A stretch of 64,000 nt of DNA from contig OZ017801.1 of NCBI GenBank assembly GCA_963969395.1, forward strand, positions 8,995,611 through 9,059,610, written 5' to 3'. The notes below the pieces were generated by a model. It was not told the DNA's origin. It did not search any database and worked only from the letters and a program-made list of their open reading frames with translations. This document shows positions 1-64,000 of this stretch, one piece after another. Every line of letters starts with the position of its first letter. Positions within the stretch are counted from its first letter, which is position 1. The position numbers and the translations under genes are program-made. This DNA comes from Pseudoscleropodium purum. Taxonomy: Eukaryota > Streptophyta > Bryopsida > Hypnales > Brachytheciaceae.

Positions 1-520
1 AAAGAGAGTGCACCTATTAATTCAACAATCAGAGAATTTTGGTGTACTTTGGTCATGCAGGCCGTGTTCCTACATGGTTAACAAGGAGAATCAAAGACAT
101 CCGTGTTTCAATGCAGTGTGGGACTGCAATCGAAAATTCTGAATTCCCGAATTCCTTAATGGGAAAATAACACCAGACAGTTGAGTCCTCAGTCCTAGGC
201 AGCTTTTTGTTTCAACCTTGTGCATTGCAACTCGTTAAGATCAACAACCATCCGTCAAAGGAAGTCAAGATTTATTCCACTTTATTTCGTGTTGACTGAG
301 AAATTGGGACCAGTGACATCCCTGCAAAATTGCAAATAACTTACAGGAGTCAGCAACGTATTGAGTCATTGCCAAAGAGGCACAAGGGCCAAGTTGGCCA
401 TTGATACCCTACGGATACCCTGTGTCATTGGTACCTTGTGGATACCCTGTGGGCAATGGCTTACATCAATGAAATACCAACTCAACACTCTTGAACAATG
501 TTACAGACTTAGAAATGGAA
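1..520. repeat. Diverged duplicate of 40.13-40.75 kb
   Basis: This segment is alignable by eye with 40130-40750 in the same orientation. Shared landmarks in order are a 'tgtttcaa.gcagtgtg' block (near 107 and 40265), 'tgggaaaata' (near 161 and 40320), 'gcaactcgtyaagatcaac', 'ttatttcgt', 'attgccaaagaggcacaagggcc' (near 368 and 40535) and 'ttacatcaatgaaatac' (near 460 and 40690). The open frame at 361-738 lies partly in it and shows no protein features, so I do not call a gene. The homology resumes at about 2625-2720 against 40765-40870, so the duplicated unit was longer and has been interrupted. The nature of the unit is unknown; it could be an old element or a segmental duplication. Confidence 0.6.
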
Positions 521-740
521 CATGCTGGTCAGTGTGGAAGGCAGCCTTTTTGGGTACAGATGTGAACCATGCACTAAAAATATATATATCAAAAGCACTT
601 GTAGGTGGTCAAACCATTTTGGAAGATTTTTTTTTTTTTTTTTCCAGAAGAGCGCTTTTGTTGTACATAGAAGGATTCTCTATCATCCATCAGACCACTC
701 ATGTCCTTGGAGGGTACCTTAGAAGGATAGGCCCATGACT

Positions 741-3700
741 TGTTTTTATTTCAAGCCTCATAATTGTGCATCACTCTACTTGCCGCCATTTTGCAATTGT
801 AATATTTCTTGCATTTTGTAACAGTATTCACGATTATTTCAAGGGCCCTGTCAGATTAGAAAAATATATTTTTTTTATTTCAATTTTTTTTGGTAATGTA
901 TGCACCTTTAAAATGAAGGTAGTTAGTGAAAAGAAAAGTCTAGGAAAATTTTTTAAGTAGGAAAACTAGAAAAGTGCCAAATCTCAAGAAATGAATATTT
1001 TGATTTTTAAAATTAATTTAAAAAATAAAATTATATATATATATATATATATAAATAATGAATAAATACAAATCATTCATTTGTGACAAACCTATGGAGA
1101 TGGTCACTCATCAAAAAAATCACCAAAATAATATTTTATATGTTTCAAAATGCATAATGGAAGAAGATTACTTTGTAAGACTTCAATCTACACCACGTGA
1201 AATAAATTACTTTTAGAATTCCTTTAAATAATATCTACAAGTCTGCTAGAAGACCATCTCTTTCAATTTCAGCTCTAAATTTGTTTTTTTGGATACTAAA
1301 TGATACTAAAAAAACCTAAATTGGCAAGTATGACATGAAATTGGGGGTTATTTTTTAATAGTAAAATATTTTGAAAATTGCAAAAAAATTAGACAAAGTT
1401 TATAATAGTCATGAGTACCTATTTTATAAATTTTGAGTCATTTGGAGCCAAAATGCAAAAGTTATGGCCTATAATCAAAAGAACATATAGGATTTGATAC
1501 CCATTTGGACAAGTGTTTTTAGGATTGTTTCTTGTAATCATCCCTAGATATTAATAAAAAAAATAGAGATGAAATATTCATTTGCTACAAGTGATAAAAT
1601 TTTCAAATTCTTTTGGAAAAAATTTAAATCACTATGAATTATTTTAGAAAAATACAAAAGAATTCATATCAAATATAAAATATATTAAAAAAATCTAAAT
1701 TTTTTACCATAGATGCATATTATAGTATATAACATCATGGGATAAAACAAAGTAACCATGTCACTCTAAAATTAGAAAATCAACAAATCCATTGTGTAGA
1801 CTCAAAGTTCATTTTGCTATATAAATACTAAAATTTATGAATTTTCCAAAATTTCAGATTGGAATAGAAATTGCACTTGATAAGGTTCATTTCATTACAC
1901 GGACTCAAATTCAAAAAATATCATTTTTATGGCTAAAATTCACATTAAGAATAAATGGCAAGAAATCAAGCCAAAATTCATGACTAACAAGAGTGATCCG
2001 TGGATTAAGCATCGTCTTCTTTATATAAATCAATAATACCATGACTAGGGAATTTACAATACTATTCATTGAAAATGTACTCAACCAACTTTCCTTTTTA
2101 AAATAGTAAATGGAAAAACATTGTTTCCACCCTATAACCTAAATGAAGTCATCCATTTGACACTTAATGTTTGTAGTGTCCTTCTCAGGTTAAATAAATG
2201 AAAAAAAAAAAAAAAATTGAGTTCAAAACAATGATGAGTAAGGTAGAAATACCTATTTTGGATAACTCAAGCATTTCAACATGTAGGATGTAGAAAATTC
2301 TTTGAGAAATTGAGGTCAATGTGTGCAAACATAAGGATGAGAAAGAATGCAAAAAATCCTAGAATTTTTTTTACCTAAGAATGAATATTTTATAGAATAT
2401 AAATGTAGATTTTTCATCCGGACCCATTCCAATTTCATAGATTCACCTATTGTGGTTAGCTTGGGCACTTCTCCCTAGGCTAAGAGGGAAGAGAGATGAA
2501 TGGACGAGAAGATACAAACCAAGAATCTTTTTTAATAATTTAGTTGTTGTCCACAATAGATTAGCCTATGAAGCAATTACAATAGGCCTATCCAAAATTG
2601 GTACTTCTACCATATGGGCATACTAAATTTAAAAATATACACAAAATTAAAATCGGAATTGGTATCCCTTTTAGGTAATGTACTTTAGGTCTTTATAACT
2701 TTTCTGTCAATAGTCGCTTCAATAACTTTCTTGTGATTGAGCATTCAATCTACACATTCTGACTCATTTTTTGTATGCTTGAACTTAGTACATGAGTCAT
2801 ACATGGTGGTATTGGCCTTTAACCCCTCATGCCAAAGTTCCATTTGGGTTCAAAAACATCATTTCTTTTGAAGTAATATAGATCTAAATGTCACTAAGTT
2901 ATAGAGATCTTAACCGTACAATCTTGTAGTGAACATGTTGTAGATGATGTGAATCAAATTTGGAGTCATTTGACCGTGTAGATTGCAAGATTAAAATGTT
3001 TTAGTGTTGAAAAAAGATGCTGAAATTTTTGTAGAAACACACTTGGAGGTGAAATTTGATTTCTAAACCTACTCAAATGAAAAAACTTGAAACTATAAAG
3101 TGATTTAAAACCAACATTCAAACACATTGGTGAAAAAAATATCATTCAATTGACTCAATGTGTTGGCAAAATGGCTTGCAAATGTCTAAAAATAGGCAAG
3201 AAATGTTGCAAAAAATAGATATGAGGTTGAACCTCCTTTTACTAAAATGCTTTTTAGTCACTCATAGCTTCTTGGATTGATATGAAATTTTAGCCAAAAA
3301 AATTAGACTAATATGTGCAACTTTTCCAAAAAATTGATTGGAAATAGACATTGTATGGAGAAGAAACAAGCCACCAAAGTTCACTATAATCCAAAAATGT
3401 CAGGATTTTGAACTTTGAATTACTCCCAAACATTCAAAAAAACTTGGATTGACATGAAATTTTTATTACAATAACTAGACTAAAAGGAAAACATAATCCA
3501 ACAAATTTTTATTGAAAACAAAGTTTGGATGAAGGAAATACAACCTCCCCAAGTTGCAGCCATCAATGCAATTTGGTGGACTCACATTGAACTTGTAAAC
3601 TTTGATTGGCTTCCAATTAATAAACACATCTTGAACCTATTTGAAAATCGTACCACAAAAACTAGAAAAGAGAGCACCAATTTTTCAACAAGTTTTTATT

Positions 3701-6519
3701 GAATTTGGACATTGGATGAAAAAGTTACATCACTTTGAATTGAACTTGAAACTATGTGAAGACACTTTTGTTCCCCATTGGCGATGAGGGGTTAAGTTAG
3801 GAGTGGCTAATTCTAACCATGCTCCAAGAATTGCTCCTATAAGTTTCTAATCACCCCCCATTTCCAACCTATGGACTACTCTCTTTTTGTAAAGTTGTGG
3901 CTGGTTTCCTGGGTAGTTGTCACCCATTATGATTGGTTACAAGGATCCCAATATTACAACTAGCCTATGATTGGAAATTCAAAGGTTTATATGACTAGAA
4001 CATGTCATACAATACAATTCACCTAAAATATTCATAATAATTATATTTTGATTTAAAGAATTTTTAAAAATTCTACGATCTTTCCAAATTCTATTTCTAT
4101 ATATGGAAAAAATTCATTGTCCAGATACATGCACTCCATATACCCATAATTGCTTAAATTGGTAGAAATGGGTAGGTTGTCGTATTGTGAATCATCATCG
4201 TAGGAATGAAAAATCAACCATTGATGAATTGGTGTATATTTGGAATTCTCCTTGTACTATTTTAGAAATGATTGGAATTAGGTTTGATTTGAAAGTAGAC
4301 AAAATTTCATTGCACATGATCTAGAGTTATGAGTGGTGGGAGACTTTATATCATCCTAGGCAATTATATGCAAAATATTGTTATAGTTTTAAGGTTAGTT
4401 TACCTTCCATTACAAAAAATCTGAACCGTGTAGAGGGCTATTAAGGATTCCTTTTTCGGTGCCCTGCAGTGCAACTACAAAAAAATAAAAATAATTTTTT
4501 TTAAAATTTAAAATAAAAAAACATATTTAAAAAATAAAAATAATAAAAATCTGATGTGGTGCTAACGTGGTATAATTAGTGCCACATCAGCAACATTCAT
4601 TAAAAATAAAAAAACAATGGAATTCCTCTCTAATTGCACTAGGGGTGGGGGTCAAAACTGGCAACCTTTTCAAGGGTTGAAATTTTTCCTAATGATTTTT
4701 GGACTCCATTTGCACCATTAAAATACAAGTGTTTGACATTTCACGCTTGTAACTATGGACTCAAACATTACCCTAATATTGTCATCTTTAGAAAATCATA
4801 TCTAATTCAATTCAACTTTAATAATAACAAATCAAATAATGATGGATATGTCTCTCTCTCTTCTTTCTTTGAAAAATTGTTAGAAAATGCTTTGATTAGT
4901 ACAACATAAATCCTAAGCCAAAATGCTCTTAAATAGGCAGTTTCTACACCTCTTATTTTATATGGTAAAGGCATCTACACTACACTTTTGGTAAATAATC
5001 TCCGTATCAAAAATTGCAGGGGTTGAAACTGAGGTCTCCATAGTGATAGATCCTTTTTTTGGTAGAGGTGCCTCAATGTGTGGCCACTTTATAGAATTCC
5101 ACTTGCAATTTTTGTTAGAGTCAATTGTTAAGTGAACTTTTTGCATTATAAAAAGAAAGAGAAAAAAGATTTTACACTATAAAAAGACTTTTCATTGAAA
5201 CAAGGGAAGGTTGAATTGATTGGCAATCATAACAATGTAGAAAAGATCGACAATAATGATTATTTCTATTAGGAACCAACTAGCAGGTTTTTTATATTTT
5301 GCAAATTTGTCAATCCCATGGCTTGTATACTAAGGCTATAGAAATAGAGCCCCCCACAATGGGTGCATTGGAGTGCAATATTAATTACAAACCACAAACC
5401 ACTTGGCACAATGCTAATACCGTCATTGTTGTAGGATGCATTGTAGATGCTCTAAGGGAGTCAACCCATTTCCAAACACTTAATAGGCAATTGAGAAGAT
5501 CTAGAATACATGTATATTGAGTGGAAAAATTTCCTTATATGAAGAAATAGATTTGAACATTTTATAATTTTTCATAATTTTATTTTCCAAAATAAAATTA
5601 CCATGAATTTTCTAGATGAAAAGTTATATTTGTTTTATATTGGTTATATAGGTCATCTTATTTCTTACCAAAAGCTAATTCTAAAATCAAGAGTTTTGTA
5701 GCCTAATTGTAATGCACCATTTCTTATCACTTATACATCATATACTTGCACGGAAATACACCACCCTATGCTACCAAAGTATAGGGGTGATTGGGAATGG
5801 ATTGGCTTCCATAAGCTAGGAAGCTCAAAAATCACTCATGTATGGGTTGGTCTACCTTTTTCATGTGTTTCGTTGGATGGGAATTTTTTAGTTCATTTTT
5901 CAGACAAAAGAAAATAGATGTAAAATGTAATACAAGAAGTTTTATGTTTTTTGAAACATTATTGGATTATATTCTTATGAATTTTCAAACAAGTTGTGTC
6001 ATAGGTACCTATTTCTGATATCAGGTCTTCCATAAATTATTCACTTTCTACTTGTAAAGAGATATGGGGAAAGCAAAGAGAATTATTGTCTCTTGCAATA
6101 AATAATACTTTCTTCCTTGATCCATTCAATGACTATAGAGGTTGATTTAAAGATCCTTTTATGTCCATTTTAGAGCTAATTACAGGGGTGATATAATAAT
6201 TCCAGTGCAGTTTTCAAGCATTTTATTAGACCTCAACATCTACTTGCTGAAGGATTTGCTCTCATTATCATCCACTTGTTCTTATTCCACTATGATTTGT
6301 AAAATTGCTAAGCTTAAACCTTAAGTGCCCAAGCTTTTCTAAGTGTGTTTTTCCACCTACTAAAAACATGGGCTTATAGTTATCTTCAATGAAGCAAATT
6401 TTTTTTTCAAAATCTAAATGTATAGATGTTCAAGTAACTTGCTTATTAGTGTGCTTACCAATTTTGATTGTGAAATTGCATAGGGATTATGAGATTACAA
6501 TAAGAAAAATGTGCTTTAT
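741..6519. other. Gene-free AT-rich stretch
   Basis: No convincing coding region is seen on either strand. Open frames are short and look random. Contents are A/T homopolymers, a (TA)n microsatellite near 1033-1052, and a stretch at about 2625-2720 that resembles 40765-40870. The two short frames at 4958-5146 and 5299-5520 have no recognisable domain and no neighbouring exon-like sequence. I see no tRNA, promoter or element terminus that I can defend. Confidence 0.5.
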
Positions 6520-6522
6520 TAA

Positions 6523-7785
6523 GGGCCGGTTTAGACTACGGTCAAGAAGTGCACTGGTCGGTCAAGAAGTCTTGGCCAAGACATGACTATTTGAAGCAAC
6601 CGGTGGAATGTTGGACAAGATGAAAAAATGATAAAATAACATGTGAAGAAGTCTTGACCGGTTGTAGTCTAAACACCATCCGGAGAACTCTTTTGGCCAA
6701 CTTCATTAATTGAAGTCCACCGGTGAACTTCACCTCCAAGAAAATTGAAGGCGGTCAAGAAACTCCAATGTTCTCTAAATTCTTCTTGAAACAATTTATA
6801 CTTTTGGGTGAGTTTTTTCTTGTTGTGTGCTATTTTGTATGACTTCTTATTTTTTTCAAGTGGTTTTGGTGAATCTCTAAATTTTTATGCATTGATAATA
6901 GTCAATTGAATTTTTTTTTTAAAAATGGGCATTGCTGAATTAGGATAAACTTTGATGTTTTTTATGTCCTTACAAGGTTTAATTTCAACAAAATTTATTG
7001 GAAAAGGTGCATATTCATATCTTGCTTTTTTGTTTCAAAATTTATTAATAGGGAGTGAAATTTGAATGATTCGTTTATATTTGGGTACAAGGAGATTTAG
7101 TGGAAGGGGAGGTCAAGATAACCTTAGGGTCTGTCAACTTTGGCGTCTTGTATCTTGGTCATGCAAGGTCCAAATGTTATGAGACTTGTGTTGAAAGTTG
7201 CGAAATTTTGTCTAGTGTTTGTGGTATAAATTTCATAGACAATGAGCAAAAATCGAGTGACTGATTGGTGTTTGAGTACAAAGAGGTTTAGTGAGAGGGG
7301 AGGTGAAAGTAACCTTAGGGTCTGTCAACTTTGGCGTCTTGTATCTTGGTCATGAAAGGTCCAAATGTTATGAGACTTGTGTTGAAAGCTGCGCAATTTT
7401 GTCTAGTGTTTGTGGTATAAATTTAATAGACATTGAGCAAAAATCGAGTGACTGATTGGTGTTTGAGTACAAAGAGGTTCATTGGAAAAAGACTTCATGT
7501 TTTAAATATTTTATTGAAAGTAGCTCTTGACCGGAAGCCCAGTTTCTTGTCTGGGGGGTTGAGGCCGGACAAGAAACTTGGCCTCCGGTCAAGAACTCTT
7601 ACAAAAAGTGTTGCCACCTAGGATGCCATGTCATTTTTTCATCCATACTTCAAGTTCTCCATCGGACAAGAGTTGGCCGAGTGTAAACCCACTCCGGTCA
7701 AGAACAAGATTTGCTCCAATCATATTGCTCCATTTTCCTAGAATTCTTGACCGGTGCACTTCTTGACCGTAGTCTAAACCGGCCC
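6523..7785. mobile_element. Non-autonomous PIF/Harbinger-like element, 1263 bp
   Basis: The ends are perfect inverted repeats of 32 bp, beginning GGGCCGGTTTAGACTACGGT and continuing through CAAGAAGTGCAC. The element is flanked by TAA on both sides (6520-6522 and 7786-7788). A 3-bp TWA target duplication and termini starting GGG/GGC are typical of the PIF/Harbinger superfamily. The decamer CGGTCAAGAA, or its complement, recurs inside both ends (near 6557, 6654, 6755, 7580, 7698, 7749), as expected of subterminal transposase-binding repeats. No transposase is encoded. The interior contains about two copies of a 191-bp tandem repeat. Superfamily assignment rests on the TSD and termini only. Confidence 0.88.
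7066..7470. repeat. 191-bp tandem repeat, about 2.1 copies, inside the Harbinger-like element
   Basis: Two near-identical units share landmarks such as 'gggtctgtcaactttggcg' and 'gagcaaaaatcgagtgactg', which recur 191 bp apart (7244 and 7435). A third partial copy follows the second. No coding signal is present. The units lie wholly within the element at 6523-7785. Confidence 0.85.
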
Positions 7786-7788
7786 TAA

Positions 7789-10490
7789 TATATTGCCTCT
7801 TTTGCAAAATGTTTGAGAAATTTGTATATAAGAGTTCTTTGGGATTAAAGATGACATGAAGAACTAGACATAGTATTGGCACTCCAAAATGCACTTCCAA
7901 AATCCTTAGATTCAAATGAAGAGCTACCATGCTTATTACACAATCCACTTTGCAATTGTTGAAATGCAAATTTTTTTATCAGTAAAACTTGTAGAAAACT
8001 TCAAATCAACATTTGTAAGATTAAATTTTAAATATTGAAAATTATGAAAACATTTTATTCTTTCCATTGGAACCATTTTAAAAGCAAATGGATAGTAAGT
8101 ATAATTTTTAAAATCTCAAATCAAGTGAAATTTGGCAAGCTTTGCTCAAATCTAAGAAATGAAGTGAAATTGGAAAAATTTACATATAATGATACATTTA
8201 TGCCTTTGAGGATCCCTCAAAAATAAAATATTTTTGTTTAGTGAAAATGGAAAGCTTCCGTTAACCCCTAACCCTCAAATGCTTAAGGCATCAAATTTTG
8301 GTATCAACAAAACTTTGAAGTCAAATAAAACCTTAAAAATTTATCATTTTTAGTAGTTTATAATTTTAAGAAGATTTTTTTTGAAGTCTAGTTTTAGCAT
8401 CAAAAACTTGATTTGGAAAATGAATGATTACAATTTTTCTATTCAAGATTTTGTGCAAGGGGGGCCATTGCAAATCTAGATTATCTAGTATTGAGTGCTC
8501 TTGGAAATGACCATCAAATGCACTAGAACTTGGAAAAATACACACATTAAAAATTCATTTAAAAAATTGTAGAATAGATTTTGAAAAGTTGTAAATGGAT
8601 TGACCTATGCATGTTGTATTCCTTAACCTCATATTTTATTGGTGGCCAATTTCTTAGTTTTGACATGTAAAAAAAATATTGCAAGACTTCTAATCACTTT
8701 CATAATTTTAACACCCTCATGATTAAACATTATAATCTTTCAATCTATAGGCGATACTGTTCTTTTTCCCTCCATGTAATCTCCAATATATCTAAATTGA
8801 ATTTGTATGGTTATAATTTTTTGAAATGATAAAACTTATTTAAATGTTGTTTTTCTGTTCAATTTAGAGCAAATACTAAGAAGCTCAAAAAATGCCTTGG
8901 ACATTTAGGGGCTAAGCACTCAAGCAACCATTTTTTGGTCACTACCTAACTATGGGCAACATTTTCAGATGAATTTTTAAATTTAAAAAAAAAAATTTAA
9001 TTTAAAAAAATAAAATAAATAATAATAATAATAATAATAATATATTGGATTGTCTTTCAATATTTATATCCAAAACTAAGATTGTGACAGTCAAATAAGA
9101 CTATTATGAGAAAAATAGCTCAAAATGTTTTGAATTTGCTTTGTATTGAAAATTTTACTATTTGGGAAAGTATTGGTATTCTCTTTACTAGAGCTTATAC
9201 ATTTTTCTACAAATTAACTATGGAGGTCCAATTTGCAAGTGCTTTATTAATTTGAAAAGCTCATTTTATCTTTGAGAAGAAAATACAAAAATCTAAAAAT
9301 AGTAATCTGTCAAAAATCAAACTAAGAGTTAGAATATATAGAAGTAGAATTAGGGAGAAGAAATTTAGCTATTAGAAGAAAAAATTAGAAAATAGAACCA
9401 TCAATTAGCATCCAAGAGTGTAGAAAGTAGCAACTTCTAAACTCACCACTCTTTCTTTCAATTACAATAGGAAGGAGTAAAGTTCAAATATTCAAAGTTT
9501 GAATGATAGAATGAAGAAGGAAGCAGAGTTTGGAGTTGTTATACAAAATAGTGAAGGGAAGATTAGAAATTGATACAATTATAAGAAATCTTTGAAATAC
9601 ACTTAAAGCCATTAGAATTTAGATAGGATAATAATTGACTCATAAGATATCAAAGGTCAATTTTTTTGGAAGACCTGGATCAATTATTATATAAAATTCC
9701 CAAGTTCAACCTTTGAATACAATAATGGAGGTAATATAGTGTAAAAAGAAAAGAAAGAAGGGAGAAGTTAAAAATATAGAAATTCCCCCAATTTGTATTA
9801 AAACCTTAAATTTAGGAAGTGAACATAATTTGTCCAAGATTCTTATGATGGCAAATGAAAGGAAAATCAATAATCTCTACAATGAAGTTTAAGAAGAACC
9901 AAATCATGAGATAAAAACCCAATTGCTCTAACTTCCATAGATTTCCAAAGTTAGTCTTTTAAAACCATCAAGCCAAATTGCAAATCAAAGTCAAAGCATC
10001 AAATTTAGAGCAATCTAAATCAAAGAATTTATTTTCAAGTTTTAGATCCAAAAGCTTATAGATCTATTCTAAAGGTTTCCAAAAACATATTACACTTAAA
10101 ATGGGAGCTAAATAAAGTGAAATATTAACGAATGAAATTTAGAGGTGTTAGTGGATGAAAGTTAGTTAGAATACACCTGACTACAAAGCAATGTTTTGAA
10201 GATTACAAGGATATACTTGACAAGTAGGAAAAGGCATATGTGTAGGCATTTGGAGAAGGGGCAATTATCTACTATGTAGTTTGCCAATGCACACCTTCTA
10301 TCTTGTACAACATTTATTTTTCATTCTACTTTGTTTTCCACCACACAAAATTAATCAAATTTTTTAGTCATACCATAGCTCTGATTTCATGGACGTGATT
10401 TATAACAACATTTCTTGATAAAACATTATAGCTCGTTTGTGAGCAAGTATGGAAGTTTGGTTCTCTAGTTCACATAGGCCGTGGAGAAAT
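7789..10490. other. Gene-free AT-rich stretch
   Basis: Only short random-looking frames occur here. Contents include an (AAT)n microsatellite at about 9016-9042 and a segment at 8610-8925 that has an inverted copy at 58140-58440. I could not define any gene, RNA or element end in the rest. Confidence 0.5.
8610..8925 (+). repeat. Dispersed repeat, inverted copy at 58.14-58.44 kb
   Basis: Read on the plus strand, this segment matches the reverse complement of 58140-58440. Shared landmarks in order are 'ccttaacctcat', 'ttcttagttttgacatgt', 'ttaacaccctcatg', 'ttataatctttcaa', 'caatttagagcaaat' and 'ccttggacattta'. A shorter third trace ('tttataatctttcaactta') is visible near 22220. The copies are diverged and have no visible termini. 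Confidence 0.7.
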
Positions 10491-10709
10491 CACTAGAAAA
10501 TATCTATGTTTTATGTGACAAGTCCTAATTTTTTTAACACATTTTAGGTCATGTCCAATACAAAAAACCATGTTTATAAGTCAATAAAAATATCTTAACA
10601 ATGTAACATTAATGTTGACATAAAAATATAGATTTGTTGCATTGGACATCACCTAAAATGCCTAAAAAAAATTAGACCTTGTTACATAGAATGTGGGTTT
10701 CCTATAGTG
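10491..10709. mobile_element. CACTA-type MITE, 219 bp
   Basis: The element begins CACTAGAAAA and ends with the complement of CACTATAGGA. The two arms are imperfect inverted repeats over about 75 bp, sharing for example 'ctaatttttttwa' and 'attttaggtsatgtccaat'. It is flanked by AAT on both sides (10488-10490 and 10710-10712). CACTA termini with a 3-bp target duplication define the CACTA (En/Spm) superfamily. The unit is a foldback without coding capacity. Confidence 0.88.
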
Positions 10710-10904
10710 AATTGCATCACTACAAAATAAGTTTTGTTAAGCATTCACAACGTGATGGTGGCACTAATTGGCAGTCAATTATCATACAAACATTTCAGTG
10801 GTTGTCTCCAAGGCTTTTTTTTGGGTGAAATATAGCCAAATTGCACTTTAAAAAATTAAATTGTCTAAAAACTGGCAAAAAACCATAAAGTTGTTATCCA
10901 CAAA

Positions 10905-11098
10905 CAGGGTTGACGAATCTCAATGTCCGCCCCAAAATAGCGTCCGTTTTCCGAACGTCCGGACGCACGGACGCTAGGGGACGCATCGTCCCTCCCGCCG
11001 TCGGAAGGCGGATGGGCTGGGCGGCCGGCCGGGGTGGTCGGGCATACAGACTAGACGGGACGGACGGACAGGGCGGATGGGGCGGACTTCGCATTGCC
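10905..11098. mobile_element. Truncated hAT-like element end with CGGACG repeats
   Basis: The sequence starts CAGGGTTGAC and then aligns for about 180 bp with the left part of the complete element at 24763-25074, sharing 'tccggacgcacggacgc' and 'ccgtcggaaggcgga'. The matching right terminus is absent and the GC-rich sequence stops near 11098. Open frames on both strands here are by-products of the GC-rich repeat. It may be the 3' border of the unit carrying the minus-strand frame 11390-14788. Confidence 0.75.
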
Positions 11099-11389
11099 AT
11101 TAGTCATTAGAAAATTTTATATTGTTATGTAATTTGAATGTTATACAATCAAAAATGAATGCATCCACGTAAAATAAGATGTACATATAAAAATATTTTT
11201 ATACGCAAATGAAAATATAGCATCTTTATATATAAATATATATGTAGAAAAGAAATACATGAAAACATAGTTCCAATATCACTATTGAATCCTATACGAT
11301 CTTTTTAAGATCTAAATCTTTCACATTCTTTTTTGTTTTTAAACAATGAAAGGACCATTGTTTTTAAAAAACAAAATTCTCCTCAAATC

Positions 11390-14300
11390 CTACTTTCCAC
11401 CGGATGGACCACTACCTTCTCCCAAAACAAAAGGAAAATCTGCTGTACCGAGGAGTTTAGCAGATGATTGACGAGTTGATTGTTGTTGACTTGGACGGAC
11501 AATTCGCCCTCTAGATTGAACTTCGATGTCCACCTTATGAAATTGTTTCTTGGTTTCCGGAGAGAAGTCATCGTCCTCTTCACGCTTCCTTTTTTGTTTT
11601 CTTTTCGGTGATAAATCGACTTTGTCTGCCTTCAAGGTTTTCAAGTTGCTCTCCACACGATCTACCATCGCTTGAACAACTTCATCATCTCCTTTCCCTT
11701 GCCATACTGTGAGGCAGTCTCCATCCAATAGGAAAGCCTTCCAATGCCCTATAATATCGCCAATGCGCCTATCAAATGCTGCTGCCACATCTACAGATGA
11801 ATGTCCTGTGTTTGTTAGTCCATTTGTATCGTAGACATCACGAACTTTTGCAGCCTCTTCCAACTTCGACAATAGAAAGACCCTACATACGAGGGTGTGG
11901 TTGTATGCCTTATACTGCTCATCGAACTCTTTTTCATGGTTCACCTCCACCCAATTGTCTTTTGGTCCTCTCTCCACTTTTTTATTTGGAAAACGAAAGA
12001 ACTTTTCGTGTTGCAAGCTCCAATGTCCCCCTATATTGCGACAAAACATTTCACGGGCCGCGTCATCTACGATTCCTCGAGCCCGCAATTCCACCTCTCT
12101 ATTGTGAGTCATCCACACATCCAAATCCAATGGTTGCTGAGATTCCTCGTACAAATCATGCCTCTGTTCATTTGCATTCCACCGGATTGGCTTCCCCCAA
12201 TGTTGATAATTTTAAAATTTGTATGGCGCTTGATCAAGAGGAAGATTCCAATGATTGTACTCGTGGTCTGAAGGCATAGCTTTCAAGATACCAAACATTT
12301 TGTAGAACCTAGCACTCAATGGACTACGACACTCGGCATACACCGAACGAATGAGTGATGCTTTCACAATGCAAGTGACATAGAAAGTGTGGCGACATTG
12401 GCCCATGGTTACCGCACCTTCTGGTTCGAAGAGGCCTTGGCAAAGGCTACAACAACCATCCAAAATTGGAGAGGCTGGATCACAAGCATGCACCACTCGC
12501 TTGTCTTTCACATTGATGTGTGCTGAAAGTGTGTTGTAAGGGACCCATCCTTCCTCTACTTCCAAGGCCCAATTGATGGATGGAGCTTGGTCCTTCTTTG
12601 TGTGGTTTAACCATTCAAACATGGCATCCATGTCTCCCCAACATGTGATCTCCGTATATCCCTTAGAAGGATGTTGGTCAAACATAGTTTTGAACCAACT
12701 CAAAGAGCTTTGAATGGCATCGCAATTTTCATTCGACTCCATTGCCAATGTTTGAAGACCTACCATTGCTCGAGATACTATAGAGGGTCTGTCTTGGAGT
12801 CTTTGTACCCATGCTAACCATCGAGACTCCAAGTCGCTAGATGGCATAAACTTCTTCAAATCCAAGTACAATTGCAATCGATTCAACTTGGATTCAACAA
12901 TTCCTTTTGCTTCAATTGCCTCCTCCAATTTATTCTTCAACTCTTCAAAGTCACAACTCTCTGTTTGCGTCTCCGCATTCACGTAAACGGATGAAAGCTT
13001 TTCCATTGATGGTTGTTGTGTCGCTCTTAACATGCTCATATCGTGACTTTCTTGTACATTCACAATGACAGGGTTGTCGCTTGCTTTGGCCTTATCAAAA
13101 GGAAGAAAGAGCTTATCTTCACTCTCTTGAGTCTCTTGACTGTCTCCGAGTACAATCACTGGTGAGATTGCAACCTCACTTGGATTTTTGGAGGTCCCTT
13201 GCAATTCTGCAATCCGTTTACGCATCTTCATCAACTCCTCCATTTGCCTCGATGATTGTTGATTTAAATGTTCAACTTCACTCTCCGAAGTCTTTAATTT
13301 CAACTCCAGCACTTTGCACCTTGCTTCCACTCCTCCAAGGTCAACAATTTTCTTCTCATATTCCACCAATTGTAGTATGTGAACATCTCTTTCTTCGAAA
13401 AGTGGTCCGAAAGTCTTCGTGAGATTCTGAAATGCTATAGCACCTTTCAACATCTCTGGTGCTATTAAAGAAAACTCCTTGGCCAAATTCATAAAAGTCG
13501 GAGCAACTTGCGCTAAAAATTCAGCTGACATTGTCATCTTGAAAGCTGTATCAAGTATATGTCCAACATTCTTTGGATCTGCAAGTGGACTCATTGGAAC
13601 AGCAGTAGCACCATCATCGGGGTTAGACGATCCACCTATTTCTTCATGAAGGTTAGCAAACTGAACCGAGAGCTTCAAAAGATTTTCCAATTGTTTTGGA
13701 TTGGACATGTCTTGCAAGGTTCGATATAGAGGACTTGACAATGCCGTTGTAAACGGAAACTCCTCCGCCCGCCTTTTACGCTCAGAACTCCATAATGAGG
13801 ATATATTATCAATCGTCACACCTTGTCCACGAGGCGTATGTACTTTGTCTTCTAAACTTTACACTGGACTAGATTCAACGCCTTGATGCACAGGCGGAGA
13901 TTTGTAGACCAAACTATCAAAACAATTGTTGGCTATCAGACTATCAATTGTAGCATTAGCCTTTGCCACTTTCTCCGCCAAGACTTCGTCTACTTTACTT
14001 TTTAAAGTTTCCCCGCATTCCGTGCAAACCTTGCCTTTGTTTACAAACTCCGTTTGCGTTTGTGCCGCAACATTTGGTGTAAAGGTCAAACGCGTTGGAG
14101 CTATGGAAAAGACTTCACCCTCCTGCGCCTCTACATCTTTCTCCACATCTTTTCCCACATTTTTCGAAGAGCTTTCATTGATTGCTTTTGTTGGAGATTG
14201 TACAGACCGTAATTCTTCAACATTTGAGGCTTTCTCCACACCATCCGTTTTCACCTCAATAGTATTTTTTAATACTTTTTCTGTTTCTCCCTTTGAATTG

Positions 14301-14788
14301 TACAAGTCGGGAATGTCCTTTTGATTGGCTTCAAGCAGAAGTGGGCAAGCTGTTGTCGTCGAAAACGTGCTCCAATCGATCTTGCGCTCTAATATAAGTT
14401 CCGCGTAAACCATACACGCCACGCTATAATTAATATAGCCTTTACTTCTGCGCTTGTTTCCGAATAGAACACGCCACACCTCCTCAGATCGATGGACAAA
14501 ATGTTTGTTGTTGCAAGTCCATGGTTTACAACAAAAATCCTATGTATGACTCCTGTGCGACTCCTGAGGCCACAACTTGTCAATGTGGTACATTTTAACA
14601 TAGGTCCTGCACATTTTTGATGTCCAATACTCCGCATCTTCATCTTCCCACCCGCTCTCTGCTTTAATTGTAGGGTCATTTAAAATGTCAAGCCGAAGGT
14701 CATGCGTAGCCCCCTTCACGTTGCTCTTTTTCTTGGCTTCGCTTCCCGGAGTCACCCCATCCATATTTCGATCACCTTCGCCGTTCAT
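11390..14788 (-). pseudogene. Long element-borne frame with N-terminal zinc-finger-like domain, coiled coil and RING-like motif; three in-frame stops
   Basis: One minus-strand frame runs from ATG at 14788 to a stop at 11390, about 1130 codons, without any frameshift. It is interrupted by TAG at 14540-14542, TAA at 13859-13861 and TAA at 12212-12214. The N-terminus carries GWEDEDAEYW...MCRTYVKMYHIDKLW and then VWRVLF...NYSVACMVYAELILERKIDW. This matches, in order, the frame at 18198-19460. The middle (around 13380-13200) is a predicted coiled coil. Near 12470-12340 is C-x2-C...CRHTFYVTC...C-x2-P, resembling a degenerate RING finger. A basic stretch KRKQKRKREE near the C-terminus could be a nuclear localisation signal. 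The GC-rich CGTCCG block and a TATA box lie directly upstream. I do not recognise a transposase core. It is probably an accessory protein of an hAT-like element; function is unknown. Confidence 0.6.
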
Positions 14789-14989
14789 GATTGTCAATTG
14801 GATTCAATAACCAATTGAAGTGAATAAAAAAATCTCACGTGATAGTCAAAAGTGATGGCATCAACCGCAACACAGTAACAAAAGATAGAGGACCCCAACT
14901 CTCCACCCCGTAGGAGCAACTAGCGCATAAAGCAATAGTAGCACATCCAACTTGGCACCGAAGGAGAATTGAAGTGAGAAGAAATGAAA

Positions 14990-15260
14990 GTCACTCCACC
15001 CTTATAGCCGTCTGCCGCTGGACCTAGAGGCCGTCCGCCGCCGGACCTGCCCCGGACCGCGCGAAGCAGCCCCGAACCTCACGTTCGCCGCGCGGACCGA
15101 CGACGTCCGCTTTGGCAGCGGACGCCCGTCCGCCCGTCGCCCCATCCGACCGGCATGTCCGCACTGTCCGCCTTCTGATGCCGTCCGCGCTTTGGACACG
15201 CCGACCGCCCCACTTAAACACTGACCGCCACCGGCGTCCGCCCAGCTGTCCATTGGTGCA
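14990..15260 (-). promoter_or_regulatory. CGGACG-rich subterminal block with TATA box, upstream of the 14788 frame
   Basis: A GC island in AT-rich DNA, built from degenerate CGGACG/CGTCCG hexamers (15010-15245). On the minus strand it ends in GACGGCTATAAGGGTGGAG (TATA at 15001-15007), about 210 bp before the ATG at 14788. The same order (hexamer block, TATA, open frame) recurs at 17663-18198 and 21275-21641. Long open frames inside the block on both strands are composition artefacts. No CAGGGTTGAC terminus is seen at its outer edge. Confidence 0.55.
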
Positions 15261-15261
15261 T

Positions 15262-17660
15262 CCTATGAGGCCATTATTATTCAAAAAGAGCGGTAACATT
15301 TCAAAAATAAAACAGCCTAATAATCAGTGCTAAATGAGGATCAATGTAATTGATTTATCATTTAAAAAAAAAAAAATGTAAACCCTAAACCTTATACCCT
15401 AATTACCCTAAACCTTTTCTTTTCTCCCCTAAATTGTTTTACGAATGAGGGGATTGTGGTTAAGTTGAATATGTTTGAATTATTTACTGATATTATTCCT
15501 CTAAATAGGTTTTGAGAAGATCTGAAGATGGTGGGGATTTTTTTAAAGTTCATTAGGAAATCAAATGTTTTGCAAAAATAATCAATTCCATTTTCATTGT
15601 AAGCAAATGAAATTTAAAAGAAAGGCCCCAATACATAATTAGAATAACAGTTTAATGGATTTCAACCTCATGATATTTAATGAAAGGTTGTGATTTCCCA
15701 TTAAAAGTGCATCACGATCTTCAAATGAACATAGAGTCTTTCATATTTTTTAATGAAATTTTGATTAGATTTGAAAACAAAGAAAAAGAATCAATATTTT
15801 AACTTTCAAATCATGTATGGCTATATTTTTCCTTAAAAACATAGAAAAATTCGTTACTTGAGTTGGTGGAGTAGAATACATTATACACTTATACATGTAC
15901 TATATTTATTTTGAAGAGTAATTCCAATATTCTTATTTCAGATGTTTTTAAATATTAATTTTAAAAAAGAGGGTTCATTGTTTAAAGATCTAAAAAATTG
16001 ACAAATATAATTTCTATTATAAATAGGAATTGAATTCGGTATTCGATTTCTGAAATGATTCAAATGAACAAGATATTGATTATAAAATATTTCTTTGTTT
16101 GAGTTTTCAAAATGAATTCACGAAACAATTGCAAACTTTTGAACTTAGGTATATGGTATTGTTTTTGGTTTGTACTTTGTAGAGTATAATACTTCAATTT
16201 TAATCCTAAATAAATGAAAAAACTCCACAGGAATGAAATGTTTCTATGTATTACACAAAGATTTCTACCAATTACTATGATAATTAAATACATTGTTACA
16301 TTTCATAAAATATTCTACATAGAAAAAAAAAATCATTTCAGTTTTCAATCATGATAAACGATGACTTCTACTCTTTCTGTTATATGTTCATTTTGTATAA
16401 CGTGTACATTGTACAATCTTTGAGAGCAAGGTAGTTCATTTTTGGCTCTTATTGAAATAGAAAATATATTTGTGTTTGGATTTTGAAATCATTATGTATT
16501 CTACGGTCTTGCAAGAATGCAGCTTGTTCCTTCCTTTGAATCCTTTTGATATTTTCTTTATTTTCCTTTGTTTTCTGTCTCGTAGGGCTCTTATTCTCTT
16601 GTTTTCTTCATTTGACCAGCCTATTTGGCTTGGGTCTTAGTTTTTTGTTTTTGTTAATGTAATGGTTTATGCATATGTTATAAAAAATATATATTATTTA
16701 TCTAAAATTAATATATTGATGAACAAACGCATAAAGGCATTGAATGCTTTCACATTTAAAGTTATAAATCTATCATAAATCACTCTTGCAAATTTGAATG
16801 ATTGAATCGAAAATTTGAAAATGTAATTACAAGAGCTTTCAATTCAATCAATTGCATAAATCATAAATGTTGAAATGCAACTCGTATGAGTTTAGCATCT
16901 ATAAAGATTAATTCATGCCATCCACATGCAATTTCCCAATTTCATAAAATGCAATTGAGTACTTCAATTTCTTTCTTTTCAATTCTCCAAGTAACATTCA
17001 CTTCATATCTTTCTCTATTTGTTTATCTATTTTTTGGCAACAAATGGAGAAACCATCTTTGTCTATATTTGAACATGCACTCTTATTTGATTGATGAAGA
17101 ATAGATCTATAAAATATATAATCATTGATTTGTTCATGTTGATTTATCTAATATATTTTATGTATGTATATATATTTATATATATATATATCATTAAAGG
17201 AGTATGAAAGACAAGATTGACAGATTGTGTTCGAATGTTGTTGATTTTGAAATGATTTAGTACTATATCATTTATAAGAATATTATAATAGTGTTATGTT
17301 ATAATATTCCTAAAACAATTGCAACAAATATTAAAATACATGTTAAGTTAGGTTTGTTAGCCTACCAATTGTTCATTAATAGACATAATTGAGTAGCCCC
17401 CTTAAATGAAACATTCAATATCTAATATCTTACAATCCAAATGGTGGATTTGTCTAAAATTTTTTCCACATCTTTTCCAACTAATTTACTACAAGATCCT
17501 ACGGTTACATATGCCCCAAAGTATTTTTCTTCTAAAACTTGATATTTGCATTACTATTGGCAGTTTTGAAGTATTTTTAGTGAAAAGAACTTTAGGGGTT
17601 AAACATCTATACCGTGAGAGTTTGAAAAAAGAACAATTTGCTTTATTAGGTTTAGGATTT
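15262..17660. other. Gene-free AT-rich stretch
   Basis: Contains degenerate CCCTAAA-like telomere-type words at 15376-15415, (TA)n tracts near 16685 and 17166-17192, and short random frames (for example 16060-16293 and 16886-17104) without recognisable domains. No element ends were found. Confidence 0.45.
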
Positions 17661-17662
17661 AA

Positions 17663-18080
17663 GATGAGCCGTCCGCCCTGTTCGCCTGATCCGGCGTCCG
17701 CCCCGTCCGCCCCGTCTGCCCCGATACCTGTCCGCCGCGATATCCGTCCGCCCTGTTCGCCCGATCCGAAGTCCGCCCTGTCCGCCCCGTCCGCCCCGTC
17801 CGCCCCGTCCACCGTCTGCCCGGTCAGACCCGATATCCGTGTGCCCTGTCCGTCCGATTGAGCGTCTGTCCTGTTCGCTTCGATACCCGTCTGCTCGGTT
17901 ACGGCCGTCCGATTGACACGTGGACTGATGTGGTCCGCATAATCTGGACGTCCTCCTCGGGGCATCTGCATATATATATGGGGAGGCGGACGGCTCATTC
18001 CGAACAATCGTTTTCTTTTGGAGTGGGCAAACTAGTGCATTGGAAGCTCTACGCGCCCCACCGCTTTGAGTGAACGATTG
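17663..18080 (+). promoter_or_regulatory. CGTCCG-rich block with TATA box, upstream of the 18198 frame
   Basis: A run of CGTCCGCCCTGT/CGTCCGCCCCGT-like units (17670-17860) and further CGGACG words is followed by CATATATATATGGGGAGG (TATA at 17971-17979), then more CGGACG. The ATG of the downstream frame is at 18198. The architecture matches the blocks upstream of 14788 (minus strand) and 21641. Open frames across the block are composition artefacts. I infer a transposon 5' subterminal region doubling as promoter. Confidence 0.55.
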
Positions 18081-18197
18081 TTGTGACATTGTTGCAAATT
18101 TTCACAAAGTTCACGCTTGTAAAATTTTAATTAATTAAATCAAAATTTTGGTTCTTAAGCTTTCTAATTGTTTCATTCTCTTTGCTTCGGCTTCATC

Positions 18198-19460
18198 ATG
18201 CCAAAAGATAGAACACCCAAAAAAAGCAGTCGAAAGGGAAGACTCCAATTGTTCGATTGGGATGCTTGGGCCGATCCATTGTGCATGGGTGAACCGGGAT
18301 GGGAAGAAGAACCAACAAGAGTGTGGGATTGCTCAATATGCAAGAAGTATGTGAAAATGACTCACATTCAAAAATTTTGGCGACGTGAACGTGTAGAGCA
18401 CCAAGCGTCACGTTGGGAAGGACAAATGTCTACGTGCCAAAGTGAGCACTTCAAACAATGATACACACAAGTGCATCGAGTTTTTGACATTAAAAGCGCC
18501 AAACCAAATATAATGAATTATAATGTTATGGCAATGGTTTGGGCAGAGATTGTACTCCATAAGGACGTGGACTGGCGTACCGCTACAGGTCGCAATGTGG
18601 AGAACTATACGCGCACAGATGTCGTTATAGATACACAGTGGAGGGATGCAAGCGATTGCATGCCAGAGTGGTCTAATCGAGGTTATCTACAACAACCTTC
18701 AGTTGTTCTACGAGATGCTGAAGATGCGTGAACAGATGACGATGATGACGATGATATGCAAGCGTCTGTCACATTTGGAGTTAGGCACGAGCGGGTAGAA
18801 GAACGAGAATGAATTGAATTTGAACAACAAATGCAAGAGGCAACACGCAGAAGCCTTCAAGATCGTGGATGGCAAGATAGGCATGGTGGGTCCTGCGGAC
18901 ATGAACATGGAATGCGAGAATCTGAACAAGGAAGAGGTGGTTCATACTCTGGTTACGATCCTCAAAATAGATATGAAGGTGGAAGAGGGAGCTATGGATC
19001 TACGCATTATGGTGGTTCAAGTGCAGTTGGTTCTCGTTATAGCACTTCTTCTAAAATTGGCTCTCTAGGTGGAACAGGTAGTTATAGCAACACGTACTAT
19101 GGTAGGTCTACTGAATCTGGTTCATATTATACGACGCCCACTCAAGTGGGCTCTGAAGGTAGTGGAGGAAGCCATGTAACCCTGTAGTATAGTTGCTCTC
19201 TTCACGGAAGCGCCCAATACTATTCGTAATCAACTAGAAGTGATTCATATGGGCATCATAGGGCCTCTTATTACGGGGCTTCAAATGAAAGAGGATTAGA
19301 GCCTACTACTCCGGTTCCTCCTCCTACTTTTGGAGGTTCAAATTATGGACAAGGAGGTGTACTGAGTGGATATCACGGAAACTACGGAGGTAGTCTGTTC
19401 ATTGGAGTACAAAGAAGAGGCAGCGGTCAATAATTTGAGTCCGATTCAGATTCTGAATAA
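18198..19460 (+). pseudogene. Element-borne frame related to the 11.4-14.8 kb frame; Gly/Ser/Tyr-rich tail; six internal stops
   Basis: A single frame from ATG 18198 to TAA 19458-19460 has no frameshift. It contains internal stops at 18459 (TGA), 18729 (TGA), 18810 (TGA), 19185 (TAG), 19227 (TAA) and 19431 (TAA). The N-terminus has GWEEEPTRVWDCSICKKYVK followed by MTHIQKFW and a later C...H pair, a plausible zinc-binding fold. Then comes VHRVF...NYNVMAMVWAEIVLHKDVDW, which matches the other frame. The C-terminal part (FEQQMQEATRRSL, then repeats such as GGSYSGYDP and YGGSS, ending FESDSDSE) resembles the low-complexity tails of plant hAT-type proteins. No catalytic core or dimerisation domain lies between, so this may be an internally deleted derivative. 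Confidence 0.55.
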
Positions 19461-19673
19461 AAAAACATGCAAGTATATAGTGAGCATGTATTTGCTCAAT
19501 TTTCTCATTTTTATTCTCACAACAAGTATAGAGCACTAGATTGGTAGAAGTAGTACAAAATTTTAAATGAGTAGAACAATTTTGAGCAACAATTTTGTTC
19601 ACTTTTTCAAAAACTGTTGTGTAATAGTGTACACCAAGTATGTATGTAGGCAAGCATATTGTTGAAGACATCA

Positions 19674-19872
<199 letters not shown>

Positions 19873-19924
19873 TTTTTTATAATGAATATGTTACTAAAAA
19901 TAGATCTTAAAATAAAAAATTTAA

Positions 19925-20226
19925 ACACTTTTAAAAGCGCCTGTTTTTGGTCCAAAGATGCAATTATTACAGATAGCTGGTTATATTTTTCAGGTCTTGG
20001 ATGGATATCTTGGATTACAGCAGGATTAACGGCATTTTATATGTTTCGTATTTATTTTTTAACTTTCGAGGGATATTTTAGAGCTAATTCAAATAAAGTG
20101 TCTTTTATTTCTGTATCAATATGGGGAGATTTACAATCAAATAATCAAAAATTGGAATTTATTTCAAAAGAATTAAACAATAAATTTTATAACTCTTTTG
20201 AAATAGATGAACATAATAATGAAAAA
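19925..20226 (+). pseudogene. ndhF: Plastid ndhF fragment
   Basis: The frame includes [17 protein letters not shown] followed by [21 protein letters not shown]. This is the conserved segment of NdhF (plastid NDH complex subunit 5) with its transmembrane helices. About 100 codons of a protein of about 700 residues are present. The frame continues beyond 20226, but that part is antisense to the adjoining rpoC1 piece. Base composition is plastid-like (very AT-rich). Confidence 0.85.
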
Positions 20227-20227
20227 G

Positions 20228-20366
20228 GTTTTTTAATAGCATCACCCCCAGTAGCTATTTCTCTAATCTGAAATGCTTCAAATCCACGTGAAGAGAAAAA
20301 ACGAGGAAATATGTCTCTCCAAGATTGATCTTCATATTTAAATACATTTTGGTTCGAAAAAGGATC
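20228..20366 (-). pseudogene. rpoC1: Plastid rpoC1 fragment
   Basis: The minus strand reads [20 protein letters not shown] then [18 protein letters not shown], resembling the N-terminal half of the plastid RNA polymerase beta' subunit. The [10 protein letters not shown] block is the recognisable part. It abuts ndhF head to head, which is not the native plastid order, so the two were joined secondarily. Confidence 0.7.
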
Positions 20367-20487
20367 TTAGAGTGTTCAGGGTTGAATTAAGAAGATAGTA
20401 TTGTAACGCCTTCTTTTTTTTCTCATCGAAGTTTTCTTTTTAAAACTTACTATTATTAATAAAAAAGGAAAATAGAGAATAAGCACA

Positions 20488-20525
20488 CTTGGAGAGCGCA
20501 GTACAACGAAAAGTTGTATGCTGCG
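20488..20525 (+). other. Group II intron domain V-like hairpin
   Basis: The sequence GAGCGCAGTACAACGAAAAG followed by TTGTATGCTGCG can form the short GNRA-capped hairpin typical of domain V of plastid group II introns. It directly precedes the chlB piece, although chlB is not known to follow such an intron, so it is another mosaic fragment. The parent intron cannot be identified by eye. Confidence 0.5.
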
Positions 20526-20818
20526 CACCCATGGGAATTGTAGATACAGCTGAATGTATTCGACAAATCGAAAAAAATGTTAATAATTTAGTTTCTAATA
20601 AAAAATTTAATTATGAACCTTATATTGATCAGCAAACAAGATTTGTTTCTCAAGCAGCTTGGTTTTCACGCTCTATCGATTGTCAAAATTTAACAGGAAA
20701 AAAAGCGGTTGTTTTTGGTGATGCGACTCATGCCGCTTCAATAACCAGGATTCTTGCTAGAGAAATGGGAATTCGTGTTAGTTGTACGGGTACTTATTGT
20801 AAACACGACGCGGAATGG
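20525..20818 (+). pseudogene. chlB: Plastid chlB fragment
   Basis: About 98 uninterrupted codons of ChlB, the B subunit of light-independent protochlorophyllide reductase: [20 protein letters not shown], then [38 protein letters not shown], and [10 protein letters not shown]. It ends at the TGG at 20816-20818, where petA sequence begins with a two-base overlap. The full protein is over 500 residues, so this is an internal piece. Its presence shows that the plastid genome of the lineage has chlB. Confidence 0.92.
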
Positions 20819-20896
20819 TAAAGTAAGTAGAATTTTACGTAGAGAAAAAGGTGGTTATGAAATAACTATTGATAGTTTAGATGGTCGCCAAGTTGT
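20817..20896 (+). pseudogene. petA: Plastid petA fragment
   Basis: In the frame beginning at 20817 the sequence reads [20 protein letters not shown] then LDGRQVV, the lumenal part of cytochrome f. It diverges after VV and hits a stop. It is joined directly to chlB with the shared bases GG at the junction, as expected for microhomology-mediated joining of plastid fragments. Confidence 0.8.
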
Positions 20897-21274
20897 TATT
20901 TTATAATAGCGTTGATGTATAAGGCTATAAGCAACTTTGATAAATAATAAAAATATGAAGAAGAAATGTAATTTTGTAAGAGCCATATTATGTCTATTTT
21001 TGAATTTAGCATTCAAGGTTAAATATGTACTAGCATGGTGTGTATTTTGAAATTATTGTTGTGTGTTTATTACATTTAGAAACTCGTAAATGATATAAAT
21101 GTATTTCTAATTAATTTATGAAAGATTGAATTATTTGAATATTTGAAATTTTTTTATTTTTCATTCAACGATTGCTAAAAACTAAAATGATTTCTTATTC
21201 GTATGAAGAAATGCCCAAATTAGACAATTAGTGGTTCTTCTTTAGATTCTATTTTCAAATATGAAAAATAAATT

Positions 21275-21440
21275 GGATCGGGCGGACGCTTGATTTGCCC
21301 GCCCGTGCTCGTCCAATCGGGCGAACGGGGCTCGAGGGTTTCGGGGAGGCGGACGGCCGACGCATCCGCCACCCGCGGCCCGTCCGATCGGGCGGACGGT
21401 TTGGGGCCGTCCGCGCCTTATAAGATGGGCGGACGGGCTG
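21275..21440 (+). promoter_or_regulatory. CGGACG-rich block with TATA box
   Basis: A third GC island, with CGGACGGCCG, CGGGCGGACGG and similar words, followed by CCGCGCCTTATAAGATGGGC (TATA at 21417-21424). An ATG-initiated frame starts at 21641. It has the same arrangement as at 15260-14788 (minus strand) and 17663-18198. The outer edge shows no recognisable inverted terminus. Confidence 0.5.
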
Positions 21441-21640
21441 TCCGCATTGTCACTTTTGCTTTGCCCCTTGTGAATGCAAGGTGGAGCGGAGAGCTTGGTG
21501 GTTCATCCTCCATTGGCTCCTTTCCGAGGCAAGGCAAGAGTGGTTTATTAGGGCCCCCTTGTTGCCAATTTTTTGGACACTTGCGCGTGAATTCAATTTC
21601 AAATTAAAAAATTTGATCTATATCAATTTCATTTGTCACG

Positions 21641-21928
21641 ATGCCCAACGGGAAGAAGAAGGTTGCGAAGCTAAAACATGGAGAGGGACCATCGAACTTG
21701 GAGGTAGCTCGCCAAAGTCCTTCGGAAGAATGCAAGAAATTCATGATCGAGCGCATTGTTCAATTTTATGAATCGGAAACAACATTGTCTTTAGACAATA
21801 AGTACATCAGATATCAAGAGGAGTGCGTGTCTAAATTCAAGGTAGACATGACACAGATGTTGTTGGATGCATTGAATGTGGCGAAGTGGCATGACGAAAT
21901 TTATATTAGATTGGTAATACAGAAATAG
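21641..21928 (+). CDS. Short hypothetical frame in a hAT-like unit
   Basis: A 95-codon frame, MPNGKKKVAKLKHGEGPSN at its start, lysine-rich at the N-terminus and then mixed helical. I do not recognise a family. It follows a CGGACG/TATA block, like the other two element frames, and the start context (gatgcccaacggg) resembles gatg/catgccaaaag at 18198. A related MP(K/N) basic start suggests it could be a first exon or a truncated member of the same element group. It could also be spurious. Confidence 0.35.
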   Translation: MPNGKKKVAKLKHGEGPSNLEVARQSPSEECKKFMIERIVQFYESETTLSLDNKYIRYQEECVSKFKVDMTQMLLDALNVAKWHDEIYIRLVIQK

Positions 21929-22307
21929 TAGTTGAATAGGTTATATAGGCATTAAAAATTAGTTTAAAAATATAGAGTTGGAATGAAAAAAATTACATGT
22001 GCAATTAGCCAAATGTGCACAATGTATGATATTCTACATTAAATTGAATACATTTTGCCCATATTGATTATGTTTGTATTTGTGTTGATCTTGATTTTTT
22101 AAATAGTATATATATATATATATATATTTGAAGTCACAAATTTTTTTAGTTTGCCTTTTGAAAATGAATTGTAATTTTTTCTTAGTTTCAAGACTATCAT
22201 GGACTCGTGGTCAAACTTTATAATCTTTCAACTTATAAGAGACATTGTTTTAATAACAAATCGCGAACCATTGCACTTCATTTAACATTTAATTGTTTAA
22301 AGATTAA

Positions 22308-22458
22308 GGGAGTGACCGCGGGGCAGTTTGGGTAGGGCGGTCGGGGGAAATAGGGCCGTCTAGGCGGACGGGGCAGACGGGCGGGGTGGACGGGGCAGTC
22401 CCGACGGACGTTGTGTCCGCGGGGACCACGAATGTTAGCGGACGTCGTGTCAACCCTG
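22308..22458. mobile_element. hAT-like right end with CGGACG repeats
   Basis: A GC island ending GACGTCGTGTCAACCCTG at 22458. The terminal GTCAACCCTG is the exact complement of the CAGGGTTGAC start seen at 10905 and 24763. The partner terminus is not visible to the left, so this is either the right end of the unit beginning near 21275 or a truncated MITE. No 8-bp target duplication could be identified. Confidence 0.6.
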
Positions 22459-23728
22459 TTTTGTATGAAGAATGGCTTGAATGGGTTTGAATTTGAGTTG
22501 TTAGTGAAAGTGGGAAACAATCAAGCGATGTTTGGATTGGCAAAGGTGCGATTTTGTTGGCTAGATTGACGGTGGTGAATAGGTCAGTGGTAGAAGGATG
22601 TAGAGTTGCTACTAATTGAAGTAGTATGATGGAATGTATCCAGTTTGTTTTAGGGTTTCATAATTGAAGAAATTGAGCAATTCAGAGCTTTGTTGTAGCA
22701 TCATTGGGGTTTAGGCCATGCATGTCATGTGGGATTTAACTTAGAGAAAGTAGTAAAGAAGCTGAATTTTGACATCAAGAGTGTTAGATTCAAAATTGTA
22801 CAGAATCAAATGTGGGATTTCAAAGTCCTCTCAAACTACATCTTCTGAATTCAACAAGAAAAGAATTTTGTGTATATGTTGTAGTGGTTTTTGTTCAAAG
22901 TCGAGTGGCTGTAGAGGAGAAAAAAAGGGTCTATTTCATTTAATGAAGAAATTGGCAAGAGAGAAGGCCAAATATGTCATCAATTTAAAGCTTCAAGGCT
23001 ATTAGGATAAGTTGACCATGTACTCTTATGTCTCGAAGCAAGCAATTTTGTGGGAGTACAGAAATTCAAACCGGGTAGGATTAGTTTAGAATAGGGTTAG
23101 ATAGACTTACAATTTTTTATTTTTTTGGTAATCCATAGGGATTCTTGCTCCCGTAAGACTATTCTAGAAATAGTCAATTTTCGGATTGCTAGAATTATTA
23201 CTAGCATTAAGGAAACGGATCTAATATGGATTTGAAATTAGAAAAAGTTTCGGATTCCAAGAACCTACATTTTAGGGTTCTGGTCTAAAGAACTAGGGTA
23301 CTATTATGGGAATGGTCTTCTACCTGTTCTCCACTGGGAACTTTCAATTGTGCAATGGATACTTAAACCCACTGCCACTTCACTTTTCTCTCTTTTTGGG
23401 TGTTGAATCTCGTGGACGTATAGTTGAGAAAGAGTGGTGAGTTAGTGATTGTGATAAAGAGAGAATGGAAAGGTCGGTGCCATTTGCACCGTATTAGATT
23501 GTCGAGTGTTAGTAATTTATGGTGGTAGTTGGTGATCCATCTACACGAAAGTTCGTAGTGGTAGCTTGGATGGTTTGTAAAGTCATTCCTTCCAATCTAG
23601 TCCACTGAGCACAGCTAGAAGAAGACCTCATATATATTGGGTGCGTCGGATTGTTAGATAGATTATGGAGTATGAACAACAAAGAGATGATCTAGAAACT
23701 CATTTACAAAGTTTTAAACTAGTATGAG
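22459..23728. other. Leader-like region of the older 23.7-25.8 kb element copy
   Basis: No convincing gene is present. By position this corresponds to the region upstream of the frame at 53866 in the younger copy, but similarity is weak and the 8-bp terminus TGTCGCAG found there is not visible. The short frame at 22769-23005 has no recognisable domain. Confidence 0.35.
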
Positions 23729-25802
23729 TTGATGGTGAAGGATCGACCCATAGCATGGACGGAAGAGATCTGGATGGATGTGTATTCATTCAAAAAGAGC
23801 ACACTCAGATTAGTTAGAAGGTCAAATAAATACGTGACTAGAAAATTCTGGAGTTTGGTTCACGCCAAGGAGGGTTTTGCTATTAGTGACTACAAGAATG
23901 AGAGGCATAGAAGGGTATTAGAATTTCTAATTCCAATTTTCTATCCATAAAGGCCTACTCAAGTTATGGTCACAATAGCTAACACCATTTTTGGAGCCTT
24001 AGAGGACTGGATTGTGTACTAGGGGAGAGTAATTCAGGGTGTAGTCGCCAAACTAGTTAATCACATGGCTAGGGCAAGGCATAGTCTTGTCACCCCATAC
24101 CTCTTCCACCTCTATCATTACAAGGAGATTTTGAATGGGCAAGAAATGATCCAATACAACACCGAAGTCAAGATCCTAAAGTACAGACTAACGGATGAAT
24201 TTGAGAAGAAAGAGAAGGAATCCAAAGAAGGAGGACAATCAAAAGAAGAAGAGTTGGTTGACCAGAAGCGACGAAAGTCCATGGATCTAGCTGCACAAGG
24301 GAAAGTGCCAATTCCGAATAGAGAAGAGCCCTGCCAACTTTTGGATTAGTTAGAAGAGCTTGACTTTTTCGATTCCGAATTCCAATGGATGCAACAAACC
24401 AAGCAGATGTATGCCGATGTGGCAAACGTCATACTTACCATTGCGGGAGAATTCAAAGTGGAACTAGACCAAATTTTGGACAAAATCTGGAAGTGACCGA
24501 ATCCGGAGGAGTTAGAATGGAAGGCGGAGCAGATCCGGAAACTAGAAGAAGAAATAATTGACCTCAAATCCCAATTGGATTGGACGGAGCAAGAGCTCAA
24601 CATAACAAAGAAAGGAAGACGAATGCCCTTCAACTTGTCCATGGCCTGAAGGAATGAGTCGAGATGTTAGAATACATGGCAATCAGATCCAATCTATACA
24701 ATGAATGGATGAAAAAGTAAGGCCACCAAATCGGATCCAAGATGGTGCAAATGCTGGTTGACCAGGGTTGACAAATCTCTACGTCTGCCCGAAAAAGGCG
24801 TCCATAATCCAGACATCCGGACGCACGGACGCCAACGGACGTAGTGTCCCTCCCGTCGTCGGAAGGCGGACGGGCGGGCGGGCGGATGAGGGCAGATGGG
24901 GGCAGGGCAGACAGACGGGGTGGATAGGGCGGGGCGGACAAGGACGGGGTGGGACGGGTGGGGCAGACAGGGCGGGGCGGACGGGGTGGACGGCGTCTGC
25001 AAATGTCAGCGGACACTGCGGACACAACGTCCGCGTCCAGACGTCCCGGACGTCCGACCCTCCTGTCAACCCTGTGGTTGACTATGAAATTTGGATGGGA
25101 GTTATCTTGAAGGACATGCGCAAGTTGTTGGAACACTTGGATCTGGATAGGGCTCTAAACTTGGCAGAATTTCCAGAAGTCTCCAGAGATATAGCTTAGG
25201 GTACTTCGACTAAACAAACTACAACTCGTCAAACTCCGATCTGGCCCCCTACTAGTGTTCTAATTCAGCCACAATTAGAAAGATTGAAGGCTCTTTTGAC
25301 TCCAACTACAAGGACGGAAGTGGATCAAGTGCAGACTCCAATAGGACAGGTGGTACCAGAATCAAAGAAGGAAACAAGAGAAGAACCCATTCCAGTACAG
25401 CAAGAACTTCCCGTCCCAACTCTTCCACCATCTAGACAGGTTATAGTCGGAAAGACCAAGAAAGCAAGATCGAAGGTTTAAGGAAACCTCAATGATCGGA
25501 TGGGTGTCTTAGAGAATTCGGCTCGGTTTCATCCGAAAGACTTCGTACACATGGGGCAAGAGTCACCTAAGCGAAATCATAAGGAGATGAAACTAAGTGA
25601 CTCGGAGCAGGCGAAGAAGCTAAAGATTATGGAGATTGAGGAATCGAAAGAGGATGTATTGAAGTTTGGATTCGAGAAAAAGATGGATGATGAAGACTCA
25701 CCTCCGGAAATTCAACAAAAACCTCAGACCCGATCAACAACGAAGAATATATCGGTAAAGACTCCATGTAGTGAAAGCGGGAGTAGTATGAAGAAGGCAT
25801 AG
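23729..25802 (+). pseudogene. Decayed copy of the 53.9-55.5 kb element protein, split by a hAT MITE
   Basis: Conceptual translation matches the frame at 53866-55503 in order. Examples are PIAWTEEIWMDVYSF against PVSWNEGMWRAVYGF, ERHRRVLEFLIPIF against DRHRRLLQFLVPVL, ANTIFGAL against GNTIFGAL, and VTPYLFHLYHYKEIL against VCPYLFHLYRENQVL. Several stops (near 23948, 24020, 24346, 24496) and a frameshift near 24610 break it. A 312-bp MITE (24763-25074) is inserted. If the MITE and one target copy are ignored, SKMVQMLVDYEIWM aligns with SRMVRILADFAEQV. The C-terminal part (25284-25802) is Pro/Lys/Glu-rich and longer than in the younger copy. Base composition is AT-shifted relative to the younger copy, consistent with age. 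Confidence 0.75.
24763..25074. mobile_element. hAT MITE, 312 bp, CGGACG-rich, with 8-bp TSD
   Basis: The ends are CAGGGTTGACA and TGTCAACCCTG (11-bp inverted repeats). The flanks are TGGTTGAC at 24755-24762 and again at 25075-25082, a perfect 8-bp target duplication. Eight-bp duplications and CAGGG-type termini are characteristic of hAT elements. The interior is a CpG-rich array of CGGACG/CGTCCG and GGCGGG words. It interrupts the decayed frame at 23729-25802. Open frames across it are composition artefacts. Confidence 0.93.
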
Positions 25803-26990
25803 CAAGGGAGGTAGATAGCAAGCAATTAGTTAGGATTTTTATTTTTAGATTCTGAAATGGCTTTCCCAAGCATGGACCTGGATTTTGGATTTCTAGGGAT
25901 AGTTGGTTGTGAACTTTCCAGATATCTTGGGGTGTTCATTGAATAGTTACCTTGATTTCCAAGGAGACTTTTTGGCTTTTTAGCTGTTGATTTTGATTTT
26001 GGTTTTTAAAGGAGAGCAAGTTTATTGCCTTTATATTCCTTCCTAGCAATTATTCCATTGTATTTCATTCCTTTCTATAATCTGAGCCACTTGGTGGACA
26101 TTTTGACTCTGACATCTGTGTATAGATCGTATTTGTTTGTTTGTTGAAGGGTTGAAATGTGAGAAGGACGAGTGAGGAGGAATCTAGATTTGGGGTAATT
26201 AGGTTAGATTGAGAGAGTACTATTGTAATAGTGTTGGATTTGTGACTGAGGAACTGCACGTGGTGTCTTTGAACTATTGGAATGGTAATCCAGTTCAGCT
26301 AAAGAGTGGTATGAGTGTAGGTTCAGAATCATGTGTGATTTCGTGCAGAGATTAGCAACTATAAGCAAAAACTCCCACTCACCGGAAGGTCTACCAACCT
26401 TAAAATCCGTCAAACATCTAGAAAGACTATCTCTTTAGTTGGTTTCGGGTTGCTTGTGATCTGTTGTTGTAGTGGAGGGGAGTGTGCAAAATCTTGAGTG
26501 ATCTACTTGCAAGATAGGCCATCCAAAAAGTTGTGAGGATCCAAATCTTCCTTCTTTGCTGCAATACCTTGATTACTTGGGTATTTGTTTGTTTTAGTCA
26601 GTTTAGTAAGTGTGAGAGAATTTAAGTGGTGAAGTCCCTACCTCTCGAAAGATCAACAGCAGACCCTTTGATCGTAAAATAGAGGAATTGAAACTAGTAT
26701 ATTGAAGAGTTGTAATTAGAAACTGGGTGAATCCGGATCCGGATTGGAATCTGGATAGTAGCTAAATTTGAAAGTGAGAGGAAGAGAGTAACCGGAAGAA
26801 GAGAGAAAGAGACAATCCAAGTATTGAAGTTTGGAAGAACATCTGGAATTCCTTGGGACAATAATCCATGTCATCTTACCATAATTTTGTATGTAAGGAT
26901 ACTTATGCCTAGATTACGAATACAACACAGCCTACATTGATTGTCTTTTGCTAGTTGGATTTGCAATTTCAGTTGCACCATTCATTATTC
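25803..26990. other. Downstream region of the older element copy
   Basis: No gene is called. Positionally equivalent to 55504-56700 of the younger copy; both have short GT-rich words and 'gaggaact/gttcctcag'-type landmarks, but the alignment is weak. Short open frames on the minus strand have no recognisable domains. Confidence 0.35.
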
Positions 26991-27005
26991 AACTTGATCC
27001 TACAC

Positions 27006-27310
27006 CATGGTTGTCATAGTGGACGGACGTCTGGTTCGCTCGTCCATTAGAGGTCCCACTTGTCCGATACAGTCAACACATAGTTGACTTTCTAATAACG
27101 GAAAAATAGGCCACGTGGATGCCATGTGGATTAAGGAACGGACGGACGGATGGATGAGATCGTCAGGGCGTGGACGAGATCGTCCGCACCCTGGATTTTG
27201 CATTCCGAGGTGACATGTCATTCCACAAAATTGCACAAGTTACAAAATTAAAGCCGTCCGGACCGTCTGTCCCGTCCAATGACCCTAACTCGCCCATTAT
27301 GACAACCATG
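27006..27310. mobile_element. Second hAT-like MITE, 305 bp, with 8-bp TSD
   Basis: The ends are CATGGTTGTCATA and TATGACAACCATG (13-bp inverted repeats), flanked by TCCTACAC at 26998-27005 and 27311-27318. The 8-bp duplication fits hAT. The terminal sequence differs from the CAGGGTTGAC group, but the interior again carries CGGACG, CGTCCG and ACGGACGG words, so it may be a related subfamily. Confidence 0.9.
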
Positions 27311-27318
27311 TCCTACAC

Positions 27319-29398
27319 TACCTATCCACCATATTGAATAGGTATAAGGGAATAGTGGACTTGTAAAAATCTTCACTACATCGAACAAATGTTCTTAACA
27401 ACCCTCTAGAGGGCTAAAATTTCTTGTAATGAAATCTTGAGTTTGAATTTTTTAAAAGAAATAGAATCTACTCTAATTCTATTAGGGAAGTATCGAAAAT
27501 ACATTTTTTTTGAAATTTTTTTTTTGATAGCAGGTTGTTCCATTTGCTGCAAGGAACAATTGTAAGGGAACATGCCTAAAATAGGCTTTTTGAGCCCCCA
27601 AATTTCTTCTAATGCTTGCATTTTTCATAAATAAGTAAGGCAAGCCTTTTTTGAACACTTAAATAGTTTTAGATATAAGTAGGGTGGGGTTCTTCAAAGG
27701 GTAAATTTTCACATGTCTAGTAATAAACAATAGAAGGTTTTCAGCTTTTCATAATCTTTTTCTACACCATAGAATTATTGTGAATTTTTTAGCAAAACAT
27801 TAGAAGATTTTTGGGGCCTGTGGATGTCTGCGAGTTATCACAGCCTGTGAATGTAGGAAACAGGTTCAGCACAACGGTCTGACGTGGCCGAGACCCTGCC
27901 ACATCATTGACCGAATTTTTTTTAAAATTTTTTTGCATTTGGAGACTAAATTTTTTTTTTTTCATTTTTTTTTCATTTTTTCATTTTTTCATTTTTTTCA
28001 TTTTTTTTTCATTTTTATGGAAAAAAAATTTCTGACAGTGGGCCATTCCCCTCGCTGCGAGGAACAACTATAGGGGAACAGGCTTGAAACAGGCTTTTGG
28101 ACCCCCCAAAACTCTTCTAATGATGGGCTTTCTTCCATTATGATGATAAGGAACTTTCTTTTTTCCAACCAAAGGGTGATAGCAATATTGAAAGTCTTAT
28201 TAGCCACTTACAATGTGCTAGAGCTATGTCAAGAATTGCACCATAATTAATTGCTATTCCTTTCTTCTACATGAAAAAGTAGTAGTCTACAAGGCTAGAA
28301 TGGGGCGTTGATTGTAAATGGATTGTTTTTCATTCTCTTTAACTCTTAAAGTACCTTGACTATGTTTTCACTAAAAACTCTCCAAAATTGCCATTTCTTG
28401 TATAAGTTTCAAATTTTAGAAAAAAAATCTAGACATATATAACAATAGGATGTTGTATTATATTGTTTTGAAAAAATATGGAGAAATTCTCAAAAATTTT
28501 CATTGTGTAGATTGCAAGATATTAGTGTTTGAATTGAATTGACAAAAATCTGTTTTTTGGGCCTTACGAAAAACCAAGTAGTTGCATTTTACAAGGTAAC
28601 ATCTATATAGAAAAGTGTCCAAAGTGATGTTGTTTTTTGGAATTCATTTTTCAAGGCAAGTTGTCTATATGCTTGAAAATTCAAATCATTTAGATTTGTA
28701 CAACACAATAGGAAAAAAATAGTAAATCCAAAAAAATGGAAAATGATTCAAAATATTGAATTGTTAAGAATTTGTTATAGAATTGAAAAATGCCAATTCC
28801 AATGGTTGTATTGTTGTAATAAGCAATCTACATGCTATGATTATTTTTTTTTCCAAATATTGAAATTGAATTAAACAAAGGTCTTCAAAGTATATTTTAG
28901 ATTAGAGATTCCTTAATTACCCACAAACTAAAATTTCTCATAACTTTCATCTCATTAATCAAAATGGAATGAATCAAAGCTTTTCAAGGCATATATAAAT
29001 CTTAAGAAACAATTTCAAATTTTTTATTTATGAAAAAGGTGATTTTTTTCTAATTTGCCTAAGTTGCTTAAGTTGAAAAACAAACTACATATCATATAAT
29101 AACTATTTAACCATGTAGTCATTTGTTATGAAAATTTTGGGCCTTGAAAAAAACCTTGTCTGTATGTTGTGTGAAAATTTCAAAGTAAAAAGATAAAAAC
29201 TCCATTTGTAGTGAGCTGTCCAAAATTGCTATGTTGCCAAAAACATAGCTTGGTTTTTAGTTTAGGAGTTAAGGAGCTAATTGAGGTCCTTCAGTTTGAA
29301 GAGCTTGAAAGGAATTTTGGAGGTTTCTAATTTCAAATAATGTAAAAGGACCTATTGCTCCTTTCCTCTACAATGTTGTCTAGCCTACTTGTTGAACT
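27319..29398. other. Gene-free AT-rich stretch with local duplication and T-rich tract
   Basis: Contains a diverged duplicated unit (27520-27620 and 28025-28130) and a TTTTTTCA-type microsatellite at about 27955-28016. The rest is AT-rich without coding signal. It forms the 3' flank of the receptor kinase gene ending at 29399. Confidence 0.5.
27520..28130. repeat. Two diverged copies of a 100-bp unit, about 505 bp apart
   Basis: 27520-27620 and 28025-28130 share 'gctgcraggaacaa', 'ggggaacakgc', 'aggctttt' and 'cttctaatg' in the same order and orientation. Minus-strand frames through each give related peptides (for example EEIWGLKKP against EEFWGVQKP), a result of DNA similarity, not evidence of a gene. 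Confidence 0.65.
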
Positions 29399-32300
29399 TT
29401 ACAACCAAGTGTTGCTCAAACATTCTTCCTCTACTACACGCACTTCAGAATCTATGTCCCCTTGTAATATAGACACAATGCAGGCCATGTTGGGCTGCCT
29501 TTCTACTACATTGGAAATGCATAAAAGACACATGTTGATCACTTGTTGCATGTCTCGCACTTCTTCATTTATATGCAGAGTTAGATCCACTAGGTCTAAT
29601 ACCCTATCATCCTTGTACAATTGCCATACCTACATCATGGATGAAATCATGCACCTTCTTAATAATTTAAGAAAAATCAAAGTCTTCTAGCTATATTTTT
29701 GTACTATTATTAGTGATGTAATGGATTAGGTAATTTGAAAGTAAAGCCTCGTTATGAGAAATATTGTGCCAAACCACAAGAATGGCAACAAATCAAAGAT
29801 GTTATTTCTCATTTTGAAGTTCTACTTTCACATTACCACACAAATTCTCTTTGTTAGATGGTTGGATCTTGCCATCTTGGTCAACCATGCTCAAGCTATG
29901 ATTTAGAAAGAAGTGCATCATAATGCTAAAGCAATCCTACATTTTGAAAAAGAATATGCCTTTCTTCATTTAGTGTGAGACTCATACTACTATTCATAGG
30001 AGACTAATATTTAGTTCCCACTATTAAAATTCCTAATGAGTTCCACTTCTCCGTGTATTTCCAATGTATTATACACCAAGAAATGTGGGACTCACTGGGA
30101 ATTTTGACACCAAGAACTAAATATGAGCTTCCGCACAATTTGACCTAAAATGGGCCCCATTGATATTATGGAACGAGATTGCAATGGTGGTAAGAGGAAG
30201 ATTGAAGTACCCATTGGAAAAGGTAAACTTGCTCTGATGACACAGACCCATCAATGTTGTGGCGCCCACTTATAATCTCCAAACATAGTACCCCAAAACT
30301 GTACACATCTACTTTGTCACTCAGGTGACCAAGTAAAGCATACTCTGGTGCCAAGTATCCTCTGCAACCGTCATTGTTCACATTTAGAGTGACAATGTTA
30401 GTGATCAAAGCATCGGCAATGGATTGGAACTCAAATCGTCACTTTCATTAAAATGGCGGTATTCCAATAACTAAGTTCAAAACAAGTGTTCTCGAAACAT
30501 AAATCCACATCTATCGTAAATTTTAGACCTTTATGGACAAATTAGTATGCCACCATTTTTGGCGACTGAATCGTGACCCTTAAAACTAAATTGATGTTTC
30601 AATTGATCGATGACAGAGGAATTGAAGCCACTGCCAATGCCTCCATTGCATTGCAGGGGTGGGAAAAGATTGGACTTACTTGGTTACAGCAATATGCAGA
30701 GTCATAATGTGACTTTGTTCATCGGGAAACAATAGAGCCAAGCCGAAATCCGAAATCTTGGGCTCCAGATTCGAGTCTAATAAGATATTTGCGGCCTTGA
30801 TGTCCCGGTGGATGACTCTGGGATGAGCCAATGCATGCAAATAATGCAAACCACGAGCAATGCCCAAGCAAATCTTGAGCCGCACAGACCAGCTCGAGAG
30901 CTGACCGCTCATCTCCTGCTTTTTGGATCCTACGGAGAACAGGGGAAACCATTAAAAACTGAAAGTACAAGAGTGGTGATTATAGAGATATATGCCTAAA
31001 TGACAGGAGCAGAAGAAGAAGCCATCATGTGAGCTAGGCGTCAATGCACAGAGCTCTGTTGAACAAACATACCGAGAAGAATTTGATCAACATCGAAATT
31101 ATCCACGTACTCGTACACCAACAGCTTTTGAGATTCACGAAGACAGCATCCTTTGAGATTCACCAGATTTCTGTGCTTCATGCCCGTGATCAGAACCACT
31201 TCATTCATGAAGTCATCGTGGCCTTGGGCTGTTTTGACGAACAGCTGCTTCAAGGCCACCACATGTCCACTTGGCAGCACACCCTGCAGATTGAATTTTA
31301 CTCCAAAGTCAGCACTCCAAATTCGGATACATGTGAGTTGTAAATGACTATAACAATTAGGAATGGTGCTTTCCGTCCATGTGGACGGTTGATATTCGAA
31401 TAAAGAATGTACTGGCGCACCTTGTATACTGCTCCATAGGCGCCCTCCCCCAACTTCATGTCTGGGTGAAAGTCTCGTGTGGCCCCCCGCAGCTCATTGT
31501 AGGAGAAAATAGTGGGCTTCACGTCAAACTCCTCAAATTCTGAATCGCGGTCGAGGGAATTCATGTTACCAAATAAAGAGATCGTCCGAATCATGCGAAG
31601 TCCTATGAAAAAATGCAACTAACCAGATGCGTGCATACGGCACTGTATGCATGCCCAAGGACACAAATGATTTAATTTCAGAGGTACTCACTTTGTTCGA
31701 ATTGAAGTTGCAGATACCGTTTGTATCTTCGGTTCTTGATAAGTATAGCACCCACAACAATCAGCAATATCAAGACCACCGCAGCAACACTGGTAGTGGC
31801 TGAAATGATGATAATCTTGCGGTTGTCTGATTTTGCTGCAAACGAAAGAAGGCAATAAGTTTTCTGTCGATGAACAATTACAAAATAAACTACGATGGAA
31901 AGACCTTGACAGAATAATTATGTATTGCACTTGCAAATCCGAATTGGTGATGTCAATCGTCAATCTGCGTGATACTCCAGTAATGGTACTTACCTGATGT
32001 TACAAAGCAGACTTGTGAACAGTAGCATCTGTGGGTATCATCGTTGGAGTCAACGTGATCACAATATGGATTCCCCTGTAGTCTGCAGAATATCAGTGAA
32101 ACAGTGACCATTATCAAACAAAGGAGCCTGACAAAACGAACATGACAGCTTTTTAGGTATTCTACTGCATTCAGATGATTCATTGCGACAGACGAATGGC
32201 CTCAGAATTGTACTTACAGGAAGACAGTAGTCGAGTTAGCAATGATGTAAGGGTTCGAATTTACATGCAGGATACTATTGTTTATTAAACTCAAAGTCCC

Positions 32301-35300
32301 CAACTTCTCAGATGCGTTGCCAGCTGAGTTTTTATCTTGAAGTAACCCCAGTTGAAACATCTTCAAAATGTCAAGAGTTCCTGTAAGACTGTTGTTGTCG
32401 AGGTACCTGGCAAATACTTTTGAGGTCAGGCTTGCAAGCAGAGACTCAAGTGCCATCTCATTTCCTGTCCTCACTTGACAGCCCTCAGCCATCTAATGTC
32501 ATGGAAATTAGAATCTATAGAACTAGTGCAGATTGATCTGTATCTCAGCTGTCCCAAGAATTGATGGCTGAGGTCCAATGAAAAAATAATTTGGGTAAGT
32601 TGGAACAGGGCGTGCAACTTACAGTTCCTTAATAGAGCCAAGGCTTGAGGCATTCCAGGATGGGAGAGGACCAGCAAGTTGACTGTGAGACAAGTCCACA
32701 AAAGCCTGACGTGTAGTACTTGCACTCAGATGAAGTATATCCACCAAGTTTGCGGTCCTGGTAAATCTGTTCCTGCTCAAACCCCTGTACCATATCCTCA
32801 CATGCAGATCATGTAAATATGATGCGTATGAAAATGTTATTGAGACATACTAAGGTCCAAACCACTGACTCATTTTCTGAAGAAATTATTATAGGAAGAT
32901 TGAGTATGGAATCAACCATCATTCTTAGCGTGCAGAGAGTGAGACTTACACATAATGTAGTGTGGAAAACCCTTTGAGATCTGGAAACGGCCCCTCAAAC
33001 TGATTACCAGAGACCATTCTGCAAGATTACCCGTTAACCAACTTTAGTACAAAGTTTGATTTTGTCACGGTCACCGACAGCAGATATTTGCATCACTGTT
33101 CTTTAAATTGGACATCGAAAGTCAGAGATCTAGATCGGGTGGAGCTTACAAATGCGTCAGACGGTGCATGGTAGTGAGGTTTGGCAAAGTGCCATTGAAA
33201 GAGTTGTCAGATATGTCCCTGAATAGTAGAAACCAGCCGATTTGTCACCAACATTGAATGAAACGCAGATCGACAAAGCTCACATGATGCAAGAATAACT
33301 GGGCATTTCGTACAAGTGAACTTTGAAACAAGAAAAAACCTAGAGATCAGAGGTCCTTACAGTATTTTCAGTTCCGTTTTATTTGTAAATGCATCCACTT
33401 GGATTGGTCCATACAAAAGATTATCACCAATGCTGAGTCCTTGGAGGTAATCCATGGTCCGAAACTGTTCAAATGGATAGGTTCCTTCGAACTGATTGCC
33501 GCTCAAGTCTCTGTTGAATGGGCAGAATACATTGACTGTTAGTGGAATGCATAGCTATTTCGCAGTACAATCTCAATTTGATAAATTCACCGCCTAGTAA
33601 AGCTGTCTCTTCTTTAGAGTGTTTTGTTTGCTCAGCGACTAACTTAGTCTGAGGAGCCTGGATCAATTTAGTTGGATAATGCATTTCGATCTTGCGACAA
33701 GAACTTCGGCTTAAACTGTTTTATTAGGCTTCAAGGATGACGCGTATCACTCACATTTGCAGAAGATTCCAGAACTTCGGCAGATTTGGAATCGTGCCGT
33801 TGAAAGCATTGTCGTGGACATCCCTAAGTCAAATGCAGGCACAATTCGATTCATCAGTATATTCAGTACAGCTGATGGTGTATTGAGGGAATTAATTCCA
33901 TCAGTGTTAATATCCGGGGATCGACAAGTCTTCATAAGAATGATCGAAATTTCAGGGTGTGCTAGATGTGGAACTTTCAAAGATACTTGCACATTCTCTT
34001 ACAAATACTGATGTTGACAGTAATCTGGGGATAGTATTTAGTATTACTTACAAAACATTTAACCACGTCTCTTGGAGTTCTTGAGGGAGAGGACCAGTGA
34101 GGTTTGGATTTCCTGTCAACTCCCTGCACATATTAGTGGCCATAAGTGCACAGATCAGCAATTCGAAGATAACTGCAATTATAGGAGAAACTAAACCCTA
34201 ATAAGACGAAAAGGTCTGAGAAGGTTCATGTTTGGTGACGTCAATTTCGTTGTATTGGCGGATAATCACGACAGTGCCTCTTTCAGGGTGGCATCTTGAA
34301 ACGTAATTCCATAGCAGCATAGTTCAAACCTCAATTTCGTTAAATAAGCGGAATTCCACGACTTTGGCACTTTTCAGGGAGTGCTACCTGAAAAGCAAAT
34401 CTATACCGTTCCTAATTTTGGAGTTTTTTTTCGATGAAAATCACAATTTTTGGCTTCGGTCCAGAATCGCGCCAATGGTCAAACTTACAATCAATTTTCA
34501 TCCTAGAAATATCTCTCATAATTTTCACTTGAAACTATGATATTGGTCGTTGCAAGAACCAAAGATGTTTGAGACCAGGGCCCTTTCAAAAATCCTGCCC
34601 CAGGTTAGGGTGAAAATTGAGGGTAAGTACATCCCTCCCCTTCCCTCCACCCAACCACACCCCACCTCACCTCACCTCCAAGTGTTTAGCTTGACATATC
34701 AAACCCAAAATCTGAAATTAAGTTTGCTGAACTTGGAAAGGAAAACCTAAATTATGTGGTAGATAAGAGAACTTACAAGGTAAAGAGATGCGAGAAGTTT
34801 CCAATGGCCGATGGCAAAACGCCCACAATCAATGAATTAGATAAATACCTATCCATTGACATTCCACTATAAACACAATATCACTGTTAGTCATTTGGAG
34901 TACCTTGACAACTATTTGGAGTGTTTTTTGAGAATAGACTGAGTGAAGAATTTGCAAAGAAAGTCCAACTCAACAACACCAGGCCACTAAGCTAGTTGAG
35001 GATGTTCAATGTCATGAAGATTCTCTACATCATTACTGGTACTAATGTCAATTTTGTTGAAGTGGCGCAATTCCAATTCCAAAACTTGCATCAATGAAAA
35101 TTTGGGGTCTCCAGAGGAGTATTTGACTTTCAGCAACAGTGCAAAAGCAGTAAAAAAGTATAATTTTTTTATTGGCTTTGTCCTTTGGACAGAGATTATG
35201 GCAACGACTCCACATTGACTCTACACAAATCTAAGTTTCCAAATTTGATCTATAACCCCATTCACATTCAACTATTGCGAGTTTCTTTTTGGTTTCTTTT

Positions 35301-38300
35301 TCTTTTTTCGCCAAAAACAGCCACCTAGGGTAGACCTTGGTTGATCAAAGGAGCCCCCCGCTTGGATGGACCCCTAGCTAATCGAGGGATCCCCCCACCT
35401 GGGCAGACTTCTAGCTGATCAAGGGAGCCCCTAACTGGGCAAACCCTTGGTAGGAAGCCCCCACCTAGTTAGAAGCCCCGTTTGGGAGGACTTTTTAAAT
35501 TTTTTAAGTTTTATTTTATTATTATTATTGTTATTATTATTATTTTAATAATTGTTCTTAATTGTTTTTTTACTTTAGATTCTTAGATTTTAAGTTTTTA
35601 AATTTTTAAATATTTAAATTCTAAGCTTCATTTTTTTTTTTTTTTTAAATCCTAATTTCTTAATTTTTTACTTTCTTACATTACAAATTTTTGCTTACTG
35701 AGTCATCAAATTAGATTAGATTTAGGTGGATTAGACCTAAGTTTAGACTTACGTAGATTTAAATATTCAACTTGGAATTCTTGTCATTAAATTCAATAAA
35801 GGTTCTTTTTTTAGAATCTAATGGAAATGCTAAGTTATCAAGTTAGGTGAGATTTTTGTATGATTTAGATGGTAGTGATGGTGATAGCAGTTTGGTGTGG
35901 TAAAGAAGACTATTATATTTATGCCTCAAGTTTCAGTGTCTACAAACTTCAACATTTTCTTCTCTTTTCTTGTACAACTTTTCAACTTTCGTTAAGTCGT
36001 TTGTAAATTTACTTATTTTTGCATTTGCAATGACTAGTAGTAAGATGGTATTGTCAACTGTCGAGATAGATGAAAATATTCGAGATGTAGTGTTTGAAGG
36101 ACAAATTTTGAGTAGCTACGATACTTATGATTATATTCATGCAAATTAGTCTAAAGACTGTGGCTATGCATATTTGCATTGTGATGTCATAGATAAAAAA
36201 ATGTTTAACAACAATTATTTTATCTGTCTATACACTACTAATTAAGTACCATCAAACTAAATTTCAATGAAGAAATTATGTGAGAGTAGAGAATTTTGCA
36301 ATCAAATCTAAAAATGGTGGTGGAATCCAAAAAAGAGACATGCCTTGTATTATTTATGTCCAATCTAATACGCGTATTGTGGTTCTTCCTTCTTTTGTAC
36401 CAAGATTCTTTCCTATTTTTTATACGGAGGATTCTATCAAAGATTTTGAAAAACGTTGTTACGAAAACTTTTCAATGGTGACATTTGTTGTTACTGTAAT
36501 AGCAATTAAAGGTCACTATCAAGATATGTTTCAAATAGTTGTTGCCGATGGACTCATTCATGATGATCATGATATAGTTGGTTTTACACATGCATTTCAA
36601 AGGAAGTATTTGAAGATTCAGAAAAGTTACAACGCAAGAAAATGTGTGCTTGTTATATTCAAGCACTTAAGTGTAACATCAAAGTATGATCGTTTTTTGA
36701 AAATTGAAGCCTATACAATTGTTACTCTCATGGTTAATGAAGAAAAATGTGTGCGATTGACTAACATTTATTACCAAATAATAGACTTTGGCACCGCATC
36801 CAAAAATCTTAAAGAAGTATAAGATGTATTGTGAATGTTTTATATTTACTTTTTTGTTTTTTGTTTTTTCAGTTTTTATTTTAAATTTTTACTTTTAAAC
36901 ATGTTGCAAATCATTGGTGAATTATCAATTTTGAATCCAATCATTCCACTTTTCAAACACATTTGTTCAACTTGTTAATTGACAAATATAATGGTTGTAG
37001 CTGCCAACAAATACTTCTGCAAAAACTGTCAACGTAATCAAGTGATTGAACAACAACTTTTTCTTCAAGGTAAAATCAATACACAAGATGCAGAAGACAT
37101 TGAAGTATTCATTGAAAGACTATAGTTGTCATCTATTATTCACATGTCTGGTTAAGATTTTTTGAGAGAAACGAGAAAAGTACAAATTAGAATCTTATCG
37201 AAGATTCACATCACTGGAAAGTTTCAATTGCCACCAACTTCGCACCTTGTTAGTTTTGAAGACCACCACAAAAATGAACCATCTAATGAATTAATTTTAG
37301 CAGACAGTAGTTTAGATTTTGTTTCTTCTCAATGCACACCTATCTCTTTTTCTTTTGTTCCATCTTGTATAGAAAACATGATTCTAATTTCAAAATAGGA
37401 TGTCATTTCATCTTTCATAGATTTTTTAGATAGCACTTTATCTCCATCACACTCTCGACAAAAAAATGTGAAGCAAAAATTGAGTGATGCAAAATAACTA
37501 TATGTATATTGTATTTTATTTGCATTTGACTTTTATGAAACTAATGCTTCTTTCTTATTTTTACAGACTCATTTGTATATTTGTATATTTGTATTGTAGC
37601 GACTTTGTATAGGTTTGTACAATTCGTAGAAAATTTTGTATTTGACATTTGTTAATATGACAAAATTAGATGAGATATTGAAATGTCACAATCTTCAATA
37701 CAATACACATTACAAATACAAATATATTTTGTTAATTTCAATGAAGAAATAAATGATGTACCAAATTATATGTGTATGTTGAAGATTAATTTGTTTAACA
37801 CTATACAACAACAAACAATCAAATCTTTATTGCAATGTGATTTTACCTTATTTATAAATGAATCATAGAATAGTTGTAATTAATATTTAGATGTGATTAA
37901 AAAAATAAAATCCCATTATATTTTGTGCTTAATAATACTGCGTACAGAAGTTTGATTATACCATCTATAAAACAATTTCTCTTTATCATCTATGTAAATA
38001 GTTTCAATACTCACCACCTTAAATGAAATCATCTTTATCAATATCTCCACTATTTGGATTTTTTTGAATTTTTTTTGAATATTTTTTTATCCACTATCAA
38101 TAAACTAATATTGGTGTTTATATAAGACAGAGATTCACGGTTACACCGTTCTTGTTTCCTTGTATTTGCACTTCTGCCGAAAGTCAAACGGCCCTTCAGA
38201 TGTCCCAGATTTTCTCAAATGTGACATACTAGCAGGCAATGGCCTAAAAAGCTAGGAAAGGTATGGATTTATGTTTCCGATTAGGTGTTCTCAACGGTTC

Positions 38301-39018
38301 GAAAGTATTGGAATTCCGCCAATTTAACGAAACAGACATTTACTGGACAATGTCATTGTCTTGAGAGGAATGATGCATCCGAATCCAACTACATCGATCT
38401 TTGAGAAAAAATAGAAGTTAGAATGCTTACAAGGCACTTAAGAAAACTTTTCTCACTGTGCAATTACCAACAGTGTCACTGCTGCATTCAGCCGAGCACT
38501 GCAGTCCTTTCCAACTGGGCGTATTCGTCGCGTTCGAATTTCGATCGAAATACTCGCAATATTCGGTTTTCGGAGAATTCCAGCCTGCCAGGTTACTTCC
38601 CGTATCCGGAGTATTCTGCCATGCTTCCCAGACTGACTGAACCGCTTTCTCTACAAATTTCAGAGAAAAAGAAATTTCAGCTGCGAAGGACCGAAAGTCC
38701 ATAGATGAACAACCAACTTGCTGAATCGAAGTTTGGGAGTAATGCAGAAGATTGATACTAGTCAGCAATGGAAACAGCCGAAAACTCGGCAACATTAGTA
38801 CCACTGGCATGCATGGCCATCTCATCCGAAGACCGAACCCTGCCACTTCAAAGGAATCATTTCCAAGTTTCAATACGTTCTTGAGACGTACGTTCAACAG
38901 GATCATAAATGTATGTGTAATTGGTTTGCCCTTCAACAAAGCTACTATAGTCGAGGAATAGCAGAAGGACAGAAAGACCCTCAAACAAAAATCGGCGCTT
39001 CACGTCCCGCGCACCCAT
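29399..39018 (-). CDS. Leucine-rich-repeat receptor-like kinase, 17 exons, 818 aa
   Basis: Exons, 5' to 3' on the minus strand: 39018-38892, 38650-38431, 34848-34777, 34123-34052, 33823-33755, 33510-33361, 33218-33150, 33018-32950, 32784-32623, 32406-32218, 32082-31994, 31835-31692, 31602-31421, 31283-31073, 30929-30680, 30361-30211 and 29629-29399. All junctions are GT/AG, all phases match, and the sum is 2457 nt. The product has a signal peptide (to about residue 30), an LRR N-terminal cap with WKGLQC, about eight LRRs encoded mostly by 69-72-nt phase-2 exons, a Cys-rich juxtamembrane piece (NPYCDH...CYCSQVC), a TM helix ([17 protein letters not shown]) and a kinase. Kinase motifs are [32 protein letters not shown] and GYLAPEYA, so the residues for activity are present. 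It resembles LRR-RLK subfamily VIII but lacks a malectin domain. It should sit in the plasma membrane; the ligand is unknown. One oddity is [13 protein letters not shown] where relatives have [13 protein letters not shown]. Confidence 0.88.
30001..30132. mobile_element. Foldback MITE in the last intron of the kinase gene
   Basis: Two imperfect inverted arms of about 45 bp, sharing ATATTTAGTTC and AAAATTCC...GAGTYCCAC, are separated by a short loop. The unit lies within the intron 29630-30210. No clear target duplication is seen, so the superfamily is undecided (Tourist-like is possible). Confidence 0.55.
35322..35480. repeat. Imperfect tandem repeat, about 45-50 bp unit, C-rich
   Basis: Three to four degenerate units contain 'gacccctagctratcragggagcccc'-like words. 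It is a C-rich island in the AT-rich second intron of the kinase gene (34849-38430). No coding or terminus signal. Confidence 0.6.
36040..37398 (+). pseudogene. Coding-like remnant of unknown identity within the kinase gene's second intron
   Basis: On the strand opposite to the kinase gene, a 180-codon frame (36280-36822, including [20 protein letters not shown] and [17 protein letters not shown]) is preceded by coding-like sequence with stops (from about 36040, [19 protein letters not shown]) and followed by a 78-codon frame (37162-37398). I do not recognise a family. The composition is AT-rich like the surroundings. It is probably a decayed inserted element that enlarged the intron to 3.6 kb; no termini were identified. 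Confidence 0.35.
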
Positions 39019-40129
39019 TTTGGCTCACGGCGATCTGTTGCCAATTCCAACAAGGGTCAACAGAGTTCATGCTAGCTTGAGTAAGACACGGCCAAATGAT
39101 ATCCCCTGTAAGCACAATTTCCAAGCAGCAAAATCTGGCCTCCCGCATGCATGCTTCTGACACCATCTAAGTTCTTAGTATCTAGTTTCCCCTGACACCA
39201 TCAAAGTTCATTTTAACTCATTCGTGACTGTTGATCGAATGACCAAAAGATCTAACTAATTAGCAAAGAGGCTAGCTCGTGTAACTATGACTGCATTAAT
39301 TCAATACAAAGACCACGCTCGCACAATTTCTTCCCCACACGGACTGTCTAGTCAATTGCAAGCGAGCACTCGCATTCAGAAGCAGCTGGCAATCACACTT
39401 CGAAGTTTGATTAATATGTTAGCCGGGAGCATGTGTATTCTTTACTATGACTGAATGTGTCGAGAATCATTTACTTACATACCACACGAGCTTCATATAT
39501 AGTTGATGACGAATCTGTTTTCAATCCCAGGTCTTCGTCTGTAGATTTCGTAGATTAAAGAGGTTATATGGAATCTTTTGCCCATTAAACAAACTGCTTC
39601 AATTGTACGGTTATCAAAAGATGGCGGGCTACTAAAGAGTAGCATGATAGCAAATTTGGAAAAGTTAAAGAGGTTGCCCAAAGGTTAGCAAGTATCCTTG
39701 TGCTTACCCTGAATTCAGCTTCCAAAGCCATTTTCATGGTGAGAGCCTCGAAAGTGGTCAGGTATGATAGGATGGTATACCCAAATTTTTTTGCTTTATT
39801 TTTCAAAGATGGATTCACATACTATCTATAAGTCATAAAGTTTTCAAAGTTTTCTCCTGAGAATTTGAGATTATTGTGATTTTTTCAAGTAATTAAGAGT
39901 GAAGAAAATTCATATCAAATAGTTTAATTTTATAAATTATTTAAAATTAAAAATTGGATTACATAGTAGACTCAGTTAACTTCATGACCTCTTCAATTCA
40001 TTAGTTGAGCTCAAATTCTGAAAAGATAATTATTTGGGCCAAAATTCAAATGTAGAGCAAGGAGGTACAATTTGCCAAAATACTTTTTAAAAGCATCTTT
40101 TGAGAGTAGGCCAAGTACGTCTTCGTCAA
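39019..40129. other. 5' flank of the receptor kinase gene
   Basis: No gene. The region upstream of the ATG at 39018 should contain the promoter and 5' leader, but I see no unambiguous TATA box at a fixed distance. Short frames (for example 39585-39818 on the minus strand) are not convincing. Confidence 0.35.
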
Positions 40130-40760
40130 CTTGGTCACGCAGATTCCCCAACTTTCCAAACACCTGGGAGAAAGGTGTGCCGCAATAAGTGCCTCACTGC
40201 GACTTTATAGTTCTTGTGCCCCACAGCCTGAGATTGAATTTACTACAATAAGGAGAAAGTCGTGTTTCAACGCAGTGTGTCGAACACTGACAATTGCATA
40301 TTTCCCCGAAATCCTGGATGGGAAAATATCACCAGTTGAATCCGGCCTTGGTCCCGGCCTTTCAGTTGGTCCTGCTGTAGGGCTTTCGTACGTTTCATCC
40401 AGGTTCTGCGTTGCAAGTCGTCAAGATCAACTCAATTGTCACAGAAAGTCAAGAATTGTTCAGCTTTATTTCGTATGGGCTCACGGAATGGGAAGACGTC
40501 CCTGGCTCCCGACAATAACTCAGTGCACATATTGAATCATTGCCATAGAGGCACAAGGGCCAATTGCAACATGTCGCGCGCCACGTTACGCGCAATAAGC
40601 AGTAACTTGCATCTCATACAGTGAAAGGAGTCCTCTGCATTGGGAAGAACTCCGGTCTGTCTTAGAGACCGGCTTGCCATACCCTGTGGACAATCTTACA
40701 TCAATGAAATACTGACTCAGCATTCTTGAGCAATGCTACTGACTTAAATGAACAAAGCAA
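40130..40760. repeat. Diverged duplicate of the first 520 bp of the window
   Basis: Same orientation and order of shared blocks as 1-520, followed at 40765-40870 by sequence resembling 2625-2720 ('tttaaaaatatrcacaaaa', 'ggtctttataactttt'). The 134-codon frame at 40131-40535 has no recognisable domain and is not conserved as a frame in the other copy, so I do not call it a gene. Confidence 0.6.
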
Positions 40761-40869
40761 TGATGAGTGCATATTGAATTTAAAAATATGCACAAAAGTA
40801 AAATCAGAACTTGTGTCCGTTTTAGGTCATATAGATTAGGTCTTTATAACTTTTGCATATAATGTAATA

Positions 40870-41400
40870 CTACCTCCGTCCCAAAATGATTTTGTTGTTG
40901 GACAAAATGTTTTGAATTAAGGCTAAAAATTGCATTTTAAAGACCCCTTTTGCACTCTAAGTAGAGTTTGATGCATTCTTATATATTGTCCTACAAACTT
41001 TGAGTTTTGAAGCCTTTTCCAAAGTGTAATTTGGGAGTATTGAAAAGTAGAATTTTTTGAGCATTTTCGAAAAGCACTAATGGGCACTTAATTGTTGAAT
41101 ATGCAATCAACATTTTGTGGGCACTTAGTATAAACTTAAGACTATGTGCGGACCTATTTTCTATTTTCTAAAGCTTCATCTTCTTCAATCAAGCAACACT
41201 CAAAAAGATGAAAAAAAATAAGAATGAACAATGTTGATTAACTCCTTTAGTCATTTGACTTTCAATTGATGAATGCACAAATAGAAGAGAAACTATAACT
41301 TAGAGTTGTTTTATTAGTCCTAAATAGTAATCTAAAGCCAAGTTTGACCAATTTGCATTGTACAAAGTGCAACAAGAAGATCATTTTGGGACAAAGGGAG
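40870..41400. mobile_element. Stowaway-like MITE, 531 bp
   Basis: The left end CTACCTCCGTCCCAAAATGA and the right end, complement CTCCCTTTGTCCCAAAATGA, are flanked by TA on both sides (40868-40869, 41401-41402). Termini of the CTCCCTCCGTCCC type with a TA target duplication are diagnostic of Stowaway (Tc1/mariner) MITEs in plants. The element is long for a MITE and carries no coding sequence. Confidence 0.88.
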
Positions 41401-41402
41401 TA

Positions 41403-44400
41403 TCATTTAAAGATATGCATCAAAATCTCTTTGAAATTATTCATAAGAATGTAAGCAAAAACAAAATCTAACAATAGGAAATACAAATGAGATGTTACCA
41501 TTGTAGCTAATCATTTTGTCATTGAAACTTGATTGGTCTAAAAAATTTCCAAGAATAAAGGAGGAATTCCCAAGCATATAAGGTCCTTGCAACTTTGTTC
41601 AAGAATATTAATATATCATAAATTAATGCATGAGTGAGTTTTCAAGCGACTCCCACTTATGATTCTTTGACAAAATAAAATCAGCATGAGAGCAAGAGAA
41701 TACCATCAGGAAAGAGAAGCATACCATTGGGCTAACATTTTAGTAGTTGAAAGGATTTATTGAAAATGTCGAAAATGGCTAGATCTAATGAAAAATTTGA
41801 AATTTTGTAAATTGAAAGTGAATGAAGGAGATCAAGTCAACAAATGTACAATAAATAATGTAAGACTCCATTTGCAATATGGAAAACACCTTTTCCTCTA
41901 TAGATGTACAAAACCATTATTGAAGTTTCTGAAGCTTGTTTTGAAGAACATTGGGGTTCTTTCAAAGCTTGTTTTTTTTCTTCATTTGGAAAGATTTTAG
42001 ATTGAACCAAAACTCTTAAGGTCCACGTGCTAAATGTTGTATCATTTGGAGAGATTTTGGGTTGGAATTAAAACTCTTTAGGTCCACATATTAAGTGTTA
42101 ATTAATTAAAAGGAGTTGGATTGGAAGTAACTTTCTAAAGTTTGGGTACCAATTTTCAGTTTTTTTTATATTACAGCAAAGCTTTGACTTTGCTAGGTGT
42201 TAAATCTTAGATTTTCTTACACTACAATAATGCTTTGAACCTAAAAATAAATAACATTAATAATGATTTTGTTAGTCTACTTATCTTATGTACTAGGAAA
42301 TTTTAAATGAAGGTGAGTTTTACATTTTTAGAAATGGTATAAGTTCCTCTTTCAATTCAAAAGTCTAAATTTAGACTATCTTCATTTTTACACTAAAACC
42401 ATCATGGTTTAGTTAAGTGTAGAGGTTAGGGATAATTAGTGTAGATTATAATTAAGTTTTTGGTTAATTTGCAAACTAGATACGTTTAAGAGTTAGAAGA
42501 AGATTCATTGCTTGGAAAGCACAATAGACTAACGTTAAACACCCCTAAAACAATTTTTAACTAAAATTTACAAAACACGGTTTTACTCATTATTTACCAA
42601 GGGTGGACAAATAAACATTCACACTACCTTATAATAAGTATTTTTAAAGGTTATCTAAATTGCAATAGGGTTAATTTTTATTATAATTAATTAAACAATT
42701 TATTGAAATAAATCAAAATTTGATGTCATCTTGGAAGTTATTGTATATACATAAAAAATTAAATTAAATTAAATTTCTTTATCTTTTGCTTTAGAATATT
42801 ATAAAAAAATTATTGAAAAAAAAAAATGGGAGATTTTATGCAAAAAAAATAAAATGAACTCATATGGATGTATTTCTGCTAACTTTGGTCTAATGTAGTG
42901 TACATTTGTCTAAGAATAAATACTTTATTCCATATAAATATAGATCCATCCATGTTTACATTACAGTTTGACCTCAAACAGTTAGCTTTACAACTTCTTT
43001 CTAATAATAGAGAAAAAAATGATAGGTTTATGGAAAAATGTAAAGAGAGAATCTTTTTTAATGAACAACACATCTACTATTGTCCACAATAGAGCACCCT
43101 ATAGAATCATCACAACAAGGCTTTTTGTGTTAGATACCTCTAACTTATTTGGGAAGACTATCACACTACTAAGTATACTTTTTACATTTATTCACCAATT
43201 GTATTGCCATAATAATGTAGGAATTTGTATTTCTATTCATTGAGAATGTACTTGTGTGGAGTATATTGTAGAAAAGAAATTTGAAAGAAATGAATTTTTT
43301 TTACACTCCAATAGTCTTTGATGGGCAATGTATACATTATAGATAAAAACTTCATGCAATTGCCAATAGTAACCTTTGTCAATAAGCAAAGGGTGTCATG
43401 ACAAGGCCTATATTGTCAATGCCAATGGAGCTAACTAAGGAGCTCACGATTCAAATTGTGAGGTCTAAACCATGTACTTGTGCCTCCCACCATCCCACCA
43501 TTTAGGTTTGTTGTCACTTAGCTTGCATTCTCCACAAGCTGCTTGATGAATTCCACATCCATCTCCAGCTTCATGTTTGACTTTGTCTCATGAGTGCCAA
43601 CCCTCGAGCTTGTGCCACCAATGAGCTTTGCCTTCCTCTATTGCTCCTTACTTAGTTTAATAGCCAATTGTACCCGCACCCCTAGGACAACTTTGTCCAT
43701 GTCCTTAAGGTTTATTGTCTCCTTATCTCTTTGATTTTCATTAGCGATGTCTAGTTCTCTATGCATATCAACATTTTTGTATCAATATTTACTTAATCAT
43801 ACTCATAAGAGTAGGAGTGGAAATTGGACCAAGAATTGGAGTCAAATTGGGCACAAGAGGGAGATGAGGAGTTTGAATCTCAGAGTTGATATTGGATTAG
43901 CCTCAAGACCCCTAATTTGAACTTAATTTTGTCGCTTGACCAATCCTACTTTTGGTAGTAATATTAAAACATGAGTTTTGTAATTAGAAGAAGTAGTATC
44001 CAAAGCCAACCTAGTTCCTATTGAATTACACTTTGCAGTTTGATTTAAAGTTCCACGTCCTTATAAATCACCTTTAGTCAGATTTTCTTCAAAGCGTTGG
44101 AAGGAATTAAAATGGTGCTCTTCAAAATCAAAGATGCTTGAATTTGCTATAGATGGACCCTACACATTTAGTGGCAACAATTCATAATTAGGACTTGCGT
44201 TCTAAATCATTTATTTAAGTGGTCTCACTCTCCTCTATTTCTTTGGCTTCTACTTCATCTCCTTCGTCTTTACCTTGTTCAGCTACCTTTTTGTCTCCAT
44301 AATCTTCATCTTCAGTGGTTTCATAGGCCACCATCTTGGCAACCTCTTTGTCTAACAATATCTTAGCCTCTATAGATGTATCAATCCTAAATGATGAAGA

Positions 44401-46909
44401 TTCCACTTCTTTCCCATCATCATTGTAGACAAACTTTAGTCTACATCCTTCAAGTACCAAAACGTCTACTCATATATTAAAACATATATCAAAATGATGG
44501 CATTGATGTATCGAGGCAGTTTTGGTGGCCAACTAGAAGGAGATGGAGCTTTTGCACAACATCTACAATCAAATTGAGATCTTTAGAAAACTTGTTGATA
44601 TAAAAAATTCAATGCAAACAAAACTTGCAAGGAGATAGATGGATTACACACTTAGCATGCAGAGACTACCTTTGCTCTTACAAAGACAAGAATCACTATG
44701 CCTTGTGGTTTGCAAAACTTGTCAATAAATTGTATATAGACTTGAGATCTCATGTCAAAGCTCACATCTTACAATCATACAATAGTAGTCTGATTGATAT
44801 TCATATGAATGTGTGAACAGAAAATCGTCAGCTTGCAATGGCTTGTTTTCACATTCAAAAGTTCCTGCACTTGATTATTCTAAACAACTTTCAAGTCTAA
44901 AGTCATATAATTTGAATATTATAATTACATCACTCTGTCAAGCAACAAGGCAAGGTAGGTGGGCTTGTCATGACTGTACTAACACATACATTGTATCTTG
45001 TCAAAGTATGTGATGTAGAAAGAAATTCGTGACCATTTCTCCAACATGAGCAACTCTTGCTTTGTGGTAGATTAGCGACCATGTGTAGACTGATTTCACA
45101 ATTTTATTTCTAGATATTGTCTTTAAGGACTTCAAATTTGTTGTATAATCCACTAATACTTTTGTGTCACCGATGTTGGGGAACAAACAAAAATCAATGA
45201 TGTTGCTATCACATAATCAAAAGTGGGTGGCCCTTGAGCAATAGGGTACCTATCCTTTCTCATGAAGGATTAATGGTTCTTGCTTGAATAGTTTTTTACA
45301 ACAAATCCACTTGCAAATAGATCCCTATACAAGCTTGGTACTTTGTCTATATCAACTAGTGTTAATTGTTGCCCATTGGATACCATTTACAAGCTTGTTT
45401 AGAGGAGGGGTTTTAGTTTTTCGTGATCTACATATGTTGTTTAGCCATTTTTTTGGTGCAAAACAGAGAAAGGCTTGCATATGATAACTATTGATGCACA
45501 ACACCTCCTTTAGTTTTTGCCAAGCCTTTAGATCAAACTATCTACAATCAAAGATATTATTGTCCTCGTCAACCTTCTCTTAGAAAGCTTTCTCTGTGAT
45601 CATTTTTGCAAGCACCATCTTGTTTTTTTTCTTGTCGTCCACAAGCCAATTGCAATGGCTCTTGTCTACACCTTTAACCTTATGAAAAAGACCCTTAGAG
45701 AGGACCAAGTCATGTACTTAGCTAGCTTTTTTATTAACACATCATCCAAAACTTTCAAGCAACGCAATTGATTGTAGTTGATGGGCTTGACTTTAAATGG
45801 AACAAGTGACCCATTCTAGGTTTGCCTTTCTTTGAAAATACAATCTTTATCGGTGTCATAAAGAGTCCCTTACTCATGACTCTTAAAGAATTCCTACCAT
45901 ATTGACCAAGTCTCATCCAAGGACACTATGAGATATTTGTCTCCCATCTTGTCAAAGTTAGAGTTTTTCATGGATTCATCATCTTTCTTCATGCCTTGAG
46001 TTTACTCAAAGCTTTACATAACCTTCTCTTTGAAATCCTATACATAAAGAATCATTTCAATTTACCTAAAAATTTTCTAGAGCTTCAAACCTTGTAGTCT
46101 AAAGTAACTTTGCTAAAAAACTTTCAATTACATTGCAAAATCTATCACCTCACTTCAAACCACGCAATTTGAAGCAAATATTTTAGAGGAAATTATATAA
46201 TTGAATTGAAATTCCTATATTAGAAAATCAATGAATCATTTAAATTCGTCTTAAAGGCCTTGAAGAATCTATTACCTCACTTTAGACCTTCCGATATGAA
46301 GTGAGACTCTATTTTACATGAATTTAAAAAATTGAATCAACATTGCTATATTAGAAGAACAATAAATCATTCAAACCGTAAGATCTAATTAACGTCATAT
46401 TCAATAAAATGGGAGGGTAGGGCACTCCCAAAATAAACTTTGGCTAAATAAGTGAACCAAAATGGGCTCAAATGAAGCTCAATAATCTCATATTTTATTA
46501 GTTAATTATCAATTTCCATTAAAATGAGAGTCTTGCAAATAATACATGTCCTTTAATAAATATAAAATTGTTTCAAATCAAAAACTTCTTTCACAGTAAA
46601 ACAAAATAAACAAGAAATATAACATGAGATACAAAAGGACGGTATATGTATAATGGTTTCAATTGCTAATACAATATAAAAACCTGTATTTCTTATAAGA
46701 GAACTATAAAATAATGTAATCTTACATACAAAAACCAGCACTTGAACATTTGTAAATATAAACGTCTACATTTACAAGTATGAAAGAACATAGTATTCTA
46801 CTTCTCTCACCATCATCTGAAGGCATATTGCTCATTTATTAAAATCAACTAGCATTGTATGAGATAGATTTAACAATGCAAGAAAAAACTTATAAAACTA
46901 CCGTTGCAA
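41403..46909. other. Mostly gene-free stretch with possible degraded coding remnants
   Basis: AT-rich. A tandem of about 60 bp ('aaaactctttaggtccacrt', two to three copies) lies at 41985-42150. The minus-strand frame 44460-44215 gives an acidic peptide (VEAKEIEESETT end). Minus-strand translation of about 45960-45500 reads for short distances like protein, with frequent stops, suggesting an old degraded gene of unknown type. The 3' boundary of the proposed large element ending near 46.9 kb should lie in here, but no terminus was found. Confidence 0.35.
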
Positions 46910-49738
46910 TTAAGACTGAGGAAAACTAACCAAACTTTGGTTGATGACTTCGATTTGAGCAATAGGGATCTTGATCATACATTGTCGCGTATCCTTCCTA
47001 ATTAGAGACTTCCACGCTGTTATAAGAGCGTCCGTGTGTTGCCATAATGGCGGTTCGCTTTCATCAATTTTCCAACGAAAACCTCTGTTGCTATCCCATC
47101 CAGTGTAGAAGTTTTGAACGCTCTCATCTTTTGAAGTTGGACGGAAATACTGAATTAGCACACAATTTGGTTTTTCAGGATTGCAATTGGGATTAGACAA
47201 AGCCCTTGTAATCCAAATTGGATGACTATCACCATCTGCTGGTCGAACCGCTACAAAGTACCCTTCAAAGAGATCACGTCCCACCCTGAAAGATGGTTGT
47301 GGGCGACCACTCAAAGGCCCGACATATGCTTCATCTTCTCCAAACTCTTCGCGAACTTCACCTTCTTCATTTAGTTCATCTATTTGAGCTGCTTGAATTC
47401 GAGTCGTCGGCCAAAAACCATCCTTCAAAAAAGTAAATGCAGGTACTGGATCTTGTAGCGCTACCTTCACATCACGCCAGTAGTGTACCACATGTTCATA
47501 GCGCCTTCGACATTCACCACTGCTGTCCGCATTGCATAGGTTCTCCCAGTATTTTATAAATCCAGATATACCTTTCACAATGTCTTCAACGCCTTTCATT
47601 GACTTCAATGAAATTGGTAATGGTACACCACGTGGCCACAAACTTTGTCCTTGAGCATCTTCTTTCCACAACTTAATGCCTCTACCACCCTCCCCTAACC
47701 AATCCCCATCAGTGCACAACAACTTGTATTTCATAACAGGACACCCTGTTGAATCTAAATAGAACTTTACTTGTTGTGGTCTTGTGTGTCCAACGAGCAT
47801 GTCAGCACCATCTACAAATGCACCAGCAATGAAATTCTTGAAATCAGGCACCTCTTCTATAAGGTGAGGAATAGTCGGAGTGGAATCCACATCCATAAAT
47901 GATTTCATCAACGCTGGCACTGTAGGGAAGTTCTCTTTCTTTAGCTGCATACTCCATCTTCCAAATAGTGCATCAATGTCATCCTGCGTATGACCAACAA
48001 TCATGAAATTCACATATACTTCACGAAAGATCTTGTTTGCAACAAGTAGGGACCAAAAACAAAATACATATCTGTTTTTGTTGTCTCCAGTGGCATTATC
48101 CATCTGCATAATAAGAATAGGTGGCAATGGTGTCGCCGGAATTGAGGTTGTTGGGACTTCAGGAAGCGAACCTTTGCAAATCTCACTTCCCTTGAGCACC
48201 GCCTTAAACAAATTCGTGGACTTCGAATTCATAAACAACTCTTGAGATGACGCCTTTGGTGGCAATTCAAGATCTCGCAACAACTTTGCCACAGAGCCAA
48301 TTGTATAATTTGAATCATGGGGAAAGAGATCCAATCCATAATGCGCATACTGCACATCACCATGGCCATGCGCAATCATTCCAGTGACCGATACAGGCAA
48401 CTTCATCAAGCCATCAGTGTCTTTACTCTTGTGTGAGAAAACCGGACAAGCAGTTTTAGAATGACCCATCTTGTCATGCATAATTGTGAGGCACTCGTGC
48501 GGAGAAGTTAGCGACCAGAAACGATTAATATAGTATAAGTCCCGGTGAGCACGAGCAGTAGAGAGGTGATTGTCCAACCTCCGTTGCCACATCAAAGCAC
48601 TGCTGGAACCAGCAAGAGCACCCTTCCTGAGCTCTTTGTATTTGTCACAAGTAGCACATCGCGCGAAATTGTCCCCGGGCTTCTTGACTTCATACTCTGG
48701 AAACTTTGAAGACCTGATCTTACTTAAATTCGAAGTTGAAATATCCTTCAATCCAAAAGCTGCATTAATATCATTGATTTCTTGCAACTTTCCCTTCCAC
48801 TGAAAGGTAGAGGGAAGACACATAGAAACAACCTTCTCTCCAGACTTCATAGTTCGAGTACGATGTGGCATATGATCGGCTTCTTTCTCAAGGATGCACT
48901 TCAATGAAACAGCAGCTTGTTGAGTATGTTTCCTCGGTTTTGACATTCCTGTATTACCATGTTCCATTGCTTCTCGATGACCTTTCACGTGTGTTTGGTA
49001 GCGAAAGAATGTGGATTGTGGAACCCCAGAAATATGCATCCAAGCTCGCATACAGACAGGGACCTCTTCAACTGTGACCATCCTTTTCCCACGGGAATCG
49101 TAATGATATTGTCTGTGGACATCCAGCTTCATGAAGGATCTATGCTTGAATGTGGAATTATGATACATGCGCTCACGGAAAGCCCGAATCTTCTCTCTAG
49201 GAAACGGTTTAACACAATTTCGACTACAACAAACTTTGCTAGACACTGCATTAATGGATTGTTCTGTAAGCAGAGCCTTCGACTTCAGAGAGGTTTCACG
49301 AGGCGGGTTTCTTGACGTGCTTGAATACTGTCATGTCGATGTAGAAGAGTTTGAGTTCAAGGCTCTCGCTCGGAGAGAGTTGTACCTATCTCGGACTTCG
49401 TGGTCATGAAAACTTGCTCCTCGATAGTGAACGAGTTTAATAGGCCAAGCTATGAGTGAATAAATTTTCTCTCTTGAGATATTGACATCGGAATGTGACT
49501 TGGAAATAAACACTGCTACATGAGTGTCACCAAGGGGACCATCTGCTCCGCTGACAAGGTCCAAATTTACATTATGGCAAGTACCTTCACCAACAAGTAC
49601 TCCGTCTTCATTGAATAGGGTGACACATTTCATGTTCCATAACGAACGTGGAAGCCCTTCGCAGTTTGGTAAGTCCTCCATCATTTCCTCATGAACATGG
49701 AACTCCTCATCTGATTCATCCATCTCCCCGACTGGCAT
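46910..49738 (-). pseudogene. DUF7869-like element protein, one in-frame stop
   Basis: A minus-strand frame of about 942 codons from ATG 49738 (the frame stays open upstream to 49783) to 46910, with one TGA at 49333-49331 and no frameshift. The N-terminal part (LWNMKCVTLFNEDGVLVGEG) is separated by the stop from the rest. Central motifs are FARCATCDKYKELRKG, LTIMHDKMGHSKTACPV, then QMDNATGDNKNRYVFCFW and, about 35 residues later, MIVGHTQDDIDALFGRWS. The D-x5-NKN and GHT-x2-DID pair is the signature I associate with DUF7869, found in many apparently mobile eukaryotic genes. The acidic residues are arranged like a nuclease or transposase site, which is inference. The frame is nearly intact, so the insertion is recent or the gene is still expressed. 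The upstream flank carries the palindrome cluster shared with the 60.5 kb gene. Confidence 0.65.
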
Positions 49739-49850
49739 GCCAGTCGAAGATATATCACCAGAGTAAGACGAAGAACGGAACAAGGAAAAGTGACTTGAAA
49801 GAATTTTACAATTTCAGGAGGAGTGCATTCAGTGAAGTAAAGAAATGCAT

Positions 49851-50996
49851 TTCAGCGCGGTTCGCGCTAAAATACAATTCCACAGAGAACAACACAAATA
49901 ATACATACACATTCCAATAACATTGATTTTCATATTACTTTTACAGAGTTCGGTTAAAAAGTAATATCTACTTCCATATACTGGAATTTAGTAGAACACA
50001 AACCAAAAAGAAAATCACATAAATTTCTACCGATTTTCATTTTGAATTTGGAGGAAATGAAAATCATTTATCTATAAAACATTTGTCCACCACAACTGTA
50101 GAGGACAACAGGGAAATAACAATTTCCCGTGCATCATAGTGAATTGAAATTTTGAATGAATTCTCCAGAATTTTGAATGGATTAATGAACAATCGTATGA
50201 ATTTAGAGAGAATGCGCGGAAGTGGAACAATGACATAGTACTGATTAAGTAAAAACACATGACGACTTTACACATCACACCTGCAGGCATCCAGAAATTT
50301 TGTATTAAACGAGTATAGTAGAATGCATTTCAGCGCGAGTCGCGCTGAAGTGCAATTCAATGATCTTTTTCCGACGACAACGTGCATGAGAATGGAGGTC
50401 ATATTATATTCTATAATGAAGATCAATAACATCATTTTCGTTGTATTAGCTATTAAGTAACATTATTTTCCAAATATGAATCTGAATTCCTAGTCATCTT
50501 CGGACACTTCAGAATGCACGTAAATCTAGACATACATAAATGCACATCAGTGAGAGTCGCGCTAATGTGCATTTCATTCCACTACCATAAAACTCAATAT
50601 CAAGACATATATTGGATTTCCCAAACATGACAACAAAATTGGGACATGGTAATGCATTTCAGCGCGAGTCACGCTGAAGTGCATTTCTAGTCCAAATCAT
50701 GAAATATACTGCGTTTTATCAAGACTGGATTCTTGATCCATTTCATAACAGAATTCGTTGAATACACTTCAGCGCGACTCGCGCTAAACTGATATGCTGT
50801 TTACTAAATTAGTAGAGAGCCTGACTTCATCTCTAATCTCGATTTACTTCATTTAAAAATCAGGACTTGCACTTCAGCGCGAGTCGCGCTGAAGTGCATT
50901 ATGCAATCTAGTTTCATAATGGGAAGACTTATAGGAACGTGTAGAAATGAAATTGAAAAAGACCTTGCTTGACTTTTCAGCGCGGCCCGAGCTAAA
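49851..50996. repeat. Palindrome cluster A, seven copies
   Basis: Copies of a palindrome with core AGCGCGAGTCGCGCT lie at 49851-49870, 50329-50349, 50547-50565, 50658-50679, 50768-50788, 50869-50897 and 50976-50996, in otherwise AT-rich DNA upstream of the minus-strand frame. The copy at 50869-50897 is perfect, with two 14-bp arms around a central G. Arms carry either TTCAGC or TTTAGC, and the centre is G or C. Many copies are followed by GTGCATT or preceded by AATGCATT. Spacing is irregular (about 90-480 bp), so this is not a tandem satellite. Confidence 0.92.
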
Positions 50997-53415
50997 CTGC
51001 AAGTAAGAGAATTACTCATATATCACTTCCGATTTGGCACTTCGACATCGTAAATTTCAAACGTGTAAACCTCCTATTTTTAGTAATTCCGAAATTTAAG
51101 GAAAATTCCCATCAGACAATAACAGTCTTTGACCATTTGCTATCTCAGATCAAGCTTCGAAATTGAAAATTCTTTGCAATGCAATTGACAGAACATGGAA
51201 AGCGTATATGACAAGTGAAGACATGCGCACTGTAATTGTAGGGAGAGGAGTGACAGATGACATAAACCTTGTCTATGCTAAATAAGTTACGAAAACTTCT
51301 ATACTGACGAAGAAGGTGGAGTGCATTACAGGCGAAGGTGTGCGATGCAGTGCTTCCTCGTTGAAGGCGGTCGATGAGAACAACGTGATAGTAATACAGA
51401 GACAATTCAGAACTTCTAAACTTCTCCACTAAACCAAACAACGCAAGGGAAAGACGCACACGAACTATGCAACGCTCATTGAAGTCCTTTTAGTGCAGGG
51501 AAAAGGTAGAAGGAGATGTCTACAGCTGGGTTAGCAATGTACATTGTACATCCTGGCGGGAACGAAAGGGCGCCAACCGTATCCAAGATTTTGAACACAT
51601 TCCTTCTAAATTCAGATGTCCCGAGATTCCTCATGCCTATGACAACTGTACATTGTAAAGCGTCTTCTAATTCTAGATTAAACCACAGTCCCCACAATTG
51701 GTAGTAGGTGAGTTGCCTTTCCAAGATTCTGATTATTAATGCTTGTTGACTTCCAGCAAGTGATGTGTCTTTTTGTCATTGGGACATTGTCCACAACGGA
51801 AGGCGCAATTGCAATGCATACAGTGCGTTTTTTTATTTTCGTTTTTTAGCACTCTGACTAAAATGACTAAAGGGTGTTATTAGCAAGATAACTGTCAATT
51901 TGATTCTCCAAGTACGATGCCCTTACCGTATTTTGTCTTACATGGACTACTTAAAAAACACATACTAAAAACTTTTCATTATTTATAGAGGAATGGAACT
52001 TTGTTGCAAAGATTTTGGAGTTCTTTTCGAAGTCGGAATTATTGTTTTTTTCTTATATTGAGTACGACTGCGGAGATCCCTTCTCCAGGTCTTTTGGTTT
52101 CATTTCTCTTGAAATGCAGAAGTCGCGATATTAGTTTGTAGTATTGGAGCTTTTAAATTCGAAATTTTCTGACAATTTCATCCAAAATCTTACTAATTGT
52201 TTTTGATAGGCTTGGTGTAGAGAAAATAATTTTGGTGCAATTTCACTCCAAATCGCCAGAAAAAAGAACCGTGCCCATTTAGCCTATAGTAAATTCGTAC
52301 TCTGCGATAAGGAATATGATTTCGAATTTTTTTCAAAATAGATCGATTTTAAGGTTATGTTTTCTTGAAGATCATATTTTGCATTTCAATTTAGGGTTTC
52401 ATAGATCTTAGTAATAATATCTATAACAATGTTGAATGAGGTCAATTTCAAATGGTACCAAAAAATAGGGAGTAATTGTTTCATATACTTGAAATGTTCA
52501 CATATCAAAAAAAAAGATACTGCATGCACCACCACATTGCATCAAGTTCTACATTTCTGTATTAAGTGAGTACAATTCTTGAATTCCTCATTCTATTTTT
52601 GTGGAAGGTTGAAAATGAATTGGTGTAATAGAATAGGAGAACACTGATTCGTTGCACTTTAGATGTTTGCTTGCCCCCACAAAATAAAATTCACTACCAC
52701 ATGCAAGAGACAATTCTTTCATCAAGTTCTACATTCATTTTCTGTTGCAATCTATGAGATTTTCATTTCAATCTTTCAAAAGGTCAACATTATATGGGTG
52801 CCAAAAAAATTGGAGAGTTCTTGTTTGTTCTACTTTAGACGTTCATTTGTTTCAGAATATTGGAATGCACTGCCACATGCAGGAAAAGAGGAAATTTGTA
52901 CATATTGTTGATCCGTACAATTTTCTGTTTAGGATGATGTAAATGAAATTGAAATTGAAGACATGAAAAATTTGTATGATTTACCTTCCCTGTTTATTAG
53001 GTTAGTTTTATTCATGAAATTTTATATTTTCACATTCTTATTTTCTCAAATGTAGTTGGCGCTAGGTTTGCTACACAATATGTATATTACTTTCATCAAT
53101 TTTGCATGTAACAGAATGTAGATGAAAAATGTATGTCTAATTCTTATATGAAAATATTGACATCCTCATATATTACATTTGCAATTGCAATATACATAGA
53201 CATTGCACTTGAAAGCAATTAAAGAAAACTATTGTATCATAATTTAAAGCGCAAAATCCTTTGCAACAATGAAAACATTGAAATAAAAAAATTAATGAAG
53301 CAAAAATGTAAGTACAAGCTTCTCTTTTGAATATGTAGAAGAACACTTTTAGTTTCAAGGAATTCTTGCATGAAACATTATTACTTAATTAATTTTTTCC
53401 TCCATAACCTATGGG
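50997..53415. other. AT-rich stretch without palindromes or genes
   Basis: Short frames at 51145-51459 (minus) and 51476-51724 (minus) are not recognisable. No AGCGCGAGTCGCGCT palindrome occurs here, although the flanking sequences on both outer sides have them. No element terminus is seen other than the insertion beginning at 53421. Confidence 0.4.
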
Positions 53416-53420
53416 GACAC

Positions 53421-56400
53421 TGTCGCAGTTTAGAATTTTGATTTTCTTAGTATACACCAAAATAGGAACGGAAACTAGTCATTAGCTAACCGGATCCGAT
53501 TAGGTGGGGAAGGAAAACTCAGAATTAGCACGGAACGTGAAGTAATGGGCTTCTTGGATCTAATCCGGTCAGGAGTAACTAACGATGGAAACGGAATGCA
53601 ACACGGATTAGGTCTAGGACCGGATGATGATGATGAACCGGATTCATGATGACAAACCGGAAAGGGTCCAGGGACTATATAAGGAGGAGTTTTCACTGTT
53701 GCACCCCCTTTTAGAAACTCGACCTTGAGAGCGCGCGGTTGAGTTTTTGGAGTTTGTGCGTCTGGACGTTTGTGTTTTGTCTGTTTTGATTCCGGTTGAG
53801 ATCGGAGAGAGGAAGTGAGGAACGGGACGTGCGGCTAGGAGAGAGTGAGGTAGTTTCGAGTGGGAATGCCTCCGCTACGTAGGTCGAGACAAGCGAGTCC
53901 CTCTGCAAGTGAGGTGAAGCTCCGGAAAGTCATTTCGGTTATTCCCTCCACAGAGCCGGAAAAGTCTCAACTCATGGATGATCTCAAATCCATGGGTTGC
54001 GTAGGGTTTGCCGAGAAACTTTGGGGTTTTAGGGAGGAGAGAATGGTCAAGGAGCTCCTTGGAAAGTTGTCCAACCAGTTTGACAACACCATGAGAGGAA
54101 CTCCCGTCAGCTGGAACGAGGGGATGTGGAGAGCGGTTTACGGTTTCCGGGCAGGAGGTTTGGGAATGGCGAGCCGGAAGGATGAGTTTGTCCGAGGGAA
54201 GTTCAAGGGAGCCGTCAACCCGAAGGACGGATACGCGGTCGAGGATTGCTTGGATGACCGACACCGTCGGCTCCTGCAATTCCTGGTTCCGGTTCTTCAC
54301 CTGGAAAAGCCGACCAGGGTGACGATCACCCTCGGCAACACCATTTTCGGTGCCCTCAGTGGTACCCGGAAAGTGGATTGGGCACGGATCATTTCCGATC
54401 TCGTGGCCCAGCTTGTTAGTAGGGTTGGGAAGAAAAGGGCCACTCCAGTGTGCCCTTATCTCTTCCACCTCTATCGGGAGAACCAAGTCCTCACCGATAC
54501 GGAGGAGAGGGCGTGGAAGACGCAGGAAGTGCTCCTGAAGTATGGGGAGTCGGAGACGGATGACGAGGCGGAATCCGATTCCGGGTCAGACCGGGAGTCC
54601 AGCGAGGAAGAGGAGGAGCCGATGCCGCCGATCAAGCGACAGAAGCTGACGCCTCCACACAAGCGCGGGACGCCTCCCGGTCAAGACAAACCGGCCCCGG
54701 AGGAGAAACCGGAAGCCGAGAAGACCAATTCCGGGGGAGATCCGGATATGCAAGATCCGTTCAACGGTCTGATCAACGTCCTCTGCAACATCAGGGCGGA
54801 TTGAGAGGTCAAGCACAGGACACTTGCGGCAATCGGCAAGTTGGTGGGTGCGGCACCGGACAGCAAATTGGCGGAACAAGTGGCGGAGTGCATCACGAAT
54901 CCGGAAGAGACCCGGAAGCAGGAAGCAGAGATCCGCCGGTTGCAGGAGGAGGTGGATAAACTGAAGGCAACTCTTTTTGCCTATCAGGAAGACGTGACGG
55001 CCGCCCGGGAGATGGCGGAAGAGACTCGGAAGATAGCCGAGCAGATCAAGGCGGTCCTGGGAGAGACCGGAACGGCCCCTGCCAAAGCGAAGCTCTTCGA
55101 CGAGAAGATCCACGAAGAGAAGAAACTATCCGGTTCCCGGATGGTCCGGATTCTTGCGGACTTCGCCGAGCAGGTGGAGACGGCAATGGTGGAGGGGCGG
55201 AAGGCAGCGGACCGGATCAAGGAGAGCAGCTGGAAGCTGACGGGAGCGACGTGCGACAAAGGTATTCATCTTTCTGACATCTCGCTACCGGATCTCTTTC
55301 CGGACGCGACCATTCAGAAGGATAGGAAGGATTGGACTCCTGAGTCCAAGAAGTCTATACGGACTGGGACTCCGGGCACGAGACCGGATATCACCATCGA
55401 CCTGGAGTCTCCACCCGGACCGAATCCTGCTGAGGGGGAACGGGTCCGGAATTTGAGTGAAGTCTTCGAGGAGCTGTCACGGAGGTCGGAAGCCCGACGA
55501 TAGGATCTCGAGTTGTAGGGTAGATAGGATTTTAATTTCAGTTAGGAGTAGGAGCGGATCCGGATCCGGATCCGGCTCAACAGTATTAGGTTAGACCGGA
55601 AGTTAGATTAGGGTGGCGGCGGACCCCTACGGGTTTTCCGCTCCTTTTTGTGCTTTTAGGGTTTTTACCCTTTGTATATAAATCGGTTCCTGCGATGGGA
55701 ACTGGGAGTTGTTCATTTTGCAAACTTCTTGTACTTTTCTATTCTCTTCATTGTGTGTCTCTCTCCAGCGCGACAGGATTGTATGATGTGGAGTTAGGAT
55801 AGTACGGGTTGGTTTGCGAGTGATTTCTCCCCTTGGTGTTTATTTTCCGATCCTAGGTGAATGTGAGTAGGTACTGAAGAGTTGGGAGTGAACTTAGTTC
55901 CTCAGCACGTCTAGAGTTTGAGATTCCGGGTGAGAAAGCCGTTGTTAGGCTAGGCGGGTAGGGAGGGATTCCTTAGCTGCGCTAGAACTCCCGGGTGGGA
56001 AATCCGGTTGAGTGTCCGATCTCTTGTGAGGTCTCACCACCCGTATGGGTAACGGAAGAACTTTAGTTGATGTTGGAACGGACGGGTGCACTTGTAACCA
56101 CCTGTCTTCGCACGGATCAGAAGTAGCATCAAGGTCGTTGTAGTACGAGAGGGTCGAGTGTGGGGTCTTTGTGTGACCTACGACCCGGATTGCTATCTGG
56201 GTTGTTGTGAAGGACCAAACCGGATCCGGATTAGCTTAGGAGTTTAGAAGGTAGGACAGTGGGTCTTCAGCCACTATAAGTCACGGAAGGAGTGGTGGGC
56301 CTACCACTCTCAAAATTAAGCGGCGACCCCTCTGATGGTGAAACAGAGGCAAAACCAAACCGGATAGGATTACGAGTACAGGATGACCATCCGGACCGGA

Positions 56401-56705
56401 TTGGTCAGGACGGATTTCCAGGATCGGAAATTGTGAGATCCTGGGATTTGGGTATTTGTACGGACCGGATAGTTAGTAGGACCGGAAGAAGGAGTAATCC
56501 GGTCTGTAGTTATCCGGTGTGGTGGTATTTCTGGTTCTAGATCTAGGACCGGAAAGTAAGATTGGCATACTGACTAAGCTCAACTGCTTAATAGAGCTAG
56601 ATACTTCACAGGATCTCGTGGGTTCGATCTTTAGAGTCACTTAGTTATACTCTAGAGCGATTTTTGTGAGTATAATGGGGAATTGACCTGCCCTGTGCTG
56701 CGACA
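53421..56705. mobile_element. 3285-bp insertion with 8-bp inverted ends and 5-bp TSD
   Basis: The left end is TGTCGCAG (53421) and the right end CTGCGACA (56705). GACAC flanks both sides (53416-53420, 56706-56710). A 5-bp duplication with TG...CA ends is what retroviral-type integrases leave, but I find no long terminal direct repeats, primer-binding site or polymerase. Both non-coding arms (53490-53660, 55555-56560) are dense in ACCGGA/TCCGGT words, including a CGGATCCGGATCCGGATCCG run. TATA-like sequences occur at 53676 (CTATATAAGG) and 55674 (GTATATAAAT). One long frame lies inside. It is either a non-autonomous or solo-LTR-like retroelement or an unclassified DNA element. Confidence 0.75.
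53866..55503 (+). pseudogene. Element protein, about 545 codons, one in-frame TGA
   Basis: The ATG at 53866 (MPPLRRSRQASPSASEVKL) lies about 190 bp after a TATA box. The frame runs to the stop ending at 55503 and is broken only by TGA at 54802-54804, after which it continues in phase. The first part (PVSWNEGMWRAVYGF, DRHRRLLQFLVPVL, ITLGNTIFGAL, CPYLFHLYRE) is the conserved region shared with 23729-24340. Its pattern recalls the 'putative plant transposon protein' domain of plant elements, which I offer only as a suggestion. Next comes an acidic stretch (DDEAESDSGSDRESSEEEEE) and a long coiled coil (about 54890-55100). No enzymatic motif is seen. The whole reading frame is GC-rich compared with the older copy, indicating youth. 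The stop may mark inactivation or a real two-frame arrangement. Confidence 0.65.
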
Positions 56706-56710
56706 GACAC

Positions 56711-58473
56711 AATATTAAAGATTCAAAATGTAAATTTCTCAAATTGCAAAGACTTTGTTGTTCCTTTCAAAATTCCAAAACTTGAACTGAAATTTCAAAT
56801 TCTTGGCACTTGCTATGCTTTGCATTTCTCATTAAAATTGTACTAAAAAACTTTTATATTATACAAAGTGTTGCAACGTTCTGCAAGTGAATTCAAGTTT
56901 AATCAATTCAATTTCAAGAGGAAGTCTTTAATAATTTATCTACTAAATTTGTTGCTAGTTTATTTACAATGTATAGTACGAGTAACGAATTGAAACAATT
57001 TTTATCAAAATTGCCTTAGAAACTCTTCAGTTCGAACAGTTTAGGGACTTATAAATTCAACATTACAATCAGCAAGCTTTTTGCCTCACTTGCTATGCTT
57101 GGCCATGAAGGTTTCCAAAAATTTCATGGAACATACTGTATATTATTTACAATAAGATGGGTACTTCAAACAAAATCTATAAAAGATGCATGCAATAGAA
57201 AATACTACACAAGTTCCAGGGCAAATTAAAAATTATAAAAACAGGAATGCTACTTTTTTGTTAAATTGACAATGCGTGTGCCCATGATTATGCAATGTTA
57301 CGCTAGCGAAGAGATTGTTATACTCATTAATTTGATTGTTGGCCAAATTATTTTGACAATAATAAGGTCATCAATTAAGAAGACATGTCAAGTGGCTTCT
57401 CTCCATATCTGCCAATAGAATAATCCAATGTTTTAAGCATTCAGTATATGAATGTATTTACCTTGATATGAAGTCAACTAAGATCCAACTTTTCCATGAA
57501 GTACTTTCATTTTCAACTTGATTAAATTATGAAGGATAACCAGAACTTATATATTATGGCATTATTGTTTTTTTTGAGTCTATGTGGTGTACGTAAGCAA
57601 ATTAAAATTGGTTTCAAACATTTGAAGCATATTTGTAAAGAAATGAACACTTATTTTACTCATGTTCATGTAGTATTGTAGATGGAGAGCAGTTTCGTTT
57701 TTGCAAATTAAATGAAGAGCTTCCTTACTGCCCAAATATAAATAAATAGTTCTAAAATTGACTATAATACCAGTGCACTTCTAGCCATTCATGAACTTCT
57801 ACGAAACCAATTGCTGAACTAGATAAATAGAATTGCAATAATCCATTTCTGAATATTTTCCATAAATAATAATGGGATCTTTGTCACCAATAATATTTGG
57901 GTTCTTTGCTCTTTTATGTACTTGGAGCATAAACAAAATATTTTTTCACACTACCATGTTGAATTCTAAACGACCTGAAATCTTTCAAACAATTTCTAAT
58001 AAACTATTGAAGAAATAGAAGAAGGGTGTGTTTCACCATTTCTACAAAGTTTTAGATACAATGTCAAATACTCTTTGAAAAAAAAAAAAGGAATGAAAGA
58101 GGTACAATCTCTTTGCAACAATCACCTTAAACTCACAACAAGAACATTAACTTCTAAATGCCCAAGGCCTATTTTGAGCCTTTAGAAATTTGCTCTAAAT
58201 TGAACAAAAAGTCAACATTTTGATAAGTTGTATCAACTTTTTTTGAATTGTAATTGTTCAAATTCAAACTCGACATGTTAGAGATCACATAGGAAGAAAA
58301 AATACAACAATATTACTTATAAGTTGGAAGATTATAACATTTGAGCATGAGGGTGTTAAAACTATGAAAAATTTTCAATTCACTTTTCACAAGTCAAACC
58401 TAAGAAGTTGGTGACAAAAAAACTATGAGGTTTAAGGACCTAACATGAATAACCCCAATCAATTTATGGCACA
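56711..58473. other. AT-rich stretch without genes
   Basis: This sequence continues the DNA interrupted by the insertion ending at 56705. No coding signal is present. The part 58140-58440 is the inverted copy of 8610-8925. Confidence 0.45.
58140..58440 (-). repeat. Inverted copy of the 8.6-8.9 kb repeat
   Basis: The reverse complement aligns with 8610-8925 through the landmarks 'ccttaaacctcat', 'acttcttaggtttgac', 'ttaacaccctcatg', 'ttataatcttcca' and 'caatttagagcaaat'. No termini or target duplications were found. Confidence 0.7.
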
Positions 58474-58520
58474 ACCCTAAACCCTAAACCCTAAACCCTT
58501 AAACCCTAAATCCTAAAACC
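58474..58520. repeat. Interstitial plant telomere-like tract (CCCTAAA)n
   Basis: Four to six CCCTAAA units, some imperfect, lie just upstream of the GC-richer leader of the 60.5 kb gene. Short telo-box runs are common near plant promoters and first exons, and the tract is embedded in unique sequence. It is not a chromosome end. Confidence 0.85.
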
Positions 58521-58599
58521 ACATAGCCTAATCCCCCCAAACCACAGCCAGTGGCGCCCTGCCACGTGGCCAAGCGGGTGGCGGGTGGCGGGGCGGATG

Positions 58600-59152
58600 G
58601 CGAGCAGTGCGCTAGCTCATTGTAGCAGGGTTTAGGTTAATTTTGTATTTGTCGGCACGGACTCATTCTTGCGCTCCTGTTGTCTGTGTAGGCTGATTGC
58701 GGTTTTGTCGGCGCGGTATGATTCATGCGCTCCTGTGTTGCCGCCCTCGTCTGTTTCTGTGTTGGTGTAGTTGAAGGTCTCGATTGTCTTGCGGTTTGTG
58801 TCACCTAGTTTTCGAAGGTGGAGCGCCGGCTTGGAGGTTCAGTGGCTGGCTCTGGAGTGCGCGCGGTGTGTTTTCAGGTTGTTCCTTCTCCTTCCGCTGC
58901 TCGTTCAACTTTTTATTGTATACTTCTCAGACTTTGTGTTTGTGCTTTAGATCATGCTTGTGTTTAGTGTTTTAGGTTTTGTGTTGAATGGATTTGCAGC
59001 TCATTTGTGTTCTTCTATAGGGTTTCAAAGTTTGGCTTGTCCTCATTTAAAGCTACAGCTTGAATTCTGTTTCCTTCGTGATGCAGGTTCGATAGGAGAA
59101 CGAGGAGCGACTTCCAAGTTTGAAAATTTCGGCCGTGAATAACTAAACGAAA
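58600..59152 (+). promoter_or_regulatory. Probable promoter and leader exon of the 60.5 kb gene
   Basis: A GC-richer, T/G-rich stretch with a local duplication ('tgtcggcrcgg...gcgctcctgt' at about 58650 and 58707). It contains frames without recognisable domains. AAAG|GTATGC at 59150-59158 is a good donor site. The first good acceptor directly before the downstream ATG is TTACGTTGCAG ending at 60507. An intron of about 1.35 kb between them would place palindrome cluster B inside an intron, as for the other copies in this gene. This is inference from splice signals only. Confidence 0.4.
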
Positions 59153-59601
59153 GGTATGCACGGTAGTTTCTTTTGTGGAATTCTATTCTACTTCGTGGAA
59201 GATGCTCGTTGTGGCTTCGCATCAGGTTGATCAAGAGTTGTAGAAGTTTCCGTGAGAGCCTTGATGTTGTGCTCATTTCTCTTACTGTAATGTTGCTGGC
59301 TCTTAGTGCTCGTTCGTGTGTGACCTGTGCAGTTCTGTAGAGCAAATCTCCAGTGCAAATCCGAACTTTCATTCCAGGTACTTGGCATCATTCGTTTCTT
59401 TTTCCCTTTTGCAGTATGATCTGCAATGCTTTTCTGTAGTTACAGGGTTGGTGTTACTTTTTAGATAGAGAAGTACGCCTTGTGATAGAAGTAGTCACCC
59501 GAGCCCTAAACCTTCAGATGAATATGGGCAAACCCTAAAATGAAAGCAATGAAAAAAGAATTTACCAAACCTGAATCCATTCTGAATCCTAGCATTTGTC
59601 A

Positions 59602-60424
59602 TTTCAGCGCGGCTCGCGCTGAAACAACACATGCTCCACTATTAACTAACGTCGCAGACGTTAGTTTATAAACTTCACTGGAACTCACGAACAGTGGTTG
59701 CACAGATATACCTTGCTGTATATAAGATGCACGATAGTTCAGCGCGAGTCGCGCTAAACTGTCAATCATCGATACCAAGGCATCCCAGAGAACAGAGATT
59801 CATACAGTAGTAAAAAACTAAACAGTAAGGCAGTTTAGCGCGACTCGCGCTAAACTGTCAATTATCACAATTCCTACGACATAATATATTCATAAAACTC
59901 ATTCCATTTCCTATCAAATTCTCTAGAGATAGAATATGACGAATTCATAACTATGCACTAAACGCATTACATTACCAATTCATTTCTCAAGTAGAAGAAC
60001 AGAAATGATTCCAAGAAATACATTACTATAGAAGTCCATCCGCATACAAATAGGATACAATTTAGAGCGAGCCGCTCTAAAACGACATTCTATGATCTTA
60101 AAAGCAAAGTAAAGGAAGTTTCAGAAACCAAATCATAAACAACGATAACGACATATAAAGCAGTTCAGCGCGAGTCGCGCTAATATGCAATTGGAGAAAA
60201 TGATGAAAAGTTATTCTACCGGATGAAATTACTCTCAGTGTTACCAAAAACAAATATGAATCTGACAGTCACCGCCACAGAAAACAATGGTTGAATGAGA
60301 GACTCAAAAATATGTACATAAATTCATCCACTATAAAATTTCTATAATATTTACAGAAAGTCTGTAACAGTCAGACCATAATGGAACGCTATAAATGTCA
60401 TTTCAGCGCGAGTCGCGCTGAAAT
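59602..60424. repeat. Palindrome cluster B, six copies
   Basis: The same palindrome as in cluster A occurs at 59602-59623, 59738-59758, 59831-59857, 60061-60080 (degenerate), 60163-60183 and 60400-60424. The copy at 59831-59857 is a perfect palindrome with TTTAGC arms around a central C. The cluster ends about 85 bp before the ATG at 60509. Palindromes also occur in both introns of the gene but in no exon. Confidence 0.92.
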
Positions 60425-61957
60425 GCATCATTATTTTCAAGAACTATAGAGACTTCGGTTGGTGTTTTGCCGGTCTGACTGAAGTCCGGAATTTTCTTAC
60501 GTTGCAGAATGGAAAACCAACTGGAGGCGCTCGAGATGTACTTCAAGAGATCCGATGTGCAGTTCTTAGATGACGACAAGGCTACTGAAGACCACTTGAT
60601 TGAAGGGGAGTACTGGGTCTTCAAAGATCCAGAAGAAGTAGAAGCATGGAGTTTATTCACGATCCCTTTCATCAACCAGTTCTGCTTTTCCTACAAATTC
60701 AAGAAATCGCAGTGCTTCCTACAACTCTCTTTCCACGAGAAGATCAAAGACATCGAGGCTGATGCCCACCCAATGATCAAAATCAAGTGCATGACAACAG
60801 TACCTGGCGAGTCAAGAAGGGACCAATACCACTTTGCTATCTGCCTCGACTCGGTATTAATTCCCTTCAACTTAAGTCCATTCCTGAGCAGCCTCGATCC
60901 AACTCCATATAGAGACGAAGTGAAAGAGCTAGAGAAGAAATTATACCATAATGAGTGGAAGAACGCCAACGGAACTCCGTTGTCCTGGAAAAAGTTGTGT
61001 AGCAAAATCCGGCTCCTATTCAACGACTTCTACATGCTGAAGGGGAAGATGGAAAAGTAGAATGAAATGAATCAACCACGCACTGTGTCAAAGGAGATAA
61101 TGAACCAAGGCGTAAGTCAAGGTTCAAAACTGAACGTGGGTCAACAGTCAGGTACCAACCGGGGGCAGAGGAAAAGTGTACAGAAAACTCCACAGAAGAA
61201 AGGCAAGAAGGATGCTCCATCTTCATCAAAACGGAAACCGATCACTCGGGACTCTGAAGTGTCCGAGGTCGCTGAAAGGAGCTATGCGGACGAGATGTCC
61301 AATGTTCCTCACTCATGGGCAACAGAGAAGAAACCTAACTACGAGCAAGTGAGCCAGGTCTATAAGAAATTTTGGACGACCTGAGAGGACGCATACATCT
61401 TCAAGGTTGGGGAGAAGAAAGTGATTGACGTCTTCCAATTGGTAGATCCACCGGCAACTTTCAATATACGCTCCAAGCAGGACAACATTGTCGAAGATAT
61501 GGTCAATTATCTACTCAATATCCCCGACAAAAGCACGAAGCAGACACTTTGCGTTATACCTGTTGGGCATGACACAATGCCCAAGAACTGGGAGGATATT
61601 GAGAATGGCCAATTCTATGTTATAAACGGACTGCACAGTGTTGCAGCTAGCAAATTTATGCTGGACGAGAGGAACAAGGTGAACGCGGAAGAAAGAGAAC
61701 ACTTCCGTAGGTGGAACTGCTTCGTTGTTTGGTCGAAGGATGCGGAGACGCTCAGATGTATCTCTGCCTACTACAATCGAACCAATCACTTTGTGGCAGT
61801 GCAGCCGTCGTGGGCGACTAATATTTTAGGAGCTCGATCGGTATGGGAGGCAATGGGAAGACCGAAGAATCCCACTCCAGCCAAATCTGTGGGAGCTGTT
61901 ACCATCAGTCGGCGGACAGTTGAGAACAAGAAGAACCGCGAAATTTTCCAGGTATGC

Positions 61958-61981
61958 AGTTTAGCGCGAGTCGCACTGAAG
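61958..61981. repeat. Palindrome copy in intron 1 of the 60.5 kb gene
   Basis: TTTAGCGCGAGTCGCACTGA lies 6-10 bp after the donor site at 61952, entirely inside the 120-nt intron. It is a slightly imperfect copy of the cluster A/B palindrome. Confidence 0.85.
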
Positions 61982-63436
61982 TGTTCCTCCTTGAGTTGAT
62001 TATGGTATATTGCAATCTCTCAATATCTGGATTGAGTGCATAATATAACTGATTTTCATGTTATTCTGTAGGCGTTTGAGAAGGCCATGTAAGTAAGATT
62101 TTCACTAATCGAGGTTGTGAAGAGCCTGAAAATTTCCAAGACTAAGGGGAGGGAGGAGAAGCTGAAGCTGATGAACGAGTTGCGGCTGATTACTGCACCT
62201 GATGACATCTATAAACTGTGGAGTGAAGTAATCTCTGCAGCCGCGCATGGGGAACTAATTAACCCGGACACCGACAAGATGTTTAACGCACGGGCGGGCT
62301 GGAGCCCCGAGAATTGTCTGCTGAATCGGGAGTTCTTCAAGCACTTGGGCAATCTCAGCTATGAGGAACTATCCAAGCTTGCGAAACACCTTCTGAATCA
62401 AACGGGTGGAAAGCGCAGGCATTCATATCCTAAGGTGACAGTGAAGGCAATCTCTACAGTGCAGGATGATTGTTACAGCACCAAGGAGTGGGTAGAGCGC
62501 CATAAGCGGAAGAATCTCGTCATCAAGGAGCTTCACGCAATTGATCCCAGCCTTAGCCTTCTCAACTCAATGAACGAGGTGATCAACGAGAATTGGAAGG
62601 CATTTAAGAAGGAGCGCCTCTTTTCTAGCGCGACAATGGACATCCTCCTTGAGAGACCTGGTGAAGCCTACTTTGGCAAAGCGAAGAGCACGCATGCGAA
62701 GCATAAGACGTGCTCTGAATTGTCCCAAGACGCATATGATTTTTTTAAATCATTTCTTGACCACAAAGCCAAATTCGAAAGGCCATCCGCAAAAGCTTAC
62801 TATCGGGCATATGAGGTGGCCCGAAACCAGTACAAGGACTGGCCGGTGAAGTCCTGGACTGCAGAGACAAGTAATCGTTTATCTCTCGGGGTTATAGACT
62901 TCCGGTCGGTGCCAGGGGTGGAGAAGAAGGAGAGCTCTACGATGGAGAATCCTTTTTTCTTTGAAGTTCTGTCTTCACTTCAGAAGAGCAAGAAGCCCGC
63001 ACTCGAAGAAGTCAAGTCGTGGCTCTTCATATGTGGGGACGAGAAAGAGGAGGCCCAAGTGACGATCTTCGTGGAGTCTAACAAGGAGTTGAACAAATAC
63101 TTGGTTCACTACTCCTTGTACTGCGCAGGAAAAAATGACAGGATTGGGGATCTTGCGGCCGCGAAGACACCAAAGAAGGTGTTCCTTATGTTCTTGCAGC
63201 ACCCTGAGAACACCAATCAAGTCACCATTCCGTCGGAGTTCAACTGTCCCGAAACAGCTCGCTATATGAAGGCCCGTGCTTACAGTGAGCTAGAGTATAG
63301 AATTTATAACACGGAACTGCGTATGGAATTCTATCTCTGGCTGGTAAAGGCATTCGCAAGGGCGGGCACGGTAGTCTTCTCTGCCTTCACAGGGGGGAAG
63401 TTGACTTGCACTTCGGTGGTGAGCATCGCGGCCTCA

Positions 63437-63547
63437 GTTTAGCGCGAGTCGCTCTGAATAGCAATTCCTGATTTCATTTATTCTGTGATATGTATTTTTA
63501 TTTGCTGTGTGTATGTGCTATGTCAGTTCAGCGCGAGTCGCGCTGAA
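63437..63547. repeat. Two palindrome copies in intron 2 of the 60.5 kb gene
   Basis: Copies at 63437-63458 (imperfect, GCTCTGA arm) and 63525-63547 (TTCAGCGCGAGTCGCGCTGA) both fall in the 180-nt intron 63419-63598 and account for about a quarter of it. Confidence 0.88.
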
Positions 63548-64000
63548 ATGCATGTTGCAAGATATGACGGTCATAACTCCTTTCTTTGTTTTTGACAGAT
63601 GAGTGGGGTGGACGTTTATGTCACGGGTACATCGGAGTTGTCGCAGTGGTGGGAAGATATCTGTACCAAGGCAATGACGTTGGACATTGCGGACTTCTTG
63701 GACAGCAGCTACTCCACCCACTCTACCGATGTCCCTTCCTCCTCTAGGAGGAAGCTGAGGTCCGCTCAGAATTCCCCATTGAGTCAGCAGAGGAATAGGG
63801 AGACTCATGTCTCTCATGAAGTCCTATATGATTCCGAGGAGGAGGAGGAAGAAGAAGAAGAGCTTGAAGAGGACGGGATTGAGGGACTGGACGAGATGAC
63901 TACACCAACCAGTCGTCCGTCCACAGATATTCCGAGGTCGTCTGCAAGCTCTATGTTGCCTCCTCTCTCTCAAACGCCGCAGACTCCAATTGCATCGGGA

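Follow-up and report, generated by a model that had tools for sequence, protein, structure and literature searches.

A giant moss DNA transposon with DUF7869 and ParB-like genes and palindromes that may serve in self-recognition

The window (the whole 64-kb stretch of DNA that was analysed) contains, almost certainly, a copy of a giant moss-type DNA transposon that moves by cut and paste, as judged from the comparison of its copies. Its two genes are divergently oriented and point apart: gene 1 encodes a DUF7869 protein, gene 2 a ParB/sulfiredoxin-like protein. Copies of one palindrome are located in the 5' regions of both genes and in the inferred introns of gene 2. On the sequence evidence, it is likely that these palindromes are recognition sites for a protein of the element itself. 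The reading as a whole, in which a ParB-like protein of the transposon would sit at the palindromes, mark the element as self and either counteract silencing or activate expression, is put forward at somewhat better than even probability.

Ends, copies and genes of the element

The termini were set from the window copy and nine further copies. They were located at window position 46391 and at about 67246, where similarity breaks off sharply in the flanks. The left terminus (AACGTCATATTCAATAAAATGGGAG, 46391 to 46415, forward strand) begins at the same point in the nine other copies compared, and the terminal inverted repeats are imperfect, the left and right termini agreeing at 18 of 25 positions. 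Alignment of copies had been proposed in the first-pass annotation as a means of finding ends and target duplications, and both were found, the duplications being 4 bp long and identical in nine of the ten copies. In the window copy the left duplication is AATT (46387 to 46390) and its right counterpart lies outside the window, at about 67247 to 67250. The sole exception among the ten was the copy at C44:98773 (L027/L037), which is flanked by CAAA on the left and ACAA on the right; this mismatch may reflect either a shift or a mutation. The same annotation had stated that neither terminus was visible, which was correct for the right end; the left end is in the window, at 46391 and not at 46910. 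The window copy is 20,856 bp long, or about 17.57 kb without a nested insert of 3285 bp, and two further copies, compared in the middle region alone, were colinear with it except for this insert.

The genome searched comprised 313 Mb in 52 contigs. A 1-kb gene 1 probe gave at least 40 matches at 97-100% identity (208 first-look candidates), and a gene 2 probe gave at least 40 matches at 94-100% identity (73 candidates). Among the matches listed (40 per gene), 30 of the 40 gene 1 matches had a downstream gene 2 match on the same strand at a distance of 12.1 to 26.6 kb (median 13.7 kb), ten gene 1 and ten gene 2 matches were unpaired, and there were no opposite-strand pairs within 30 kb. This pairing bears out the earlier proposal that the two genes form one mobile element. 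Independent occurrence of the genes, or palindromes spread evenly and unrelated to them, had been named as outcomes contrary to that proposal, and neither was seen.

Gene 1 occupies 46910 to about 49738 on the reverse strand and encodes about 940 amino acids by comparison with relatives, its start codon being assigned by comparison alone. It matches Pfam DUF7869 at E = 9.3e-42. The predicted structure has an RNase H-type fold with three candidate aspartates, and the product is likely to be a DDE/D transposase of that fold, responsible for excision and insertion of the element. The suggestion that DUF7869 belongs to a mobile-element gene was thereby strengthened, and the element suggests a function for what is a Pfam domain of unknown function. 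The term DUF7869 was absent from the papers in our literature search (subscription papers and Repbase lay outside its scope). Named relatives of both genes come from two mosses, Physcomitrium patens and Ceratodon purpureus. One viral contig (L042) matched the gene 1 alignment at 29% over 160 residues; it was dropped as a probable chance match because its frames resemble phage tail genes and no such palindrome was found there.

Gene 2 lies on the forward strand, with its introns inferred from splice signals. Exon 1 (60509 to 61951) encodes the ParB-N/sulfiredoxin-like domain in its second half and is followed by intron 1 (61952 to 62071), exon 2 (62072 to 63418), intron 2 (63419 to 63598) and the beginning of exon 3 (63599 to 64000), which is acidic; neither exon 2 nor this part of exon 3 gave a Pfam match. 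Further exons, including one for a NIF-like domain, lie downstream of the window together with two palindromes. The window copy is broken by in-frame stops, one in gene 1 (49331-49333) and three in gene 2 (61058-61060 and 61382-61384 in exon 1, 62090-62092 in exon 2).

The gene 2 product is predicted to carry a domain of the ParB-N/sulfiredoxin fold, the structure prediction supporting what had been suggested from the sequence. Proteins of the ParB family carry a GERR nucleotide-binding box and bind palindromic sites through a helix-turn-helix that follows the N domain. In the gene 2 protein the GERR box reads GQHS, which was invariant in seven sequences and conserved at 90% or more in 42 relatives. 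Pfam and NCBIfam placed a ParB domain in none of seven gene 2 relatives, and no DNA-binding domain was located in the gene 2 protein. Sequence-profile searches of solved structures gave nothing convincing, with a single unrelated match apiece (E = 3.2 and 0.17), and a search of viral contigs with gene 2 returned zero loci.

In moss relatives the ParB-like part is joined to an FCP1/NIF-like domain, and in the window element the join is probably made by splicing. The Pfam NIF match scored 68 bits against a curated cut-off of 21.8. Phosphatases of the NIF/FCP1 family have a DxDx catalytic motif. In four of four sequences, namely L029 (2333-3160), P0122, P0127 and L044, the domain reads DLNG, the second Asp being replaced by Asn; because DLNG stands where DxDx is expected, the domain is possibly not catalytic.

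Palindromes in the window, the genome and related families

Both orientations of the window were scanned with AGCGCGAGTCGCGCT, allowing up to three mismatches. There were 16 matches in the 64 kb: cluster A comprised seven (49854-50979) and cluster B six (59606-60405), single sites lay at 61963, 63441 and 63530, and there was none elsewhere in the window at this threshold, exactly as first described. Three mononucleotide shuffles of the window, scanned in one orientation, gave 0.33 matches on average. Cluster A (49847 to 51000; core starts 49854, 50332, 50549, 50661, 50771, 50876 and 50979) occupies the 5' non-coding region of gene 1. Cluster B (59590 to 60430; core starts 59606, 59741, 59837, 60064, 60167 and 60405) lies directly before the ATG of gene 2; it probably falls within an intron of the 5' UTR, the acceptor of which (ttgcag) is adjacent to that ATG. 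The site at 61963 is just past the donor of intron 1, and those at 63441 and 63530 are in intron 2. The whole window copy has 18 palindromes, the last two of which lie past the window edge between later exons of gene 2; seven are thus in the gene 1 5' region, six before the gene 2 ATG and five in inferred introns or later interexon stretches of gene 2.

The palindromes are 21-31 bp long and non-tandem, and the half-site reads, from the centre outwards, A G C G C G A Y T T n A C. Where the two arms are variable, their bases were independent of each other, position 8 being equal in nine of 18 sites with 8.6 expected. Since the arms vary independently, the palindrome was interpreted as two half-sites for a protein dimer, not as a paired stem.

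The exact core (AGCGCGASTCGCGCT) occurred 251 times in the 313-Mb genome, compared to 0 for the reversed control. Among the matches listed, 50 of 50 exact cores were within 25 kb, on the gene 2 side, of a gene 1 match; these spans make up 0.3% of the genome. No palindrome at up to three mismatches was found outside the element in 182,610 flanking bases. In the genome search that had been recommended, the palindrome was with the element at every place listed.

Extra conservation of the palindromes was looked for among recent copies and was not found. Rates at palindromes and in background were 0.043 and 0.0235 for the gene 2 introns, 0.039 and 0.029 for cluster A, and 0.049 and 0.050 for cluster B (near flanks 0.034); after a CpG split, palindrome rates were equal to or somewhat below background. 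The absence of extra conservation fits decay of the copies after insertion, yet gives no support to the binding-site reading. In the copy C40:28.93M (L038/L039), about 330 bases are gone between two palindromes (element coordinates 3942-4052) and a hybrid palindrome stands at the junction, as if the palindrome sites had recombined.

A prokaryote-genome search for gene 2 relatives returned three contigs of the cyanobacterial bin AVDCRST_MAG81, L043 and L044 (each 30% identical) and L045 (23%), and the same bin holds one DUF7869 contig, L046. All four are presumably moss contamination; L043, L044 and L045 were so taken because the P0122-like genes there are interrupted. L043 and L044 share the palindrome WTCAGCTCGA-N-TCGAGCTGAW (8 and 8 sites), L045 has TTTATCCTCGA-N-TCGAGGATAAA (5 sites), and L046 has CAGTTTAGCTCGA-N-TCGAGCTAAACTG (3 sites, upstream of the DUF7869 ATG). 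In these bin families the centre CGA-N-TCG is constant and the outer half-site differs. All 17 exact occurrences of CTCGASTCGAG in the whole 4.8-Mb bin were on L043-L046, compared to 1 for the control. Four families with differing half-sites retain them in like kinds of place. No other evidence speaks as strongly for recognition of the palindrome by an element-encoded factor, although it does not single out the protein.

An automatic test found overlap with aligned coding sequence for seven of 58 palindromes in all (window copy 1 of 18, C40 2 of 16, L043 2 of 8, L044 1 of 8, L045 1 of 5 and L046 0 of 3). Five of the seven are at an exon edge and for that reason were read as alignment overrun past the donor; the other two, site 14878 of C40 and site 2959 of L043, are in short alignment fragments between exons.

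Explanations for the palindromes

In the proposed mechanism the DUF7869 transposase would excise and insert the element. An element-encoded dimer, most likely the ParB-like protein, would occupy the two independent half-sites of each palindrome; from the sequence comparisons, we hold it moderately probable that this protein is the binder. From its sites in the introns and 5' regions of the two genes, this protein would label the element as self and maintain the expression of both, acting against silencing or as an activator much as VANC does on VANDAL elements; this role, suggested by analogy, is given slightly less than an even chance. The NIF-like domain may act on the transcription machinery. 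In each family the half-site would have changed along with the protein, and one family would therefore not need to activate another. A stricter ParB/parS-like version, in which the ParB-fold protein would load at parS-like palindromes within its own genes' introns and 5' regions and spread along the element, the FCP1-like domain would keep host RNA polymerase II active there so that silencing is escaped, and lineages would split by joint change of half-site and protein, appears rather unlikely.

If the proposed mechanism is correct, the element would provide a second plant case besides VANDAL/VANC, with different proteins, of a transposon labelling its own DNA, and would connect a partition fold known from bacteria with transposon self-labelling. 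The long, palindromic and family-specific site makes the idea directly testable, and the proteins listed for the laboratory moss Physcomitrium patens include relatives of both genes.

The palindromes had initially been likened to subterminal transposase-binding sites. That comparison was rejected because the palindromes occupy inferred introns and 5' regions inside the element and its terminal bases are without a half-site, none being seen in roughly 60 bases at each end. The palindromes nearest to the termini are about 3.4 kb (left) and 1.1 kb (right) away from them. The same positions count against a reading in which the DUF7869 transposase itself would bind the palindromes inside the element, for excision or synapsis and not for gene control; we regard it as improbable even though dimer-type sites would suit a transposase and the transposase gene bears sites in the 5' region in both the window element and L046. 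There appears to be little chance that the palindromes work as hairpins, formed in intronic RNA or as DNA cruciforms, with a part in splicing, small-RNA production or the stability of RNA. Their arms are long enough for folding, their places are 5' regions or inferred introns (in some cases directly past a donor), and in L043/L044 the arms matched weakly at two of 16 positions (uncorrected p = 0.04 and 0.05); however, the window copy showed no arm covariation, position 8 pairing C with A seven times and in the G-U type twice among 18 sites, and the centre permits just a very small loop.

Segregation or copy-tracking, with the ParB-like protein partitioning or marking element DNA as plasmid ParB does at parS, would account for the ParB fold and for palindromic sites clustered as with ParB-type proteins. 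It is nevertheless very unlikely, since the element is chromosomal, with its sites clustered at the two genes, and a ParA-like match was absent among the element frames searched with Pfam. Least probable, with a very slim chance, are neutral repeats spread within the element by duplication or gene conversion; the deletion between two palindromes in one copy and the lack of extra conservation among recent copies would agree with this, but four families have different half-sites in the same kinds of place.

Known systems and neighbouring repeats

Elements of the Sola superfamily make a 4-bp target site duplication and encode a DDD transposase with an RNase H fold. The moss element shares the 4-bp duplication, and its likely transposase has a predicted RNase H-type fold with three candidate aspartates; the likeness is one of description and not to Sola sequence. 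Giant KDZ transposons (Zisupton) make an 8-bp target duplication, with which the 4 bp of the moss element disagrees. Sola1 is listed for Physcomitrella in a review table (PMC9033089). In Ectocarpus, Sola1-1_Ec32 is a giant DNA transposon of 21.5 kb which, like the moss element, encodes its ParB-like protein and its transposase on opposite strands (PMC12477816). There the partner of the ParB-like domain is a DNA methyltransferase, whereas in the moss element it is probably a NIF/FCP1-like domain, and palindromes are not mentioned in the parts of the description covered here (PMC12477816).

The short motifs that the VANC protein of VANDAL21 recognises in Arabidopsis lie in the introns of its element and in upstream regions, and motif and protein diverge together between VANDAL families (PMC5735166, PMC10398659). 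The moss element likewise has element-specific motifs, differing by family, in its own non-coding parts; VANC motifs are about nine bases long, in a single orientation and often tandem, in contrast to the longer, non-tandem palindromes of the moss element (PMC5735166). This likeness rests on the layout of the sites, not on a relation between the proteins. The likeness to bacterial ParB, Noc and KorB (for KorB, PMC11790492) consists of the predicted N-domain fold and the clustered palindromic sites; the moss element differs in being eukaryotic, in having GQHS for GERR and a NIF-like partner, and in that no ParA was seen.

A ParB-like transposon partner and a VANC-like site layout are thus already known from the covered parts of these papers (PMC12477816, PMC5735166). 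The description of the element as new is accordingly uncertain, given the printed ParB-like partner of a giant Sola1 and the Sola1 entry for Physcomitrella (PMC12477816, PMC9033089). No title or abstract opening in the literature search described the element, with subscription papers and Repbase outside its scope, and the element was likewise undescribed in the part covered of a paper on Physcomitrium transposons (PMC7466625). The NIF fusion, the palindromic family-specific site and its placement were not found in that search either.

The nested insert (53421 to 56705) was recognised as foreign to the element by comparison with two further copies. It has 8-bp inverted ends (TGTCGCAG/CTGCGACA), a 5-bp duplication (GACAC) and two coding-like frames with no Pfam match above cut-off; no long terminal repeats were found in it. 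Pieces related to the insert adjoin the copies L023 and L027. In the C40 copy, a stretch of about 4 kb upstream of gene 2 (element coordinates 6646-10640) consists of unrelated sequence, which ends near telomere-like AACCCTA repeats that are also present at window 58473-58520. Window positions 10904-15363 are another repeat, matched over 4463 bases by a flank of copy L025 with 94% identity; it has one frame with weak RING-finger matches only.
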